A DNA stretch of 64,000 nucleotides from Vreelandella olivaria (GTDB taxonomy: Bacteria > Pseudomonadota > Gammaproteobacteria > Pseudomonadales > Halomonadaceae): NCBI RefSeq assembly GCF_023507745.1, contig NZ_JALPZO010000073.1, forward strand, positions 1-64,000, given 5' to 3'. The position numbers were made by a program, and so were the translations under genes. Of this stretch, positions 1 through 64,000 are shown piece after piece (the stretch's first letter is position 1; every line of letters begins with the position of its first letter). Under the pieces are notes generated by a model. That model ran no database searches. It was given only the letters and a program-made list of their open reading frames with translations, and was not told the DNA's origin.

Positions 1-547
1 GGGAAGCACCCGAAACTGGGAGGTCACTGGTTCAGTGTCGCTTAACCCAGGGAAAGTGCAGGAAATTGAGCGTAATAAAAAGGCTGCTTAAGAGCCGTCA
101 TTTGGACAACTGGGTTGAAAATCACCGGTATACGGAGTGGTATATTGCCTCTGGTTTAAGTATATTAATTTTATTAATTATCAGCATGTTATGCTACTTT
201 TTAGACTCCTGCCAGGCCATACCCCTTTTTTGTCTTTATATCACTCTCCCAACGTCCTTTAACCCTTCGCTTTCTGGCTTGGTTACCCACTGGTACATAC
301 CTCTCGAATTACCGGCTTGCCGCGGTGATAGTGCCATTCGACCAGTGGATTAATGCAAATTACCAATCCCTTGTACATTTCTAATGTATCTGTCTTGTTA
401 CAATTTTGTCACGGCAGGTGTTCTTTATTGCGTCTACCATAAATTGCATACCTCTTTTGCTATTGGTTCAGCCGTTGTTGTTGCTGTATGCGGTTGTGCT
501 GCGCAACTGGGTGGCAAGCTCATATCACGGATTGGATGAGGTGATTT
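1..547. other. AT-rich region without a convincing gene
   Basis: No supported gene lies before the YdeP start. An open frame at 66-353 on the plus strand would begin with TTG. It would encode about 95 residues with one strongly hydrophobic segment near residues 27-45, but it has no properly spaced ribosome-binding site and its second half looks non-coding. The stretch is clearly more AT-rich than the genes that follow. It may hold the promoter of the oxidoreductase gene, but no clear -35/-10 pair was recognised. Confidence 0.4.
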
Positions 548-2851
548 ATGCCGCATGAACTGAGGTTCAAGCCATATCGCGGCCCGGCAGGAGGCTGGGG
601 ATCTGTCAGGTCAGTTGCAAAACACATGGCGAAGGAGCGGCTTATTCCAAGTGCTGTCGCTGAACTCTCAAAGCAAAACAAACCGGAAGGGTTTATGTGT
701 GTCGGCTGTGCCTGGGCTAAGCCTGGGCATACCCGTCCTGCTGAGTTCTGTGAGAACGGCGCAAAGGCGACTTTTGCTGAAATTACCAAAAAACGAACCA
801 CGCCCGAATTCTTTGAAGCCTATACCGTCACCGAGTTGCGGGGATGGTCGGATTATGACCTGGAAAATGAAGGACGGATTACTCACCCTATGCGCTTTAG
901 CCACCAGACGGATCGGTATGAGCCGGTTAGTTGGGAAGAGGCCATTAGCGGTATTGCCAGAGAGTTGAAGGAGATTCGAGGGCGTGATCCCAGGCGTTCT
1001 GTCTTTTATGCGTCGGGTCGAGCATCGCTTGAAACGTCCTACATGTATCAGTTATTCGCGCGTATTTATGGCAATAATAATCTACCCGATAGCTCAAACA
1101 TGTGCCATGAAACTACCTCTGTAGCCTTGCCAGAGGTCATTGGTGTTCCTGTAGGAACCGTGATGTTAGAAGATTTCGATGAAGTCGATATGATTTTGTC
1201 GTTTGGTCAAAACGTGGGTTCCAATAGTCCCCGTATGCTTCATCAGCTTAAAGATGCCGTAAAGCGCGGAGCCACTGTTGCCACCTTCAACCCCTTGCGG
1301 GAGCGTGGTCTTGAGCGGTTTATCAATCCACAAGACCCACTCCAAATGCTCACACTTAACGAAACGCGTATTAGTTCGCTCTATCACCAGGTACGAGCGG
1401 GCGGTGATATTGCGGTGATTGCGGGCATTGGTAAGGCACTGCTTGATCTTGATGATGAAGCTCAAAAAGCGGGCGCTGTGCGTGTTCTCGATACTGAGTT
1501 TATTGAGCATCACACCTCTGGTTTTGAAAAAGTGGCAGCGTTTTTGAGAGCGCAAAACTGGCCTGAACTTGAACGGGAAGGCGGAGTTGCACGCAAAGAT
1601 TTGGAGGCTGTGGCTAAAGAGTATGCGCGTTCGGGCAGTGCCATTGGTATTTACGGCATGGGGCTTACTCAGCACAAACTGGGTGTCGATACTGTGCAGA
1701 TGCTGGTCAACCTTTTGCTCATGCGGGGTAATATTGGTAAGCGTGGCGCGGGTATTTGCCCGGTGCGTGGGCATTCCAATGTGCAGGGGCAGCGGACGGT
1801 GGGGATTGCTGAGAAACCTGACCTGGCACCACTGAATCAGTTGGAAAAACAGTTTGATTTCAAAGCGCCACGGGATGAAGGGCTGAATACCGTAAATGCA
1901 TGCAAGGCTATCATCAAGGGCGATGTTGATGCCTTTGTTGGGCTCGGTGGCAACTTTCTGCGCGCTATACCAGACCGCGAGCAGATGGAAAGCCACTGGA
2001 CTGACATGCAGCTTACGGTGCAGATTGCGACCAAGCTAAACAGAACACACCTTTTTAATGGACGTTCTGCCTACCTGTTGCCCTGCCTTGGCAGGATAGA
2101 GGTTGATCGTCAAAACAGTGGCGAGCAGATCGTAACAACGGAAGACTCAACGGCAATTTTTCACAAGTCCAGAGGCATGCGTACACCTGCCAGCCCACAT
2201 TTAAGATCAGAGCCCTGGATTGTTGCAGAGCTTGCTAAAGCAACCGTGGGAGCTGATGCGAATGTCAACTGGGATGGCTGGGTTGCCGATTACGCAACGA
2301 TTCGCGACGCAATGGAAGTGACGTGGCCAGAGATGTTTGCCGGGTTCAACCAGCGTATTGAGCACCCTGGTGGCTTTGCCCGCTCAATTCCGGCACGCGA
2401 GCGGATATGGAAAACAAAAAACGGAAAAGCAAATTTCACAATACCCCGAGCGCTGCAGGCAAGCTTTGATACTGGGGAGGACGATTCCATTTTGCGGCTT
2501 ATTACGCTACGCAGTAACGATCAGTTCAATACCACTATCTATGGATACAGTGATCGCTTTCGTGGCATTGAGGGAACACGCATGGTGGTTATGGTCAACC
2601 AGGAAGATATCAAGCGCTTTGGCCTGAAACGGGGAGGTGTCGTCAGCCTAACTGCCGTTTCTGATGATGGCATCCATAGAAGTATGGATGGTTTTACCGT
2701 GGTGCCTTATGACATCCCAAGGGGGTGTATTGGTGCCTATTATCCTGAAACCAATGCCTTAATCCCACTTTACCAACACGCTGAAGGCAGCCATACACCT
2801 GCGGCTAAGTCGGTGCCTGTGCGCATTTCGCTACAGGGTGCCAATATTTGA
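548..2851 (+). CDS. FdhF/YdeP-family molybdopterin oxidoreductase
   Basis: This is a 767-residue protein of the YdeP branch of the molybdopterin (bis-MGD) oxidoreductases, close to the usual family length of about 760. The N-terminus has the family's cysteine pattern (Cys51, Cys54, Cys68, in a stretch reading GFMCVGCAWAKPG), which may hold an iron-sulfur cluster. A long molybdopterin-binding region follows, with SFGQNVGSNSPRM and a Gly-rich MRGNIGKRGAGICPVRG segment, and a C-terminal cofactor-binding domain ends in a GAYYPETNALIP-like motif. E. coli YdeP is linked to acid resistance; the electron donor and substrate of this branch are unknown. The ATG has a good ribosome-binding site (GAGGTG). 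No fdhD or partner electron-transfer subunit is adjacent, so it probably acts alone in the cytoplasm. The family call is secure and the role is open. Confidence 0.9.
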   Translation: MPHELRFKPYRGPAGGWGSVRSVAKHMAKERLIPSAVAELSKQNKPEGFMCVGCAWAKPGHTRPAEFCENGAKATFAEITKKRTTPEFFEAYTVTELRGWSDYDLENEGRITHPMRFSHQTDRYEPVSWEEAISGIARELKEIRGRDPRRSVFYASGRASLETSYMYQLFARIYGNNNLPDSSNMCHETTSVALPEVIGVPVGTVMLEDFDEVDMILSFGQNVGSNSPRMLHQLKDAVKRGATVATFNPLRERGLERFINPQDPLQMLTLNETRISSLYHQVRAGGDIAVIAGIGKALLDLDDEAQKAGAVRVLDTEFIEHHTSGFEKVAAFLRAQNWPELEREGGVARKDLEAVAKEYARSGSAIGIYGMGLTQHKLGVDTVQMLVNLLLMRGNIGKRGAGICPVRGHSNVQGQRTVGIAEKPDLAPLNQLEKQFDFKAPRDEGLNTVNACKAIIKGDVDAFVGLGGNFLRAIPDREQMESHWTDMQLTVQIATKLNRTHLFNGRSAYLLPCLGRIEVDRQNSGEQIVTTEDSTAIFHKSRGMRTPASPHLRSEPWIVAELAKATVGADANVNWDGWVADYATIRDAMEVTWPEMFAGFNQRIEHPGGFARSIPARERIWKTKNGKANFTIPRALQASFDTGEDDSILRLITLRSNDQFNTTIYGYSDRFRGIEGTRMVVMVNQEDIKRFGLKRGGVVSLTAVSDDGIHRSMDGFTVVPYDIPRGCIGAYYPETNALIPLYQHAEGSHTPAAKSVPVRISLQGANI

Positions 2852-2927
2852 ATTAAATGGATTCTCTAGGGCGATCCCTGCTGTGTTTATCAGTTCAAGG
2901 CTTGTACCTGTATTAAGGAACGTACAC

Positions 2928-3167
2928 ATGAAACCTTGGTTGATCCTGATGACCCTTATGCTGCTTGTCGGCTGTGCGGTGAATAATGATTCTTTGCATG
3001 CTCAAACTGATATACGAAGGGCTGCGGCTGACTACTGCCAACGTGTGGGTGGAGAAACCGAAATACGTGAAAATCGCTTTGGGCAGGGCAGGTATTGCCG
3101 CTTGCCGAATGGACGTGTTGAGAATGAGTGGCAGTTTTATCGCTCGGAGCGTCTTGATAACCGCTAG
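2928..3167 (+). CDS. DUF333-domain small lipoprotein
   Basis: This is a 79-residue protein. Its N-terminus is a lipoprotein signal peptide with lipobox LVGC, so Cys16 would be lipidated and the protein anchored in the membrane. The mature part carries the DUF333 pattern, with AADYCQRVGG followed by a second cysteine in GRYCRLPNGR and a final W-Q-F-Y, typical of the short 'putative hemolysin' family. The ATG at 2928 is preferred over an upstream in-frame start at 2838 because it places the signal peptide at the N-terminus and follows AAGGAACG. It lies 76 bases after the oxidoreductase gene in the same direction and may be read through with it. The function of DUF333 proteins is not established. 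Confidence 0.75.
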   Translation: MKPWLILMTLMLLVGCAVNNDSLHAQTDIRRAAADYCQRVGGETEIRENRFGQGRYCRLPNGRVENEWQFYRSERLDNR

Positions 3168-3476
3168 CGATAGCATGTGGCTTTAATAGATGTGCACTAA
3201 CGTGCCATACAAGTAGGGAGATCGATTTTGCTCGTCCATCTTTATCGTGTCGGGCAATTGTTTGGGATTTGTAGGACACAAGGCCATCACCAAGACAGCA
3301 AGCGTATCCATGTATCTCTGTGATCCTTACTGCTTAGCTAAATATGGTGAAAAATCAAGCCTAGGTATGATTTGGAGAATTATTGGGCACACTAAACACA
3401 GCGGGTGCTACACTTATTGATTAGACTTAGGAATAAAAATATATTCAAAACTAATATCTGGTACATGGAGGTGGGT
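3168..3476. other. Intergenic region before chemoreceptor gene
   Basis: About 310 bases lie between the lipoprotein stop and the chemoreceptor start. It becomes AT-rich towards the receptor gene, as expected for a promoter. No open frame, strong hairpin or repeat was seen. A flagellar-type (sigma-28) promoter would make sense here, but the best candidate fits poorly. Confidence 0.4.
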
Positions 3477-5135
3477 ATGCGCAATAATGGTTATGTTTCT
3501 CAAATAAACTATCCTATTGATCCTGATGATTTCCTAATATCCCGAACAGATTCAAATGGGTATATTACCTATGCAAATCCGCGTTTTATTGAAGTAAGTG
3601 GCTTTGATGCTGAAGAGTTAATCAATGAACCCCATAACGTGGTCCGGCACCCTGATATGCCGCCGGAAGTCTATCGTGATATGTGGAAAACCCTGCGTGA
3701 GGGGCGCTCCTGGCAAGGGTATGTGAAAAACCGCCGTAAGAATGGTGATCATTACTGGGTTCATGCGAATGTGGTTCCAGTCGTGGAACAAGGCGAGTTA
3801 CAGGGCTATGCGTCTTTACGTTCATACGCAGGAGAAGATAAAGCCCGCTACTTTGAAAAAATTTACCGTCAGATGCGTGAAAAGAGTTGCTCTTATTACC
3901 TAAAACGGGGAAATCTAAAGCGGCGAGGTGTGCTGGGTTTACTGCCTCAGTTCAGTGTTAAAAGCGTCTATTCCAGGGTGGCAGTGGTAACTGTTTTGAG
4001 TGTTGGGCTATTAGTTTCGGGTATGGTGGCTAGTGCTCATTGGGCACTGACAATATGGCAAGCAATGATGTGTGCATTTATTTTAAGTGCACTGTTGCTT
4101 GGGGTTAATGTGGCTGTGTTAGGCTCTCTTCCTGGCGCTATCCGTTCACTTAAAGATATTGCACTTCAGTTGGCAGCTGGAAACCTGAACGCTACTGTTC
4201 CCTCAACCCAGCGGCATACTTTAAAAAGCACACTGGATGCACTTCAGTTAATGCGTCGCTCCTTGTTATCAATGGCAAATGATATTCAACGTAATATGAA
4301 TGTCATTTCACCAGTTGTGGATGAAATCGTCAGCAATAATAGCAATATGTCCGACCGTCTCGAACAGCAGGCCAGTGCAGTACAGCAAACGGCAGCCAGC
4401 ATGGAAGAAATATCGAGTACGGTCAGGCAGAGTGCGAGTAATGCTCAGTTAGCCAGTCAGGCAGCAGAGGGAAATCTGCATGAGGTAGACAGCGCGACCC
4501 GGCTAACCGATGAGTTGAATCGTGCCATGGAGGATTTAACGAATAAGTCAGAAAGAATGAAAGTAATGGTGCAGACGATTGACACGATTGCCTTCCAGAC
4601 GAATATCCTGGCGTTGAATGCATCGGTGGAAGCGGCAAGAGCTGGCGAGCATGGTCTTGGCTTTGCAGTGGTTGCCCAAGAAGTGCGTAAGCTCTCCAAT
4701 CAAACCGCCGAAGCTGCGAAGGAGGTACAGGGGATGATTGAAAGCACTAATCAAAGCGTTATCGAAAGTGCTGCCCATACTCACGAGACACGTGCTGCAA
4801 CGTTAAGAATTCGCACGGCAAGCCAAAAAGTAAATGATTTGATGGAAGAGATAAGCCGGGCGGCTACGGAGCAAAGTGATGGTATTTCTCAAGTTGGGGT
4901 GGCGATCACCCATATTGATACGACGACGCAAGCCAGTGTAAGGGATATGGAGAGTTATCGCCGCGTAGCCGATGCCCTACGTGGAGAGGCTACCTCGCTA
5001 AGGAACAGTGTCAATGCATTTCGTACTGCGCAAAGTCGGCACCCATACCCTATTGGGATGGATCTTAATGCCAAGTATGCGAGCCACCAGGAAGCACTGC
5101 CTGGTGGGCTTAAGATAACACGGCCCTCCTTTTAG
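3477..5135 (+). CDS. PAS-containing, Aer-like chemoreceptor (methyl-accepting chemotaxis protein)
   Basis: This is a 552-residue chemoreceptor. Residues 10-120 form a PAS domain (for example [12 protein letters not shown] and [16 protein letters not shown]) like the FAD-binding sensor of Aer. Next come two closely spaced hydrophobic segments at about 190-235 with almost no periplasmic loop, then a HAMP-like linker and the signalling domain. The signalling hairpin tip reads [20 protein letters not shown], followed by [13 protein letters not shown]. With no periplasmic sensor domain, the receptor should sense an internal signal such as redox state or energy level. No NWETF-type tail pentapeptide for CheR docking is present. 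The start was set at the ATG after GGAGGTGGGT; upstream in-frame starts lack such a site. It is probably a single-gene unit. Confidence 0.9.
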
Positions 5136-5243
5136 TTTCAGGAGTCACTTACCCCTAGCCCTCTGGATAAAACCGGCTGCCAATATACATAACAAGCCGC
5201 ATTTGCTGATGGAAAGCCGAAACTTAATATGCTGGCAAGATAA

Positions 5244-5999
5244 TTATCCTGCGTGAGACGCCGCATCAACGTGAAAGCGGCTGCCTAACCGATAACGCGT
5301 CGAGGGATGGAGAAATTGAACATAGGTGACAACGCGTGAGGCGCTCCATGTGCGTCGCATCAGGGCTAAGCATGGCTCATTGGGTTCAATGTCGAGAGCT
5401 TCGGCATCCTCTTCTGAGGGCAAAAGTGCATCGACGATATGCTCGATTTCGTCAACAGGAATAGTATTAAGTAGATAGCGCGAGGGCTGTAGCGTGTCGT
5501 TGAACTGCTGATGAATAAAGTCAGGTGCCATGGCTGGTGACACATAGCGCTCCTCAAGCTGAACTGCGAGACCCTCTTCATAATGCACGCAGCGTAGGTG
5601 ATACACCGAACTGCCGGTCGGTAGCTCAAGGGCTGAGGCAATGGTAAAGGGGGCGGCCACCCGCCCGAGTTCAAGCACCTCGCAGTGATAACGGTGGCCA
5701 CGTAGAAGGATTTCGTCCGCAATATTGGCGATTTGTAGCAAGTTGGAGTGGGGCTTGCGCTCAGCAATGAAAGTACCTACGCCGCTGGTGCGCTCTAGAT
5801 AGCCTTCATTAGTGAGTTCCCTTAGTGCCCGGTTAATCGTCATGCGTGACATACCGAGTTCATGCACTAACTGGTTTTCAGATGGAATCATGTCACCCGG
5901 TTTCCAATATCCAGAAGCCGTGCGATCAAGCACAAACTGCTTGGCCTGCAAATAAAGTGCCTTTGGTGTGGCCGCGCTATCGGTGTCGGTTTTTTTCAT
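5244..5999 (-). CDS. hutC: Histidine utilisation repressor HutC (GntR family)
   Basis: This is a 251-residue GntR/HutC-family regulator. The N-terminal winged helix-turn-helix reads PGDMIPSENQLVHELGMSR and TINRALRELTNEGYLER, and the C-terminal UTRA ligand-binding domain runs from about residue 95 to 245. HutC proteins repress hut genes and are released by urocanate. Here hutC is the last gene of the minus-strand operon that starts with the ABC transporter, 36 bases after the PhyH gene, and it has a GGAG ribosome-binding site. The TGTATATACA palindromes at five promoters in this region are the likely operators, including the one upstream of its own operon, so autoregulation is expected. Assignment rests on family pattern plus context. 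Confidence 0.92.
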   Translation of the reverse strand: MKKTDTDSAATPKALYLQAKQFVLDRTASGYWKPGDMIPSENQLVHELGMSRMTINRALRELTNEGYLERTSGVGTFIAERKPHSNLLQIANIADEILLRGHRYHCEVLELGRVAAPFTIASALELPTGSSVYHLRCVHYEEGLAVQLEERYVSPAMAPDFIHQQFNDTLQPSRYLLNTIPVDEIEHIVDALLPSEEDAEALDIEPNEPCLALMRRTWSASRVVTYVQFLHPSTRYRLGSRFHVDAASHAG

Positions 6000-6035
6000 C
6001 CACTACTCCATTTGCAACATAATGAGGCCTGGATT

Positions 6036-6851
6036 CTATGGTTGTTGGTAAACAACAGGGAATTCCGGCCCCGTCAACGCATCGCCATCCTGCAAGGTGA
6101 GGTTTGCAAAGGGTGGAGAGCCTTTTCCACCCCGGTCGACGAAACGCGCATTGTCGCCTACCCAGCGAGCAGAGAATACCCTACGACGTTGTGTCGTGGT
6201 GTTGGCTGAAGCCCCATGTACGGTTCGGAAATCAAACGCGACGGCGTCTCCCGGTTCTAACGCCCACTGTAGTATGCGGTAATTTGAGGGATCGGCATCG
6301 ATATCCGGTAGCTCTTCACGGGTATCATCTTGATAAAGGTCGGTGCCATCAAAGCGTTTGGGGCGGTGAAGCTTGTTCCACTGGTGTGAGCCAGCAATAC
6401 ATTTAAGCGAAGTCTCCATTGCCACGGGATCTAACGGAATCCAAAAGCTAACGCACTGGGTACTTTCCACACAATAGTAGGGCTGATCCTGGTGCCAGGG
6501 GGTTATCTGAGAGGAGCCGGGCTCTTTAACCAACACGTGGTCATGGAAGAACTGCGCTTGCTGGGACCCCATGAGCTTACACGCAAGCTCTGCGGTGGCA
6601 GACGCTTCAACAAAACGCGAAAAAGGCTCGATACGCTGCCAGTTGCATAGATCCTGGAAGAAGGGCGCTGAACCATCACTCGGCTGGTAGGAGCGTTCCA
6701 ATGGGCTGGGTGATGCGATTAGTGCCTCGACCCCTTCACGTAGCGGCGCTATCCAATCGCTGAAGAAACCGCGTAGTACCACGGCACCTTCCCGCTGAAA
6801 GGTTGCAAGCACCGAGTCATCCAGGCTGACAGTTATGTTCATCGTACGCAT
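6036..6851 (-). CDS. Phytanoyl-CoA dioxygenase (PhyH)-family Fe(II)/2-oxoglutarate oxygenase
   Basis: This 271-residue protein belongs to the PhyH family of non-heme iron, 2-oxoglutarate-dependent oxygenases. The iron ligands are visible: His120 and Asp122 in TPWHQDQPYY, and the distal His212 in TVHGASAN. Family members hydroxylate or demethylate small molecules; ectoine hydroxylase is one relative, but this gene is not beside ectoine genes. It sits between the aminotransferase and hutC in the operon expected to be HutC-controlled, so its substrate is probably a histidine-related or methylated amino acid. The ATG at 6851 follows AAGG; a GTG at 6863 and another ATG at 6842 are alternatives. 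The reaction is inferred only at family level. Confidence 0.85.
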   Translation of the reverse strand: MRTMNITVSLDDSVLATFQREGAVVLRGFFSDWIAPLREGVEALIASPSPLERSYQPSDGSAPFFQDLCNWQRIEPFSRFVEASATAELACKLMGSQQAQFFHDHVLVKEPGSSQITPWHQDQPYYCVESTQCVSFWIPLDPVAMETSLKCIAGSHQWNKLHRPKRFDGTDLYQDDTREELPDIDADPSNYRILQWALEPGDAVAFDFRTVHGASANTTTQRRRVFSARWVGDNARFVDRGGKGSPPFANLTLQDGDALTGPEFPVVYQQP

Positions 6852-6921
6852 TGCTTTAAGCACCTTATAAAGAGGTTGAGATAGCCATGTCAGAGCGTTG
6901 CAAGCATGTTAATTACGAGCA

Positions 6922-8052
6922 TCACGGAATCATTGGAGGGCGCAGTGAGCGCGAGAGCGCGGCAAGAAACTGGTCGTTCTCATCCGGGCTTCCGATCGAC
7001 ACACGAGTCCAACAGGTATATTCCGGCTCGAGCCAAGGCTTAACGATCACGCCGTACGCCAGCAGCGTCTCATGCAATTGCGCTGAGGGTTGATCAGTTT
7101 CGAAAAACAAAAAGTTAGTTAGTGAAGGCACGACATTGATCCCCATCTCAGTCAGCGCCTGGTTGAGCCTTTCGCGCTCGCGAATCGTTGCGGCGAGGCC
7201 TGCTTGCAGGTGTGCTTCATCTTGTAACGCTGCAAGGGCTGCGACCTGGGCGAGGCGGTTGACGTTAAAAGGTGTGCGCAGGCGATCAATTAAGTCGGCC
7301 AATGCCGCACTGCTGACAACGCCATAGCCCACACGTAGTCCTGCCAATGCGTAGGCTTTTGAGAAAGTCCTTAAAACGATCCAGGGAGTCTGCTGTTCGG
7401 CCAGTTGAGTCAGCACATCCGGATAACCAGGGCTGGCCAGGGCATACTCGTAGTAGGCCTCGTCGAAGACCAGTAGCGTGGCCGGTGTAAGCGCACTGAG
7501 TATCTGCTCCAGTTGGCTTGCCGATAGTGCGCTGCCCACCGGGTTGGAGGGTGAGGAGAACATCAGCATGCGGGGTGGCACGGCCAGCGCATCGATTAGC
7601 CCTTCAATATCGAATCCACCATCGGCCAGCATAGGCACTGCGTGAACCTGTGCTCCTAACGAGTGAGGGTAGAGCGTATGCAGGCCAAATGCTGGAGTGA
7701 TGGTGACCAGCTTGTCGCCATGGTCAAGAAACACCCGGCATAAAATGGCAATCAGATCCTCTGAGCCATTGCCAAATACCATTTGCTCGGGGGTAACCCC
7801 CAAACGTGCTGACAGGGCATCCCGCAACAGGCTGCAGGCGGCGTCGGGGTAGAGACCGCTATCCGCCATCGCGCTTGAGATTGCCGCACCCACCTGGGGT
7901 GAGGGGCCATACGGATTTTCGTTACTGCCGAGTTTTGCGATCTGTGATACCCCAAATCGCTTAGCTACCTGCTCGCTGGAGAGTCCGGCATTGTAGCGCT
8001 GAAGTTCGCGAACCTCACGGCGCGCCAGGGGAGTGGGGTCGTTGGGCAGCAT
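6922..8052 (-). CDS. Histidinol-phosphate aminotransferase-like PLP enzyme (HisC family)
   Basis: This is a 376-residue fold-type I aminotransferase resembling HisC. Features are LGSNENPYGPSP near residue 41, FDEAYYEY near 197, and the PLP lysine Lys232 in RTFSKAYALAGLR. It lies in a catabolic transporter operon, not with histidine biosynthesis genes, and its start overlaps the ATPase stop by one base (TAATG). Biosynthesis is therefore unlikely. Transamination between histidine and imidazolepyruvate, or of an aromatic amino acid, fits better. Together with the GlcD-like oxidase in the hutH operon it could feed imidazolelactate into histidine. That role is an inference; the fold and chemistry are well supported. 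Confidence 0.85.
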   Translation of the reverse strand: MLPNDPTPLARREVRELQRYNAGLSSEQVAKRFGVSQIAKLGSNENPYGPSPQVGAAISSAMADSGLYPDAACSLLRDALSARLGVTPEQMVFGNGSEDLIAILCRVFLDHGDKLVTITPAFGLHTLYPHSLGAQVHAVPMLADGGFDIEGLIDALAVPPRMLMFSSPSNPVGSALSASQLEQILSALTPATLLVFDEAYYEYALASPGYPDVLTQLAEQQTPWIVLRTFSKAYALAGLRVGYGVVSSAALADLIDRLRTPFNVNRLAQVAALAALQDEAHLQAGLAATIRERERLNQALTEMGINVVPSLTNFLFFETDQPSAQLHETLLAYGVIVKPWLEPEYTCWTRVSIGSPDENDQFLAALSRSLRPPMIP

Positions 8053-8921
8053 TAGTTCTCCTGCTCCGGCGTGGTGTGCCAGAAAGCGTTGCGATCAAGG
8101 TAGTTCTGTAGAAACTGGCGTAGACGAGGGTGCTGAGTGTCACGAAATACTTCGCTTGGTGTGCCGCGTGCGACGATACTGCCTTGATCGAGAAAGACGA
8201 CGCTATTGGCGACTTGGGCGGCAAAGCCCATTTCGTGGGTCACCACCACCATCGTCATACCTTCCAGTGCGAGCTGCTTCATTACCGCCAGCACTTCTCC
8301 TACCAATTCGGGATCAAGTGCCGAGGTTGGTTCATCAAAGAGCATGATCTTGGGTTCCATGGCCAGGGCTCGGGCAATTGCCACACGTTGCTGCTGTCCC
8401 CCGGAGAGTCGCGCTGGGTACTGGTGTGCCTTCTCGGCAAGCCCCACCTTTTCAAGTACCGTCATGGCGCGTTTTTCGGCATCGCTGCGCTTCATGCGCC
8501 TCACCCGTACCAGGGCTTCAGTGACATTGCCCATGGCCGTCATATGAGGCCAGAGGTTGAACTGCTGGAAGACGATGCCAAGGTTGCGCCGGGCCTGGTT
8601 AAGCCGGTTTCGTCCGGCGTGTTTTCGTCGCCCTCTGTCATCAATTTCCCAACCCAGTAATCGCCCTTCGATATGGATTTCCCCCTCGTCATACTCCTCC
8701 AGGAACGCCATGCTGCGAAGTAGCGTGCTTTTGCCGGAGCCTGAGGGGCCGATTAAACAGACCACCTCCGAGTGATGCACATCCAGGTTAATGTTAGAAA
8801 GCACCTGATGGTTGCCGTAGCGCTTACCAACGGCGGAAAGATGTATGATCGGCGTGGCTGTATTAGCGCCTTTAGCCGGTTCTGTTGAGATAGTGGTAGT
8901 AGGGGAGAGAGTGAGAGGCAT
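8052..8921 (-). CDS. Polar amino acid ABC transporter, ATP-binding subunit
   Basis: This is a 289-residue ATPase of the polar amino acid (HisP/GlnQ) class. Walker A is GPSGSGKST, the signature is [15 protein letters not shown], and Walker B with the following D-loop is [12 protein letters not shown]; the switch His is in [11 protein letters not shown] roughly 25-residue Ser/Thr-rich extension precedes the domain. The start at 8921 was chosen because CAGGAG lies just upstream; a longer in-frame version would run into the preceding permease gene. With two permeases and a binding protein it forms a complete importer. Context points to histidine or a related compound as the substrate. Confidence 0.93.
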
Positions 8922-8934
8922 GGCTGGCTCCTGT

Positions 8935-9597
8935 TCAGCGCTGCAAATAAGTGCCGACGCGGCGCTCAAGCCATCTGCCCGCGCGTGAGGTGATCTCGAT
9001 AAGCAATAGATAGGCGATACATAGCACCAAAAGCGTTTCAATAAAGGTGAAGGTGCGGGTACCAATACCGGTAAGCACGGCGGTTAGCTCCGGCACCGTG
9101 ATAATGGAGAGGACGGCGGTCTCTTTGCACAGGATGGTCAGCATATTGACGATCGCTGGCAGAATGAGCACCAGCATCTGTGGCAGCTGTACCCGCCACA
9201 GTAAGTCAAAGCGGCTAAGCCCGAGGCATTCGCCTGCTTCAAGTTGCCCGCGGGGGACGGCGGCAAAACCGCTACGAAATATTTCGGCAAAATAGACGCT
9301 GCTGTAGCCGGCGATACACAGCACACCCGCCGTCACCGCGCCAAGTCTTACACCGAATGCTGGACCGCCGTAATAGACCAGGAAGAGAATCACCAAAAAG
9401 GGAGTGCCGCGTACCAGTTCAATGACTCCGCGCAGCAATAGCTGAAGTGGACGACCGCCAAATAGCATTAGCGCCGCGATCACCAATCCAGCCACGATGC
9501 CCAGAGCGCTGCCTGCCAACCACGTATAGATAGTGACTAAAAACGCGTTCCAGATTGCTCCGGCGTTGGCGGTAATGATAGTGAGATCGAAAGTCAC
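8935..9597 (-). CDS. Polar amino acid ABC transporter, permease subunit
   Basis: This is a 220-residue inner-membrane permease of the His/Glu/Gln/Arg/opine 3-TM family, with about five hydrophobic segments. The cytoplasmic EAA-like loop that contacts the ATPase is visible at about residues 122-142 ([20 protein letters not shown]). Its start overlaps the end of the preceding permease by four bases (ATGA), and the ATPase gene follows after 13 bases, so the subunits are translationally coupled. It should pair with the neighbouring permease as a heterodimer. Confidence 0.92.
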
Positions 9598-10253
9598 GCC
9601 AGACTCCTCTGCAGGTGACGCTCAAGCCGGCGCCCAAACATGGTCAGCGGAATATTGATAAGGCAGTAGATGCCTGCCAATACCAGGTAGTGTTGGAAAA
9701 ACAAGTAGTCTGAGGCGGCCAGGTTTTGGGCTACGCGGGTAAGGTCCGCCAGGCCCACGACTGAGACCAACGCTGAGGCCTTGATAAGTAATACCAGTTC
9801 GTTAACCAGTGAGGGCAAGGTGCTTTGTACGGCCTGGGGGAGCTCGATACGCAGCAAAATAGCGGGGCGGCTCATGCCTAATAGATGTGCCGCTTCGCGT
9901 TGACCGGGCGGTATCGCCATCAGACCACCGCGTAGGATTTCAGCAATGTAGGCCCCTGAGCAGAGCGAGAGTGCCAACACCGCAGCGACCATCGGTGACA
10001 GGTTGGGTAGGCCTAACATCGGGGCGAGGTAGTAGATGACCAGTAGTTGGACCAGTAGCGGTACGCCGCGAAAGATAAAGATATAGCTTCCGCCGAGACG
10101 TCTGAGTAATGGCATTTTGGCCAATTGCATGCTGGAGATAAGAATGGCAATAACAAAGCCAAAGGCATTACCAAGCAGCGACGTCTGAAGCGTGATCAGC
10201 AGTGCCTTTCCCAGCAGAGGTAGGCTGAAGACAAACGTTGGCCAGTCGAACAT
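9594..10253 (-). CDS. Polar amino acid ABC transporter, permease subunit
   Basis: This 219-residue permease is of the same family as the next gene, with the EAA-like loop at about residues 130-150 (GQREAAHLLGMSRPAILLRI). It is the first permease after the binding-protein gene, separated from it by a 76-base gap holding a strong hairpin. It is expected to be made at a lower level than the binding protein for that reason. The protein is integral to the inner membrane. Confidence 0.92.
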   Translation of the reverse strand: MFDWPTFVFSLPLLGKALLITLQTSLLGNAFGFVIAILISSMQLAKMPLLRRLGGSYIFIFRGVPLLVQLLVIYYLAPMLGLPNLSPMVAAVLALSLCSGAYIAEILRGGLMAIPPGQREAAHLLGMSRPAILLRIELPQAVQSTLPSLVNELVLLIKASALVSVVGLADLTRVAQNLAASDYLFFQHYLVLAGIYCLINIPLTMFGRRLERHLQRSLA

Positions 10254-10278
10254 TGGCAGAATCCCTATAGGGGAGAGG

Positions 10279-10300
10279 GAGCATGCCGGACGGCATGCTC
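10279..10300 (-). terminator. Intercistronic hairpin between binding protein and permease genes
   Basis: GAGCATGCCG and CGGCATGCTC form a perfect 10-bp stem around two bases. No T-run follows it on the minus strand. It more likely protects the upstream binding-protein mRNA and partly attenuates the transporter genes than ends transcription. This is the usual arrangement for ABC importers that need excess binding protein. Confidence 0.6.
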
Positions 10301-10329
10301 AACTGCCGTCCGAGCACGTTAGTTAGCGT

Positions 10330-11163
10330 TTAGATTTCGGGTTCAAAGTCTTCGATGGGAACTTCCATCGGCTGGCCGAACCACTTGGTCTGCAGCTCTT
10401 CAAAACTGCCATCCTCATGCATCGATAAAATGATTTCGTTGATCGCATCAATCAGTGAAGCGGATGCTTCATCGTTGCGTGCCATATAGCCGAAGTAAGC
10501 GGGCTGGCCGAAGGGGGGATGTACGACTTCAAACATCGGACGCTGGGTCGCCGTATAAGCGATATTGGGAAGTGAGTTAGCGACGGCATCAATTCGCCCA
10601 GCAGCCAGGTCGGCGTAGGTTTGGCTGTAATCGACATACTCGGTGATGGCAGGGGGTTCGGGTAATTCGGCAGCAAAGGCCTGTAGCTGCTCAAGTTGAG
10701 CAGTGCCTCGCCCGCCGCCGGCGGTTTTGCCGGAGAGGTCTTCAGGGGTTTGTATTGAGTCATCGTCAGCGCGTTTTAATAGCGCTACGGTGGCCTCAGC
10801 AATAGGTAACGTGAAGTTGTAGCGTAGTTTTCGTTCACGGGTAATCATGGCCGGGCCTGCCACGAAATCATAGTTTCCAGCTTCAAGGCCGGGTAGTACG
10901 CTTGGCCAGGGGAGATCGATCCAATTGATACTCACCTCAAGCTCTTCCCCGATACGTTCCATTAGCTCTAAGTTGAGGCCGCTCTGCTGGCCAGCTTCTA
11001 AATAGGCAAAAGGTGCGAAGTGGAACTCGGTGCCAATGTTGAGAACGCCGCGCTCCTTTACCTCTTCAAGCAAATCTGCATAAGCGGTACTCACCGCCAT
11101 TGATAGGCCAACGCCCAGCGTTAAAATACATAGTGGCTGCCTGAATGGATTGCATTTTTTCAT
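10330..11163 (-). CDS. Polar amino acid ABC transporter, periplasmic binding protein
   Basis: This is a 277-residue class 3 solute-binding protein. A Sec signal peptide ends near AYA (residues 27-29). The mature protein starts DLLEEVKERGVLNIGTEFHF and carries typical ligand-site elements such as PFAYLEAGQQSGLNLELMERI and AGRIDAVANS. It is the first gene of a seven-gene minus-strand operon (binding protein, two permeases, ATPase, aminotransferase, PhyH oxygenase, hutC). A HutC-type palindrome lies 117 bases upstream of the start. The substrate is likely histidine or an imidazole amino or keto acid, by context only. Confidence 0.9.
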   Translation of the reverse strand: MKKCNPFRQPLCILTLGVGLSMAVSTAYADLLEEVKERGVLNIGTEFHFAPFAYLEAGQQSGLNLELMERIGEELEVSINWIDLPWPSVLPGLEAGNYDFVAGPAMITRERKLRYNFTLPIAEATVALLKRADDDSIQTPEDLSGKTAGGGRGTAQLEQLQAFAAELPEPPAITEYVDYSQTYADLAAGRIDAVANSLPNIAYTATQRPMFEVVHPPFGQPAYFGYMARNDEASASLIDAINEIILSMHEDGSFEELQTKWFGQPMEVPIEDFEPEI

Positions 11164-11279
11164 GGGGTAATGACTCCATAGAACAGTGGGAGGAACTGCT
11201 TTTTTTAATAACGTTTGCTGAGATGCCGATTGGATGTATCGGCTTTATTTTGCAAGTGGCGTGCCAGAAAACATTTACC

Positions 11280-11289
11280 TGTATATACA
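11280..11289. promoter_or_regulatory. Predicted HutC operator of the ABC-transporter/hutC operon
   Basis: A perfect TGTATATACA palindrome lies upstream of the binding-protein gene. Identical or near-identical copies lie at the four other hut promoters in this window. Known hut operators of pseudomonads have the form TGTA-N2-TACA, which this matches. Confidence 0.72.
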
Positions 11290-11391
11290 TAGTGGTTTTG
11301 CACGCTAATACGTTAATTCGCGAAAAATACCGCGCACTGTTCGGGTGCATGCAACCATCTGTTTGTTCAGCCCCGTTTGGCTCTACGTTTC

Positions 11392-12780
11392 TCAGCTGAG
11401 TAGCTTGCCGGGGTTAAGCGTGCCATTAGGGTCCAGGGCGTTTTTGAGCGTGCGCATCACCTCCAGAGTGTCGGGGTGGACACTGTGATGAAGAAAGTCA
11501 CGTTTAAGCAGGCCAATGCCGTGCTCGGCAGAAATTGAGCCGCCGCGCTCGCCGACTAACTGGTAGACCTCGGCCTCGATGGCATGGCGAGTTTGTGGAG
11601 TGTCTTCGGTCAGAGAATGGCCGTCCACCGTGAGGTGGAGGTTGCTGTCGCCGATATGCCCGAAATTGACAATCCGCACGCCCATCCAGTGCTTGTGAAG
11701 CATCGCTTCTGCAGCCTCAACAAAATTGCCAATATCGGGAATCGACAAGCTGATATCGAAGTTGATGGGGGCTAGTTTGATGGGAAATTCGGCGGTTGCC
11801 TCACGAATCGCCCATAGTTCGCGGGCCTGGGTGGTGCTGCTTGCCAATACCGCATCTGCAACTTCACCGGCTGACAACGCTTCCTCAAGTGCCAGCTCCA
11901 GATGGTTTGCACTCCCCTCCGCTTCACACAGCACGTAGAGTGGGTAGTTGGTCGGTAGGGGCGGCTGTTTGGTTTGCCAACCGCAGCTCATGGTGTAGAA
12001 GTCCTGCCACATCACTTCGTACGCCTCGAGTGCCAGCTTGGCCCGGCGCAGGCGGTGCATAAATGAGACCGCTGAAGGATAATCCGGCAGGGCGCATAGC
12101 AGCGTGTGAGTATCACTCTGAGGAGGCGATAAGCGTAGCACGGCGCGGGTGATAACACCCAATGTTCCCTCAGCGCCGATAAAGCAGTGTTTGAGGTCAT
12201 AGCCGGTATTGTTTTTAATCATGCTGTTCATTAAATCCAACACCCTGCCATCGGCTAACACCACTTCAATGCCGAGCACCTGATCACGGGTCATACCGTG
12301 ACGAATCACACCATGGCCGCCTGCATTCGTGGAAAGGGTGCCGCCAATGTGGCAGGAACCCCGTGCCCCGAAATCCACCGGGTAGCGAAACCCTGCCTCC
12401 TCCGCAGCATCCTGGACGGCCTGCAGCGTTGTTCCCGCCCGCACTGTTAAGGTAGCGGCGTCGCGGTCAACACTTTCCACTCCACTGAGCCGGGCTAATG
12501 ACAGTGCAATGCTGTCTGCGCTGGGGACGGCCCCGCCCGCCAGCCCCGTCATGCCGCCCTGGGGAACAACGGTGCGGCGATGCTCGTTGCAAAAGCGCAG
12601 TACTCTGGAAACCTCTTGGGTTGTTGCGGGGCGAACTAACGCCAGTGGCCGACAGGGGGCGTGGCCGGTCCAGTCGCTCTGGCAGGATTCAGGAATCGCC
12701 TCACCTAGCAGCACGCTATCGCCAAAGGTATCTACCAGCGCCGCCAGAAAGGCTGTGTCCTCGATGCTGACGGAGTTCAT
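11392..12780 (-). CDS. FAD-binding 2-hydroxyacid oxidase/dehydrogenase (GlcD / D-lactate dehydrogenase type)
   Basis: This is a 462-residue VAO/PCMH-fold flavoprotein. The FAD-binding half includes VVPQGGMTGLAGGAVP and GGTLSTNAGGHGVIRHG. The C-terminal half has NFGHIGDSNLHL and SAEHGIGLLKRDF, typical of GlcD and D-lactate/D-2-hydroxyglutarate dehydrogenases. It oxidises a D-2-hydroxyacid to the 2-oxoacid and passes electrons to quinone or a cytochrome. It follows hutH after 54 bases with a GGGAGA ribosome-binding site, so it should be co-induced with histidine breakdown. Imidazole-lactate is the natural guess for the substrate; plain glycolate or lactate cannot be excluded. Confidence 0.85.
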   Translation of the reverse strand: MNSVSIEDTAFLAALVDTFGDSVLLGEAIPESCQSDWTGHAPCRPLALVRPATTQEVSRVLRFCNEHRRTVVPQGGMTGLAGGAVPSADSIALSLARLSGVESVDRDAATLTVRAGTTLQAVQDAAEEAGFRYPVDFGARGSCHIGGTLSTNAGGHGVIRHGMTRDQVLGIEVVLADGRVLDLMNSMIKNNTGYDLKHCFIGAEGTLGVITRAVLRLSPPQSDTHTLLCALPDYPSAVSFMHRLRRAKLALEAYEVMWQDFYTMSCGWQTKQPPLPTNYPLYVLCEAEGSANHLELALEEALSAGEVADAVLASSTTQARELWAIREATAEFPIKLAPINFDISLSIPDIGNFVEAAEAMLHKHWMGVRIVNFGHIGDSNLHLTVDGHSLTEDTPQTRHAIEAEVYQLVGERGGSISAEHGIGLLKRDFLHHSVHPDTLEVMRTLKNALDPNGTLNPGKLLS

Positions 12781-12834
12781 GGGCTATCTCCCGGTAGGAT
12801 GAGTAGGTTCTGCTCATGTGGTGCCCGTTGCATG

Positions 12835-14367
12835 TCACGCCTCGGTATACAGGCGTGGACGGGGCAGTAGTGTGTCGAAAATGGCATCATCGACAAAGCG
12901 CTGTGCCGCTACCAGATCAGGAGCGAAGTAGCGGTCGTGGTCATACTGCTTCACGTCGCGGCGGATGAGTGCCAACGCCTCTTCCAGCGCAGGAGAACTC
13001 GTCATGGGGCGGTGAAACTCAATGCCCTGGGCTGCTGCCAGTAGCTCAATGGCGACCACGGCGCTGGAGTTGAACGCCATATCGGCCAGGCGCCTTGCCG
13101 CAAAGGTGGCCATTGAGACGTGGTCCTCCTGGTTAGCGGAGGTCGGCAAGCTATCCACCGAGGCTGGATGGGCCAGGGTCTTATTCTCCGAGGCGAGTGC
13201 AGCAGCACTCACCTGGGCGATCATAAAGCCGGAATTGATACCGCTATCCTCGACCAAAAAGGCGGGCAGCCCTGATAGGGTTGGATCTACCAGTTGGGCT
13301 ATCCGGCGTTCGGAAAGCGCACCGATTTCGGCAATCACCAGTGCCAATACATCGGCAGCCATGGCAATCGGCTCTGCATGAAAATTGCCGCCGGAGAGCA
13401 CATCGCCATTGTCGAAGACCAGGGGATTATCAGAGACTGCATTTGCTTCGCGCAGGAATACCCCTGCCGCGAAACGTAAATGATCCAGACAGGCTCCCAT
13501 CACTTGAGGCTGGCAGCGTAGCGAATAGGGGTCCTGCACGCGGGAGCAGTCGAGATGAGATTCTCGGATACGGCTGCCAGCGAGTAATTCCCGGTATAAG
13601 GTGGCCACATCACATTGGCCTGGGTGGCCGCGTACCGCCTGAATACGCTCGTCAAACGGGGTGTCCGAGCCTTTCAGTGCATCTACAGAGAGACTGCCAG
13701 CGACCACGGCTGCGGTGAATAGCTTCTCGGTGGCGAACAGCCCGCGTAGCGCTAGCGCGGTGGAAACCTGGGTACCGTTGATCAGCGCAAGCCCCTCTTT
13801 AGGGGCTAGCGTTAACGGCTCAAGGCCTGCCCGTGCAAGCCCTTCAATAGCGGGCATCTCTTGACCCTGATGCCGCATGCGCCCTTCGCCAAGCAGTGTG
13901 GCGGCCAAATGGGCCAGCGGTGCTAGATCCCCGGAGGCGCCCACCGAGCCTTTAGCCGGAATGCACGGAAATACCCGAGCGTTGTACAGCGCTAGCAACG
14001 CTTCGATGATCAGCCAGCGCACGCCGGAGTGGCCCCGTGCCAGTGATGCTGCTTTGAGCGCCATTATCAAGCCCACCGTGGCGTCATCCAGATCATCACC
14101 CACCCCAGTACTGTGTGACAGTACCAGGTTGCGCTGAAGCTCGGTGAGCGAGGCCCGTGGGATTGAGGTTTGAGCCAGCACGCCAAAGCCCGTATTGATA
14201 CCGTAGACGGTTCTCCCGCTATCCAGAATGGTATTCACGGTAGCCTGGGCGGCGGTGACTCGATCGCGACTGGCATGGTCGAGTTCAAGCGTGGGACTTA
14301 GTTCATAAAGTTCGCGCAGGGTATCTAGGGTGATGTGACCGGGAGAGATGCATAGTATGGATGACAT
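12835..14367 (-). CDS. hutH: Histidine ammonia-lyase HutH (MIO-containing)
   Basis: This is a 510-residue canonical histidine ammonia-lyase, which converts L-histidine to urocanate and ammonia as a cytoplasmic homotetramer. The MIO-forming tripeptide Ala144-Ser145-Gly146 is intact in [15 protein letters not shown]. Also present are the catalytic tyrosine in VYGINTGFG (residues 54-62), [12 protein letters not shown], and [10 protein letters not shown]. The ATG follows AGAGGTAACC. It is the first gene of a two-gene minus-strand operon with the FAD oxidase, and a TGTATATACA operator lies 63 bases upstream. It is clearly distinct from the second HAL-family gene at 22643, which lacks the MIO tripeptide. 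Confidence 0.96.
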
Positions 14368-14429
14368 GGTTACCTCTGAATCGCTTGGCGAGTACCTTGG
14401 GTGATCGTTGTAGTCGTACGCTGTTAATA

Positions 14430-14439
14430 TGTATATACA
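14430..14439. promoter_or_regulatory. Predicted HutC operator of hutH
   Basis: A perfect TGTATATACA palindrome lies 63 bases upstream of the hutH start in the 357-base divergent region shared with the dioxygenase-hutD unit. On the minus strand it overlaps a plausible -10 element (TTGCAT, 16 bases, TATATA), so a bound repressor would block polymerase. The rest of this region is AT-rich and holds the opposing promoter. Confidence 0.72.
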
Positions 14440-14579
14440 GGTATGTGATGATGATGCAATATTTAAACACTGAGTTATTCAACGTTAAGCTGTTTTTTTG
14501 ATAGATGATGTTTTTTAGTGCAATTAATCTTCTTTATGTACGCTATTGGTGCGTTTTTAGTGATCTTGTAAAAACATTG

Positions 14580-14625
14580 TTGACAGTTTAAAAATAGCTG
14601 AGATGCTTTTTTGTATGTATATACT
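14580..14625 (+). promoter_or_regulatory. Promoter and HutC operator of the dioxygenase-hutD unit
   Basis: TTGACA at 14580-14585 and GATGCT at 14602-14607, 16 bases apart, make a reasonable sigma-70 promoter for the plus strand. Just downstream, TGTATATACT (14616-14625) matches the hut palindrome at nine of ten positions and would cover the transcription start. The promoter assignment is weaker than the operator. Confidence 0.55.
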
Positions 14626-14724
14626 TTTTTGATCGTGGCCCTGTGTATGGTTCTCTTGCATGGCGGCTACCTTCCGCTTGTAGGGGTTAGGGCAAGCGTT
14701 TCGTTAACCGTGGGAGCATGAGTA

Positions 14725-15696
14725 ATGTCAACTTCAGCAATGACGATACCGTTAGTGGATATGCAGGGCGTGCGTGACGGGGACTTTGAAAGTCTCGCCC
14801 GGGCTGGAAAAGCGATTCATGATGCCTGTACCCAGGTGGGCTTCTTTTACATCATCAATCATGGCTTACCCCAAGTGGTGATAGATGAGGCCATGCAGGC
14901 AGCACAGCGCTTTTTTGCCGAACCGCTGGAGCGCAAGGCCGAGGTAGCCGTTAATAAATGTCATCGCGGTTTTCACCGGCGGGGAGGTGCCACCATGTAT
15001 CAGGCAACCCGGCCGGATGAGAAGGAGTTCTATAGTTTTGGCCTGGATCTGGCGGAAGACGACCCTGCCGTGTTGGCGGGTGAGGCCCTGCGAGGGCCGA
15101 ACCAGTGGCCTGGGTTTATGCCGGAGTTTCAGCAGGCAATGGATCGCTACTTTCTTGAAGTCGGGCACTGTGGCGCCGATCTGCTACGCGCCATTGCGAT
15201 GAGCCTGGAGATTGATCCCGAGTTCTTTGCCGCTAAGTACACCAAACCGTTACAGCGCACCCAGGCAGTCTATTATCCCGTGCAGGCGGATGATCGGCCC
15301 GCAGACCAGTTTGGCGTCGCCCCGCATACCGATTATGGATGTGTTACGTTGCTCTACCAGGATGCTGTGGGTGGCTTGCAGGTGCGTGAGTTGGAGAGCG
15401 AGCGCTGGATTGACGCCCCTTTTATGGAAGGCTCACTGGTGGTCAATGTGGGTGATCTGCTGGCGCGATGGTCCAATGATCGCTTTCGATCCACCTTGCA
15501 TCGGGTGATTAATACCAGTGGGCGCGAACGTTACTCCATTGCTACCTTTTATGACCCCGACTATGGTGCTCGGGTCGACCCAGTTGATCTGGGGGTGGCG
15601 CCTGATCAGGCTGCTTACCCACCGGTGGCAGCGGGGGACTATATTCTTGGTCGCATTGATGCTTCGATGAGCTATCGCAAACAAGCCACGTCATGA
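14725..15696 (+). CDS. Isopenicillin-N-synthase-like Fe(II)/2-oxoglutarate dioxygenase
   Basis: This is a 323-residue member of the isopenicillin N synthase / plant 2-oxoglutarate dioxygenase family. The N-terminal DIOX_N part contains TQVGFFYIINHGLP. The iron triad is His201, Asp203 (APHTDYGCVTLL) and His259 (STLHRVIN), and the 2-oxoglutarate-binding Arg269 and Ser271 are in RERYS. It shares a unit with hutD, 10 bases downstream, under a HutC-type operator. This is the second oxygenase of this chemistry in the hut region, besides the PhyH gene. Oxidation or N-demethylation of an imidazole amino acid is plausible but unproven. A purely housekeeping role is unlikely, given the operator. Confidence 0.87.
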   Translation: MSTSAMTIPLVDMQGVRDGDFESLARAGKAIHDACTQVGFFYIINHGLPQVVIDEAMQAAQRFFAEPLERKAEVAVNKCHRGFHRRGGATMYQATRPDEKEFYSFGLDLAEDDPAVLAGEALRGPNQWPGFMPEFQQAMDRYFLEVGHCGADLLRAIAMSLEIDPEFFAAKYTKPLQRTQAVYYPVQADDRPADQFGVAPHTDYGCVTLLYQDAVGGLQVRELESERWIDAPFMEGSLVVNVGDLLARWSNDRFRSTLHRVINTSGRERYSIATFYDPDYGARVDPVDLGVAPDQAAYPPVAAGDYILGRIDASMSYRKQATS

Positions 15697-15706
15697 GTGT
15701 TAAGCC

Positions 15707-16327
15707 ATGAGCTTGCCAACCACGCTAAGGTTTGCCGAGCTGAACCCTGTTGCCTGGCGTAATGGCGGTGGTATCACCCGCGTGGTGGCTTGCCAGGTGG
15801 GCGCTGAGCCGCCGGGCTGGCGTATCTCTATCGCTGAGTTGGATAAGGCCGGGCCTTTTTCCGTTATTCCAGAGGTAACACGCCATTTTACGGTAATAGG
15901 CGACCAGCCGGTCACGCTGCTATTCAGTAAGCAATGCGCCGTTTTGGCACCCCATGAGAGTGTGACGTTTGATGGGGAGACCGCAGTGAGCTGCCTGTTA
16001 CCCAATGGGCCGAGTCGGGCGCTAAATGTTATGTACCAGCCTCAAAACTGGCAGGCCCGTGTGACTTGGTTAGTTGCTGGCGAGCCCTTTATGCGCAACC
16101 TTCATGCTGACACTCTCCTCTTCGCCATTGGCGGCCGTGCCTGGATGACTGATCACTTGTCGCATCCCTCAAGCTTACCGCTGCATAACGCTGCCCTGCA
16201 TATAGCAAGTGGCGATGCCTGGTATTGGCCTGGGGCAAGCCTTTCTAACGCTAGTGAAGCGCCGATCATGTTAGCGATAACGCCACATGCTCGGCTATGC
16301 AAAGTAGAACTACAGCCACGGGCTTGA
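15707..16327 (+). CDS. hutD: HutD-family protein
   Basis: This is a 206-residue HutD, a bicupin found only with hut genes. Recognisable parts are NPVAWRNGGGITRVVA at the N-terminus and GWRISIAELDKAGPFSVIP, a pattern typical of the family. HutD is thought to tune hut pathway flux by binding an intermediate such as formylglutamate or urocanate; it is not a pathway enzyme. It is coupled to the dioxygenase gene and converges on the YjiH-type gene with only 20 bases between the stops. Confidence 0.88.
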   Translation: MSLPTTLRFAELNPVAWRNGGGITRVVACQVGAEPPGWRISIAELDKAGPFSVIPEVTRHFTVIGDQPVTLLFSKQCAVLAPHESVTFDGETAVSCLLPNGPSRALNVMYQPQNWQARVTWLVAGEPFMRNLHADTLLFAIGGRAWMTDHLSHPSSLPLHNAALHIASGDAWYWPGASLSNASEAPIMLAITPHARLCKVELQPRA

Positions 16328-16346
16328 GTGTACCCCTGTTTCAGCC

Positions 16347-17651
16347 TTAGCCCGCTAGCCAGGCGGCAAAGTATCCCGCAGGGATCGCTAACGAAAGACT
16401 AAGGAAGGTCCGTATCAGCCAGATAAACACGATACGCCCCATAGAGAGAGGAATCGTGGTTGATAGAATGCAGGGGATCGATGCCGAAAAGAACAGTATC
16501 GACGATACCGAAATGACCCCGGTGGCAAAGCGCGCCGGTAGTGAGGCGTCCGCCATTAATAGCGCGGGCAGAAACATCTCGGCTAATCCCGAGGCTGCCG
16601 CTTGGGATAACTGCCGTGCCTCGTCGATACCGAACAGTGCGATCAAGGGGTAGAAAATCACCCCTATCCATTCAAATAGCGGGGTGTACTTGGCAAGCAG
16701 CAAGCCGAGTAAACCTACTGACAGGATTGAGGGCAGAATGCTCATGGTCATCAGCATGCCTTCTTTGAGGTTAATCATCACACTACGGCCCAGGCTGGGG
16801 GCTTGTTGAGCGGCGATTAGGCTCTCTTGCCACGCGGTGGAAAGTCGCTGGCCGCGCGCCACTGGCGCTTCCTCATAGGTCGATTCGTTATTCATTCTTG
16901 AAAGGGGCGGCAGGCGCACGGTAATGGCGGTAACAACAAAGGTGATCAACAGCGTTAACCAAAAATAGAGATTCCACATTGCCATCAGATCGAGCGTTTT
17001 GGCGATGACAATCATAAAAGTGGCAGAGACGGTGGAGAAACCGGTCGCGATGATGGCAGCTTCGCGAGCGGAGTATCGGCCAGCGCTATAGACCCGATTG
17101 GTGATCAGTAGGCCGATTGAGTAGCTACCTACGAATGATGCCACGGCGTCGATAGCTGAGCGCCCTGGAGTGCGCCAAAGCGGACGCATGAGTGGCTGAC
17201 AGATTACCCCAACCCCCTCCAGTAGCCCGTAGTTAATCAGCAGTGCCAGGAAGATGGCACCGATAGGAACAATGAGACCCACCGAAATCACCAACCTATC
17301 GAATAAGAACGGCAACATATCGGGTGTGTGCAGTGCTGCCGGGCCGATACCGGTCAATGCCAGAGTACCGCACAGCACCCCCATCCACTTGAGTACCGTG
17401 AACACGCGTTCGGTGCGACTGGCCCGCCAGCGTCCGGTGATCACTGGGTAGAGGGCTCCGGCGATAATGACTGCCATGGCGTAGTAGTTTACCGCGTCGC
17501 CCAGCAAGCGACGAGAGGCGCTTACCAAGTGATCGAGCAGAATCGTCGTTGTGCCATTGAGGGTGATGGGCACGAAAAACACCAATATTCCCAGCAGACT
17601 GGGGATGAATAGCTTAAAGAGCGTAGAGGGAGTCGCTTTGACAGCTGGCAT
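16347..17651 (-). CDS. YjiH-family (nucleoside-recognition/GATE domain) membrane protein
   Basis: This is a 434-residue integral membrane protein with about ten hydrophobic segments and two Gate-like repeats. One of these includes VGSYSIGLLITNRVYSAG and ATGFSTVSATFMIV. It follows hutF after 37 bases in the same transcription unit, so HutC control is expected. YjiH-type proteins are often seen beside hut genes, but I know of no proven function. A role in uptake or efflux of a pathway compound is the natural guess. The family call is firm and the function is open. Confidence 0.8.
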   Translation of the reverse strand: MPAVKATPSTLFKLFIPSLLGILVFFVPITLNGTTTILLDHLVSASRRLLGDAVNYYAMAVIIAGALYPVITGRWRASRTERVFTVLKWMGVLCGTLALTGIGPAALHTPDMLPFLFDRLVISVGLIVPIGAIFLALLINYGLLEGVGVICQPLMRPLWRTPGRSAIDAVASFVGSYSIGLLITNRVYSAGRYSAREAAIIATGFSTVSATFMIVIAKTLDLMAMWNLYFWLTLLITFVVTAITVRLPPLSRMNNESTYEEAPVARGQRLSTAWQESLIAAQQAPSLGRSVMINLKEGMLMTMSILPSILSVGLLGLLLAKYTPLFEWIGVIFYPLIALFGIDEARQLSQAAASGLAEMFLPALLMADASLPARFATGVISVSSILFFSASIPCILSTTIPLSMGRIVFIWLIRTFLSLSLAIPAGYFAAWLAG

Positions 17652-17688
17652 AAGAGCTCCGGGGGAAGTTGTTATTGGCGGGCGAAGG

Positions 17689-19053
17689 CTAATAACCCAT
17701 TTGACGGAACAGGCGGGCTAGTGCGGTGCGGTTGGCCTCGTCGAGCGCATGGCGGCGCTCCTGGATAACCCAGCGCCCAGCCACCATGACATCGCGTATC
17801 TGCTGTTTGGAACCACCAAACAGCCAGCGGCCCAGGCGGGTGTCAGGGGAGCTACTTCCCAGGTAAGGGTCACTGCCATCGAGTACGACAATGTCGGCGC
17901 GTCTACCGACTGCCAAGGCGCCGATGGGTTGACCTGAGGCTTGGGCTCCCCCGGCGAGGGAGCGGCGGTAAAGCCAGTCACCCACCGGGCGTATTTCACT
18001 ATCGTGAAGACAGTTGCGCTGCTGCGTGGCAAGTCGCTGGCCGTACTCCAGTAAGCGCAACTCCTCGACCACGTCTAACGAGACATGACTGTCAGAACCG
18101 ATGCCTAGTGCTCCCCCCTGGGCGGCATACTCGACGGCTCGGAACAGGCCATCGCCCAGATTGGCTTCGGTGGTCGGACAGAGTCCGGCAACGGCACCGC
18201 TGGAGGCGAGAGCCTTAACTTCGGTGTCATTGAGGTGGGTGGCGTGTATCAGGCACCATCGGTCATCCACTTCCATATTGTTTAGCAACCACTCCACTGG
18301 GCGTTGACCTGAATAGGCAAGGCTTTCCTCAACTTCGCGCTGCTGTTCAGCCACATGGATATGGCGTGGCCCAGCCGGGTTTGTCGCCAATACTTCCTGC
18401 ATCTCTTCCAGGGTTACGGCACGCAGTGAGTGGAAAGCCATTCCCAGTGCCTGGGTAGAGTGTTCAGTAAGAGGTGTTGCCAATCTCTCCAGCAGCCTCA
18501 GAAAATTCGGTACGGTGTGGATGAAACGACGCTGCCCTTTGCTGGGTGGCTGGCCGCCAAAACCACTGTGGGCGTAAAGCACGGGAAGGAGTGTCAGCGC
18601 AATGCCGCTCCGTTTTGCGGCGCCAGAAATAGCCCACGCCATTTCGGCGGGGTCGCTATAAGGCTCACCTGCGGTGTCGTGGTGCAGGTAGTGAAATTCG
18701 CTGACCTGGGTGTAACCACCTTTGAGCATCTCAACGTAAAGCGCCTGAGCAATAACGCCCACCTGTTCCGGTGTCAGGTGATCGACCAATCCGTACATAC
18801 GCTCCCGCCAGCTCCAAAAACTGTCTGGCTGAGTACTGCCGATTTCTGCTAAGCCTGCCATAGCGCGCTGAAAAGCGTGCGAATGCAGATTCGGCATACC
18901 CGGTAGTGCAGGTCCGGATAAGCGCGGGGCATCACCCGGTTCGCTGTCAGGTTGTACCGTCGTCAGTGTGCCGGTGGCATCGATTTCGAGCAGTACCTGT
19001 GACGCCCATCCGGTAGGCAGCAGGGCATGGTCAGCAAAATAGCGGTTTAGCAT
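17689..19053 (-). CDS. hutF: Formimidoylglutamate deiminase HutF
   Basis: This is a 454-residue amidohydrolase-superfamily enzyme that deiminates N-formimino-L-glutamate to N-formyl-L-glutamate and ammonia. The first metal motif is GMPNLHSHAFQRAMAGLAE. His in IHVAEQQREVEESL and the Asp in GIGSDSHVSLDVVEELR complete the zinc-site pattern of this family. The start at 19053 was chosen over an upstream in-frame start at 19122 because it follows a GGAG site and because the longer version would be translated across the operator. HutF marks the five-step histidine route, consistent with the HutG found at 25437. The YjiH gene is downstream. Confidence 0.95.
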   Translation of the reverse strand: MLNRYFADHALLPTGWASQVLLEIDATGTLTTVQPDSEPGDAPRLSGPALPGMPNLHSHAFQRAMAGLAEIGSTQPDSFWSWRERMYGLVDHLTPEQVGVIAQALYVEMLKGGYTQVSEFHYLHHDTAGEPYSDPAEMAWAISGAAKRSGIALTLLPVLYAHSGFGGQPPSKGQRRFIHTVPNFLRLLERLATPLTEHSTQALGMAFHSLRAVTLEEMQEVLATNPAGPRHIHVAEQQREVEESLAYSGQRPVEWLLNNMEVDDRWCLIHATHLNDTEVKALASSGAVAGLCPTTEANLGDGLFRAVEYAAQGGALGIGSDSHVSLDVVEELRLLEYGQRLATQQRNCLHDSEIRPVGDWLYRRSLAGGAQASGQPIGALAVGRRADIVVLDGSDPYLGSSSPDTRLGRWLFGGSKQQIRDVMVAGRWVIQERRHALDEANRTALARLFRQMGY

Positions 19054-19073
19054 GATAGCTCCAGGGTTATGAA

Positions 19074-19083
19074 TGTATATACA
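19074..19083. promoter_or_regulatory. Predicted HutC operator of hutF
   Basis: A perfect TGTATATACA palindrome lies 21 bases upstream of the hutF start. Its position between promoter and gene suits repression by HutC. Confidence 0.72.
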
Positions 19084-19238
19084 TATATCGAAGTCTGAGG
19101 GTCGGGTAAAGAGGGTGCCCAAGGTTATTTGAAATTGGCAATTATGGTGCGTATTAAGGCGCCATAACAGAGGATTGCACTTTATTGGTGAATACGGCTA
19201 AAAGAGATTTTAGGGCATTGCGAAGAAATGATTGTTGT

Positions 19239-19253
19239 CATAATGTATATACA
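19239..19253 (+). promoter_or_regulatory. hutU -10 element and overlapping HutC operator
   Basis: CATAAT (19239-19244) is a good -10 hexamer, with TTGCGA at 19218-19223 as a possible but closely spaced -35. It shares its last base with a perfect TGTATATACA operator at 19244-19253, so the operator covers the expected transcription start of the hutU unit. Confidence 0.65.
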
Positions 19254-19279
19254 AATTATGGCCATCAATAGGAGTAACT

Positions 19280-20947
19280 ATGACCCTTTCACGTTATCGC
19301 GATGTCGAGATTCGGGCGCCTCATGGAACCGAGCTCTCCTGTAAGAGCTGGCTCACAGAGGCTCCTTTGCGCATGTTGATGAATAACCTTGACCCCGATG
19401 TAGCCGAGAATCCCAAAGAACTGGTGGTATATGGCGGGATTGGCCGTGCCGCTCGCAACTGGGAGTGTTTCGATACCATCGTTGAGACCCTCAAGCGCTT
19501 AGAGGATAACCAGTCACTGCTGATCCAGTCCGGCAAACCCGTGGGCGTCTTTGAGACCCACAAGGATGCGCCAAGGGTGTTAATCGCTAACTCAAACCTG
19601 GTGCCCGCCTGGGGAAATTGGGGGCACTTTAATAAGTTGGATAAGCAGGGCTTGATGATGTATGGCCAGATGACCGCTGGCTCATGGATCTATATCGGTT
19701 CCCAGGGCATCGTCCAGGGCACCTATGAAACCTTTGTGGAGGCTGGGCGCCAGCACTACGACGGCAAGCTGACGGGGCGCTGGATTCTTACCGCCGGCCT
19801 GGGCGGCATGGGTGGCGCACAGCCACTGGCGGCAACATTAGCCGGGGCCTGTAGCCTTAACATCGAGTGTCAGCAGAGTCGTATCGATATGCGACTGCGC
19901 ACCCGCTATGTTGATGAACAGGCGAGCGATCTCGACGATGCTCTGGCGCGCCTTGAGCGCTACACCTCTGAAGGTAAGGCGGTTTCGATTGCCCTGCAAG
20001 GCAATGCCGCCGAGATTTTGCCAGCGCTGATTGAGCGTGGCATTAAGCCCGATATGGTAACCGACCAGACCAGTGCCCATGACCCGCTACATGGATACCT
20101 GCCCGCAGGCTGGACATGGGAGGAGTATGTGGAACGTGGTAAACACGAGCCGGAAACGGTGGTAAAAGCGGCCAAGCGCTCTATGGCGGTGCATGTGCAG
20201 GCCATGCTCGATTTCCAGGCGATGGGGGTGCCGACCTTCGATTACGGCAATAATATTCGCCAGATGGCTCAGGAGGAGGGCGTTACTAACGCTTTCGACT
20301 TCCCGGGCTTTGTGCCTGCTTACATTCGTCCCCTGTTTTGCCAGGGCATCGGTCCATTCCGCTGGGTGGCACTCTCAGGTGATCCGGAAGATATCTACAA
20401 AACGGACCAGAAGGTCAAAGAACTCATCCCCGATGACCCACATCTACACAACTGGTTGGATATGGCCAGGGAGCGCATCAGCTTCCAGGGTTTGCCAGCT
20501 CGAATCTGCTGGGTGGGGTTGAAGGACCGGGCTCGGTTGGGGCAGGCGTTCAACGCTATGGTGGCCAGTGGTGAACTTAAAGCGCCGATTGTCATCGGTC
20601 GCGATCACCTGGACTCTGGCTCGGTGGCTAGCCCCAACCGTGAGACCGAGTCGATGATGGATGGCTCGGATGCTGTATCCGACTGGCCGCTACTCAACGC
20701 GCTTCTCAATACCGCCGGTGGAGCTACCTGGGTGTCGCTGCACCACGGCGGTGGCGTTGGCATGGGTTACTCACAGCATGCTGGTGTGGTGATCGTCGCT
20801 GATGGCACACAGGATGCCCATGCCCGCCTGGGTCGTGTGCTACATAACGACCCTGCAACCGGAGTGATGCGACACGCCGACGCTGGTTATGACATCGCCA
20901 GGCGCAGTGCCGCCGAGCAGAAACTTGACTTACCGATGGTCAAGTAA
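19280..20947 (+). CDS. hutU: Urocanate hydratase HutU
   Basis: This is a 555-residue urocanase, the full family length. It hydrates urocanate to 4-imidazolone-5-propionate using tightly bound NAD. Family blocks are near-perfect: [53 protein letters not shown] and the active-site cysteine in PARICWVGL. One loop at residues 110-117 (AWGNWGHF) differs from the HWATWEHF I remember in pseudomonad enzymes. The ATG follows TAGGAG. It leads the operon hutU, BCCT transporter, MIO-less lyase, hutI, hutG, with the HutC operator at its promoter. Both lyases in this window should feed it. Confidence 0.96.
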
Positions 20948-21057
20948 CAATCAACACTCCTTTAGCGTCTCTGGACACACAGATATGGGTGCCGATAGGC
21001 AGAATGTCGGTGCCTTAAAAAAGCGCTATAAGAATAAACCTCGACAGGAGGCATAAA

Positions 21058-22650
21058 ATGCCACTAAACGACAGGAAACAGATAAGGCGAGGCGTCTTTA
21101 TACCGGCCTTCATGATTATTACTCTGGCCGTTATTGTTGGTTTAGTTAACAACGAACTACTTGTTAGCGTTGCTAGGCAACTATTTTATCTCTCGCTTTC
21201 CGACTTCGGTTGGTTATACCAATTACTGGCCATTTCGACTTTAGGTGTCACAGCATTTATATTTTTTTCTAAAGCAGGCAATGTTCGATTAGGGGGGGCT
21301 AACGCAAAACCAACATTTTCTCTGGCCACCACCTTTGCTATGGCGTTGACTGGTGGCATTGCAACGGGAGTGGTTACCTACTCGGTGAATGAGCCAATCA
21401 TCTACCTGGGTAATGTCTATGGCGAGATCGGTAATCAATCATTTGAGCCCAACAGTGGCGAAGCAGCGATCTTTGCGTTGGCTAGGAGCTTTCATAATTG
21501 GAGTTTTATTCCCTATGCCATGTACTCCATTGTTGGATTGATGATTGGGTATATGCACTTTAATCGTAAAGAACGCTTTTCGATATCTTCAACACTTGCT
21601 CCGTTATTAGGTAATAAAGAGCAAAACCTTGCCGTTCGAGCGGTAGTCGACATTATCTCAATCCTTGCCATTGCACTGGGACTTGCATCGTCTTTAGGGG
21701 CTGGCTTGGCGCTGATTAGTTCTGGCATTGAAGCCGAGTACGGTATCGCTTCAAGCCCTACCACTTGGCTGATACTAACATTGGTTATCTCTGCCATCTT
21801 TATTACCTCCGCGGTGTCTGGTCTTAAGCGAGGCATCCGGTTCCTGTCATCAGTCAATGCTTATATTTTTTATGCGTTTGTAGTCATTCTGCTGATGATT
21901 GGCCCAGTGAATTATATCCTTAGCTTGTCGGTGACTAGCTTGGGCTACTGGTTCGATAACTTCTTCCTTTGGTCCTTCGACACCAAAGAGTCTGGAGGTG
22001 AGGCGTTGGTCACTTGGTGGACCATGTACGATTGGTCGATCTGGATCGCCTATGCGCCGTTGATGGGCCTGTTTCTGGCGCGCATTTCCTATGGTAGAAC
22101 GTTGCGCGAATTTTTGGTGATTAACTGGATTCTGCCTTCAGTGTTCGGAATCGTTTGGTTTGCTATATGGGGCGGTTCGGCGATCAAGTGGCAAATGGAT
22201 GGCATTCTGGATCTGGTTAGTGTGGTGACAGAAAATGGCGCTGTTTCGGGTCTCTGGGGCTTCCTGCAGCACTTGCCAATGTCTGCCTTGCTGATCCCGC
22301 TTGCCATTGTGACACTGATTATCTCCTTTTCCACTGCTGCGGACTCAATGTCATCGACCATTGCCACTATCTGTACTAAAAACATGACGGCGAAAGAGGA
22401 GGCTCCCCGTAAGCAGAAGATCCTTTGGGGGCTGTCAATCGCTATTATCGCCTATGTGATGGTGGCCTTTGGTGGCGGTGCCCAGGGTGTAGATGGCATC
22501 AAGTTCCTGGCGGCAGCTGGTGGTTTTATTGTGCTGTTTCTATTTGCTTTGATTGTGGCTTCTGCGGTGAAAGTTTTTATTATGGATGGCGCTAATAAAC
22601 CCTCATCAGAGCAGGCCCCTGCTGTACGCGTTAAGGATGCCTATGAGTGA
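21058..22650 (+). CDS. BCCT-family betaine/carnitine/choline-type transporter
   Basis: This is a 530-residue carrier of the BCCT family with about 12 membrane segments. The signature helix (residues 320-352) reads WWTMYDWSIWIAYAPLMGLF and continues LARISYGRTLREF. BCCT carriers import quaternary ammonium compounds, usually with sodium or protons. The third-helix motif is GGIATGVVTYSVNEP, which differs from the GMGIGLMFYG-type sequence of BetP. One tryptophan of the aromatic box seems replaced by isoleucine and another by tyrosine. It sits inside the hut operon and overlaps the MIO-less lyase gene by eight bases, so transporter and lyase probably share a substrate such as hercynine or ergothioneine. 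It has a strong ribosome-binding site (GGAGGC). Confidence 0.9.
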   Translation: MPLNDRKQIRRGVFIPAFMIITLAVIVGLVNNELLVSVARQLFYLSLSDFGWLYQLLAISTLGVTAFIFFSKAGNVRLGGANAKPTFSLATTFAMALTGGIATGVVTYSVNEPIIYLGNVYGEIGNQSFEPNSGEAAIFALARSFHNWSFIPYAMYSIVGLMIGYMHFNRKERFSISSTLAPLLGNKEQNLAVRAVVDIISILAIALGLASSLGAGLALISSGIEAEYGIASSPTTWLILTLVISAIFITSAVSGLKRGIRFLSSVNAYIFYAFVVILLMIGPVNYILSLSVTSLGYWFDNFFLWSFDTKESGGEALVTWWTMYDWSIWIAYAPLMGLFLARISYGRTLREFLVINWILPSVFGIVWFAIWGGSAIKWQMDGILDLVSVVTENGAVSGLWGFLQHLPMSALLIPLAIVTLIISFSTAADSMSSTIATICTKNMTAKEEAPRKQKILWGLSIAIIAYVMVAFGGGAQGVDGIKFLAAAGGFIVLFLFALIVASAVKVFIMDGANKPSSEQAPAVRVKDAYE

Positions 22651-24184
22651 GTTGCCTCGCTACGTTGAGATCGGCAATACACCTCCCGCTTGGCGGGAGG
22701 TGGTCAAGGTTGCTCGTTACCAGTATCGCCTATCGCTGTCGTCGCCGGTATGGGAAAGGGTAAGCGCCGCTCGGCAGGTCGTTGAGAGAATCGCCGCTTC
22801 GAGCGTGCCCCATTACGGTATTAATACTGGTTTGGGAGCCCTGTGTGATGTGGTGCTAAAGCAAGATGAGCTGCGAAGGCTTTCGCACCACACCTTGATG
22901 AGCCATGCCTGTGGTGTTGGTATCCCGCTGCGAACGGAGCAAGTCCGAGCCATTATGTGCAGCGCGGTGGTTAACTACAGCCACGGTTACTCCGGTATTA
23001 GCCCAGGCGTGGTGGAGGGGCTGATCAGACTGTTGAATGAGCAGGTCACACCGATCGTACCCTCGCGGGGTTCGGTGGGTTACCTCACCCATATGGCCCA
23101 TATTGGACTGGTGTTGATTGGCCACGGCGACGTTGAATTTCGTGGCCAACGCATGCCTGCCAAGCAAGCGTTGGATGCTATCGGTATGTTGCCGCTAACC
23201 CTTGGGCCCAAGGATGGCCTGAGCTTGGTTAACGGTACCCCTGCGATGACGGGATTGGCCTGTCTGGCGCTTGACGATACTGCCCGGCTGGCCGCTTGGG
23301 CAGATATCATTGGCGCTATGAGTTTTGAGACATTAGGCGGTCAGTTGAAGGCATTTATGGCCGAGGTGACGGTTCTCAAACGCCACTCGGGTGTTCAGCA
23401 AACGGGGGATAACCTGCGTCGTTTGCTCGAAGGCAGTTTATATCTGGCGCACCATCAAGGGCAGCGGTTACAGGATGCGCTGAGCCTGCGCTCCATGCCC
23501 CAGGTGCATGGTGCCTGTCGTGACCAGTTTGACCATGCCGCTAGGCAGATTGAGAAAGAGCTACATTCGACCACCGATAACCCGTTAGTGGTGCCGGTGG
23601 GAGATAGTTACCAGATTGTGTCCCAAGCCAACCCTCACGGTGCTTCGGTGGCGATGGCTTGCGACCTGCTGGCAATCGCTGTTTGTGAATGGAGTTCGAT
23701 CTCCGAGCGGCGTGCTTACCGGCTGGTGACACCTCAGGCGAACCAACTGCCGCCTTTCCTGACCACTGAAGGCGGTGTTAAATCCGGCATGATGATCGCT
23801 CACTATTCGGCGGCCTCCTTGGTGGCGGACAACAAGCGTCTGGCACAGCCCGCTGTTACCGATAATTTTATCACCTCGGGGCTGCAGGAAGACCATCTCA
23901 GTCTCGGCGAAAGCGCTGCTTTGAAGCTGGATCAAGCTCTCGACAATGCCTTCTACGTTCTTGCTATTGAATATCTGTTGGCCGCCCAGGCCTTTGATTT
24001 AATCGGCGGTGAGGATTTCGCCCCTGGGACTTTGCTGGCCTGGAAATCACTACGCGAGGTTCTTCCTGTCTACCAGGAAGAGCACGCCCTGCACTTAGAT
24101 ATACAGGCGGTCTACGAGCGGCTACGGAATGACTTGGTACTGGATAGATTTCTGCCTATCGCCCCCCATTTACTATCGTGCTAG
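22643..24184 (+). CDS. MIO-less HAL-family lyase, candidate hercynine/ergothioneine trimethylammonia-lyase
   Basis: This is a 513-residue homolog of histidine ammonia-lyase. It keeps the tyrosine motif HYGINTGLG (residues 57-65), [24 protein letters not shown] and GLQEDHLSL. It lacks exactly the three residues Ala-Ser-Gly that form the MIO cofactor: RGSVG (142-146) runs straight into YLTHMAH (147-153), where HutH has [21 protein letters not shown] is also changed to SQANPHG. An MIO-free HAL fold is, as I recall, the hallmark of ergothionase, which eliminates trimethylamine from ergothioneine by acid-base chemistry. The start at 22643 follows AAGG and overlaps the transporter gene by eight bases. 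With HutU upstream and HutI downstream the product should be urocanate, which favours hercynine; ergothioneine is the alternative. Confidence 0.8.
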
Positions 24185-24231
24185 GCGGCCATTGTTATTC
24201 AGTAGGTGGATACCGTTATTTAGGAGGAAGC

Positions 24232-25440
24232 ATGAAACAACTTTGGCACCACTGCCATGCGGTGACGATGGCGGGCGGTCGCTACGCCGTCGTGCACGAT
24301 GTAGCGCTAATCATTGAAGAGGGGAGTATCGCCTGGATCGGCCCGGAAGCGGAGCTGGACCGTGATACTGCTTTTGACCAAGTACACGATTTGGACGGGG
24401 GCTGGGTGACGCCGGGCTTGATTGACTGTCATACTCATCTGGTATTTGGCGGCGACCGTAGCGGCGAGTTTGAGATGCGCCTTGAGGGCGTGAGCTATAG
24501 CGAGATCGCCAAACGGGGGGGCGGTATTGTCAGCAGTGTACGGGCAACCCGCGAAGCGAGTTTTGATCAGCTCCTTGCCAGCGCCGAGTCCCGCGCCCGG
24601 TTACTGCTACGGGAAGGTGTCACCACGCTTGAAATCAAGTCTGGCTATGGGCTTGACCTGGACAGCGAACGCAAAATGTTGAGAGTGGCCCGGGCACTGG
24701 GAGAGAAGCTGCCGGTTGAGGTACACACCACCTGCCTTGCCGCCCATGCACTGCCCCCCGAATACCGCGATCATAGTGATGCCTATATTGATCTGGTGTG
24801 TGAAAGTATCCTGCCCACCCTGGCTCAGGAGGGGCTCGTTGATGCGGTGGACGGTTTCTGCGAAGGAATCGCCTTTTCCGTTGAGCAGATGCGGCGTGTG
24901 TTTACCACCGCCAGGCAGTTGGGCTTACCGGTTAAGCTGCACGCTGAGCAGTTATCGCATCTTGGCGGTTGCCAGCTAGCTGCCGAGTTCGGCGCACTCT
25001 CGGCTGACCATGTCGAATATGCCGATGAAGCTGATGCTGCGGCCATGGCGAGCAGCCATACTGCCGCCGTGTTATTGCCGGGCGCCTTTCTGACGCTACG
25101 CGAAAGCCGATTGCCACCGATTGAGGCGTTTCGTGCCCAGGGGGTGACGATGGCGCTGGCCAGCGATCTTAACCCAGGGACGTCACCTGTCTTATCGTTA
25201 CGGTTAATGATGAATCTAGCCTGTACGCTGTTCCGGCTTACCCCCGAAGAGGCGCTGGCTGGTGTCACCCTGAATGCGGCTAAGGCATTGGGTATTGACG
25301 CACGTTGCGGTTCACTTGAGGTGGGTAAGCAGGCAGATGCCGTTGTATGGAACATTTCCGGGCCGGCGGAGCTCAGTTACTGGCTGGGCGGTCAGTTACC
25401 CGTTAAGGTTTTTAAAGCAGGTAAAGAGGTAGAGGCATGA
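24232..25440 (+). CDS. hutI: Imidazolonepropionase HutI
   Basis: This 402-residue amidohydrolase opens the imidazolone ring to give N-formimino-L-glutamate. The metal motif [20 protein letters not shown] and the family block [14 protein letters not shown] are present, as are the histidines in [12 protein letters not shown] and the Asp in [12 protein letters not shown]. The ATG at 24232 follows an AGGAGG site, giving the normal family length; an upstream in-frame start would only add unrelated residues. It overlaps hutG by four bases. It is cytoplasmic and needs zinc or iron. Confidence 0.96.
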
Positions 25441-26249
25441 TCGACAGTTACCAGCTCACGCAGGGTGATACACCACTGCTGATTTCAATGCCCCACGCAG
25501 GCACTGCGCTAACACCGGAAGTAGAGGTGAGGCTTACCCCGCAAGCGCTTAGTCTCGCTGACACCGATTGGCATATTCCCAAGCTTTACGATTTTGCCGC
25601 CGAGCTTGGAGCAAGCCGGATTGAGGCGCGCTATTCGCGTTATGTTATTGATCTTAATCGACCTGAGGATGATGCCCCGCTCTACGTGGGGGCGACTACC
25701 GGGCTATTCCCCGATGTCGACTTTGATGGTCGTGGGTTGTTTCGCGATGATCAAGCGCCGGACCAGGAGGCGCAGCGTTGGGCAAAGGAGCATGTTTGGC
25801 GGCCTTATCATGCAGCGCTGGCAGGTGAGCTGGCGCGACTCCAGGCGCGTTTTGGCTATGTACTGCTATTCGATGCACACTCAATCCGGTCGCGGATACC
25901 GCGGCTGTTTAACGATCAATTGCCAGATATTAATCTAGGCACGTTTGAAGAGCAGAGCTGTGACCCTGAGCTAAGTAAGACCTTGCTGGCACGCTGTGAG
26001 GCACAATCGCGGTTTACGCATGTGATTAACGGTCGCTTCAAGGGCGGACATATCACTCGCAGCTATGGAGACCCGGCTAACCATATCCATGCGGTACAGC
26101 TTGAACTCTCCCAGCGCACCTATATGAACGAGCCGAAGGATGATACGCCGGTCTTTGCCTATCGCCCGGATCGAGCTGATGAGGTGCGCCCACTGCTTCG
26201 CAGTCTGCTTGAAACGATGCTGCAGTGGGGTGAAGATCGTTATGGATAG
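25437..26249 (+). CDS. hutG: N-formylglutamate deformylase HutG
   Basis: This is a 270-residue N-formylglutamate amidohydrolase, which releases glutamate and formate. It is the second HutG type, unrelated to the arginase-like formiminoglutamase. Features include [44 protein letters not shown] and the C-terminal [20 protein letters not shown] block. Its ATG overlaps the hutI stop (ATGA), and it ends the hutU operon. With hutF it completes the five-step pathway. Confidence 0.95.
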
Positions 26250-26323
26250 AGCCAGTAGGTGCTCTTTTTACCAGCACTGGCATTAAGCACGTTTAAGGCC
26301 ACACATGCTCATCTGCAGCTCTT

Positions 26324-27511
26324 TTAAAGAGTAAGTGGGTGAGCTGGTTTCAAACATTCAGGCGTTAGCTCATCAAGTGCGCTGTATCCGAGTAGGCCCA
26401 CGGTGCGATCAATTTCGCTACGTAAAATACCCAGCGCATGCTCGACTCCTTCCTGCCCACCGGCCGCCAGGCCATAGAGTGTGGCCCGGCCTAACCACAC
26501 GGCGTCAGCGCCAAGAGCAAGGGCTTTAACAATATCGGTTCCGCGTCGAAAACCGCTATCTACAAAGAGGTGGCAGCGGTTGCCGATACGTGCTTTAACA
26601 TCTGCTAGCGTGTCCATCGGTGAAAGCGAGTGGTTTAACTGTCGACCACCATGGTTGGAAAGCACAATGGCGTCAACGCCTGCCTGGGAGGCTTTTTCAG
26701 CCTCTTCTGGGGCTAGAATACCTTTAATGATCAGTTTTCCCGGCCATAAATCCCGCAGCCAGGCAATGTCCTCCCAATTCAGCGATGGGTCGAGCTGCTG
26801 ACCAATAATGGCTGATGCCCCCTGGGCACTGCGTTTTCCTGGTGGTAGCAGTTCATCCAGGTTTTTAAACGTTGGAAGCCCATTAGGGTAAAGCACATCC
26901 AGCATCCATCCGGGTTTACTCATCAAATGCAGCAGGTTGGCGATGGTGGGCTTCATTGGACGCCTGAAATTGCGTATATCCCATTCCCGATTGCCGTATA
27001 TGGCGCTGTCGGTGGTGATCACAATGGCCTCAATATCGGCTTTTTTGCACCGCTCAATCAGTGATTTTACAAATGCCCTGTCGCGGTAGAAGTAGATTTG
27101 CATCCAAGTGGTCACCCCTTCCAGCGTGACAATATCCTCAAGGGCGGTGGTGGAGACATTGCTGAGTACAAAGGGGATACCATATTGACGGGCAGCCTTC
27201 GCCAGTTTTTTATCCCCATCCTGACTCAGCATTCCATTAAAGCCCGTTGGGCCAATGACCAGGGGCAGGCCGCTTTGCTGACCAAACAGCGTTGTGCTTA
27301 AGTTGCGCGGGCCAACCCTGGTCAAGGTTCTCGGCTCGAATTGATAACGGTCAAAAACAGATCTGTTATGCCGCAAGGTATGTTCATCATCACTCCCGCC
27401 ATACACGTACTCAAACACAAAGTTGGGTAAGCGCCTTTTGGCAATACATTCCAAGTCACTAATGTTTAGTGCTTTTTTATAGTTACGACCTGAGTAACGC
27501 TGGCGTTTCAT
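26324..27511 (-). CDS. FMN-dependent 2-hydroxyacid dehydrogenase (mandelate/L-lactate dehydrogenase type)
   Basis: This is a 395-residue TIM-barrel flavoprotein of the L-lactate/glycolate/mandelate oxidase family. FMN-binding and catalytic features are present: IGPTGFNGML, WMQIYFYRDR, VITTDSAIYGNREWDIRN, LIIKGILAPEEAEKA and the catalytic His/Arg in VLSNHGGRQLNHS. The overall pattern resembles mandelate dehydrogenase (MdlB) more than LldD. It oxidises an L-2-hydroxyacid to the 2-oxoacid, feeding electrons to the respiratory chain or to oxygen. It is divergent from the GntR gene of the gulonate module, across 142 bases, and may be controlled by it. AGGAG precedes the ATG. The substrate is unknown. 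Confidence 0.87.
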   Translation of the reverse strand: MKRQRYSGRNYKKALNISDLECIAKRRLPNFVFEYVYGGSDDEHTLRHNRSVFDRYQFEPRTLTRVGPRNLSTTLFGQQSGLPLVIGPTGFNGMLSQDGDKKLAKAARQYGIPFVLSNVSTTALEDIVTLEGVTTWMQIYFYRDRAFVKSLIERCKKADIEAIVITTDSAIYGNREWDIRNFRRPMKPTIANLLHLMSKPGWMLDVLYPNGLPTFKNLDELLPPGKRSAQGASAIIGQQLDPSLNWEDIAWLRDLWPGKLIIKGILAPEEAEKASQAGVDAIVLSNHGGRQLNHSLSPMDTLADVKARIGNRCHLFVDSGFRRGTDIVKALALGADAVWLGRATLYGLAAGGQEGVEHALGILRSEIDRTVGLLGYSALDELTPECLKPAHPLTL

Positions 27512-27586
27512 CGCTGCTCCTATCGACTGGTTGGCATGGTTTGCCTGCCACTAAAGTATAGGTAAAAAGAGCTTTTTCTTACTTTG

Positions 27587-27602
27587 CCATACTACCATAC
27601 TA
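27587..27602. promoter_or_regulatory. Tandem octamer CCATACTA in the divergent promoter region
   Basis: Two abutting copies of CCATACTA lie between the FMN dehydrogenase and GntR genes. They contain TGGTAGTATGG on the minus strand, which could be part of a FadR-type GntR operator. There is no second site to compare with, so the assignment is weak. Confidence 0.3.
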
Positions 27603-27653
27603 GTCATATCAGTTAAGGGCCATGCTGTTTTGGCCGAATTTGGATACCTCATT

Positions 27654-28391
27654 ATGAACATGACACTGCAAGCACTGTGGGCAGAAACGCGAGAAAGTGA
27701 TCCGGTGCGAGAGCGCCTCTATAAAGTGCTTCGTCAGTCCATTATTCAGGGGCTACTTGCGCCTGGTCAGGCGCTGTCTGAAAAAGAGATCGCGGACAAT
27801 TTCTCGGTGAGCCGGCAGCCGGTACGCGAAGCTTTCATACGGTTATCTGAGGCAGGGTTAGTTGAGGTTCGCCCCCAGCGGGGAACCTATGTCGTCAAAA
27901 TTTCCCAGCGGGCAGTGCTTGAAGCACGCTTTGTACGTGAGGCGGTTGAGGTCGCGGTGATCAGGCAGGCGGCCTGCAAAGGTTTGCAAGCAGAGATTAT
28001 TGCCGAGTTGCATGACCTGTTGGACAGGCAACGTCGTTGCATAGAACCGCATGACTATGACCGTTTCTACCGACTGGATGAAGCGTTCCACCGCACCCTC
28101 TCTTTGGGGGTTCAGCAACATGCCGCGTGGAAGGTGATTGAGGATGTGCGCGCACAGCTGGACCGTGTGCGTTATTTAAGTGTGCCGGATAGTACACCCA
28201 TCGCTCGGTTGATTGATCAGCATGCAGATATTGTCGCTGCCATCGAGGAGAAAGACATGGCGTTGGCAGAGCAGGCGATGCGGCGCCATCTGCGGGAAAT
28301 ATTCATCTCTCTGCCTGACCTGGTTAAGCGCTTCCCCGACCTGTTCGATGATCAGGAAACCGCATCACTTATTGAGGAGGCAAGCCAGTGA
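27654..28391 (+). CDS. GntR/FadR-family transcriptional regulator
   Basis: This is a 245-residue regulator. The N-terminal winged helix reads [20 protein letters not shown] and [20 protein letters not shown]. The C-terminal FCD domain has the metal-binding histidine pattern, with [19 protein letters not shown] and MRRHL. FCD domains bind carboxylic or sugar acids. It overlaps manD by four bases and is the first gene of the gulonate/mannonate operon, so it probably regulates that operon in response to a sugar acid. ATG at 27654 or 27660 are both possible; the upstream ribosome-binding site is poor. Confidence 0.87.
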
Positions 28392-29599
28392 AGATAGAGC
28401 ATGCGTATACCATCGTTACCTCACCTGGCCGTAATTTTGTCACGCTAAAAATTGTTACCGACCAGGGTGTTTATGGCATTGGTGATGCCACTCTTAATGG
28501 GCGTGAGATGGCGGTTGTCGCCTACCTGGAAGAGCACGTTATACCTGCCTTGATTGGACGTGACCCACAACGTATTGAAGATATTTGGCAATACCTTTAT
28601 CGGGGAGCCTATTGGCGCCGTGGTCCCGTCACGATGAGTGCCATCGCTGCTGTTGATATGGCGCTGTGGGATATTAAAGCCAAGCTGGCGGGCATGCCTT
28701 TATACCAGCTTCTAGGTGGCAAAAGCCGGGATCGTGTCATGGTATACGGCCATGCCACCGGGCGGGATATTGAAGCGTGCCTGGATGAAGTGGCCCGTCA
28801 TGTTGCTGAAGGCTACAAGGCCGTCCGGGTACAGGCGGGGGTTCCCGGCATTGCCAGCATTTATGGGGTAGCCAAACGCGATGGCGAACCCTACGAGCCT
28901 GCCGATGCGGATTTGCCTGCGGAGCATGTCTGGAGCACCCATAAATATTTAAATCACGTACCTAAACTGTTCGCCGCGGTACGCGAGCGTTTCGGAGACG
29001 ACCTGCATGTCCTGCATGATGTTCATCACCGCTTGACGCCCATTGAAGCCGCCCGGTTAGGCAAGGAAGTTGAGCCCTACCACCTGTTCTGGCTGGAAGA
29101 CTGTGTCCCGGCTGAAAATCAGGAAGCTTTTGGCTTAATCCGTCAGCACACCACCACACCACTGGCCGTTGGTGAGGTCTTCAATAGCCTGTTTGATGCT
29201 AAGGCATTGATTGAAAATCAGTGGATTGACTATATCCGCGCCACGTTAACCCACGCAGGCGGTATTACCCATGTTCGCCGACTGGCGGATCTGGCCGCTA
29301 TATATCATGTTCGCACCGGTTTCCATGGGCCTACCGACCTCTCGCCGGTGTGTTTGGGCGCTGCCATTCATTTTGATACCTGGGTGCCCAATTTCGGTAT
29401 TCAGGAATATATGCCCCATACCGAGCAAACCAACGCTGTATTCCCCCATGACTACCGCTTTGAGGATGGCCATTTCATCGTTGGCGAAGCGCCAGGGCAT
29501 GGCGTGGATATTGATGAGGAGCTTGCCAGGTCCTTTCCGTACAAGCGTGCCAGCCTGCCGGTTAACCGTCTTGAAGACGGAACGCTTTGGCACTGGTGA
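28388..29599 (+). CDS. manD: D-mannonate dehydratase ManD (enolase superfamily, RspA-like)
   Basis: This is a 403-residue ManD-subgroup enolase-superfamily enzyme, which dehydrates D-mannonate (or weakly D-gluconate) to 2-keto-3-deoxygluconate. Magnesium ligands are Asp211 (VLHDVHH), Glu237 (WLEDC) and Glu263 (VGEVF), with His213 nearby and the catalytic His313 in [11 protein letters not shown]. Residue 315 is proline. I recall that Pro or Ala at this place separates low- from high-efficiency ManDs, and the low-efficiency type was tied to L-gulonate catabolism in Chromohalobacter. The GTG start overlaps the GntR stop and follows GAGGAGG. A second, unrelated mannonate dehydratase (uxuA) closes the same module. 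Confidence 0.92.
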
Positions 29600-29611
29600 G
29601 TGGAGAGTTAC

Positions 29612-30634
29612 ATGAAAGCATTTGAAGTGAAAGCACCCCACAATTATCAGGTGGTAGAGATAGCCCAGCCGGATGTTGGACCGGGCGAGGTGCGTGTAAG
29701 AGTTGCTTATGCGGGTATCTGTGGCTCTGATATGCATATCATCCATGGTGACAATGCGTTCGTGCGCTTTCCCAGGATTACCGGGCATGAGTTCGCGGGT
29801 GTTATTGATGCTCTGGGAGAGGGCGTTGACAACATTCAGGTAGGTGCCAGGGTTTGTATTGACCCGGTTATCAGCTGCGGTACCTGCTATCCCTGTCGTA
29901 TTGGCCGCCCCAATGTGTGTGGTTCGCTTGAGGTAATTGGCGTGCACCGCAATGGTGGGTTTGAGGAGTATGTGGTGGTTCCACAGCATAATGTCCACCT
30001 ACTCCCTGACCATATCGGCCTGGATGCCGCTGCGTTGGTTGAACCCTACACCATCGCTGCCAATGTTCTTGATCGCATGCAGCCCCACTCTGGCGATGCA
30101 CTGCTGATTTTAGGGGCCGGTGTTATCGGCCTGACCATTCTGCAAATGGCACAAGCCATCGGGCTGGATAACATCATTGTCACCGATGTGATTGATGAGC
30201 GTCTGGCGATAGCAGAAACGCTCGGTGCCCGCCATACCTTAAATAGCCGCGACACCAATGCCGAACAGAAAATCTGGGACTTGACTGGCGGACAGGGTGT
30301 GCCGCTGATCGCGGATGCCGCCTGTGTGCCCGCTTTATTACCACAGATGCTGCGGTTGGCATCTCCTGCTGGTCGCATAGGGCTGTTGGGGTTTAGTGCA
30401 ACTCCCAGCGAGCTGGTTCAACTGGAGGTGATAAAGAAAGAGCTGACCCTGGTGGGTTCCCGGCTGAATAACCGCAAATTTCCGGAAGTATTACAGCTAA
30501 TGGAGTCAGGGCGTCTTGACCCTTTAGCACTAGTAAGCCACCGCTTGCCGCTGACCAGAATGCCGGAGGCAATTGAGTTGCTGGAGCATCATCCAGAAAG
30601 AGCACGCAAGGTGCTGATTGAGGTTAGCGCCTAA
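29612..30634 (+). CDS. Zinc-dependent alcohol dehydrogenase, probable L-gulonate 5-dehydrogenase (RspB-like)
   Basis: This is a 340-residue medium-chain zinc dehydrogenase. The catalytic-zinc residues lie in GICGSDMHIIHG and GHEFAGV, four structural-zinc cysteines are in CGTCYPCRIGRPNVC, and the NAD-binding loop is LILGAGVIGL. It belongs to the RspB/L-gulonate/L-idonate 5-dehydrogenase group. Lying between ManD and a TRAP transporter, with a fructuronate reductase downstream, it most likely oxidises L-gulonate to D-fructuronate with NAD. The ATG at 29612 follows GGAGAG. A distinct, LgoD-like relative occurs at 52229. Confidence 0.85.
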   Translation: MKAFEVKAPHNYQVVEIAQPDVGPGEVRVRVAYAGICGSDMHIIHGDNAFVRFPRITGHEFAGVIDALGEGVDNIQVGARVCIDPVISCGTCYPCRIGRPNVCGSLEVIGVHRNGGFEEYVVVPQHNVHLLPDHIGLDAAALVEPYTIAANVLDRMQPHSGDALLILGAGVIGLTILQMAQAIGLDNIIVTDVIDERLAIAETLGARHTLNSRDTNAEQKIWDLTGGQGVPLIADAACVPALLPQMLRLASPAGRIGLLGFSATPSELVQLEVIKKELTLVGSRLNNRKFPEVLQLMESGRLDPLALVSHRLPLTRMPEAIELLEHHPERARKVLIEVSA

Positions 30635-30713
30635 CGTTGCACGCCACCCAAGCACGACCGCCAAGCCGGCGGTTTACCAACAACATAACGCTCACGTGTG
30701 CAGGAGTAACACC

Positions 30714-31682
30714 ATGTTAAAACAGTTCCTAACCAGTGCGGTCCTAGGGGTTGCAATTGCCAGCAGTACGTCAGTGCTGGCAGCAGACTTTACCCTTCGC
30801 TTTGGCCATCTCGCCAATGAACAGAATATCTGGCATCAGGCGGCAGAGAAGTTTAAGGAGGAGGTGGAAGCCAACTCCGACGGACGTATTGAGGTGCGTC
30901 TCTATCCCAATGAACAACTGGGCGGTGAAATGGATGTGATTAACAGCATCCAGTTGGGTACTGCGGATATGACCATCACCGGGGAAAGCCTGCAGAACTG
31001 GGCGCCGAAGGCGGCCATGATGGCTGCGCCCTATGCATTCCGCGACTCAGAACATCTGCAGGCAGTGGTGAGTGGTGAAATCGGTGCCGAGATCGAAGAG
31101 CAGATAACTGAGCGAGCCAATCTGGTACCGCTCGCCTGGTTTGAGCGTGGCCCCCGCGAACTGACGTCCAACCGTCCCATTCAGCACCCGGATGACTTAA
31201 ATGGTTTCCGTCTGCGTGTTCCCAATGTGCCACTGTTTGTTGATACGTGGGAAGCGTTGGGTGCGCGGCCAACCCCGATGGCGTTTAGTGAGGTGTTTAC
31301 CTCTCTACAGCAGAACACCATTGAAGGGCAGGAAAACCCCTTAAGCCTGATCGAGAGTGCCAGCTTTAATGAAGTTCAGGATTACGTGAACATGACTGGC
31401 CATGTACGTAGCTGGATTTATGTCGTGATTGGCCGCCCTCAACTGGAAAGAATGCCTGACGACCTGCAACAGGTGGTACGTGATGCTGCCCTGGTGATGC
31501 AGGAGTATGAAGCTGAACTCTTCGGGGAGGATCAGGCACGTCTGGAACAGGCGCTTAAGGACCGCGGCATGGAGTTCATTGAAGTGGATATAGATGCCTT
31601 TGCCGAGAAAGCACGTCCGGCCGTTATCGATGCGCTGACCGATGAACAGCGTGCTCTGTTCGAAGCCATTCAAGACCTGTGA
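30714..31682 (+). CDS. TRAP transporter substrate-binding protein DctP (gulonate module)
   Basis: This is a 322-residue DctP-family periplasmic binding protein. A Sec signal peptide ends at VLA before ADFTLRFGHL. The arginine that grips substrate carboxylates lies in DDLNGFRLRVPNVP, and PTPMAFSEVFTSLQQNTIEG is the conserved DctP block. It brings a sugar acid, probably L-gulonate or D-mannonate, to the membrane subunits encoded next. The start at 30714 follows CAGGAG and places the signal peptide correctly. Confidence 0.92.
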   Translation: MLKQFLTSAVLGVAIASSTSVLAADFTLRFGHLANEQNIWHQAAEKFKEEVEANSDGRIEVRLYPNEQLGGEMDVINSIQLGTADMTITGESLQNWAPKAAMMAAPYAFRDSEHLQAVVSGEIGAEIEEQITERANLVPLAWFERGPRELTSNRPIQHPDDLNGFRLRVPNVPLFVDTWEALGARPTPMAFSEVFTSLQQNTIEGQENPLSLIESASFNEVQDYVNMTGHVRSWIYVVIGRPQLERMPDDLQQVVRDAALVMQEYEAELFGEDQARLEQALKDRGMEFIEVDIDAFAEKARPAVIDALTDEQRALFEAIQDL

Positions 31683-31754
31683 TACGCCTGAACCTGGGGG
31701 CATGGAAACCATGCCTCCTGTTTATTTTCTCCACGTTGGTCAGGAGGGTTCTCA

Positions 31755-32333
31755 ATGAGCGTGGATCATAAGGCTCTCGAAACCGAAGCGTTGGAAAGCC
31801 TTGACCCAATGTCAGAAGTGCCAAAGCTGCAGGGTTTGCTTGGGCGCTTAATTGGTTGGGTCGATACGGCATTTGTCACACTGGCTGTATTGGCGCTGGT
31901 AACACTGTCTGTCACGGTATTGTTGCAGGTAGTTGCCCGGCTGTTTCTGCCATTCTCCCTATCGTGGACGGAAGAGCTATCACGCTACCTGTTTATCTAT
32001 ATGGTGGCGCTCTCGGCGGGGGCGGTATTGCGTAGAAACCGCAATGTGAGTGTTGAACTTTTTCATCATCTGCTGGGTATGCGTGCCAAAGCCGCTGTGC
32101 AAGCCGTGATCTGTCTCGCGATAGGCATATTCGCTTATCTGGTACTGCCGTATGCCTGGCAGTATGCCCAGAACGGCGCATGGCAGACCTCTCCAACGTT
32201 ACGCATTCCTATGCTCTATATCTTCTTCTCGACAGTCGTGGCCTTCGCCCTGTTGCTGGTTTACAGCGTCCTGGGGGTTATTGAAGGGGTTATGGCTGTC
32301 CTTCGTCCTTCTACTGCGGAACAGGAGTCTTAA
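31755..32333 (+). CDS. TRAP transporter small membrane subunit DctQ
   Basis: This is a 192-residue four-helix DctQ-type subunit. The conserved WTEELSRYLFIYMVALSAG lies after the second helix. A roughly 30-residue acidic N-terminal extension precedes the first helix. It has a strong ribosome-binding site (CAGGAGGG) and lies two bases before the large subunit gene. It forms the integral membrane complex with DctM and uses the sodium gradient. Confidence 0.9.
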   Translation: MSVDHKALETEALESLDPMSEVPKLQGLLGRLIGWVDTAFVTLAVLALVTLSVTVLLQVVARLFLPFSLSWTEELSRYLFIYMVALSAGAVLRRNRNVSVELFHHLLGMRAKAAVQAVICLAIGIFAYLVLPYAWQYAQNGAWQTSPTLRIPMLYIFFSTVVAFALLLVYSVLGVIEGVMAVLRPSTAEQES

Positions 32334-32335
32334 GC

Positions 32336-33616
32336 ATGGAAGTGATCATCCTGTTTAGTGTTTTTCTGTTGTTATTGGTGGTAGGTGTACCTATCGCTTT
32401 TGCTTTAGGCATTGCATCACTCTCGTATCTGATGATGGAGGGGATTTCGCTCACCATCGTGCCTCAGCGCATGTATGCGGGCATCGACACCTTTGTACTG
32501 CTGTGTATACCGGGTTTCGTACTGGCAGGTAACCTGATGAACGTCGGCAATATCACCGAGCATATTGTGCGTTTTTCCAACGCACTGCTGGGGCATATCC
32601 GTGGTGGATTAGGCTTGGCCAATGTAGGTGGCTCAATGATCTTTGGTGGTATTTCCGGTACTGCCGTTGCAGACTCTGCCAGCATTGGTTCTGTAATGAT
32701 TCCGGGAATGGCGCGCTCTGGGTACGACAAACCCTTTGCGGCTGCCGTCACAGCTGCGTCATCAACATTAGGGCCCATCATTCCTCCCAGTGTGCCGATG
32801 ATTATCGTGGGTTCTTTAAGCGGCATTTCCGTTGGTCGCATGTTTTTGGCTGGCGCTATTCCCGGTGTGTTAATGGGGCTGGCGATGATGGTGACTGTCT
32901 ACATCCTGGCAGTACGGCGCGGTTATCCGAAGGAAAAGCGTGTGCCGGTGATGCAGCTGCTAAGTGAAGGTAAAACCGCTTTTTGGGCACTGCTGATGAC
33001 CGTGATTATTCTCTACGGGATTATTGGTGGCTTCTTTACCCCAACTGAAGCATCCATTGTGGCCTGCGTATATGCATTAGTGGTTGGCATGTATGTCTAT
33101 AAGGGGCTGTCATGGCGCAAGTTACCGGGGATTCTGGTGGATACCGTTTTAACCTCCTCCGCGCTGCTGCTTATGGTGGGGTTGGCGAACCTGTTTGGCT
33201 GGATTCTTACCAGTGAGCAGATCCCTCAGATGATTGCCTCGCTAATTTTATCCATTAGCGAGAACCCGTTGATTGTGCTACTGATCCTCAACCTGATTTT
33301 GCTCTTCGTGGGCGCCTTTATGGAGACGATTGCTGCACTGATCATTCTGTTCCCAGCCTTGGTAGGCGTAGCAACCGGTGTTGGGGTCGATCCTGTCCAT
33401 TTTGCGGTAATCGCGGTGCTTAACCTGATGATCGGGCTGACCACGCCGCCAGTGGGTGTTTGCCTGTTTGTTGTGGCAGGTATCGGTAAATTGCCAATGT
33501 TAGCGGTAGCAAAAGCTATCGTGCCTTTCCTACTTTGCAACCTTCTGGTGTTATTACTGGTGACCTATATCCCCGCCTTAACACTATGGCTGCCTAACCT
33601 GTTGATGGGGGAGTAA
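32336..33616 (+). CDS. TRAP transporter large membrane subunit DctM
   Basis: This is a 426-residue DctM-type subunit with about 12 membrane segments. Typical blocks are IPGFVLAGNLMNVGNI, GSMIFGGISGTAVADSASIG, AASSTLGPIIPPSVPMI and GLTTPPVGVCLFV. It is the sodium-coupled channel of the transporter and completes the binding protein and DctQ set. uxuB follows after six bases. Confidence 0.93.
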   Translation: MEVIILFSVFLLLLVVGVPIAFALGIASLSYLMMEGISLTIVPQRMYAGIDTFVLLCIPGFVLAGNLMNVGNITEHIVRFSNALLGHIRGGLGLANVGGSMIFGGISGTAVADSASIGSVMIPGMARSGYDKPFAAAVTAASSTLGPIIPPSVPMIIVGSLSGISVGRMFLAGAIPGVLMGLAMMVTVYILAVRRGYPKEKRVPVMQLLSEGKTAFWALLMTVIILYGIIGGFFTPTEASIVACVYALVVGMYVYKGLSWRKLPGILVDTVLTSSALLLMVGLANLFGWILTSEQIPQMIASLILSISENPLIVLLILNLILLFVGAFMETIAALIILFPALVGVATGVGVDPVHFAVIAVLNLMIGLTTPPVGVCLFVVAGIGKLPMLAVAKAIVPFLLCNLLVLLLVTYIPALTLWLPNLLMGE

Positions 33617-33622
33617 CGGTTA

Positions 33623-35092
33623 ATGCGACCCGAGCATATTGAAGCCTCCCCGAAGCTGGGCCATATCGGCATTGTCCACCTAGGGCTTGGCGCCTTCCAT
33701 CGTGCCCATCAAGCGGTGTATCTGGAACGCTATCGTCAGCGTAGCGGTGACGCTGATTGGGGTGTATGCAGTGCTAACCTTCGTGCAGGCGTTGGTCTGG
33801 TCGATGGTCTGAACTCAGCCGGATATCGCTACCATGTGGCGGAGTATGCCGATAGCGACACCCTAAAATTGCGTGAGATTGGGGTGATCGAAGAGGCCCT
33901 GTTCACTGGCCGTGATACGGCGGGCCATTGGAGCCGTGATCGAGAGGCGTTACTGGCACGAATGGCATCTGCCGAGACGCGTATCGTAACCCTAACGGTG
34001 ACTGAGAAGGGCTACTTCCTGAATCCCGCCACTGGTGACTTGCGAGACGATGACCCCATGATTGCAGGGGATATTGCATCGCCTGAGCAACCGCGTACTG
34101 CGCCTGGTTTGTTGGTGGAAGCCCTGGCGCGGCGACGTGCAGCAGAGGAAGCGCCTTTTACAGTGCTCTCTTGTGACAATATGCCCGACAACGGCCAGCG
34201 AACACGGCGTGCGGTAGTGGAGCTGGCGAAGCGGCGTGATCCAGCATTAGCGGGCTGGATTGCGAATGAGGTGGCGTTTCCCAGCAGTATGGTGGACCGC
34301 ATTGTACCTGCCATGACGGAGGCGGACTTCGAGCGCTTGGCAGCCCTGGGTGTTAACGATCCCAATGCTGTGGTGTGTGAAGCCTTTACCCAGTGGGTAG
34401 TGGAAGATCACTTCCCGCTGGGGCGGCCTGGATGGGAAGCGGATGGCGTTGAAATGGTCGCTGATGTGGCACCGTTTGAGACCATGAAATTACGCATGCT
34501 CAATGGTAGCCATTCGTTATTGGCCTACCTGGGGTCTTTGGCCGGTATCGAAACTGTTTTTGAGGGAGTAGGGCATCCAGAACTGAGAGCACTGTTGCGA
34601 CGCTATATGCTAGAGGAGGCTGCTCCCACACTGCAGATGCCGGAAGGGACCAATTTAGAAGCGTATGCCGACTCACTGTTAGCGAGATTTGCCAATGACA
34701 GCTTGCGGCATCGTCTACAGCAAATTGCTATGGATGGCAGCCAAAAGCTGCCCCAGCGTTGGTTGCTGGGCACGGTGGAACATCGCAGGAGTGGGCACGA
34801 TTCTCCCTGTGTGGCACTGGGGATGGCCGCCTGGATTCGCTATACCGATGGCGAGGATCTACAAGGACAGCGTTACATTGTAGATGACCCGATGGCCAGG
34901 CGTTTTGCTGCGCTTCATCAAGCCCATGGCGGGGACCCATCCGCGCTGGTAGCGGCTTTTTTAGCCATGGATGATGTGGTGCCCGGCGCATTGGCAACGG
35001 ATGAGGATTTTGCCCAAAACGTACTAAAGGCGTACCGCACTCTGACACAAGGCGGGCTTGATGGGGCGCTGGCGGCGATTGCGTGCAGCTAG
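33623..35092 (+). CDS. uxuB: D-fructuronate reductase / mannitol dehydrogenase family (UxuB)
   Basis: This is a 489-residue full-length polyol-dehydrogenase-family enzyme. The NAD-binding start is IVHLGLGAFHRAHQAVYLE and the catalytic block is KLRMLNGSHSLLAYLGSLAG, with the family lysine and histidine. In this context it reduces D-fructuronate to D-mannonate, linking the gulonate dehydrogenase to ManD and UxuA. Mannitol or arabinitol dehydrogenase activity is the alternative within the family, but no polyol genes are nearby. It is 15 bases before uxuA. Confidence 0.88.
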   Translation: MRPEHIEASPKLGHIGIVHLGLGAFHRAHQAVYLERYRQRSGDADWGVCSANLRAGVGLVDGLNSAGYRYHVAEYADSDTLKLREIGVIEEALFTGRDTAGHWSRDREALLARMASAETRIVTLTVTEKGYFLNPATGDLRDDDPMIAGDIASPEQPRTAPGLLVEALARRRAAEEAPFTVLSCDNMPDNGQRTRRAVVELAKRRDPALAGWIANEVAFPSSMVDRIVPAMTEADFERLAALGVNDPNAVVCEAFTQWVVEDHFPLGRPGWEADGVEMVADVAPFETMKLRMLNGSHSLLAYLGSLAGIETVFEGVGHPELRALLRRYMLEEAAPTLQMPEGTNLEAYADSLLARFANDSLRHRLQQIAMDGSQKLPQRWLLGTVEHRRSGHDSPCVALGMAAWIRYTDGEDLQGQRYIVDDPMARRFAALHQAHGGDPSALVAAFLAMDDVVPGALATDEDFAQNVLKAYRTLTQGGLDGALAAIACS

Positions 35093-35107
35093 CAGGAGGA
35101 GATAACG

Positions 35108-36289
35108 ATGGAACATACTTGGCGTTGGTTTGGACCGCAGGATGCTATTCAGCTGCGTGAAGTTCGTCAGGCGGGAGCAACCGGTATTGTAACGGCCCTA
35201 CACGATATACCCAATGATCAGGTCTGGCCGGTTGAGGCGATACGTGAGCGCCAGCAACTGATCGAGGCCGCAGGCCTAAGCTGGTCGGTGGTTGAGAGTG
35301 TGCCTGTGCATGAGTCGATTAAAAAGGGGCTACCTGAGCGCGACGCTTTGATTGAGACCTACTGCCAGACCCTGCGTAATCTGGCAGCCTGCGGCATTGA
35401 TACTGTTTGCTATAACTTTATGCCGGTACTGGACTGGACGCGCACCGATCTGACCTATGAATTGCCCGATGGCGCCTTGGCGCTGCGCTTTGATCAAGTC
35501 GCTTTTGCCGCGTTTGATCTTTATCTGCTTCATCGCCCCGGCGCTGAGCAGGAGTACAGCGATGAAGAGAAAGCCCAGGCTGCCCGACACCTGGAAAGGT
35601 TGGATGATGCCGGGCGGGAGAAGCTGGTTAATACCTTGATTGCCGGCCTGCCCGGTGCTGAAGAGCACTATACGCTTGAGCAGTTTCGCTCTGTATTGGC
35701 AGGTTATGCCAAGATTGATGCAGAGCAATTGCGGGAAAATCTTGGTTATTTTCTAAGAGCAGTGGTTCCCGTTGCAGAGAAAGTCGGCATTCGTATGGCC
35801 ATTCATCCTGATGATCCCCCGCGCCCGCTGCTGGGACTGCCCCGTGTGGTTTCCTGTGTTGATGACATTGAATGGATTTTAAGCACCATTCCCAGTGAGG
35901 CGAATGGCATTACTTTCTGCACCGGTTCCTATGGGGTGCTTAAAGAGAACGAACTGGTCTCCATGGCCCGGCGTTTTGCCAAACATATTCACTTTGCCCA
36001 CTTGCGTGCCACCCAACGGGAGGTGGAAGACGAGCGTTCGTTCCATGAAGCACCGCATCTTGAAGGCAATGTTGATATGGTGGGCGTTATTCATGCTCTG
36101 GTGGATGAAGAGCGCCGACGTGAAGTTGAGGGAGGAAGGCGTTTGCCGCTTCGGCCCGATCATGGGCATCACATTCTGGATGATCAACAGCGTAATACGG
36201 CGCCTGGCTACCCGCTTTATGGACGACTGCGTGGCCTGGCGGAGTTACGTGGTGTAGAACTGGCGGTTAGGCAGTTAACCAGCCGCTAA
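35108..36289 (+). CDS. uxuA: D-mannonate dehydratase UxuA
   Basis: This is a 393-residue UxuA of the xylose-isomerase-like TIM-barrel type, unrelated to ManD. Recognisable are the WRWFGPQD start, CGIDTVCYNFMPVLDWTRTD, RMAIHPDDPPRPLLGLPRVV, HFAHLRATQ and the C-terminal LRPDHGHHILDD. It dehydrates D-mannonate to 2-keto-3-deoxygluconate with a divalent metal. AGGAGG precedes the ATG. It is the last gene of the operon and a bidirectional terminator follows. Confidence 0.95.
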   Translation: MEHTWRWFGPQDAIQLREVRQAGATGIVTALHDIPNDQVWPVEAIRERQQLIEAAGLSWSVVESVPVHESIKKGLPERDALIETYCQTLRNLAACGIDTVCYNFMPVLDWTRTDLTYELPDGALALRFDQVAFAAFDLYLLHRPGAEQEYSDEEKAQAARHLERLDDAGREKLVNTLIAGLPGAEEHYTLEQFRSVLAGYAKIDAEQLRENLGYFLRAVVPVAEKVGIRMAIHPDDPPRPLLGLPRVVSCVDDIEWILSTIPSEANGITFCTGSYGVLKENELVSMARRFAKHIHFAHLRATQREVEDERSFHEAPHLEGNVDMVGVIHALVDEERRREVEGGRRLPLRPDHGHHILDDQQRNTAPGYPLYGRLRGLAELRGVELAVRQLTSR

Positions 36290-36309
36290 TTCACGTGTTA
36301 ATCGCACCG

Positions 36310-36346
36310 AAAACCCCGCTGATGGGATATCTCAGCGGGGTTTTTT
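36310..36346. terminator. Bidirectional rho-independent terminator
   Basis: AAAACCCCGCTGA and TCAGCGGGGTTTT form a perfect 13-bp stem around a nine-base loop, followed by more T on the plus strand. The A-run on the left gives a T-run on the minus strand. It lies between the convergent uxuA and symporter genes and can serve both. Confidence 0.92.
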
Positions 36347-36360
36347 ATACGGGGTTGTTG

Positions 36361-37860
36361 TTAGCGTGGGGTTGAAGCCGCTTCAGAGCCAGTCAGTGTA
36401 GGCTCTGGTACTTGCTCCATGCGTTGGCGCTCCTGATCAAGAATTGCTAAAGCCTCAGATGAGGTGATACGCGAAGCAGGCGCCAGGAGGGTTACCGCTA
36501 CCCCGGTGACCAGGGCTGCCAGCACGGCGGGAATACTGGGATTACCCCAGAAGGCCGTCCAATCGCTGTTAGCGATAATGAGCATAGACGTTAGCGAAGC
36601 ACTGATCAGTGTCGCGATGGCACCTTGCCAGTTGTAGCGCGGCCAGAAGCGGCCCAGCATGGCACACACAAACAGCCCTGACAGGATGGTTGAAATCATC
36701 CGGGTGATGTAAGTGATGACATTATCAGAAGTAAGCGCAAATAAGAGTGCCAGGCCGATAGTAGCCACTAATGCAATGCGCGAAAAGCGTACCACGTTAC
36801 GTGCAGAGGGCGTACGACCTGTTGCCAGCACGTATAAGTCACGAATCAGGGTAGAGACACCGGCAATGGCATCCGAGCTGGCACTCGACATGGTGGCTGA
36901 AAGCCCTGCGATCAATAACAGTAGCCCTAATCCGAGAGGCATAATTTCAGTGGCCAGGAACGGGAAGGCATAGTTGCTATTCTCAAGCCCAGGATTCAAC
37001 GCGTGAGTCGCCATTCCAATAATGGCGGGGATAATAGAGAAGCCCAGGTAGAGAACTCCCGTAATCAGAAACGAACGGCGTACCGAACTCACTGATTCGC
37101 CAGAGTAAATGCGTTGACGAAAGGAGGGGGTTGCCAACACACCAATGGCGATGACGGCTGCCAGCGACAGAGCGGGCAGGGCGCCAATCTGTCCGATGCC
37201 TAAAAAGCTGGTAGCTCCCGCATCCATGCCTGCGGCAAGCCCTGAAAAGCCGCCAACTTCCACTAGCGCCAAAATGGCCATCAGGATAAAGCCTGCAAAC
37301 AGCACGATGGCTTGAATGGTGTCGGTCCAGATCACTGCAAAGTAACCGCCGACAACGCAGTAAATGCCAAAGCCCAAGGCTACCAGGATACGCGCCGTCG
37401 TCAGGTCGATACCTGCCATCCAGGACAGATAAAGGCCGCCACCGAGGATATGTGCACCCAGCCAGCCGATGCAGGCAATATAGATAAGGAGCGCCACGAT
37501 ATTGCGTACCAGACGGTTAGCGCCAACGTAATAAGCGATCTCTTCGCTCATGGTCATAAAACGCAGCCTGCGTACCGGCGCAAAGCAGATGGCGAGTAGC
37601 AGCACACCGATAGCGCCACCAATACCGTATAAAGCGCCAGCCCAGCCATTGGCATAACCGAAGCCAACGGCACCCATACTTGAGCCGGTGCCCACCATGG
37701 TAGCTACCGTGGTGCCTACGGTGAGAAAGAGAGGAACACTGCGACCGCCGAGCAGAAAGTCGTCTCCGCTACCGCGTTTGTGCCGAGAGACCCACCAGCC
37801 AAACGCAATCATGGCGGCGATGTAGAGAAGAAAGGTGACAAGGAATATTTGACTGTTCAT
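36361..37860 (-). CDS. Sodium:solute symporter (SSS family)
   Basis: This is a 499-residue SSS-family carrier with about 13 membrane helices. FLLGGRSVPLFLTVGTTVATM and SMGAVGFGYANGWAGALYG lie near the N-terminus, and a sodium-site-like LLIAGLSATMSSASSDAIAG near the middle. It follows the RidA gene after a 145-base gap in the same direction and is probably the last gene of the RpiR-deacylase-RidA operon. That context suggests uptake of an N-acyl amino acid, peptide-like or D-amino acid compound. The substrate cannot be read from sequence. Confidence 0.85.
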   Translation of the reverse strand: MNSQIFLVTFLLYIAAMIAFGWWVSRHKRGSGDDFLLGGRSVPLFLTVGTTVATMVGTGSSMGAVGFGYANGWAGALYGIGGAIGVLLLAICFAPVRRLRFMTMSEEIAYYVGANRLVRNIVALLIYIACIGWLGAHILGGGLYLSWMAGIDLTTARILVALGFGIYCVVGGYFAVIWTDTIQAIVLFAGFILMAILALVEVGGFSGLAAGMDAGATSFLGIGQIGALPALSLAAVIAIGVLATPSFRQRIYSGESVSSVRRSFLITGVLYLGFSIIPAIIGMATHALNPGLENSNYAFPFLATEIMPLGLGLLLLIAGLSATMSSASSDAIAGVSTLIRDLYVLATGRTPSARNVVRFSRIALVATIGLALLFALTSDNVITYITRMISTILSGLFVCAMLGRFWPRYNWQGAIATLISASLTSMLIIANSDWTAFWGNPSIPAVLAALVTGVAVTLLAPASRITSSEALAILDQERQRMEQVPEPTLTGSEAASTPR

Positions 37861-38005
37861 GGTAACCTCTTATCGTTGTTTATCCGGCCGTTGCCGCGGC
37901 CGAAAATAGGCAATGGAGGTGATTGCCGCGGGCGTTCTTATGCTAGTCACGCGGTAATCTGGCACCGTGCCCTTGCCGGGGCGCGGTGTCTTCTTATTGG
38001 ATGTG

Positions 38006-38398
38006 TTAAGCGCGATCAGCCCTGAAGCACTTCACATCGACTTCTACTTTGCAGTCCACTACCAGGTCCTGAACGCTACAGATGCGTGCCGGTGGGTTGT
38101 CGCCAAACAGCTCCTTAAACACCTTGTTGAAAGAGGTGAAGTAACGTGCATCAGTCAAAACAGCAGTGACATGCACCACATCTTCAACGCTGTAGCCAGC
38201 TTCGTTCATAATGCTCAGGCAGTTATCGAAGGCGAGACGGGTTTGCTCAATGATGCCGCCGTCAACAACTTCGCCATCGGTCATTGGTGTTTGGCCGGAT
38301 ACGTATAACCAGCCACCTGCCTCTACGGCGCGGGCAAAGGGTAGTTTCTGGCCGCCAGTACCAACGCCACCTTCGGTGCCGTATCGTGTGATGCTCAT
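38006..38398 (-). CDS. RidA-family reactive enamine/imine deaminase
   Basis: This is a 130-residue RidA/YjgF/UK114 protein. The conserved core GWLYVSGQTP and the substrate-binding arginine in NPPARICSVQDL are present, so enamine hydrolysis is expected. It hydrolyses 2-aminoacrylate and related imines released by PLP dehydratases and amino acid oxidases. It overlaps the N-acyl-D-amino-acid deacylase by four bases, and a D-serine-dehydratase-like gene lies across the operon, which fits detoxifying the 2-aminoacrylate made there. Confidence 0.88.
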   Translation of the reverse strand: MSITRYGTEGGVGTGGQKLPFARAVEAGGWLYVSGQTPMTDGEVVDGGIIEQTRLAFDNCLSIMNEAGYSVEDVVHVTAVLTDARYFTSFNKVFKELFGDNPPARICSVQDLVVDCKVEVDVKCFRADRA

Positions 38399-39882
38399 GG
38401 TGTTTGCTCCTGTTTGGATTGATCAGAGGGTGTCATGTGAGAAATGCGTTCAGTGCGTCTTAGCATCCGCCCTGAGCGTTGCCCGGTAATGGCGCCTTGG
38501 TGATAGGCGATCTTGCCATTCACTACCACCAGCTCAATGCCTTTAGCGGCGGCGATAGGGGTTTCGTAATTTGCTGTGTCTTCAAGCGTATTCAGGTCAA
38601 AAAGAGTGAGGTCTGCGTAAGCTCCAATGCGGATTGTCCCCCGATCCGTTAAGCCAAAATTGGCAGCCGAAAGACTGGTCATCTTGCGCACCGCTTCGGC
38701 TAGGGGCATTAAATTTAAATCTCGGCTGTAATGGGCAAGAACACGTGGAAAAGCCCCCCACAACCGTGGGTGAGGGTTGGGGTCATTGGGCAGGCCATCG
38801 GAACCCACCATGGAGAGCGGATGTGCCAGAACCTGCTGCATATCCGCCTCACTCATGTTGTGGTAAACCGCCCCGGCGGGCTGTAACTTCCTGGCCGCAT
38901 CGATGAGCGGCATCTTCCATTCGGTGGCAATATCCTTCAAAGGGCGGCGTGCCTGCTCAGGGTGAGGCTGAGACCAGGTAATAGTGATCTCAATTTCATC
39001 TGTCACCTGACCTAAGTCGAGGGTGGAAGAGCCGGCGGTATAGGGGTAGCAATCGCAGTGGGCATGTTGGTGCTGAGTGGCGGCTTCAAGTTTGCTCAGT
39101 GCCTGGACAGCACCACCCCAGTTGCCCGCTCCGGCGCATTTTAGGTGCGAGATTACTAGTGGCACCTTGCCTTCGCGCGCTGTATTAAATGCCTCATCCA
39201 TCGCATCCAGCAGGCCTGCAAACTCGTCACGCAGATGCGTGGTATATACGCCGCCTGCCTCCCCAACGATAGCTACCAGAGGTGCCATTTCGGTGGTGGG
39301 TGCATGAATTGCATTGCGGTAAGCCAGTCCAGAACTGAGCCCTAAAGCACCTTCATCCAGCGCTTGTCGTAGCAGCGCCTCCATCGTGGAGATTTCTGCT
39401 GAATTTGCGGGGCGGTCAAAGCTATCCATTACCTGGCTACGCAAACTGGTATGCCCCATCAGGGCGGCAACGTTAATACTGGGTTGGGCGGTATCGACGG
39501 CCTGGGCATAGTCAGCAAAGGTGGGGTAGCGGAAGTCTTCGGCATTACCCAATAGATTCATCGGGTCGGGAACATCGTGCGCCAGTGTGACAGGGCTTGC
39601 ACTGATGCCACAGTTGCCCACTACGACGGTGGTCACGCCCTGGGTCAGCTTCGGCTGCATGTCTGGCGTGCGAATCACATTGGTATCGTCATGGGTATGG
39701 ACATCAATAAAACCAGGTGCCAGATAGTATTCCTGGGCATCAATAATGGTATTGGCCTTGGCATAGGGCATCTCGCCGATGGCGCAGATACGCTCGCCTT
39801 GAATAGCCACATCGGCGCGAAAGTGGGGAGCACCTGAGCCATCCAGAACGTTGGCATTACGAATTAACAGGTCGTAAACCAT
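38395..39882 (-). CDS. N-acyl-D-amino-acid deacylase (D-aminoacylase)
   Basis: This is a 495-residue amidohydrolase of the D-aminoacylase family. The N-terminal start is DLLIRNANVLDGSGAPHFRADVAI (abbreviated motif: NVLDGSG). The metal motif is LAPGFIDVHTHDDTNV, followed by GVTTVVVGNCGISASPV and the C-terminal SLSAANFGLTDRGTIRIG. It hydrolyses N-acyl-D-amino acids to a carboxylate and the free D-amino acid. The start at 39882 follows GGGAGA and lies one base past the RpiR stop. It couples to RidA downstream. D-glutamate, D-aspartate or hydrophobic D-residues are possible substrates. Confidence 0.88.
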   Translation of the reverse strand: MVYDLLIRNANVLDGSGAPHFRADVAIQGERICAIGEMPYAKANTIIDAQEYYLAPGFIDVHTHDDTNVIRTPDMQPKLTQGVTTVVVGNCGISASPVTLAHDVPDPMNLLGNAEDFRYPTFADYAQAVDTAQPSINVAALMGHTSLRSQVMDSFDRPANSAEISTMEALLRQALDEGALGLSSGLAYRNAIHAPTTEMAPLVAIVGEAGGVYTTHLRDEFAGLLDAMDEAFNTAREGKVPLVISHLKCAGAGNWGGAVQALSKLEAATQHQHAHCDCYPYTAGSSTLDLGQVTDEIEITITWSQPHPEQARRPLKDIATEWKMPLIDAARKLQPAGAVYHNMSEADMQQVLAHPLSMVGSDGLPNDPNPHPRLWGAFPRVLAHYSRDLNLMPLAEAVRKMTSLSAANFGLTDRGTIRIGAYADLTLFDLNTLEDTANYETPIAAAKGIELVVVNGKIAYHQGAITGQRSGRMLRRTERISHMTPSDQSKQEQTP

Positions 39883-39883
39883 C

Positions 39884-40747
39884 TTAGTCTCCCAATGGCT
39901 GCCGGTTATCACCACCGCGATGGTCATCAAGGCTCAGCTTCAGGCGGCGCAACTTGCTGCGCGAGCGCTCGCGGTGGCGCATGGCGAGTTCAAGTGCCAA
40001 TACATCGATGACCGCCAGCATGGCGTAACGTGAGGCAGAGGGGTGGTAGATAAAGTCGGTTTCACGAGAGGTAATCGGAAGCACAATATGGGATGTTTCG
40101 GCTAGCGGGGAATTCATTGCCGTGATGGCAATCACCTGGGCACCGTACTGTCTGGCAATTTGTGCCGACTCCACCATCTCCGGGGTGTAGCCAGTTGCCG
40201 ACAGCACAACGACCACATCATCCGGCTCAAGGGTAGAGGCTACCATGCGTGGTAGCAGTGCCTGTGGGTAGGCACAGATCGCATAGCCCAGGCGTACCAG
40301 CCGAAACTGAAGCTCCTGGGAAAGGATGCTTGAACCACCCCCAGCACCGAAGACGAGTATCTGGCGTGCTTGGTCTAACTGTTCCACTGCACTCGCCACA
40401 TCGGCCTGGGCGAGAAGATCCCGGTTAAGCGCCAGTGTTTGGGTGGCAATTTCATAGACGACGCTTGAGCCATCTTCGGGCGTTGCTTCCTGGATAAAAC
40501 GACGACCCGCCGCCAGGGCGCGGGTTAAACGGGTTTTTAAATCGCGCACGTTGGTGCAGCCAACTGCACGGGCAAATCGGGTGACGCTGGCATCACTGAC
40601 GCCAGCGCGTTTTGCAATCTCACCGATACTGGCCTCGGTGACAAAATCAATGTCGGTAAAAATCAGCTCAGCGACTTTTTTCTCAGCATCGCGCAGCGCG
40701 CCAAAATCGGTGGTAATACGTGACAAAATATCTATTTCCTGAATCAC
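39884..40747 (-). CDS. RpiR-family transcriptional regulator (HTH plus SIS domain)
   Basis: This is a 287-residue RpiR/MurR-type regulator. The N-terminal helix-turn-helix reads ASIGEIAKRAGVSDASVTRF, and a SIS domain at about residues 115-250 has ILVFGAGGGSSILSQELQFRL and VVVVLSATGYTPE. The GTG start at 40747 follows AGGAGT. SIS domains usually bind phosphorylated or amino sugars, and some RpiR members control D-amino acid genes. It heads the operon RpiR, deacylase, RidA, symporter and is divergent from the D-serine-dehydratase-like gene, so it should control both from the repeats at 40784-40827. Confidence 0.88.
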   Translation of the reverse strand: MIQEIDILSRITTDFGALRDAEKKVAELIFTDIDFVTEASIGEIAKRAGVSDASVTRFARAVGCTNVRDLKTRLTRALAAGRRFIQEATPEDGSSVVYEIATQTLALNRDLLAQADVASAVEQLDQARQILVFGAGGGSSILSQELQFRLVRLGYAICAYPQALLPRMVASTLEPDDVVVVLSATGYTPEMVESAQIARQYGAQVIAITAMNSPLAETSHIVLPITSRETDFIYHPSASRYAMLAVIDVLALELAMRHRERSRSKLRRLKLSLDDHRGGDNRQPLGD

Positions 40748-40783
40748 CGTGGACTCCTGGAGGTTGCCTTGTTTAAAAACTAT

Positions 40784-40827
40784 GTTAGTTTCTAACTTAA
40801 AGTCAATAAGTGTGAAAATTTCTAACA
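40784..40827. promoter_or_regulatory. Candidate RpiR operator region (repeated TTTCTAAC)
   Basis: GTTAGTTTCTAAC at 40784-40796 is an inverted repeat with a three-base centre. The half TTTCTAAC recurs at 40819-40826, 30 bases on, about three helical turns. The block lies between the divergent RpiR and D-serine-dehydratase-like genes, a typical place for the regulator to bind. Confidence 0.45.
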
Positions 40828-40871
40828 TTGCTGCGGTTAACATCTATTCTGAATCTGCTGGAGGTGTAGAG

Positions 40872-42083
40872 ATGCAAGCGAATGCTTTAACGGTGGAGAA
40901 AGGCGGTATTGAGTTGGGGCCTAACCTGTTGTCAGGAGTGAGCTTGCCAGCAGCCGTGGTTTACAAGGGGCCGCTGGAGCACAACCTGACGTGGATGCAG
41001 CGCTTTGCTGAGGCTCACGGTGCTCATTTGGCTCCTCATGGTAAAACCACCATGACACCTGCACTTTTCCATCGCCAGATTCAGGCGGGGGCGTGGGGCA
41101 TTACACTGGCAACGGCACCCCAGTGCCGCGCTGCTTTTGTTAATGGTATCAAACGGTTGTTGATGGCTAACCAACTGGTGGGGCAGGCCAATATGGCCAT
41201 TGTTGCCTCCCTGCTGGAAAAGGGCGCTGAGTTTTTCTGCGTCGTTGATAGCCATGAAAACGTACGCCAGCTAGGGCGCTTTTTTGCTGAACGCGGTTTA
41301 AGGTTATCGGTGCTGATTGAGGTGGGAGTGGAGGGGGGGCGTTGCGGTTGCCGTACCCAGCAGCACATTCTCTCTTTGGCAGACGCTATTTCGGATGAGC
41401 CTGCGCTTTCACTGGTAGGGCTGGAAGGTTATGAAGGTGTTGTACACGGCGATGATCCTGAAACCGGAATCCGTCATTATGCTAAGTATTTAGTGGAGGT
41501 GGCGGTAGCACTGGAGGGCGCTGGTCACTTTGCAGACCCTAACCCGATTGTGACGGCATCGGGTTCTGCCTGGTATGACGTCATTGCGGAAGCTTTCCAC
41601 GCAGCGCCACTGCAACAAGGTAGATTCACCCCTGTGTTACGCCCTGGATGCTATGTGGTGCACGATCATGGGTTGTATCGTGATGCGCAGGCTGCGGTGA
41701 TGGCACGTCGGCCTGATTTACAGCAGGGGCTTGAGCCTGCTTTGGAAGTGTTTGCCCAGGTGCAGTCACTACCGGAGCCGGGACTTGCCATTATCGCACT
41801 CGGGAAACGCGATATTGGTCACGACCAGTTGCCTATCGCCCTGCGCCGCTACCGGGAAGCTGGAGCGCGCGAGCAACTGCTTTCGGTAGCAGGCTGGGAA
41901 GTGACCAAAATAATGGATCAGCATACCTTTGTGCGGTTACCTGAAGCAGCGCAGGATGTTACGGTGGGGGATATCGTGGCGTTTGGCGCCTCTCATCCGT
42001 GTTTGACGTTTGATAAGTGGCGCCAACTGCTGTTGGTAGATAGCGATTTAAACGTTAAAGAACATCTGCCCACCTGCTTTTAA
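40872..42083 (+). CDS. D-serine dehydratase-like / D-threonine aldolase-family PLP enzyme (fold type III)
   Basis: This is a 403-residue alanine-racemase-fold PLP enzyme of the D-serine dehydratase-like (DSD1) family. The PLP lysine is Lys58 in LAPHGKTTMTP. GVEGGRCGCR and GLEGYEGVVHG follow, and the C-terminal metal-binding pair is His and Cys in ASHPCLTF. Members deaminate D-serine, D-threonine or hydroxyaspartate to 2-oxoacids through enamines, or cleave D-threonine. The ATG follows GGAGGTG; a longer in-frame version would cross the operator repeats. With the deacylase and RidA on the other strand it forms a logical N-acyl-D-amino acid pathway. Confidence 0.85.
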   Translation: MQANALTVEKGGIELGPNLLSGVSLPAAVVYKGPLEHNLTWMQRFAEAHGAHLAPHGKTTMTPALFHRQIQAGAWGITLATAPQCRAAFVNGIKRLLMANQLVGQANMAIVASLLEKGAEFFCVVDSHENVRQLGRFFAERGLRLSVLIEVGVEGGRCGCRTQQHILSLADAISDEPALSLVGLEGYEGVVHGDDPETGIRHYAKYLVEVAVALEGAGHFADPNPIVTASGSAWYDVIAEAFHAAPLQQGRFTPVLRPGCYVVHDHGLYRDAQAAVMARRPDLQQGLEPALEVFAQVQSLPEPGLAIIALGKRDIGHDQLPIALRRYREAGAREQLLSVAGWEVTKIMDQHTFVRLPEAAQDVTVGDIVAFGASHPCLTFDKWRQLLLVDSDLNVKEHLPTCF

Positions 42084-42192
42084 TAAGTAAGGCTCAAGCA
42101 GCTGGCAGATGCCCACCAATGGCAAGTGTCAGGGCATTTGCCAGCTCTCCCAACTGCTCCCGGCAGCGTTCAATGCTGGGAACTTCCTTTAA

Positions 42193-42229
42193 AAGCTTAA
42201 ATATGTGATTAGAAGCTTAAATATGTGAT
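42193..42229. repeat. Tandem duplication, two copies of a 17-base unit, period 20
   Basis: AAGCTTAAATATGTGAT occurs at 42193-42209 and again at 42213-42229. The right copy encodes the last residues of the HAD phosphatase, whose TAA spans 42209-42211. The left copy lies just beyond the stop, so the gene end was duplicated. Confidence 0.85.
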
Positions 42230-42883
42230 AGCCGCTAGCAGCTCACTGGCATGACGAATACCGATAGCGCCTTCGGGCGTTTTTTCTTCTTCAGGAAAGT
42301 GGTTAAGGTGGATAACGTGCATACCTGCTGCCAGCCCTGCTTGAACACCTACGGCAGCGTCGTCGATCACAACGCAGTGTTCCGGTAAATAGCCCATGGC
42401 GGTGGCCGCTTTGCGATAAAGCTCCGGGTCTGGCTTCCAGACATTGAGGGTATAGGCGCTGAACAAGCGCTCTTCGAAATAGTGGGAGAGCTTGGTGCTT
42501 TCCAGGGCGCAGCGAATTTTGCGTTCAGGCCCATTGGATACCACGGCTTTTGCGTAGTCGTTTAATTGTGCCAGGGCGGCAGGCATGCCTTCAATCGCAA
42601 TCAGTTCGGTTCGCATGCGTGCTTCCATGCGGGCGCGCATATTCGATTCAAGTGTGGCGGATCTGCCTTCTGCCAGGGGCTGGAAGCGACTCTCCAGTGT
42701 TTGGACGATCGTGTGAAAACGCACACCACGAAACTCTTGCATATATTGTCGCGCTGTAAAGGGCAGGCCGTATTCAGGCAGGATATCGCCCATTACCTCG
42801 GCGAGGAGGATTTCACTATCCACCAGGGTGCCATCGCAATCAAACAGCAGGCAGAAAGATGTGGCCTTGTTAGCAGAACTCAT
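42209..42883 (-). CDS. HAD-IA family sugar phosphatase-like hydrolase
   Basis: This is a 224-residue haloacid-dehalogenase-like hydrolase. Motif I is LLFDCDGTLVDSE, motif II is AVVSNGPERK, and motif IV is VVIDDAAVGVQAGLAAGM. The cap domain lies between residues 17 and 85. It resembles the YieH/GPP group that removes phosphate from sugar or sugar-acid phosphates. It is the last gene of the LacI operon and overlaps the reductase gene by four bases (ATGA). The ATG at 42883 is better spaced from GGAAG than the one at 42889. Its C-terminus runs into a tandem repeat. Confidence 0.85.
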   Translation of the reverse strand: MSSANKATSFCLLFDCDGTLVDSEILLAEVMGDILPEYGLPFTARQYMQEFRGVRFHTIVQTLESRFQPLAEGRSATLESNMRARMEARMRTELIAIEGMPAALAQLNDYAKAVVSNGPERKIRCALESTKLSHYFEERLFSAYTLNVWKPDPELYRKAATAMGYLPEHCVVIDDAAVGVQAGLAAGMHVIHLNHFPEEEKTPEGAIGIRHASELLAAITYLSF

Positions 42884-43854
42884 CGCCATACTTCCTCATT
42901 AACCAGGCTGATGGGACGTTTGCCCTGTAAGGCCAAACGAGTATTATCCACTGCCCGCTGCGCCATGGCATCTCGGGTTTCGTGGGTGGCAGAGCCAATA
43001 TGGGGCAGGGCAACGACGTTTGCCATACGCGGTAGCGGTGACTCGCTGGAAAGGGGTTCCTGGGCAAAAACGTCCAATCCCGCCGCTTTAATCACGCCCT
43101 GTTCCAGGGCCTCAATCAAGGCTTTTTCATCGATGACCTTGCCACGTGCAATATTGACCAATATCGCAGAAGGCTTCATGTGGGCGAGTTCAGTGACGCC
43201 GATCAAGTGTTCAGTTTCGGCTGTCAGAGGGACGGTTACGCAGACAAAATCAGCATCGGCCAGCAGTTCGTGCAGTTCACACCGCTGAGCGCCGAGCTCT
43301 TGCTCCAGGGCCGGTTTTGGCGATGCGTTGGAGTAAAGAATGCGCATCCCAAAGCCGAGGGCGCCGCGTCTGGCAACCGCTTGCCCTATACGGCCAAAGC
43401 CGACCATGCCGAGGGTTTTGCCGTGTACGTCACTGCCGAACAAGTCGGGGCCGATGCTCGTTTGCCAGTGTCCCTCTTTAATCCATTCGGCCAGTTCGAC
43501 AACCCGTCTGGCGGTTGCCATGATCAGTGCAAACCCCGTATCGGCGGTGGTTTCTGTCAGCACATCGGGTGTGTTGCACAGCATTATGCCGCGCTTGGTC
43601 AACTCGTCGACGGGGATATTGTCGTAGCCGACAGAGATGGTCGCAATCACCTCAAGCGCTGGCGCTGCATCGAGTAACGTTGTGGTTACCTGCATGCCTG
43701 AGCCGATGAGCCCGTGGGCATTCGACAGCATGCTGTGCACGTCCGGCTGAGTGAGATCTAACGGTTTGGTTAGTTCCGCCACCTGAAAGTGCTGCTCCAA
43801 CTCTGCCCGTTGGGTGGGGCTGAGTCGCCCCATTACGATGACATTTTTCTGCAT
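42880..43854 (-). CDS. 2-hydroxyacid dehydrogenase, 2-ketoaldonate/glyoxylate reductase type (GhrB-like)
   Basis: This is a 324-residue D-isomer-specific 2-hydroxyacid dehydrogenase, the same length as E. coli GhrB. The NAD(P) loop is GKTLGMVGFGRIGQAVARRG. The catalytic arginine is in LVNIARGKVIDE, the glutamate in DVFAQEPL, and the histidine in LPHIGSATHETR. GhrB-type enzymes reduce glyoxylate, hydroxypyruvate and 2-ketoaldonates such as 2-ketogluconate. The start at 43854 follows AGGAG. It lies between the PfkB kinase and the HAD phosphatase. The arrangement recalls both KDG metabolism and the kgu (2-ketogluconate) operon. Confidence 0.85.
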   Translation of the reverse strand: MQKNVIVMGRLSPTQRAELEQHFQVAELTKPLDLTQPDVHSMLSNAHGLIGSGMQVTTTLLDAAPALEVIATISVGYDNIPVDELTKRGIMLCNTPDVLTETTADTGFALIMATARRVVELAEWIKEGHWQTSIGPDLFGSDVHGKTLGMVGFGRIGQAVARRGALGFGMRILYSNASPKPALEQELGAQRCELHELLADADFVCVTVPLTAETEHLIGVTELAHMKPSAILVNIARGKVIDEKALIEALEQGVIKAAGLDVFAQEPLSSESPLPRMANVVALPHIGSATHETRDAMAQRAVDNTRLALQGKRPISLVNEEVWR

Positions 43855-43882
43855 GCTGACTCCTGTCCATAGAGGGTAGGTA

Positions 43883-44851
43883 TTAGTGCTGTTCCAACTG
43901 TTCCAGAACCTTTCGGGTGGGCAGTCCTTCCATATCACCCACTACCTGTACCGCCTGAGCTCCAACCAAATTACCACGATTGAGTGCCGCTTGAGGGGGC
44001 AGCCCATCCAGCAGGGCACTGATAGCACCTACGGCGAATCCATCTCCTGCACCAACCGTATCAACCACATTGGCCACGGGTTGGCCCGGTAGAGTAAAGC
44101 TTTCCAACTCCCCCCCGAGTATGCCCCGATAGTAACTGCCCTCTGGCCCTAGCTTGATAATCACCGCTTTAACACCCTGCTGAAGGTAGAAGTCGGCAAT
44201 GGCTTCAGGCGTTTCCTGGCCAGTGAGCAAGCGCCCTTCAGATAGCCCTGGCAGCACCCAATCAGCCAGACTGGCAAGCGCATTGAGTGTATCTCGCATG
44301 ATGGCTTCGCTGGGCCATAGCGATGGGCGAAGGTTGGGGTCGAAAGAAATGCTGACACCTGCTCTGCTGGCTTGCTCCATTAAATGGCGCGTTAACTGTG
44401 CGGCACTTTCAGACAGGGCGGGGGTAATGCCGGTGGCGTGCAGGTGGGTGAGGGCTGGAAAGTCGATACCCGTTGCATCCTCAATGCATAGATGGCTGGC
44501 GGCACTGCCACGTCTGAAATAAGTGACCTTCGGGTCGGCTCCGCCCTCGGCACGCTCTTTGAACAGCAGACCAGTGGGGTGTTGTGCGTCGGTATGGATA
44601 TGACGGCTGTCTATCCCCTCGGCCTCCAGGGCCTGGCGGATGAACTGACCGAAACTATCGCTACCCACCCGGCTCATCCAGGCAACATGAAACCCCAGGC
44701 GGGCAAGGCCGATGGCGACATTGTTATCAGCGCCTGCCAGGCGGCGGTGGAAGTGTTCCACCGTGGCAAGTTCGCCTGGGTCGTCTGCCACAAACATTGC
44801 CATGGCTTCGCCAAAGGTAAGAATGCTGGGTGATGAAACAGGTGGTGTCAT
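43883..44851 (-). CDS. PfkB-family sugar kinase, probable 2-keto-3-deoxygluconate kinase
   Basis: This is a 322-residue ribokinase-like kinase. The N-terminal signature is FHRRLAGADNNVAIGLARLG, SFDPNLRPSLW lies mid-protein, and the C-terminal PfkB motif is DTVGAGDGFAVGAISALL with the catalytic Asp. KDG kinase (KdgK) is the best guess, because uxuA/manD and uxaA on either side both make KDG. 2-ketogluconate kinase (KguK) is the alternative, given the adjacent reductase and LacI regulator. The ATG at 44851 follows GAGG; a TTG at 44863 is less likely. No KDPG aldolase gene was seen in the window. Confidence 0.8.
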   Translation of the reverse strand: MTPPVSSPSILTFGEAMAMFVADDPGELATVEHFHRRLAGADNNVAIGLARLGFHVAWMSRVGSDSFGQFIRQALEAEGIDSRHIHTDAQHPTGLLFKERAEGGADPKVTYFRRGSAASHLCIEDATGIDFPALTHLHATGITPALSESAAQLTRHLMEQASRAGVSISFDPNLRPSLWPSEAIMRDTLNALASLADWVLPGLSEGRLLTGQETPEAIADFYLQQGVKAVIIKLGPEGSYYRGILGGELESFTLPGQPVANVVDTVGAGDGFAVGAISALLDGLPPQAALNRGNLVGAQAVQVVGDMEGLPTRKVLEQLEQH

Positions 44852-44917
44852 TGGATGCCTCAAATGGTTGTGTTGTTAAGTGGAAGCTGTTTTGTCACGT
44901 AGTGAGTTTTGGGCCCG

Positions 44918-45973
44918 TCACTCTAACGCTGGGCCTGCCCCAGGTTTTTGAGGCCAGCGGACAATAGTGCTCCCTCTGGGGACGAGTGAGGGGGCGTGGC
45001 GGTATTGCCCGGGGAGTTCAGGCGCATGTTGAGGGTGAGTACGGGAGAGTTGATTAAGCAGGCAGGCCACTGCCGCGTGGCCAATGGCATCGGTTGGCTG
45101 GGCCAATGTGGTAATGCCCGGAGGCACTAGCGCGCACCAATCCATCTCATCAATACCGATCAAGCCAACCGGCCCCATGGCGATTCTCAAGTGCTGAAAG
45201 TGTCGCGCCATGGCAAGGGTGGCATTGCCATTGGCGCATAGCACTGCACAAGGTGAGGTGCGGTGTGCGCTGGTAAATGCATGGAGTACTGGCACTGCAT
45301 GGCGCTCGTCAAGACAGGTCAGTATCTCACTCTGCAAGCCGAGTGATGCTACTCGTTGCTGGAAACGCAGCAGCCGTTCCTGGCGGGCACTGGCCTGCTC
45401 GGGGGGCTCACTCGCGTAAAGCACGGAGCGGTAACCCTGCTGCACCAGGTGGTCCAGCGCCATCTCAATCGCCAGGGCATTATCAAGACCAATCACTTCG
45501 GCGCCAATCTGGCCCACTTCGCGATCAATCAGTACCAGCGGTACACCGCTGCCCATTAAAGCCTGCAGGGGTTGCTTGGGTTGCCCTGCCGCATTAACGA
45601 TCAACCCTTCCACCTGATAGGACGCCAACGATGCCAGATGGCGTTGCTCCAGTTCAGGGTCGTTATCGGTATTGCACACAATAAGCGAGTAGCCCTGAGC
45701 GTGCGCCGACAGTTCTACACCATGCACTATCGCAACGGAAAATGGGTTGCGTATATCGGCCACCAGCATACCCAATAGCCGGGAGCCGCCGCCTTTCAGG
45801 CCGCGGGCCATCAGATTGGGCTGATAGCCCAATGTGTGGGCTGCCTGTCCAATACGCGCCTGAAGAGTAGCAGAAAGCTTGTCACGTTCCGGCCCAAAAA
45901 AGCGCGATACGCTGGTTTTGGATGTTCCAGCCAAAGTAGCGACTTCAATCAGTGTGGCACGGGATGATGGCAT
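44918..45973 (-). CDS. LacI-family transcriptional regulator
   Basis: This is a 351-residue LacI/GntR-type repressor. The helix-turn-helix is LIEVATLAGTSKTSVSRFF at the N-terminus with a hinge near residue 50, followed by a periplasmic-binding-protein-like sensor domain. It is the first gene of a minus-strand operon with the kinase, reductase and phosphatase. A perfect 18-bp palindrome lies 25 bases upstream, typical of LacI-family autoregulation. The start at 45973 gives the normal N-terminus; upstream in-frame residues would run through the operator. The effector is probably a sugar acid or its phosphate. Confidence 0.9.
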   Translation of the reverse strand: MPSSRATLIEVATLAGTSKTSVSRFFGPERDKLSATLQARIGQAAHTLGYQPNLMARGLKGGGSRLLGMLVADIRNPFSVAIVHGVELSAHAQGYSLIVCNTDNDPELEQRHLASLASYQVEGLIVNAAGQPKQPLQALMGSGVPLVLIDREVGQIGAEVIGLDNALAIEMALDHLVQQGYRSVLYASEPPEQASARQERLLRFQQRVASLGLQSEILTCLDERHAVPVLHAFTSAHRTSPCAVLCANGNATLAMARHFQHLRIAMGPVGLIGIDEMDWCALVPPGITTLAQPTDAIGHAAVACLLNQLSRTHPQHAPELPGQYRHAPSLVPRGSTIVRWPQKPGAGPALE

Positions 45974-45997
45974 GGTTGGTAAAAGCCCCAGCGGTAA

Positions 45998-46015
45998 AAT
46001 GGGAACGTTCCCATT
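45998..46015. promoter_or_regulatory. LacI-type operator palindrome
   Basis: AATGGGAACGTTCCCATT is a perfect 18-bp palindrome with a central CG, the form typical of LacI-family operators. It sits between the LacI gene and the divergent amidase gene and could regulate both. No second copy was seen in the window. Confidence 0.8.
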
Positions 46016-46109
46016 AATGTTTCCCACAGTAGTGGTTTTACGTTTTAAAGACAATACTGTCGATGCAGCAAAAATCATAAGGGGCTCTGCTAGGCTGGAA
46101 GAAAACAGG

Positions 46110-47636
46110 ATGGTAGCGATGTACCTTGATGAGTATCAGCAGCATGACGCGATGGGGTTGGCTGAGTTGATTCGCCGCCGCCAGGTAAGCCGTGGGGAAG
46201 TGCTTGAAGCGGCTTTAGCCGCTATTGAGCAAAGCAACCCCGTGCTGCATGCAGTGGTAAGAACCCGTATTGATCAGGCAAGGCAAGAGAGTCAGCACCA
46301 ACCCGAAGGGGCGTACTTTGCTGGCGTACCTACGTTAAGCAAAGACCTTTTAATGGGGATCAAGGGGGAGCCACTGACATTCGGTAGTGCCGCGTTATCC
46401 CAGTGGTACCCAACAGAGGACGCCCTACTTATCGAGCGTTCGCGCAGAGCTGGGTTGGTGATTGTGGGGCAAACCGCAACGCCAGAACTGGGGCTAATGG
46501 GCATTACCGAGCCCAAGGCGTTTCCTCATCCTGTAAATCCGTGGCGTGCTGGTTACTCCCCAGGTGGTTCAAGCGGTGGCGCCGCGGCGGCCGTTGCAGG
46601 CGGTATGGTACCTTTGGCGCTGGCTGGCGATGGAGGTGGCTCTATTCGTATTCCTGCCAGCTATTGCGGCTTGTTTGGTTTTAAACCCTCCCGGGGCAGG
46701 GTGCCGCTGGCGCCTGCTCATGGGGAAATTTGGCAGGGGGCGGTGATTGAACATGCCATTACCCGCAGTGTGCGCGACAGCGCCGCGCTATTGGAGCAGG
46801 TCAATGGTATGGCGCCTTCGGGACCCTATCCGGTGCTCCACGAAACCGGCTACGTGGCTTTGTTGTCGTCCCCCTGCCCGCCGCTGCGCATTGCTTTTTC
46901 TTTGGGCGAGCCACTTAGCCGTGGCTTAGGTACTCAACTAAACCCGGAGGTAACAGCCGCCGTTGAAAAAACCGCCAATCTATTGGCAGCGATGGGGCAT
47001 GAGGTGGAGTGGTGTGACCCGCCGGTAGATGGTGATGCCCTGGCAGACAGCTATCTTACTCTTTACCTGGGGCATCTGGCGGCGGATCTTAGATGGATTA
47101 GCCAACAGACAGGCGTTCCGCTGAAGCGGTTGTCGATCGAACCTGCTACCCGGGCGATAGGCCGGTTGGGTGCGAAGCTTTCCGCCTGGGAGTACGAGAC
47201 AGCTAAACGTTATTGGCATACCGCTGCAGAGCAAATGAGCCGTTTTCACCAGCGTTATGACGCCCTTGTGATGCCCGTGGCAGCGGATACCGCTCCCAAA
47301 TTAGGTGAGCTCTACCCCACGGTGGCGCGAGAGCGGCTGATGGCATTATTGGCTATTCCTGGTGTGCCAAAGCTGGCGCTAGAAGCGGGTATGTTAAAGC
47401 GCCTGGCGGTGGATGCATTAAGCCGAACGCCCTTCACCCAGTTGGCAAACCTGACCGGTCAACCAGCGATGTCGCTCCCTTTGCATGTGGCGTCGAGTGG
47501 GTTGCCGGTTGGGGTACAGGTAGTGGGGCGCCTGGGGGAGGATAAGCGGCTAATGCAGCTGGCCGCAGCGATGGAGCAGCATGAAAACTGGCAAAAGCCT
47601 CTTCCCCGGCAAGCGTTCCCACCTCAGGCAGGGTAA
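46110..47636 (+). CDS. Amidase (amidase-signature family)
   Basis: This is a 508-residue amidase-signature hydrolase. The catalytic lysine lies in [10 protein letters not shown], the Gly/Ser-rich signature is [20 protein letters not shown], and the nucleophilic serine lies in [20 protein letters not shown]. It cleaves an amide, releasing ammonia or an amine; the substrate cannot be told and it is not the tRNA-dependent GatA by context. The start is uncertain: ATGs at 46110 and 46119 are both possible, the second better spaced from AGGA. It is divergent from the LacI operon. Confidence 0.85.
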
Positions 47637-47685
47637 ACTACGCGCCTTTGATACAGTGCCAGTTGCGATAATTCAGGCTTGATGC

Positions 47686-48504
47686 ATGCACCCAACCTAT
47701 GAACTGACTGAAGCGGGCGACCGTTACTTCGATGGCCTGGCGGATAAGTTTTCCCGTTCGCTTTATCAGGCGCCCCGCGGAGAGCTGCGATTAGCGATGC
47801 TCGACTACTTATTGCCGCAGATGCTTCGCCTGCAAACCCAACCCGTGCTGGATATTGGTGGCGGTTTAGGGCAGCTCTCCGCCTGGTTGGCTAAACGTGG
47901 ACATGCGGTGACGATGGCCGAACCTTCGCAGGATATGCTTGAGCATGCTAAAGCGTGGCACGCTGAACGCAGCCACCAGGGGGACTGGTTACCTGAGCAG
48001 CTTCGCTATCTTACTGCTCCACTTCAGGCGCTTCCCGCCCAGGCCCCAGGGCCATGGCCGCTGATTACCTGCCATGCCGTGCTCGAATGGCTGGGTGACC
48101 CACAGCAGGCACTGCATATCCTCGCTAGCCTGTTAGCTCCTGGCGGTCAATTGAGTCTGATGGTGTTTAATCGGGATGCGTTGCGCTTTTCCAACGTGGT
48201 GAAAGGCAATCTGCAAAAAGCGCTCGGAGACCAGCTGGAAGGCAAGGGAAAGCGTCAGCGCTTAACGCCTATTTCCCCTGTTACCCACCACGATATCAGC
48301 CTATGGGCGCAGGAGTGCGGCCTGATCATGGAAAGCGTGGCAGGGATTCGAATTTTTCAGGATTACCTGCGCCAGCCACCCGCCAAAGATATCGATCAGG
48401 CGGCGCTGTTGGCACTTGAAAAACAGTATTGCCGACAGGACCCCCATTGGCGGCTAGGCCGCTATCTGCTTTATACCTTCACCAAACCCGAGGCTGATGT
48501 ATGA
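47686..48504 (+). CDS. cmoM: tRNA 5-carboxymethoxyuridine methyltransferase CmoM (formerly SmtA)
   Basis: This is a 272-residue class I SAM methyltransferase. Motif I is VLDIGGGLGQLSAWLAKRGH, CHAVLEWLGDP is the family block, and RIFQDYLRQP and LLALEKQYCRQDP near the C-terminus match E. coli CmoM closely. It methylates the carboxymethoxy group of cmo5U at position 34 of certain tRNAs. The stop overlaps the rsmC start (ATGA). It is a housekeeping gene within the catabolic region. Confidence 0.87.
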   Translation: MHPTYELTEAGDRYFDGLADKFSRSLYQAPRGELRLAMLDYLLPQMLRLQTQPVLDIGGGLGQLSAWLAKRGHAVTMAEPSQDMLEHAKAWHAERSHQGDWLPEQLRYLTAPLQALPAQAPGPWPLITCHAVLEWLGDPQQALHILASLLAPGGQLSLMVFNRDALRFSNVVKGNLQKALGDQLEGKGKRQRLTPISPVTHHDISLWAQECGLIMESVAGIRIFQDYLRQPPAKDIDQAALLALEKQYCRQDPHWRLGRYLLYTFTKPEADV

Positions 48505-49490
48505 GTGCTCAACTGCCCGCTTGCCAACTACTCGAACGCTACTATGGGCAGGCAGCCCATCTAATGCCGGTTGCACCACCCGCCGATGCGTGGTTGATGG
48601 AGCACTCCAGCGCCATGGTAAGTGGTGATGCGGCGCTTCGTCAGCAGTGGGTAGCGAATGGCAAACTGGCCGCCAGCCCGTTTGATTCGCCTTTCTCCCG
48701 GCAGGCAGGCCAGGTGGTGTTGTTCTGGCCCAAGGCCCACCAACTGGGTGTGTGGTGGCTGGAGTGGTTGTGTCATGTATTGCCCGAAAATACACCGGTG
48801 GATATTGTCGGTGAGCACCAGGGGGGGATTAAGCGGGTTCCCAAGGTACTTGGTGAACTGGGAATGAGGTGCGATAAGCTTGACAATGCGCGGCGCTGCT
48901 CACTGTTTTCCACTCGTACCGTGCCAATGGCAATACCGGACAACGCCTGGAAAAGCTTCGAAGCGTTGACGCTGACGCTGGTGAGTCATCCTGGAGTATT
49001 TGGCCACGGTAAAGTGGATGAGGGTACCACTTTACTGCTGGAAACCCTGGAAGGCGGTCTGCCGAAAACGCCGCTGAAGGTACTGGATATGGGCTGCGGC
49101 GACGGTATTATCAGCGCTTGGCTGGGAAACCGTGGCCACCTGATAACTGCCGTGGATGTCAGTGCTTTTGCTGTAGAGGCGTGTCGTAGAACCTTATCTG
49201 CCAACCAGATCAGTGGGCGAGTGCTGGAAAGCGATGTGTACACCGCACTGGAAGGCGAACGTTTTGACCTGATTGTCAGTAATCCACCGTTTCACCAGGA
49301 GCGGGATATTACCTACGGCCCCAGCAAACGTCTTATTGAAGGCGCATCCGATCACCTGACTGCCAGGGGGCAACTGATAATGGTGGCCAATGCCTTTCTG
49401 CCTTACCCCGAGCTGCTTGAGCGCTCTTTTAGTTGTTTTGAGACACTGGCGGATAACCGTCGCTTCAGGGTCTATCGTGGGCAACTGTAA
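48501..49490 (+). CDS. rsmC: 16S rRNA m2G1207 methyltransferase RsmC
   Basis: This is a 329-residue protein with a duplicated methyltransferase architecture: a degenerate N-terminal half and a catalytic C-terminal half. Motif I is VLDMGCGDGIISAWLGNRGH and the N2-guanine motif NPPF is in LIVSNPPFHQERD. ANAFLPYPELLERSF matches the end of E. coli RsmC. It methylates G1207 of 16S rRNA in the small subunit. It is translationally coupled to cmoM. Confidence 0.9.
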   Translation: MSAQLPACQLLERYYGQAAHLMPVAPPADAWLMEHSSAMVSGDAALRQQWVANGKLAASPFDSPFSRQAGQVVLFWPKAHQLGVWWLEWLCHVLPENTPVDIVGEHQGGIKRVPKVLGELGMRCDKLDNARRCSLFSTRTVPMAIPDNAWKSFEALTLTLVSHPGVFGHGKVDEGTTLLLETLEGGLPKTPLKVLDMGCGDGIISAWLGNRGHLITAVDVSAFAVEACRRTLSANQISGRVLESDVYTALEGERFDLIVSNPPFHQERDITYGPSKRLIEGASDHLTARGQLIMVANAFLPYPELLERSFSCFETLADNRRFRVYRGQL

Positions 49491-49509
49491 TAACCCGCGT
49501 AGTTATCTT

Positions 49510-50265
49510 TTATTCAGAAAAGAACACGTTCAGCACATGGTCAAGATGGACCTCCATGGATCGCCGGGCGGCGGCTGGGTCCCGCTCTTCAATGGCACGC
49601 ACTATGCGTTCGTGGTCCCCCTGGGAGCGCTGGGGCATATCGGTTTCCATAAAGAGATCCTGAAGGCGACGAAACATGGCGCCGTACTTATGGCCCAGCA
49701 GGTGCTTGATTAACAGAGCATAGGCCGCGTTGCCTGATGCTTCAGCGATGCGGATATGCAATAAGCGGTCGCCAGCGCAGTTCCGTCCCCCATCGGCGTT
49801 ATCAGCCACATTCCGCTCAAAGGCGCGGCGGATAGCCTTCATATCCTCCTCAGACGCATTCATGGCGGCCAGGGCCGCAATTTCCGGTTCCAGGTAACGC
49901 CGGGTCTGGAGTAGGGAGAAGGGGGGGATCTCTTCGTCCAGATTCAGTTCAATTTCGCTGGCGAACTCTGGGTCAAGCGCCCAGGGTTCAGTGCGTGCGG
50001 CGGCCCGCATCACTGATTCCTGAGTGGTAGTGCGGGGTGCTAAGACGACTACCCCGTGCCCCACGCGTACCTCCACCTGCCCCACAACCTCCAGTGCAAT
50101 CAAGGCTTCCCGAACAGAGGCCCGGCTGACACCCAGCAATTGAGCAAGCTCACGCTCGGGCGGTAGTAGTGTTCCTGGGGGGAACTCACCTTCGTTAATC
50201 AGCTGTTGCAACTGATCCGCAATTTGGCGGTAAAGTCGTTGCGAGCGGACTGCTTGAATTGGCAT
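49510..50265 (-). CDS. UxuR/ExuR-like GntR-family regulator
   Basis: This is a 251-residue FadR-subfamily regulator. The winged helix reads PPGTLLPPERELAQLLGVSR and ASVREALIALEVVGQVEVR, and the FCD domain has LLQTRRYLEPEIAALAAMNA, much like E. coli UxuR/ExuR, with metal-binding His in LLHIRIAEAS and MEVHLDHV. UxuR/ExuR respond to fructuronate and tagaturonate. The gene is divergent from the galactonate/altronate operon and probably represses it through TGGTCnGACCA-like sites at 50386 and 52155. ATG at 50265 is preferred over a GTG at 50283. Confidence 0.87.
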   Translation of the reverse strand: MPIQAVRSQRLYRQIADQLQQLINEGEFPPGTLLPPERELAQLLGVSRASVREALIALEVVGQVEVRVGHGVVVLAPRTTTQESVMRAAARTEPWALDPEFASEIELNLDEEIPPFSLLQTRRYLEPEIAALAAMNASEEDMKAIRRAFERNVADNADGGRNCAGDRLLHIRIAEASGNAAYALLIKHLLGHKYGAMFRRLQDLFMETDMPQRSQGDHERIVRAIEERDPAAARRSMEVHLDHVLNVFFSE

Positions 50266-50385
50266 GGGGCGGTATTCCTGCACTTTTTAACAATTGATTT
50301 GCGACTAAAGTTCATCCCCGAAAGCATTAAAATGCCCTTTCGAAGGCTTGTCAGGATGAAACGCTCTCACTCATACTCGGGGTAT

Positions 50386-50396
50386 TGGTCAGGCCA
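50386..50396. promoter_or_regulatory. Candidate FadR/UxuR-type operator (SDR promoter)
   Basis: TGGTCAGGCCA matches the half-site pattern TGGTCnGACCA with one mismatch. A further half-site TGGCCTGA (50415-50422) is the exact reverse complement of TCAGGCCA within the first. It lies between the regulator and the SDR gene. Confidence 0.5.
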
Positions 50397-50458
50397 TTGG
50401 ATATCTGGATGTTTTGGCCTGATATATGTTCCCACGATTCTTAGGGATGTGCCATAGC

Positions 50459-51199
50459 ATGAAACTCAACAATAAAACGGTACTGATCACTGCCGCGGCC
50501 AATGGCATAGGGCGCGCCAGCGCTGAACGTTTCGCAACTGAAGGAGCGCGTGTCTTTGCCACTGATATTGATATTGCCACGCTAAAAGAAATGAAAGGCG
50601 TTGAAGCTTATCCATTGGATGTTACGGATAGCCGAGCCATTCTTGAGCTGGCCGGTTCGCTGCCAGCATTGGATGTTCTCTTTAACTGTGCTGGTATGGT
50701 ACCGGGTGGCAATATACTGGAGTGCAGTGAAGCATCCTGGCAACGCACGATGGAGCTGAATGTCACCTCTATGTTCCATACTATTCAGGCGTTTTTGCCG
50801 GGCATGCTGGAAAAGGGGGGTGGCAGTATTATCAATATGGCATCGCTTGCTTCGAGTATTAAGGGCGTTGCCAACCGTTGTGTCTATGGCACTACCAAAG
50901 CTGCAGTCATTGGGCTAACCAAAGCGGTTGCCGCCGATTTTATGACCCAGGGTGTGCGCTGTAACGCGATTTGCCCCGGTACCGTCGAGTCTCCTTCGCT
51001 GAAGCAGCGTATTGCTGATCAGGCACGCCAAGAGGGCCGTAGTGAGGCGGATGTGTTAGCTGCATTTATCGCGCGTCAACCAATGGGACGGCTGGGCCGA
51101 GTGGAGGAGGTGGCGGCTTTGGCGGCTTTCCTGGCCAGTGATGAGGCAGCCTTTATTACCGGTACCACCCAGCTTATCGATGGTGGCTGGGCTAATTGA
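50459..51199 (+). CDS. Short-chain dehydrogenase, possible 2-keto-3-deoxy-L-fuconate-type dehydrogenase
   Basis: This is a 246-residue classical SDR. The cofactor loop is ITAAANGIGRASAERF, followed by LFNCAGMVPGG. The catalytic Ser/Tyr/Lys lie in NMASLASSIKGVANRCVYGTTKAAV, of which VYGTTKAAV holds Tyr and Lys. The sequence resembles the DHRS6/BDH2 group, which in bacteria includes 2-keto-3-deoxy-L-fuconate 4-dehydrogenase. The FAH hydrolase immediately downstream supports oxidation of a 2-keto-3-deoxy acid to a 2,4-diketo acid. The ATG at 50459 follows AGGGATG; the ribosome-binding site is weak. Confidence 0.82.
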   Translation: MKLNNKTVLITAAANGIGRASAERFATEGARVFATDIDIATLKEMKGVEAYPLDVTDSRAILELAGSLPALDVLFNCAGMVPGGNILECSEASWQRTMELNVTSMFHTIQAFLPGMLEKGGGSIINMASLASSIKGVANRCVYGTTKAAVIGLTKAVAADFMTQGVRCNAICPGTVESPSLKQRIADQARQEGRSEADVLAAFIARQPMGRLGRVEEVAALAAFLASDEAAFITGTTQLIDGGWAN

Positions 51200-51220
51200 T
51201 TATTGAGGATCTACAACAAG

Positions 51221-52063
51221 ATGAAATTGGTACGTTTTGGTCAGCCGGGTCAGGAAAAGCCGGGCATTCTCGATAGCGCCGGGGCAATCCGTGATCTCTC
51301 CGCCATTGTCGATGATATTGCTGGGGAGGTACTGAGTGATAAGGGCCTACAGCGGCTTCGTGATATCAATATTATGGGGCTGCCCGAAGTGGCAGGCGAC
51401 ACCCGGCTGGGTCCCTGTGTGGGGCAGGTGGGCAAGTTTATCTGCATTGGCCTTAACTACTCAGACCATGCGGCTGAAACCGGTGCTGAGGTGCCGCCTG
51501 AACCCGTTGTGTTTAATAAGTGGACCAGCGCCATCTGTGGCCCCAATGACTGTGTGGAAATTCCCCGTGGCTCGCAAAAGACCGACTGGGAAGTGGAATT
51601 GGGGGTCATTATTGGTAAGAGTGGGCGTTATATTGACGAAGCCGATGCCATGTCCCATGTGGCTGGGTACTGTGTGGTGAATGATGTCTCTGAACGTGAG
51701 TTCCAGCTTGAACGTAGCGGCACCTGGGATAAGGGTAAAGGGTGCGATACATTTGGTCCTCTCGGCCCATGGCTGGTATCCCGTGATGAAATTGCCGACC
51801 CTCACCAACTGAACATGTGGTTAGAGGTTGATGGCAAACGCTATCAGAATGGCAGTACACGAACCATGGTCTATCAAATCCCTTTCCTGATCAGCTATCT
51901 CAGCCGTTTTATGAGCCTTCAACCCGGTGATGTTATCTCTACCGGCACGCCGCCCGGTGTGGGAATGGGTCAGCAGCCGCCTGTTTATTTGCGGGACGGG
52001 CAACGTATGCGGTTGGGGATTGAAGGTCTGGGCGAACAGCATCAACAGGTCGTGCAGGCTTAA
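51221..52063 (+). CDS. Fumarylacetoacetate hydrolase-family protein, possible 2,4-diketo-3-deoxy-acid hydrolase
   Basis: This is a 280-residue FAH-superfamily enzyme. The core reads GKFICIGLNYSDHAAE, WEVELGVIIGKSG and NDVSEREFQLER, with the metal-binding Glu and Asp of the family, and TGTPPGVGMG near the end. Together with the SDR gene it matches the pair that splits 2,4-diketo-3-deoxy-L-fuconate or -rhamnonate into pyruvate and lactate. The start at 51221 follows GAGGAT. The exact substrate here, perhaps derived from galactonate, is inferred. Confidence 0.83.
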   Translation: MKLVRFGQPGQEKPGILDSAGAIRDLSAIVDDIAGEVLSDKGLQRLRDINIMGLPEVAGDTRLGPCVGQVGKFICIGLNYSDHAAETGAEVPPEPVVFNKWTSAICGPNDCVEIPRGSQKTDWEVELGVIIGKSGRYIDEADAMSHVAGYCVVNDVSEREFQLERSGTWDKGKGCDTFGPLGPWLVSRDEIADPHQLNMWLEVDGKRYQNGSTRTMVYQIPFLISYLSRFMSLQPGDVISTGTPPGVGMGQQPPVYLRDGQRMRLGIEGLGEQHQQVVQA

Positions 52064-52154
52064 GCGACGATGGCGTTTGCGACTTAGGTCTAGTCGTTGA
52101 CGCCTTGGTAACTACTTGAGTCAGGGCTTGTGTTCGGGCATCTTGTGCTCATAA

Positions 52155-52165
52155 AGGTCTGACCA
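52155..52165. promoter_or_regulatory. Candidate FadR/UxuR-type operator (dehydrogenase promoter)
   Basis: AGGTCTGACCA matches the pattern TGGTCnGACCA with one mismatch, and TCAGGCCA follows at 52183-52190, the same octamer as in the SDR promoter. It lies in the 165-base gap before the LgoD-like gene, suggesting an internal regulated promoter. Confidence 0.45.
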
Positions 52166-52228
52166 CTGGATCAAAGTGCCTATCAGGCCAGTGCGGATGA
52201 ACTGCGCCTGACGAAGAGGGATGCATTA

Positions 52229-53266
52229 ATGCAAGTTCTCGTCTGTTCAAAGCCTCAACATCTTGAGCTGCAGGAGTCGGACTACCCGGAGTGTCGTGCT
52301 GGACATGCAGTGGTGCGCATACGCCGTATTGGTATCTGCGGAACCGATATTCACGCCTATGGTGGCAACCAACCTTATTTCCAGTATCCCCGGGTGCTTG
52401 GCCATGAACTGGCTGGTGAGGTGGTCGATGTTGCCGATGCGCCGTCACGGCACCTGATGGGAAAACAGGTGTATGTCATTCCGTATCTGCATTGTGGTGA
52501 GTGCCGGGCTTGCCTGCTTGGTAAAACCAATTGCTGCCAGAATATGCAGGTTATCGGCGTGCACAAAGATGGAGGTATGGCTGAGTTTCTGGCAGTCCCC
52601 ATTGCTCATCTGGTGGTGTCAGAGACGCTGAGTCTGGACCAACTGGCACTGGTGGAGTGTATGGCGATCGGTGCCCATGCGGTAAGGCGCAGTGCCATCC
52701 AGCCTGGAGAGCTTGCCGTTATCGTCGGGGCGGGACCAATTGGAATGGGTGTATTGCAGGTGGCGAAGAGTAAAGGGGCGCGCACCCTGATGGTGGACAC
52801 CAATACTGCCCGGCTGGCCTTTTGCCGCGATGTGCTGGGGGCCGATGCCACTGCCAACCCACAGGAGCCAGCAGCAGCTGCACTGATCCGTGAACTGAAT
52901 GATGGCGCGCTGGCGGATGTGGTCTTTGATGCCACCGGCAACCCCCGTGCGATGCAGGCAGGGTTTGATCTGGCGGGCCATGGTGGGCGCTATGTGCTGG
53001 TGAGCGTTGTAAAAGCCGATATCTCGTTTAGTGATCCTGACTTTCACAAAAAAGAGTTGACGTTAATGGGTAGCCGTAATGCCACTCAGGAAGACTTTGC
53101 CCAGGTTGTATCGCTGATGGAATCGGGAGGGATAAAGGTTAAAGCCATGATTACCCATCGTGCCAGACTGGCCGATACCCCTTCCCACATGCCGCAGTGG
53201 TGTGACCCGTCTCATCAGGTTATCAAAGCCATGATCTCCATCGACCCAGAAGAGGTGCTCGTATGA
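52229..53266 (+). CDS. Zinc-dependent dehydrogenase, probable L-galactonate 5-dehydrogenase (LgoD-like)
   Basis: This is a 345-residue medium-chain zinc dehydrogenase. GICGTDIHAYGGNQPYFQYP and VLGHELAGE hold the catalytic-zinc residues, CGECRACLLGKTNCC the structural-zinc cysteines, and VIVGAGPIGMGVL the NAD loop. The block SDPDFHKKELTLMGSRNAT is close to E. coli LgoD (YjjN). It should oxidise L-galactonate to D-tagaturonate. uxaA overlaps its stop by four bases and uxaB follows, completing the route to KDG. Confidence 0.86.
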   Translation: MQVLVCSKPQHLELQESDYPECRAGHAVVRIRRIGICGTDIHAYGGNQPYFQYPRVLGHELAGEVVDVADAPSRHLMGKQVYVIPYLHCGECRACLLGKTNCCQNMQVIGVHKDGGMAEFLAVPIAHLVVSETLSLDQLALVECMAIGAHAVRRSAIQPGELAVIVGAGPIGMGVLQVAKSKGARTLMVDTNTARLAFCRDVLGADATANPQEPAAAALIRELNDGALADVVFDATGNPRAMQAGFDLAGHGGRYVLVSVVKADISFSDPDFHKKELTLMGSRNATQEDFAQVVSLMESGGIKVKAMITHRARLADTPSHMPQWCDPSHQVIKAMISIDPEEVLV

Positions 53267-54900
53267 GTGACCTGATTGCCCGTCAAGCGCCTCATCTTAC
53301 GTTGCGCGTTCATGCCTTGGATAATGTTCGCGTCGCGTTGGCCGATCTGCCAGCTGGTGCCGTAGTAGAGGATCAGGGAAAGCAAGTTACCCTGCCAGGC
53401 CCTGTCCGTCATAAGCATAAATTTGTATTGAATGATATGGCGGTAGGCGATGTGGTGGTGATGTACGGTGTCACGGTAGGTAAGGTGACGCAGCCAATTG
53501 CTGCTGGCGGTGCCATTACCACTGAAAACCTCGTTCACTCTACGGATGACCTGCCTGCGGAAAACAAACAGGAAGACTGGCAGCCACCTTCGGTAACGCA
53601 GTTTGAAACCACCACCTTCGAGGGGTACCACCGTCCGGACGGACGGGTAGGTACTGCGAATATATGGCTTGTGGTACCCCTGGTGTTTTGTGAAAACCGC
53701 AATATCGAAGTATTACGCCAGTGCGTGGCGGAAGCGCTGGGCGATGATCCTTACCATAGCTACAAGCAACTGGCGAGAAAGCTTCTGCATGGTGAAGAGG
53801 CCATTGCCTCACAGGTTCCTACTGGTGAGCGCCTGTTTCCTAATGTGGATGGTGTGCGCTTCCTCGTACATCAACTTGGCTGTGGTGGTACCGACAGCGA
53901 TGCTGAAACCCTGTGTCACTTACTGGCGGGGTATATCTGCCATCCCAATGTAGCGGGGGCAACGGTGCTGAGCCTGGGCTGCCAGAAAGCTCAGATCACC
54001 ATGCTGCAGGACGCCATAGCGCAGCGGGATCCCAATGGTTACAAGTCGGTCAGCTATTTCGAACAGCAGCAGTCCGCAAGTGAAGAAGTGCTGATACGTG
54101 ATGCGCTGACCGCGATATTTGATGGCCTCAAACGAGCCAACCAGGTTAGCCGCCAACCGGCGCCGCTTTCCGAGCTGACAATCGGAGTTGAATGTGGCGG
54201 CTCGGATGGCTTTTCCGGTTTATCTGCCAACCCTCTGGTGGGCGCTGTGGTGGACCGGCTGGTGACCCTGGGCGGCAGTGGTATGTTAAGTGAGTTCCCC
54301 GAGTTATGCGGTGTCGAGCATGAGCTGTTGGCACGCTGCCGCAATCCAAAGGTAGCCGAGCGATTCACATCGTTGATGACTGCCTATCAGCGCCATGCAG
54401 AGGCGGTGGGTGCTCACTTTTCCATGAATCCCTCGCCGGGCAACGTGCGTGACGGTTTGATTACTGACGCCATGAAATCGGCAGGCGCCGCCAAGAAGGG
54501 AGGCGACAGCCCGGTAGTGGATGTTCTTGATTACACCGAACCCATGACCCGTAAAGGGCTCAACCTGCTGTGTACACCAGGAAACGACGTGGAATCCACA
54601 ACGGGGCTGGTGGGGTCCGGCGCTAATCTGGTGCTGTTTACAACCGGACTTGGGACACCGACCGGTAACCCCGTTGCACCGGTGATCAAAATTTCCAGCA
54701 ACAGTGAGCTGGCACACCGAATGAGCGATGTGATCGACTTCGATGCAGGTCCGATTATCCGCGGGGAGGCGCAAATTGCCGAACTGGCCGATGAGCTGCT
54801 GGCGCTGTGTATTGAAGCTGCATCAGGCCGCTATGTACCCAAAGCTGCCCGTCTGGCGCAAATGGACTTTATTCCCTGGAAACGGGGGGTTTCGTTGTGA
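53263..54900 (+). CDS. uxaA: D-altronate dehydratase UxaA
   Basis: This is a 545-residue UxaA, somewhat longer than the E. coli protein of 495. The N-terminal SAF domain reads VHALDNVRVALADLPAG, then comes a linker at about residues 95-120. The catalytic part has QLGCGGTDSDAE, LGCQKAQITM, VECGGSDGFSGLSANPLVG and LCTPGNDVESTTGLVGSGAN. It is an iron-dependent dehydratase turning D-altronate into KDG. Both its start and its stop overlap neighbouring genes, indicating tight coupling with the dehydrogenase and uxaB. Confidence 0.93.
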   Translation: MSDLIARQAPHLTLRVHALDNVRVALADLPAGAVVEDQGKQVTLPGPVRHKHKFVLNDMAVGDVVVMYGVTVGKVTQPIAAGGAITTENLVHSTDDLPAENKQEDWQPPSVTQFETTTFEGYHRPDGRVGTANIWLVVPLVFCENRNIEVLRQCVAEALGDDPYHSYKQLARKLLHGEEAIASQVPTGERLFPNVDGVRFLVHQLGCGGTDSDAETLCHLLAGYICHPNVAGATVLSLGCQKAQITMLQDAIAQRDPNGYKSVSYFEQQQSASEEVLIRDALTAIFDGLKRANQVSRQPAPLSELTIGVECGGSDGFSGLSANPLVGAVVDRLVTLGGSGMLSEFPELCGVEHELLARCRNPKVAERFTSLMTAYQRHAEAVGAHFSMNPSPGNVRDGLITDAMKSAGAAKKGGDSPVVDVLDYTEPMTRKGLNLLCTPGNDVESTTGLVGSGANLVLFTTGLGTPTGNPVAPVIKISSNSELAHRMSDVIDFDAGPIIRGEAQIAELADELLALCIEAASGRYVPKAARLAQMDFIPWKRGVSL

Positions 54901-56027
54901 GTTTGACGCTTTCTCAGGCCACTATTGTGCAATTCGGCACCAGCCGGTTTTTGCTTGGCCATGTGGCTGCTTTTGCCGGTGCCGCCCTGGCGGAAGGGCG
55001 CAGCTCTGAGGCTATACTGGTGGTGCAAATCTCACCACGCCCTGAAGGCAAAGCCAAGGCAGCCGCCTTGGCCAGACAGGATAGTTACCCTTTACTGATC
55101 AAAGGGCTGCGAGGCGGTATGCCCGTTGAAGAGCGGCGTTCGATTGGCAGCATTGCCGGGTGCATGGTTGCCCAGGAGGAGTGGGAGCAGCTGACACAGC
55201 ACTTTATCGACACGGCTCGGTGGGTTGTTTCCAACACGGGCGACAGTGGCTATCAGATGGCTGACGACTCCAGTCTGGCCGCGGTTCCGACGAGTTTTCC
55301 AGGCAAGCTGACCAAACTGTTGCGGGCGCGCTTTGTTGCGGGCAAAACCGGGCTGACGCTGCTGCCCTGCGAGTTGGTTAGCCGTAATGGCGACGTGTTA
55401 AAAGAGATCGTGGCTCAACTGGCACAGCAGGATTATCAGGACGCTCGCTTTAGTGTCTCGCTGGATACCGAGTGCTGCTGGGCTAACACTCTGGTAGACC
55501 GCATTGTCTCCGCACCCATTGAACCCGTTGGCGCAGTGGCCGAACCCTATGCGCTGTGGGCCGTTCAACAGATGCCAGGGCTGGTGATGCCTTTTACGCA
55601 CGATGCGATTGATGTCGTGGATTCGCTTCGCCCTTATGAGCTACGCAAGCTGCATATCCTCAATTTGGCCCACACCTTTCTGGTTGACCAGTGGTGGCAG
55701 CAGCGCCTGAAGCACTCGATCACGTACGTCAGAGAGGCCATTCAGGAACCCAGGCTTCGCAACATTCTTGGCGATGTCATGAACAATGAAGTACTGCCTG
55801 TTCTGGCGAAAGAGCTGCCAGGAATGGACCTGGACGGCTATTGGCAAAGTACGCTTGAGCGTTTCGATAACCCTTACCTTGATCACCGCCTTGAGGATAT
55901 TGCCCAGAATCACCGCGACAAGCTGGAACGCCGTATAGCACCAGTGGTGCGCATGGCGGAAACCTATTCGATACCGACGCCGTTACTCAATGAAGCGCTG
56001 AATTGGGGAGGGCAATCAGGAGATTAA
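54897..56027 (+). CDS. Short tagaturonate reductase / mannitol dehydrogenase family (UxaB-like)
   Basis: This is a 376-residue member of the polyol dehydrogenase family. The cofactor start is IVQFGTSRFLLGHVAAFAG, and the blocks VVSNTGDSGYQM, LLPCELVSRNGDVLKE and ELRKLHILNLAHTFLVDQ parallel E. coli UxaB. It is about 100 residues shorter than UxaB because the end of the C-terminal domain is absent; no frameshift is seen. It should reduce D-tagaturonate to D-altronate with NADH. The GTG start overlaps the uxaA stop (GTGA). Truncation is natural to this subgroup, as far as I can judge. Confidence 0.83.
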   Translation: MSLTLSQATIVQFGTSRFLLGHVAAFAGAALAEGRSSEAILVVQISPRPEGKAKAAALARQDSYPLLIKGLRGGMPVEERRSIGSIAGCMVAQEEWEQLTQHFIDTARWVVSNTGDSGYQMADDSSLAAVPTSFPGKLTKLLRARFVAGKTGLTLLPCELVSRNGDVLKEIVAQLAQQDYQDARFSVSLDTECCWANTLVDRIVSAPIEPVGAVAEPYALWAVQQMPGLVMPFTHDAIDVVDSLRPYELRKLHILNLAHTFLVDQWWQQRLKHSITYVREAIQEPRLRNILGDVMNNEVLPVLAKELPGMDLDGYWQSTLERFDNPYLDHRLEDIAQNHRDKLERRIAPVVRMAETYSIPTPLLNEALNWGGQSGD

Positions 56028-56177
56028 TCACCCGGACGATGACACTTAAGGTGAACCTCTATGCGCCATCTCACCTGGGCAATCCAAACCAAAGAACGGC
56101 AAATATAGATGTAGAACAACACTGCCTGAAGGGCAGGATTACCACAGCGTTAACCACAAAAAAAAGAGGATTTTCTC

Positions 56178-57164
56178 ATGCGCCTAAACAAACTTTCACT
56201 TGCCATTACCCTTGCAACGGTCACCAGCATTGGTGTTGTCAGTGCCGCGAACGCTAACACGGTTATCCGCGTTGCCTATGGCAACCAGCCCGGTGAGCCT
56301 GTTGATGTAGCGGTAAAACAGTGGGCTGAGTGGGTAAACGAAGCCAGCGATGGTGAACTGGAACTCAGAGCATTCCCGGCAAGCCAGCTTGGCTCTGAAA
56401 CCGAGGTAATGGAGCAGGCCCGCTTCGGTTCGGCGATTATCTCCATTACTGCCTACAGTAATTTCCTGGACTCAGTGCCCGACCTGGCGGTTCTGGATGC
56501 CCCCTACTTGAGTGAGGACTTTGAATCCAAGCTCCGAGTGTTCGATTCAGAGTGGTTTGCGGACCAACTGGCCGAGGTTGAGTCATCCGGTTACCACATT
56601 GTCATCCCCAATACGATTTATGGTGTGCGCCACCTGTTATCCCGTGAGCCCGTCAGCAGCCCGGATGAGCTGAATGGTGTACGTGTCCGCGTACAGAATT
56701 CGCAGATGTACGTCGAGGCCATTCGGGCGATGGGGGCCACGCCAACGCCGATGTCTCTAGGTGATGTATACCCCGCACTGGCTCAAGGCATGGTGGACGG
56801 GGTGGAAAACCCAGCCGCTGTACTTTACGGCGGTAAATTCCACGAAGTGGTCAAGCATCTGAACCTGACGGCGCATATGCACACGGTTGCCCCGTTTGTC
56901 ACTGGCAAAGCGTTCTGGGATCAACTGAGTGAAGAGCACCAGCAAGTATTGACTGATACCGGGCAGCAAATGGCCGAATACCTGGGAGAGCTGGTAGCCG
57001 AGGATAGTGAGCAGGCACTAGAGCGGCTGCGTAGTGAAGGCGTAGAGATTCATGAAGTGGATACAGCTCCCTTCCGTGAGCGTGCCGCTGAACAGATCCC
57101 CTCCGCATTCCCGCAGTGGAGTGATGGTCTCTACGACAGCGTCTACGAAATTATCAACGGCTGA
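56178..57164 (+). CDS. TRAP transporter substrate-binding protein DctP (galactonate module)
   Basis: This is a 328-residue DctP-family binding protein. The signal peptide ends at ANA before NTVIRVAYGNQ. The carboxylate-binding arginine lies in PDELNGVRVRVQNSQMY, followed by PTPMSLGDVYPALAQGMVDG. It shares only the family frame with the binding protein at 30714, so the two should prefer different sugar acids. AAGAGGA precedes the ATG. The 150-base gap after uxaB may hold its own promoter; AGGTGAACCT at its centre is a small palindrome. Confidence 0.92.
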   Translation: MRLNKLSLAITLATVTSIGVVSAANANTVIRVAYGNQPGEPVDVAVKQWAEWVNEASDGELELRAFPASQLGSETEVMEQARFGSAIISITAYSNFLDSVPDLAVLDAPYLSEDFESKLRVFDSEWFADQLAEVESSGYHIVIPNTIYGVRHLLSREPVSSPDELNGVRVRVQNSQMYVEAIRAMGATPTPMSLGDVYPALAQGMVDGVENPAAVLYGGKFHEVVKHLNLTAHMHTVAPFVTGKAFWDQLSEEHQQVLTDTGQQMAEYLGELVAEDSEQALERLRSEGVEIHEVDTAPFRERAAEQIPSAFPQWSDGLYDSVYEIING

Positions 57165-57223
57165 TAAGTAGGTGCTTACCTGGCTCCCCGGCTTGCTGGG
57201 GAGCCTTGGTTCAGGAGTCTGGT

Positions 57224-57691
57224 ATGAAGTTTATTTTTATGTGGCTGGACCGTGTTATGCGGCTGGATGAGGTCGTGGCCACCGCAGCGGTATTTGCGCT
57301 GTTTCTTGTGGCAATCAGCAATATCTTTATGCGCTATGTGTTCAGTGCGCCCCTGGCATGGACCGAAGAAATTCTTCAACTACTGCTGGTTTGGGCCACT
57401 TTCCTGGGGGCGAGTGCGCTCGTTCGCCGTAAAGAGCATGTGTTCATCAGTTTTGTCACCGATAAGCTGCCGCCTCGTCTTGCTCACTGGAATGAGCAGG
57501 TTTTCAGCGTTGCTATCATCCTCGCCAGCGCGATAGCCATGCTCTATTGGGGTACTCAATTGTTGAGCTTTTCAGCGTTCCGTAGCACACCGATGCTACA
57601 AATTCCCTATTACTGGATTCATGTGGCGATCCCCGTCAGTGCTGTGGTGATGATTTACCACTGCATGGTGCGGTTGGTTCAGCGACGTTAA
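57224..57691 (+). CDS. TRAP transporter small membrane subunit DctQ
   Basis: This is a 155-residue DctQ-type protein with four hydrophobic helices and the conserved PLAWTEEILQLLLVWATFLG. The ATG at 57224 follows CAGGAG; the shorter N-terminus is normal for the family. It lies 18 bases before the large subunit gene. Confidence 0.9.
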   Translation: MKFIFMWLDRVMRLDEVVATAAVFALFLVAISNIFMRYVFSAPLAWTEEILQLLLVWATFLGASALVRRKEHVFISFVTDKLPPRLAHWNEQVFSVAIILASAIAMLYWGTQLLSFSAFRSTPMLQIPYYWIHVAIPVSAVVMIYHCMVRLVQRR

Positions 57692-57709
57692 CCTTCAGGA
57701 GCGAATCAC

Positions 57710-58993
57710 ATGGCTGTCAGTATTGCTCTAGGTGCACTGTTTCTGCTGTTTCTATTGGGCACCCCCGTCGCTTTTGCGCTCTTTTTCTCTACCTTTCTCT
57801 ATTTTATCGTTGGCGCCGATCAGCCAATGATGATGCTGATCCAGCGGTTGGCGGGTGGGCTGGAGTCCATTTCCCTGCTGGCGATTCCCTTTTTTATTAT
57901 GGCCGGCGTCTTCATGAATTACTCCGGCATTACGGACCGGCTGCTAAAACTGGCTGAGTTGCTTACCCGGCGTATGCATGGCGGGCTGGCACAGGCCAAC
58001 GTGCTGCTGAGTACCTTTATGGGTGGGTTGTCAGGTTCCAACATCGCTGACGCTGCCATGAACTCCAAGCTTCTGGTACCCAGCATGACGGAAAAGGGCT
58101 ATCCCAAGCCTTTTTCCAGCGCGGTGACTGCAGCGTCATCACTGGTTACCTCCACCATCCCCCCAGGTATTGCCTTAATCGTATATGGCTATGTCAATAA
58201 TGTGTCGATTGGGCGACTGTTCCTGGCTGGCGTTGTTCCAGGCATATTGATGGCGGCGAGCTTAATGATACTGACTTCATATCTTTGTCGTCGTTATGGT
58301 TATCAGCCGCCTGAGCGCCGCAAAGTTAGCCGTCATGAATGGGTTAGCGTTACCCGGGCCGGTATCATTGCCTTGATGCTTCCGGTTGTGGTGATTGGCG
58401 GTATTCGTATCGGCGTGTTCACGCCTACCGAAGCGGGCGCGATTGCAGTGCTTTATGCCCTGATTGTAGGGGTTTTCGTTTATAAGCAAATGACACCCAA
58501 GAGCATCGCTCTGGCCACCAACGAGTCGCTGCTGGCGTCTGTCAACGTACTCTTCATTATTGCAGTGGCTTCCGGATTTGCCCGCTTCTTAACCTGGGAG
58601 CAGATCCCCCAGGAAATAGCCATGCTGCTCTCCTCACAAGTGGTGAGTGCCATTGCCTTCCTGCTGTTGGCCAATTTGCTGCTCCTGGTGTTGGGCATGT
58701 TCCTGGAGGGGAATGCCATCCTGATTGTGTTGTCTCCGCTGCTGGCGCCAGTGGCTGCCCAGTTTGGTATCGACCCGGTTCACTTCGGCATCATCTTTAT
58801 TATTAATGCCACTATCGGAACGATCACCCCACCGCTTGGGACGGTGATGTTTACCACCTGCAGTATTACCGGGGTCAGTATTGCAGACTTTATTCGTGCC
58901 GTTTTACCGTTCTGGATGGTGATGGTAGGCATTTTGCTGCTAACCACCTTTGTTCCCGCGATTTCTCTGGCACTGCCGAATTTTGTTTTCTGA
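57710..58993 (+). CDS. TRAP transporter large membrane subunit DctM
   Basis: This is a 427-residue DctM-type protein with about 12 membrane helices. LAIPFFIMAGVFMNYSGI, STFMGGLSGSNIADAAMNSK and ITPPLGTVMFTTC are the typical blocks. It has a good ribosome-binding site (AGGAGCG) and completes the second sodium-driven TRAP system of the window. Confidence 0.93.
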   Translation: MAVSIALGALFLLFLLGTPVAFALFFSTFLYFIVGADQPMMMLIQRLAGGLESISLLAIPFFIMAGVFMNYSGITDRLLKLAELLTRRMHGGLAQANVLLSTFMGGLSGSNIADAAMNSKLLVPSMTEKGYPKPFSSAVTAASSLVTSTIPPGIALIVYGYVNNVSIGRLFLAGVVPGILMAASLMILTSYLCRRYGYQPPERRKVSRHEWVSVTRAGIIALMLPVVVIGGIRIGVFTPTEAGAIAVLYALIVGVFVYKQMTPKSIALATNESLLASVNVLFIIAVASGFARFLTWEQIPQEIAMLLSSQVVSAIAFLLLANLLLLVLGMFLEGNAILIVLSPLLAPVAAQFGIDPVHFGIIFIINATIGTITPPLGTVMFTTCSITGVSIADFIRAVLPFWMVMVGILLLTTFVPAISLALPNFVF

Positions 58994-59012
58994 TGACTTC
59001 AAAGAGAACGCT

Positions 59013-60215
59013 ATGACACAAATAATGATGCAGTCTATCTCTGCTGAGGACTGCCTGCCCCATGACCTGGATCGTGCCCTACTGGTAGGGCGTGTGTGGC
59101 GCGATGCTCCTGTTGCGGGGCCTGCCATTGTAGTCGTACGGGGCGGCAGGGTGGTGGATATTTCAAGCAGTGTTGCAACCCTGGCTGACCTGTTGGACCA
59201 GTCCCATCCTGGGCGGGTTGCCGCTCAACTGGAAGGCGAAGATCTTGGGCCAGTAGAGCAACTACTGGAAAACTCCCTGGCTGAACCGAAGGTAGCCCCC
59301 TGGTTGCTTGCCCCTTGTGACTTGCAGGCGGTTAAGGCATGCGGTGTTACCTTTGCCGTCAGTTTGCTGGAGCGGGTCATTGAAGAGCAGGCAGGAGGTG
59401 ATCCCCATCGTGCTTCAGAGCTGCGTACGGATATCCAGGCAGTGATTGGTAGTGACCTGGCGCAGATTCAGCCAGGCTCGCAAGCGGCGATGGCGCTGAA
59501 GAAAGCGTTACAGAGCCGGGGTGTCTGGTCGCAATATATGGAAGTTGGCATTGGGCCGGACGCAGAGGTGTTTACCAAGGCACAGCCGCTGTCGTCGGTT
59601 GGGTTTGGTGACAGGGTGGGACTGCATCCGGCCTCACGCTGGAATAATCCTGAGCCGGAAATCGTGCTGGCCGTTAACGCCCAGGGTGCTATTCAGGGCG
59701 CCGCACTGGGCAATGATGTCAACCTGCGGGACATCGAAGGACGCAGTGCACTCCTGTTGGGTAAAGCGAAGGATAATAACGCCTCCTGCGCCATTGGTCC
59801 CTTTGTACGTCTGTTCGATGAGTACTTTACGTTAGACACCGTACGCCAAGCCTCTGTGGTATTGCGTATCGAGGGAGAGGATGACGGCTTTCTGCTGGAG
59901 GATGCCAGTCATATGCGCGAGATAAGTCGGGACCCGCTGCAACTGGTTGAGCAGACGATCGGTACCCATCACCAATACCCTGATGGCTTTATGCTCTTTT
60001 TAGGCACCATGTTCTCGCCTGTCCAGGACCGGGACGGGCCTGGACAGGGGTTTACTCATCATCTTGGTGACCGCGTCACCATTGCCACCCCTTCTCTGGG
60101 TGCCCTGGTCAATCGTGTTGGTCGCAGTGATCAGCTCCCCCCCTGGACCTTTGGGCTGCGGTCGCTATACGCCCATCTAACCCAGCGCACTACTTCCACG
60201 TATAAAGGAGAGTGA
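59013..60215 (+). CDS. AraD1/FAH-family 2-keto-3-deoxy-sugar-acid dehydratase-like protein
   Basis: This is a 400-residue FAH-fold protein of the longer AraD1-like group. [20 protein letters not shown] and the metal-binding Glu in [11 protein letters not shown] are visible, followed by [20 protein letters not shown]. Such proteins act as 2-keto-3-deoxy-pentonate dehydratases, giving 2,5-dioxovalerate, in pentose oxidation. The gene right after it encodes a 2,5-dioxovalerate dehydrogenase, which supports that reading. It is unlike the shorter FAH protein at 51221. The start at 59013 avoids overlap with the TRAP gene. Confidence 0.82.
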
Positions 60216-60216
60216 T

Positions 60217-61737
60217 ATGACATTAACGGGAAAATTATTAATCGGACAACAGAGGGTCAATGGTCGGCAGGGAGAGGTTCAGGCAATTAACCCTGCCACT
60301 AATGAGCTATTGGCACCTGTTTACCATGGCGCCAGCCTCAGTGAGGTACAGCAGGCGTGTGATCTTGCGGAAGCCGCCTTTGATACTTACCGAGCAACAT
60401 CTCCTGAGACGAGAGCCGGGTTTCTGGAAACCATCGCAGAGGAGATCGAAGCTCTGGGTGCTGCCTTGGTTGAGCGGGCTATTCAGGAAAGCGGCCTTCC
60501 TCAGGCGCGTCTGGAAGGTGAAAGGGGGCGCACCTGTGGTCAGTTGCGGTTGTTTGCCGATGTGCTGCGCCGTGGTGAGTGGCAGGATGTGCGTTTAGAC
60601 CCCGCCTTGCCCGAGCGTAGCCCAATGCCCCGTCCTGAACTGCGCCAGCGGCGCATTGCGGTGGGGCCGGTGGCTGTCTTCGGTGCCAGTAACTTTCCTC
60701 TGGCCTTTAGTGTAGCTGGTGGTGATACCGCATCGGCACTGGCGGCTGGCTGCCCGGTAGTGGTTAAGGCTCACCCGGCTCATCCGGGCACCTCTGATCT
60801 GGTCGGCCAGGCCATCCAGAAGGCGGTGGTACGCTGTGAATTACCAGAAGGCGTCTTTTCATTACTGTATGGCGTGGGTAATGAAGTGGGGCAGGCGCTG
60901 GTTTCCGACCCGCGCATACAGGCGGTTGGCTTTACCGGCTCACGTGCAGGTGGTTTGGCATTGATCGCAACGGTGCAGCAAAGGGCACAGCCTATCCCTG
61001 TCTACGCTGAAATGAGTTCCATCAATCCCGTATTGCTGCTGTCTGGGGCCCTGCAAACAAGGGCGAGTGAATTGGCGGCGGGTTTTGTCAGCTCTTTAAC
61101 CCTGGGGGCTGGGCAGTTTTGTACCAACCCAGGCCTGTTACTTGCTGTCAAAGGTAACGCCCTGGAGGGCTTTGTTGAACAGGCGAAGCAGCATGTAGAG
61201 GAGAGCATCGCCCAAACCATGCTGACGCCTGGTATCCATTCAGCCTATCAACAGGGGGTGGATACTATCTCCAGCCACGCCGAGAGGGTGGCGCAGGGCA
61301 GAGCATCCGAAGGGCCTAACCAGTGCCGCACTGCGTTATTCAGAACGACAGCGGAGACGTTTTGGGAGTCAAAGGAACTTCACCAGGAGGTGTTTGGTGC
61401 CGCAGCCTTGATCGTGGAGTGCCACGACCAGGAGGAGATGCTGGAGATTCTCAACCGCCTGGAAGGGCAGTTAACCATCACCCTACAGATGGCGGATGAG
61501 GATCTTGACTCTGCTCGTCACTGCCTGCCCTTGCTTGAGCGTAAAGCAGGCCGGTTACTGGTCAATGGGTGGCCAACGGGCGTGGAAGTGTGTGATGCCA
61601 TGGTGCATGGCGGGCCATTCCCAGCCACATCGGATACCCGTACCACCTCCGTTGGAAGCACTGCTATCGAGCGTTTTCTGCGTCCTGTGTGTTATCAGAA
61701 CTTCCCGGCAGGTTTGCTCCCGGAGGCGTGTGCCTAA
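60217..61737 (+). CDS. Aldehyde dehydrogenase, 2,5-dioxovalerate (alpha-ketoglutarate semialdehyde) dehydrogenase type
   Basis: This is a 506-residue NAD(P)-dependent aldehyde dehydrogenase. [20 protein letters not shown] is the cofactor region of the 2,5-dioxovalerate dehydrogenase group, [10 protein letters not shown] the loop near the cofactor, [11 protein letters not shown] holds the general-base Glu, and [11 protein letters not shown] the nucleophilic Cys. It oxidises 2,5-dioxovalerate to 2-oxoglutarate, which enters the TCA cycle. It lies one base after the AraD1-like gene, with GGAGAG before the ATG, and is the last gene of the module. Confidence 0.87.
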
Positions 61738-61810
61738 CATCATGGGAGCGTTGCAAAAACACTTCCTTGAACTTGCCACAATCATCTACCGACGGCTCAA
61801 CCAATTACGA

Positions 61811-61859
61811 CTATGATTCAAGGACTATGATTCAAGGACTATGATTCAAGGACTATGAT
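61811..61859 (+). repeat. Tandem repeat of a 14-bp unit, 3.5 copies
   Basis: CTATGATTCAAGGA occurs three times without gaps (61811, 61825, 61839), followed by the first seven bases of a fourth copy. It lies between the aldehyde dehydrogenase and SIMPL genes. Each unit carries an ATG and an AAGGA, but no coding use is evident. Confidence 0.92.
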
Positions 61860-61908
61860 ACACAATGGTTATTGGATCTTTTGACGCCCGTTGGAAGAGG
61901 TGAGTGTG

Positions 61909-62634
61909 ATGGCAGGAAGCATTCGTAATACGGCAATCGTGGGAAGTGCCATTGTGCTGGGTGGGTTGCTGGCGCTGGGACTCATTTGGGGTGGCAGCTA
62001 TTTCAAGGGGGCGGCAGAGGTATGGCAGCAATCCTCCCGGAGTGTCACGGTGCGGGGGTTGGCCGAGCGTGAGGTGGCCGCTGATATGGTGCTATGGCCG
62101 CTAAACTATACGGTTAACGCTAATTCGCTATCTGATCTTGAGCAGCAGCTTTCCAGTAATGAGCAGCTGATTCGCCGGTTTTTGACTGAGCACGGTTTCG
62201 ATATGGCCCAGGTAAGCGTAACGCCGCCACGTATAACGGATCAGTTCAGCAATCGGTATGGTGGCGATCGGCCGGACGAGCGCTACCGTGCCGAGGCCAC
62301 ACTGCTACTGCGTACCGGGAATGTGGAAGGTGTGATTGAGGCAGTCCCTCAGGCCACCGCATTGGTACGCCAGGGAGTGCTGCTTTCGCCCAGCTATGAG
62401 TACCGCACTGAGTTTTTATTTACCGGACTTGATGCCATCAAGCCGGAAATGATTGCTGAAGCCACCGCTGATGCCCGGAATGCTGCCCAGCAGTTTGCCG
62501 AGGACTCGGGCAGTGGGGTAGGTGGCATTCGTCAGGCGACACAAGGTTATTTCTCTATTGATGACCTGGATAGCTATACGCCGCACATAAAACGGGTAAG
62601 AGTGGTCACTACCATTGACTACTCGCTGGAGTAA
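61909..62634 (+). CDS. SIMPL-domain (DUF541) membrane-anchored protein
   Basis: This is a 241-residue protein. A single N-terminal membrane helix (residues 8-30) is followed by a periplasmic SIMPL domain with SSRSVTVRGLAEREVAADM and the Ser-Asn-rich middle typical of the family. The protein should be anchored in the inner membrane and face the periplasm. The function of SIMPL proteins is poorly defined; some are linked to outer-membrane or oxidative stress. ATG at 61909 follows GAGG. Confidence 0.83.
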   Translation: MAGSIRNTAIVGSAIVLGGLLALGLIWGGSYFKGAAEVWQQSSRSVTVRGLAEREVAADMVLWPLNYTVNANSLSDLEQQLSSNEQLIRRFLTEHGFDMAQVSVTPPRITDQFSNRYGGDRPDERYRAEATLLLRTGNVEGVIEAVPQATALVRQGVLLSPSYEYRTEFLFTGLDAIKPEMIAEATADARNAAQQFAEDSGSGVGGIRQATQGYFSIDDLDSYTPHIKRVRVVTTIDYSLE

Positions 62635-62642
62635 TCAGGTTG

Positions 62643-62663
62643 GCTGCCCCGCATTGGGGCAGC
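62643..62663. terminator. Hairpin between convergent SIMPL and greB genes
   Basis: GCTGCCCC and GGGGCAGC form a perfect 8-bp stem around GCATT, abutting the greB stop. Neither side has a clear T-run, so termination would be weak or factor-dependent. Confidence 0.6.
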
Positions 62664-63182
62664 TTACCTATCAGGGTAGCGAATGTCAGTAATGGTGTAG
62701 AACGCTTCACCGTTAGGCGTCATTACCGTGACATCATCATCTATCTCTTTGCCCAGTAGCGCCTTGGCCATCGGTGCATCCACGCTGATCCAGCGTTTTT
62801 GAGTGTTAATCTCGTCATGACCCACTAGGCGAATGTGCAGTGCTTCCCCTTCCTCATCTTCCAGGCTGACAAAGGCACCGAAAAACACTTTATCGGTGTT
62901 TGCCGGGAGTCTATCCACTACCTGCAACTCATCCAGGCGCTTGGTCAGATAGCGGATACGCGCAATAACGCGGTTCAGTTCTTTCTTGTTATAGGTGTAG
63001 TCAGCATTTTCACTGCGGTCGCCAAGGGCGGCAGCTTCACCCACTTTGGCCGAGAGCTCGGGACGTTTGACCCGTGAAAGGTGATCCAGAATACCCCGCA
63101 GGCGTGCCGCGCCTTCAGCGGTAATCAGGTTGCTTTTGGGAGCCTGGCGAGGGTCTTTGGCTGGGTCACGCCAGCGCGTCAT
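62664..63182 (-). CDS. greB: Transcription elongation factor GreB
   Basis: This is a 172-residue GreB. The N-terminal coiled-coil carries the acidic tip in AAALGDRSENADYTYNKKEL, and the C-terminal domain has KVFFGAFVSLEDEEGE and VDAPMAKALLGKEIDD. It rescues backtracked RNA polymerase by stimulating transcript cleavage. ATG at 63182, after AAAGG, gives the MTRWRDP start I associate with related species; an ATG at 63197 is possible. Confidence 0.92.
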   Translation of the reverse strand: MTRWRDPAKDPRQAPKSNLITAEGAARLRGILDHLSRVKRPELSAKVGEAAALGDRSENADYTYNKKELNRVIARIRYLTKRLDELQVVDRLPANTDKVFFGAFVSLEDEEGEALHIRLVGHDEINTQKRWISVDAPMAKALLGKEIDDDVTVMTPNGEAFYTITDIRYPDR

Positions 63183-63307
63183 GTGGCGGCCTTTCATCGC
63201 ATTTTTTCCGCTTTGTTCAAAACATCAAGCTTACGCTACCTTGGTGATTTATCACAAAGTGTCTGTCTACTGGCGAATCATTCAAACGTTCGTTACATTG
63301 TGAGGGT

Positions 63308-63319
63308 GGTCTATAGACC
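63308..63319. promoter_or_regulatory. 12-bp palindrome in the greB/TPR divergent region
   Basis: GGTCTATAGACC is a perfect 12-bp palindrome about 85 bases upstream of the TPR gene. It could be an operator; no regulator is known to match it. Confidence 0.3.
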
Positions 63320-63404
63320 GACTATAAACGCCACGCTTCAGGGCTGCCCAAGCGGATACTGTGCAGCTGTTTACGTTATACAAAAATAAAGTAGGAGCTC
63401 TCCT

Positions 63405-64000
63405 ATGCGCACAACGCCATTCTCTCGCTTACTGATTGCGGCTGCCTTGGGCAGCACGTTAGCGCTGGCGCCATTAACGGCGATAGCCTATGAAAGCGAG
63501 CTGTTTTCACTTAAAAACCGCTGGGAGCATACGGTGACCGAAATGCCCGCCAATCAGCGGGAAAGTACCCTGCGGTCGCTGGCCGGTGAAGCGGAGCAGC
63601 TTGCCAGTCAAAACCCGAATGAAGCTGACGTATTAATTTGGCAGGGTATTGTACTGGCATCCTATGCCCGTGAACGCGGTGGGTTGGGGGCATTGGGTAC
63701 CGCTGGTGATGCTCGCGATGTGCTGGAGCGGGCGATTGAAATTGACCCACAGGGAGGCAATGGCTCTGCATACGTCACGTTGGGCGCCCTTTACGACCGT
63801 GCACCTGGGCGGCCATTGGGTTTTGGTAACAGTAATACGGCTGAGCGCATGTTTCAGCGTGCGTTAGAAATTCGCCCGGACGGTATTGATGTGAACTACT
63901 ACTACGCGGCATTCCTGAAAGAAGAGGGCAATACCCAGGCTGCCCGTGAGCATGCCCAGCGCGCCGTGAACGGCACTGCCCGTGAGAATCGTCTACTCTC
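63405..64000 (+). CDS. TPR-repeat exported protein, partial (runs off the window)
   Basis: This frame begins at an ATG after TAGGAG and stays open to the window end, so 198 residues are seen and the C-terminus is missing. A Sec signal peptide ends near AIA (residues 26-28). Tetratricopeptide-like repeats follow, such as ADVLIWQGIVLASYARERGG, AYVTLGALYDRAPG and AERMFQRALEIRPDGIDVNY. It is probably periplasmic and mediates protein contacts; the partner is unknown. Confidence 0.82.
   Translation, partial: MRTTPFSRLLIAAALGSTLALAPLTAIAYESELFSLKNRWEHTVTEMPANQRESTLRSLAGEAEQLASQNPNEADVLIWQGIVLASYARERGGLGALGTAGDARDVLERAIEIDPQGGNGSAYVTLGALYDRAPGRPLGFGNSNTAERMFQRALEIRPDGIDVNYYYAAFLKEEGNTQAAREHAQRAVNGTARENRLL

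What the first reader, a model, noticed from the sequence alone, without database searches (positions are those of the whole stretch)
22643..24184. HAL-family lyase with the MIO tripeptide cleanly deleted, inside a hut operon
Seen: the protein aligns with HutH over its whole length, but between GSVG and the next conserved block exactly three residues (Ala-Ser-Gly) are missing, so the usual electrophilic cofactor cannot form. The catalytic tyrosine motif and QEDH block stay. Known, from memory: ergothionase is a HAL-fold enzyme of about 510 residues that works without MIO and expels trimethylamine. Inference: this enzyme eliminates trimethylamine from hercynine (giving urocanate directly for HutU) or from ergothioneine. 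A hercynine-to-glutamate pathway built into the hut regulon would be a little-described system.
Basis: partly seen in the sequence, partly recalled or inferred. Interest (0 to 1): 0.88.

Follow-up and report, generated by a model that had tools for sequence, protein, structure and literature searches.

The report
Predicted MIO-free hercynine lyase, hut operon
A relative of the enzyme that starts histidine breakdown has lost its usual chemical tool and sits beside a betaine-type importer, so it most likely strips trimethylamine from histidine betaine (hercynine) and feeds the rest into the ordinary histidine pathway; this has not been tested at the bench.

Summary
Window 22643-24184 (+) encodes a 513-aa HAL-fold lyase lacking the MIO tripeptide ([11 protein letters not shown]), in a run hutU - BCCT - lyase - hutI - hutG, with a normal MIO-bearing HutH in the same cluster. 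It falls in its own clade (100/100), apart from HutH and ergothionase. All 43 aligned members lack MIO, keep Y53, H83, N195, R283 and E414 (P. putida HutH numbering) and have Leu for Y280. In 43 of 45 loci a transporter lies directly upstream: BCCT 26, betaine-type ABC HutXWV 11, polar-amino-acid ABC 6. In 146 genomes the BCCT orthologue occurs in exactly the 8 with the lyase gene. HutU is true urocanate hydratase; no thiourocanate hydratase over cut-off and no EgtD match were found; the ergothionase lysine is absent. Best reading: hercynine trimethylamine-lyase giving urocanate. The clade holds a Sinorhizobium meliloti lyase behind a betaine ABC transporter and, by gene order, Pseudomonas HutH1, reported as dispensable on histidine. 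Function is inferred. I found no description in the library searched, but key papers were not held.

The parts
22643..24184 (+). MIO-free HAL-family lyase (called HALx here), 513 aa; predicted hercynine trimethylamine-lyase
   Evidence: (PF00221, 529 bits)
23069..23092 (+). codons for GSVGYLTH: the place of the missing MIO tripeptide
22814..22816 (+). codon Tyr58 (= HutH Tyr53), kept
23480..23491 (+). codons Leu280-Ser-Leu-Arg283: Tyr280 of HutH replaced by Leu, Arg283 kept
23633..23635 (+). codon Pro331 in SQANPHG (HutH Phe329 position)
23885..23896 (+). codons QEDH 415-418 (Glu416 = HutH Glu414), kept
21058..22650 (+). BCCT-family transporter, overlaps the lyase gene by 8 bases; predicted hercynine importer
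   Evidence: (PF02028, 388 bits)
19280..20947 (+). HutU, urocanate hydratase (TIGR01228, 978.8 bits; below the thiourocanate hydratase cut-off)
24232..25440 (+). HutI, imidazolonepropionase (ORF also open from a GTG at 24178)
   Evidence: 489.5 bits, cut-off 298
25437..26249 (+). HutG-like N-formylglutamate deformylase (named by recall from the translation and gene order; no family search)
17689..19122 (-). HutF, formimidoylglutamate deiminase
   Evidence: 642 bits, cut-off 413
12835..14367 (-). canonical MIO-bearing HutH ([14 protein letters not shown])
   Evidence: (681.8 bits, cut-off 539)
15707..16327 (+). HutD-like protein (name from recall; no family search)
16347..17651 (-). Gate-domain (YjiH-like by recall) membrane protein, recurrent in these loci
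5244..5999 (-). GntR/UTRA (HutC-type) regulator at the far end of the cluster

Best explanation
The protein is a MIO-independent trimethylamine-lyase for hercynine (N-alpha,N-alpha,N-alpha-trimethyl-L-histidine, histidine betaine). Hercynine enters through the BCCT transporter encoded just upstream. In HutH the electrophilic MIO group turns a poor leaving group (the alpha-amino group) into a good one; hercynine already carries a good leaving group, trimethylamine, so MIO is not needed. A base (Tyr58 or Glu416) takes the beta-proton, Arg283 holds the carboxylate, the retained HutH-type residues (His88, Asn197, Gln415, Glu416) hold the imidazole, and the space freed by loss of MIO, Tyr280 and Phe329 takes the trimethylammonium group. 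The products are trimethylamine and urocanate, and urocanate is finished by HutU, HutI, HutF and HutG to glutamate. Shown: the missing tripeptide, the conserved residues, the clade, the gene order, and the coupling to transporters. Inferred: substrate, products, residue roles and transporter substrate.
For: MIO absent, HutH-type substrate residues kept, Tyr280 to Leu and Phe329 to Pro (36) or Ala (7) in the 43 aligned members. Own clade with 100/100 support (100/99 without the MIO columns). A transporter directly upstream on the same strand in 43 of 45 loci: BCCT 26, HutXWV-type 11, polar-amino-acid ABC 6 (Pfam class tested on one binding protein of each ABC type, the rest by similarity). With E up to 1e-180 the BCCT orthologue occurs in exactly the 8 of 146 genomes (own included) with the lyase gene, one of them frameshifted. 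In G019 and G028 BCCT is missing and only a 3' piece of the lyase gene is left while the hut genes and HutH remain. The BCCT keeps aromatic-box positions but has its own pocket letters in 25 of 25. HutU passes as urocanate hydratase and stays under the thiourocanate cut-offs in the window and in 8 further lyase loci tested. No thiourocanate hydratase over cut-off and no EgtD match in the genome, so hercynine would have to be imported. [quoted passage not shown]
Against: No activity data. Six of 45 loci have a polar-amino-acid ABC transporter instead of a betaine-type one, and two (L061, L094) have no transporter directly upstream. Four loci (L054, L060, L092, L094) show no hut gene in the stretch read. 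A review says that hutXWV of SBW25 also takes part in histidine uptake, and an S. [quoted passage not shown] I saw no gene for using trimethylamine near the operon and did not search the genome for one. In the two absence searches none of the 14 control genomes scored over the cut-off, so they lack a positive control. The AlphaFold model is weak just at the active-site loops (pLDDT about 73 at 141-150 and 51 at 411-420) and is a monomer, whereas HAL active sites are recalled to be built from three subunits.
Confidence: 0.77

Rival explanations
1. It is an ergothionase: it removes trimethylamine from ergothioneine (or its sulfonate), giving thiourocanate.
For: Same fold, no MIO, Leu at the Tyr280 position in both groups; the fold matches 6s7j_A at TM 0.87. 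The order of HALx, ergothionase and HutH in the tree is open, so a common MIO-free origin is not excluded.
Against: Separate clades, each 100/100. Different deletion (three residues against one). The lysine in 5 of 6 ergothionase-type rows is Tyr in 43 of 43 HALx (and Val 20, Tyr 4 in HutH). Asn195 (43 of 43) and Gln413 (42 of 43) are kept in HALx but lost in all 6 ergothionase-type rows. No thiourocanate hydratase over cut-off in the genome. Salinicola corii carries both proteins in one cluster.
Confidence: 0.07
2. It acts on another methylated or modified histidine (N-alpha-dimethylhistidine, a ring N-methylhistidine betaine, or a similar compound), still giving a urocanate.
For: The operon and imidazole-type residues point to a histidine derivative, but sequence alone cannot fix the number of methyl groups; six loci pair it with an amino-acid-type ABC transporter.
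Against: Without MIO a non-quaternary amine is a poor leaving group (general chemistry). Two unrelated transporter families classed as betaine transporters stand beside it in 37 of 45 loci. HutU in the 8 further loci tested is the ordinary urocanate enzyme.
Confidence: 0.1
3. It is an inactive or regulatory partner of HutH (a MIO-less subunit of mixed tetramers).
For: HutH is the next gene downstream in 17 of 45 loci, and HAL active sites are recalled to be shared between subunits.
Against: The residues recalled as catalytic are kept in 43 of 43, but for Tyr280 and Phe329; purifying selection; in 28 of 45 loci HutH is not the next gene; in G019 and G028 it is broken where the transporter is missing, while HutH stays.
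Confidence: 0.05
4. It is a plain histidine ammonia-lyase that works without MIO.
For: Two of 10 further members tested exceed at least one NCBIfam HutH cut-off.
Against: MIO is the electrophile that HutH needs (established); the window has a canonical HutH; SBW25 hutH1, the inferred relative, is not needed for growth on histidine.
Confidence: 0.01

Closest known systems
Histidine ammonia-lyase HutH (P. putida 1b8f/1gkj)
   Same: Whole-length homology (36% to P. putida HutH, 38% to the window's HutH), same fold (TM 0.90), same Tyr53, His83, Asn195, Arg283 and Glu414 positions, same gene cluster.
   Different: No Ala-Ser-Gly, hence no MIO; Tyr280 to Leu; Phe329 to Pro/Ala; separate clade; the window protein is under both HutH cut-offs.
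Ergothionase (Treponema denticola 6s7j)
   Same: MIO-free HAL fold with Tyr53, Leu at 280, Arg283 and Glu414 positions; would share the trimethylamine-elimination chemistry.
   Different: Deletion of another length; lysine of IQKTF absent (Tyr); Asn195 and Gln413 kept; separate 100/100 clade; HutU instead of thiourocanate hydratase.
Pseudomonas fluorescens SBW25 hutTu-hutXWV-hutH1 module (PMC8871633, passages)
   Different: Transporter is a HutXWV-type ABC system instead of BCCT. SBW25 itself was not read here; the identity of hutH1 is inferred from gene order, and the HutTu label from position.
S. meliloti pSymB lyase behind the betaine-type ABC transporter (recalled as hutXWV-hutH2)
   Same: [13 protein letters not shown], no MIO, 46% identity to the window protein, betaine-type transporter directly upstream.
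   Different: ABC transporter, not BCCT. Annotated as histidine ammonia-lyase. Read in strain Ak57, not 1021.
BetP-type BCCT betaine transporters
   Same: BCCT family (PF02028); Trp189, Tyr197 and Trp374 positions kept and Trp194 still aromatic.
   Different: Under all five NCBIfam BCCT cut-offs listed; Tyr370 to Asp and Trp373 to Ile in 25 of 25.

Membership tests
Histidine ammonia-lyase (HutH) | Ala-Ser-Gly that forms MIO | tested here: not met
   absent in 43 of 43 HALx rows (window protein included), present in 24 of 24 HutH rows
Histidine ammonia-lyase (HutH) | NCBIfam cut-offs TIGR01225 539.15 and NF006871 524 | tested here: not met
   496.8 and 508.4 bits. Against this test's value: of 10 further members L119 passes both and L092 one
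Histidine ammonia-lyase (HutH) | membership of the HutH clade | tested here: not met
   HALx and HutH are separate sides of branches with 100/100 and 97/93 support
Ergothionase | MIO-free HAL fold | tested here: met
Ergothionase | lysine in IQKTF (residue 383 in my count of 6s7j; recalled as catalytic in the 2019 structure paper, not held) | tested here: not met
   Tyr in 43 of 43 HALx; Lys in 5 of 6 ergothionase-type rows
Ergothionase | membership of the ergothionase clade | tested here: not met
   outside the 100/100 clade of 6 rows, of which only the Treponema one is characterised. Whether the two clades are sisters is open: 93/78 with the MIO columns, p-AU 0.407 without
Ergothionase | thiourocanate hydratase in the genome | tested here: not met
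   only HutU, 678.7 bits against cut-off 930; no control genome over the cut-off
Ergothionase | releases trimethylamine and thiourocanate from ergothioneine | not testable with these tools
   needs an assay
Aromatic amino acid lyase family PF00221 | Pfam gathering score | tested here: met
   529.2 bits, cut-off 27.3
BCCT transporter family PF02028 | Pfam gathering score | tested here: met
   388.3 bits, cut-off 27
Glycine betaine BCCT (NF047988) | curated cut-off 650 bits | tested here: not met
   324.5 bits
Hercynine trimethylamine-lyase (proposed) | urocanate and trimethylamine from hercynine | not testable with these tools
   needs an assay

The most novel reading that the evidence does not exclude
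A widespread MIO-free branch of the histidase family in Pseudomonadota, often annotated as HutH (including Pseudomonas HutH1 and the S. meliloti lyase behind HutXWV), is a hercynine trimethylamine-lyase. With BCCT, HutXWV or amino-acid ABC importers it makes a second entry into the hut pathway, histidine betaine to glutamate plus trimethylamine, and HutXWV is at root a histidine-betaine importer.
Probability: 0.63. Interest if true: 0.83.

Novelty: new variant of a known kind. Interest (0 to 1): 0.75.

Why it matters
It would give hercynine, the precursor of ergothioneine, a catabolic route in soil, plant-associated and halophilic bacteria, and a further bacterial source of trimethylamine. It would explain why some Pseudomonas hut loci carry a second histidase gene that is dispensable on histidine next to a betaine-class transporter, and why an S. 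meliloti histidine transporter is also involved in betaine uptake. It shows that standard annotation can call MIO-free proteins histidine ammonia-lyase. It also gives another MIO-free HAL-fold lineage in which to study how elimination chemistry works once the cofactor is gone.

Tried and rejected
Ergothionase membership was considered first and rejected on clade, residues and pathway genes. An independent, second loss of MIO in this clade was hoped for but not shown: with the MIO columns the tree joins HALx and ergothionase at 93/78; without them holding the two together costs 0.13 log units (p-AU 0.407) and HALx with HutH has 67/23 support. Fold comparison does not discriminate: 1gkj TM 0.90, 6s7j_A TM 0.87.

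The motif scan for GSVGYL[TSA]H needed cleaning. It gave 4 of 369 gammaproteobacterial and 18 of 398 Pseudomonadota genomes; five hits (G377, G500; G673, G764, G731) showed no lyase at the place and are false, leaving 2 of 369 and 15 of 398, the own genome included in both. The reversed control pattern rang in 1 and 3 genomes. The motif misses GSAGYL variants seen in rhizobia. In the scan of named genomes 29 loci came back, of which three (L068, L070, L071) are MIO-bearing HutH. Of 876 plasmid records with a match, six HALx loci were read. One of the 45 tabulated lyase loci (L044) has a homologue of a sulfate-exporter-type gene, so its rarity is only weak evidence against a sulfur substrate. 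For the trees, 55 of 83 collected rows were used; 22 of 43 HALx and 6 of 24 HutH rows were left out.

Paper searches in the held library: 'ergothionase' 21 papers; hercynine with urocanate and trimethylamine, 0; hercynine/lyase/catabolism, 174 papers, 25 listed; 'hercynine' from 2012, 135 papers, 40 listed; S. meliloti hut terms, 81 papers, 20 listed, 1 paper; hutH1/hutXWV terms, 3 papers; histidine betaine/catabolism/hutH, 106 papers, 15 listed, 7 papers, none with hercynine lyase, degradation or catabolism as a phrase. None of the listings or passages I saw describes a hercynine lyase. The 2019 ergothionase structure paper, the 2007 SBW25 hut paper, a 2012 hut review and a 2020 HutC paper were not held; I did not try to fetch the paper on the S. 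meliloti transporter. Of papers that were held I saw only passages found by terms.
Full report
WHAT IS THERE. Window 22643-24184 (+) encodes a 513-residue protein of the aromatic amino acid lyase family (PF00221, 529 bits). Where HutH has [14 protein letters not shown], it has [11 protein letters not shown]: three residues fewer and no Ala-Ser-Gly. The window also holds a canonical HutH at 12835-14367 (-) that keeps the tripeptide and passes both HutH cut-offs, while this protein passes neither. These two are the only family members found in the genome. The gene is the third of five in a compact run hutU (19280), BCCT transporter (21058), this lyase, hutI and hutG, and its start codon overlaps the BCCT stop by 8 bases.

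THE FAMILY. One scan of named genomes gave 29 loci, 26 of them with this kind of protein: Halomonadaceae (Halomonas, Vreelandella, Billgrantia, Kushneria, Salinicola), Zobellella, Oceanimonas, Pseudomonas, Corticimicrobacter and one gammaproteobacterial bin. Six loci read from plasmid records added Erwinia, Burkholderia, Aminobacter, Rhizobium and Sinorhizobium. A motif scan found it in 15 of 398 Pseudomonadota genomes after three false hits were removed. In an alignment of 83 HAL-family sequences, near-copies included, 43 of 43 members lack the tripeptide. All 43 keep the positions of HutH Tyr53, His83, Asn195, Gln277, Arg283 and Glu414, and all 43 have Leu for Tyr280. Phe329 is Pro in 36 and Ala in 7. 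The roles of these HutH residues are recalled from the HutH literature, except that 1gkj, 1eb4 and 1gk2 are listed as mutants of Tyr280 and Phe329.

NOT HutH, NOT ERGOTHIONASE. A maximum-likelihood tree of 55 rows puts HALx (21 rows, 100/100), ergothionase-type proteins (6 rows, 100/100) and HutH (18 rows, 97/93) on separate branches. Leaving out the MIO columns and the Tyr280 column keeps the three groups apart, but their order stays open, so one or two losses of MIO are both possible. The ergothionase-type rows differ from HALx in the length of the deletion (one residue), in a lysine (5 of 6) where HALx has Tyr (43 of 43), and in having lost Asn195 and Gln413. Only the Treponema row of these six is a characterised ergothionase (6s7j); the other five were labelled by similarity. 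The lysine lies in the stretch that I recall as catalytic in ergothionase; that paper was not held.

THE TRANSPORTER LINK. In 45 lyase loci (near relatives and the window included) a transporter gene lies directly upstream on the same strand in 43: BCCT in 26, a HutXWV-type ABC system in 11, and a polar-amino-acid-type ABC system in 6; L061 and L094 have none. The substrate-binding protein of the second type matches OpuAC (tested on L096) and that of the third SBP_bac_3 (tested on L095); the others were assigned by similarity to these. Among 146 genomes (relatives and own) the BCCT orthologue (E up to 1e-180) is present in 8, and these are exactly the 8 with the lyase gene, including G045, where it is frameshifted. 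G019 and G028 have no BCCT and only a 3' fragment of the lyase gene; a 217-aa gene and a Gate-domain transporter stand in their place (in G019 the former is flavin-reductase-like), while hutU, hutI, hutG, hutF and hutH are present at full length. Transporter and lyase thus behave as one module, separable from histidine use. The BCCT scores under all five NCBIfam BCCT cut-offs listed and has a pocket of its own: against BetP, Trp189, Tyr197 and Trp374 are kept, Trp194 is Tyr, Tyr370 is Asp, Trp373 is Ile and Trp377 is Tyr in 25 of 25 (BetP residue numbers and roles recalled).

WHY HERCYNINE. (a) The product must be something that hut can use: HutU is the ordinary urocanate hydratase in the window and in 8 further lyase loci tested, and the genome has no thiourocanate hydratase over cut-off. 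(b) Without MIO the leaving group must already be good, as a quaternary amine is; ergothionase is described as a trimethylamine lyase that lacks MIO (passages of PMC13405746). (c) The importer is of betaine class in 37 of 45 loci. (d) The genome has no EgtD match, so hercynine would be taken up, not made. In (a) and (d) none of the 14 control genomes scored over the cut-off, so these absences have no positive control. (e) Synechococcus sp. PCC 7002 is reported to hold histidine betaine (abstract start of PMC3826126 in the listing), so a natural source exists. Steps (a)-(d) rest on sequence and gene context; turnover itself is inferred.

LINK TO KNOWN PUZZLES. A review states that P. [quoted passage not shown] aeruginosa; it also says that hutXWV takes part in histidine uptake, which my reading must allow for (passages of PMC8871633). 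Loci L119, L120, L121, L122 and L131 show just this order, and the lyase in the hutH1 position is MIO-free. In Sinorhizobium meliloti pSymB (strain Ak57) a lyase annotated as histidine ammonia-lyase, [13 protein letters not shown], follows a proline/glycine-betaine ABC transporter. A transporter of S. [quoted passage not shown] that it is this one, and that the lyase is called hutH2, is recalled (the name hutH2 appears in PMC3410850, without the locus). At least one NCBIfam HutH cut-off is passed by 2 of 10 further MIO-free members tested (L119 both, L092 one), which can explain the annotation.

STRUCTURE. AlphaFold2 on 31 sequences gives mean pLDDT 89.5 and pTM 0.91, with weak loops just around the MIO position and QEDH. 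Foldseek ranks P. putida HutH first (TM 0.90), with 6s7j_A at 0.87. This confirms the fold and does not decide the substrate.

VERDICT. Most likely function: hercynine trimethylamine-lyase (0.77). It is a new variant of a known kind: chemistry like that of ergothionase, a separate clade, another substrate, and the product feeding the ordinary hut pathway. I found no account of it in the papers searched, but several key papers were not held, so prior description cannot be ruled out.

Noticed in passing
L039 6510-8045 (-), also L058 13999-15534 (+): Salinicola corii carries an ergothionase-like protein (best PDB match 6s7j, GSLGAADLAQ) directly 3' of the hut/HALx cluster, followed by ornithine-cyclodeaminase-like, PhnD-like and ABC genes.
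   Followed up: partly
L097, L132, L133: Ergothionase-like genes on Rhizobium, Polaromonas and Paracoccus plasmids lie near genes annotated as sulfate exporter (L097, L133) or YeiH (L132), and in L097 and L132 also near ornithine-cyclodeaminase and PhnD-like genes: a possible ergothioneine-use cluster.
   Followed up: partly
window 5244-12780 (-): Beside HutH lie a UTRA regulator, a PhyH-type dioxygenase, a class I/II aminotransferase, amino-acid-type ABC transporter genes (named from the translations) and an FAD-linked oxidase: perhaps a side route for histidine or imidazole-lactate type compounds.
   Followed up: no
window 14725-15696 (+): A 2OG-Fe(II) oxygenase between hutH and hutD, kept in the two relatives with broken HALx too, so probably tied to the hut cluster rather than to HALx.
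   Followed up: partly
L062 / L040: Halomonas olivaria TYRC17: hutF, hutU, HALx, hutI and hutG are each split by frame breaks over the whole cluster; sequencing errors or decay.
   Followed up: no
L041 7209-9252 (-), L042 8191-10235 (+): A 217-aa gene (flavin-reductase-like in L041; not scanned in L042) and a Gate-domain-type transporter stand in place of BCCT and the 5' part of HALx in two genomes.
   Followed up: partly
L082-L085, L087-L089: A further lyase clade (QDAYTLR; MIO-bearing GTVGASGDLTPLAH read in L082, L083, L087 and L088) of unknown role in the same genus.
   Followed up: no
plasmid collection: 206 Klebsiella plasmid records hold a distant HAL-family match; what it is was not looked at.
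   Followed up: no
L134, S. meliloti 1021 pSymA: An ergothionase-like protein, 36% identical to the Treponema enzyme by tblastn, so S. meliloti may hold both kinds.
   Followed up: partly
PMC12772324, passages: A P. aeruginosa paper calls PA5093 hutG; I recall PA5093 as annotated as a histidine/phenylalanine ammonia-lyase next to an ABC transporter. No P. aeruginosa sequence was read here.
   Followed up: no
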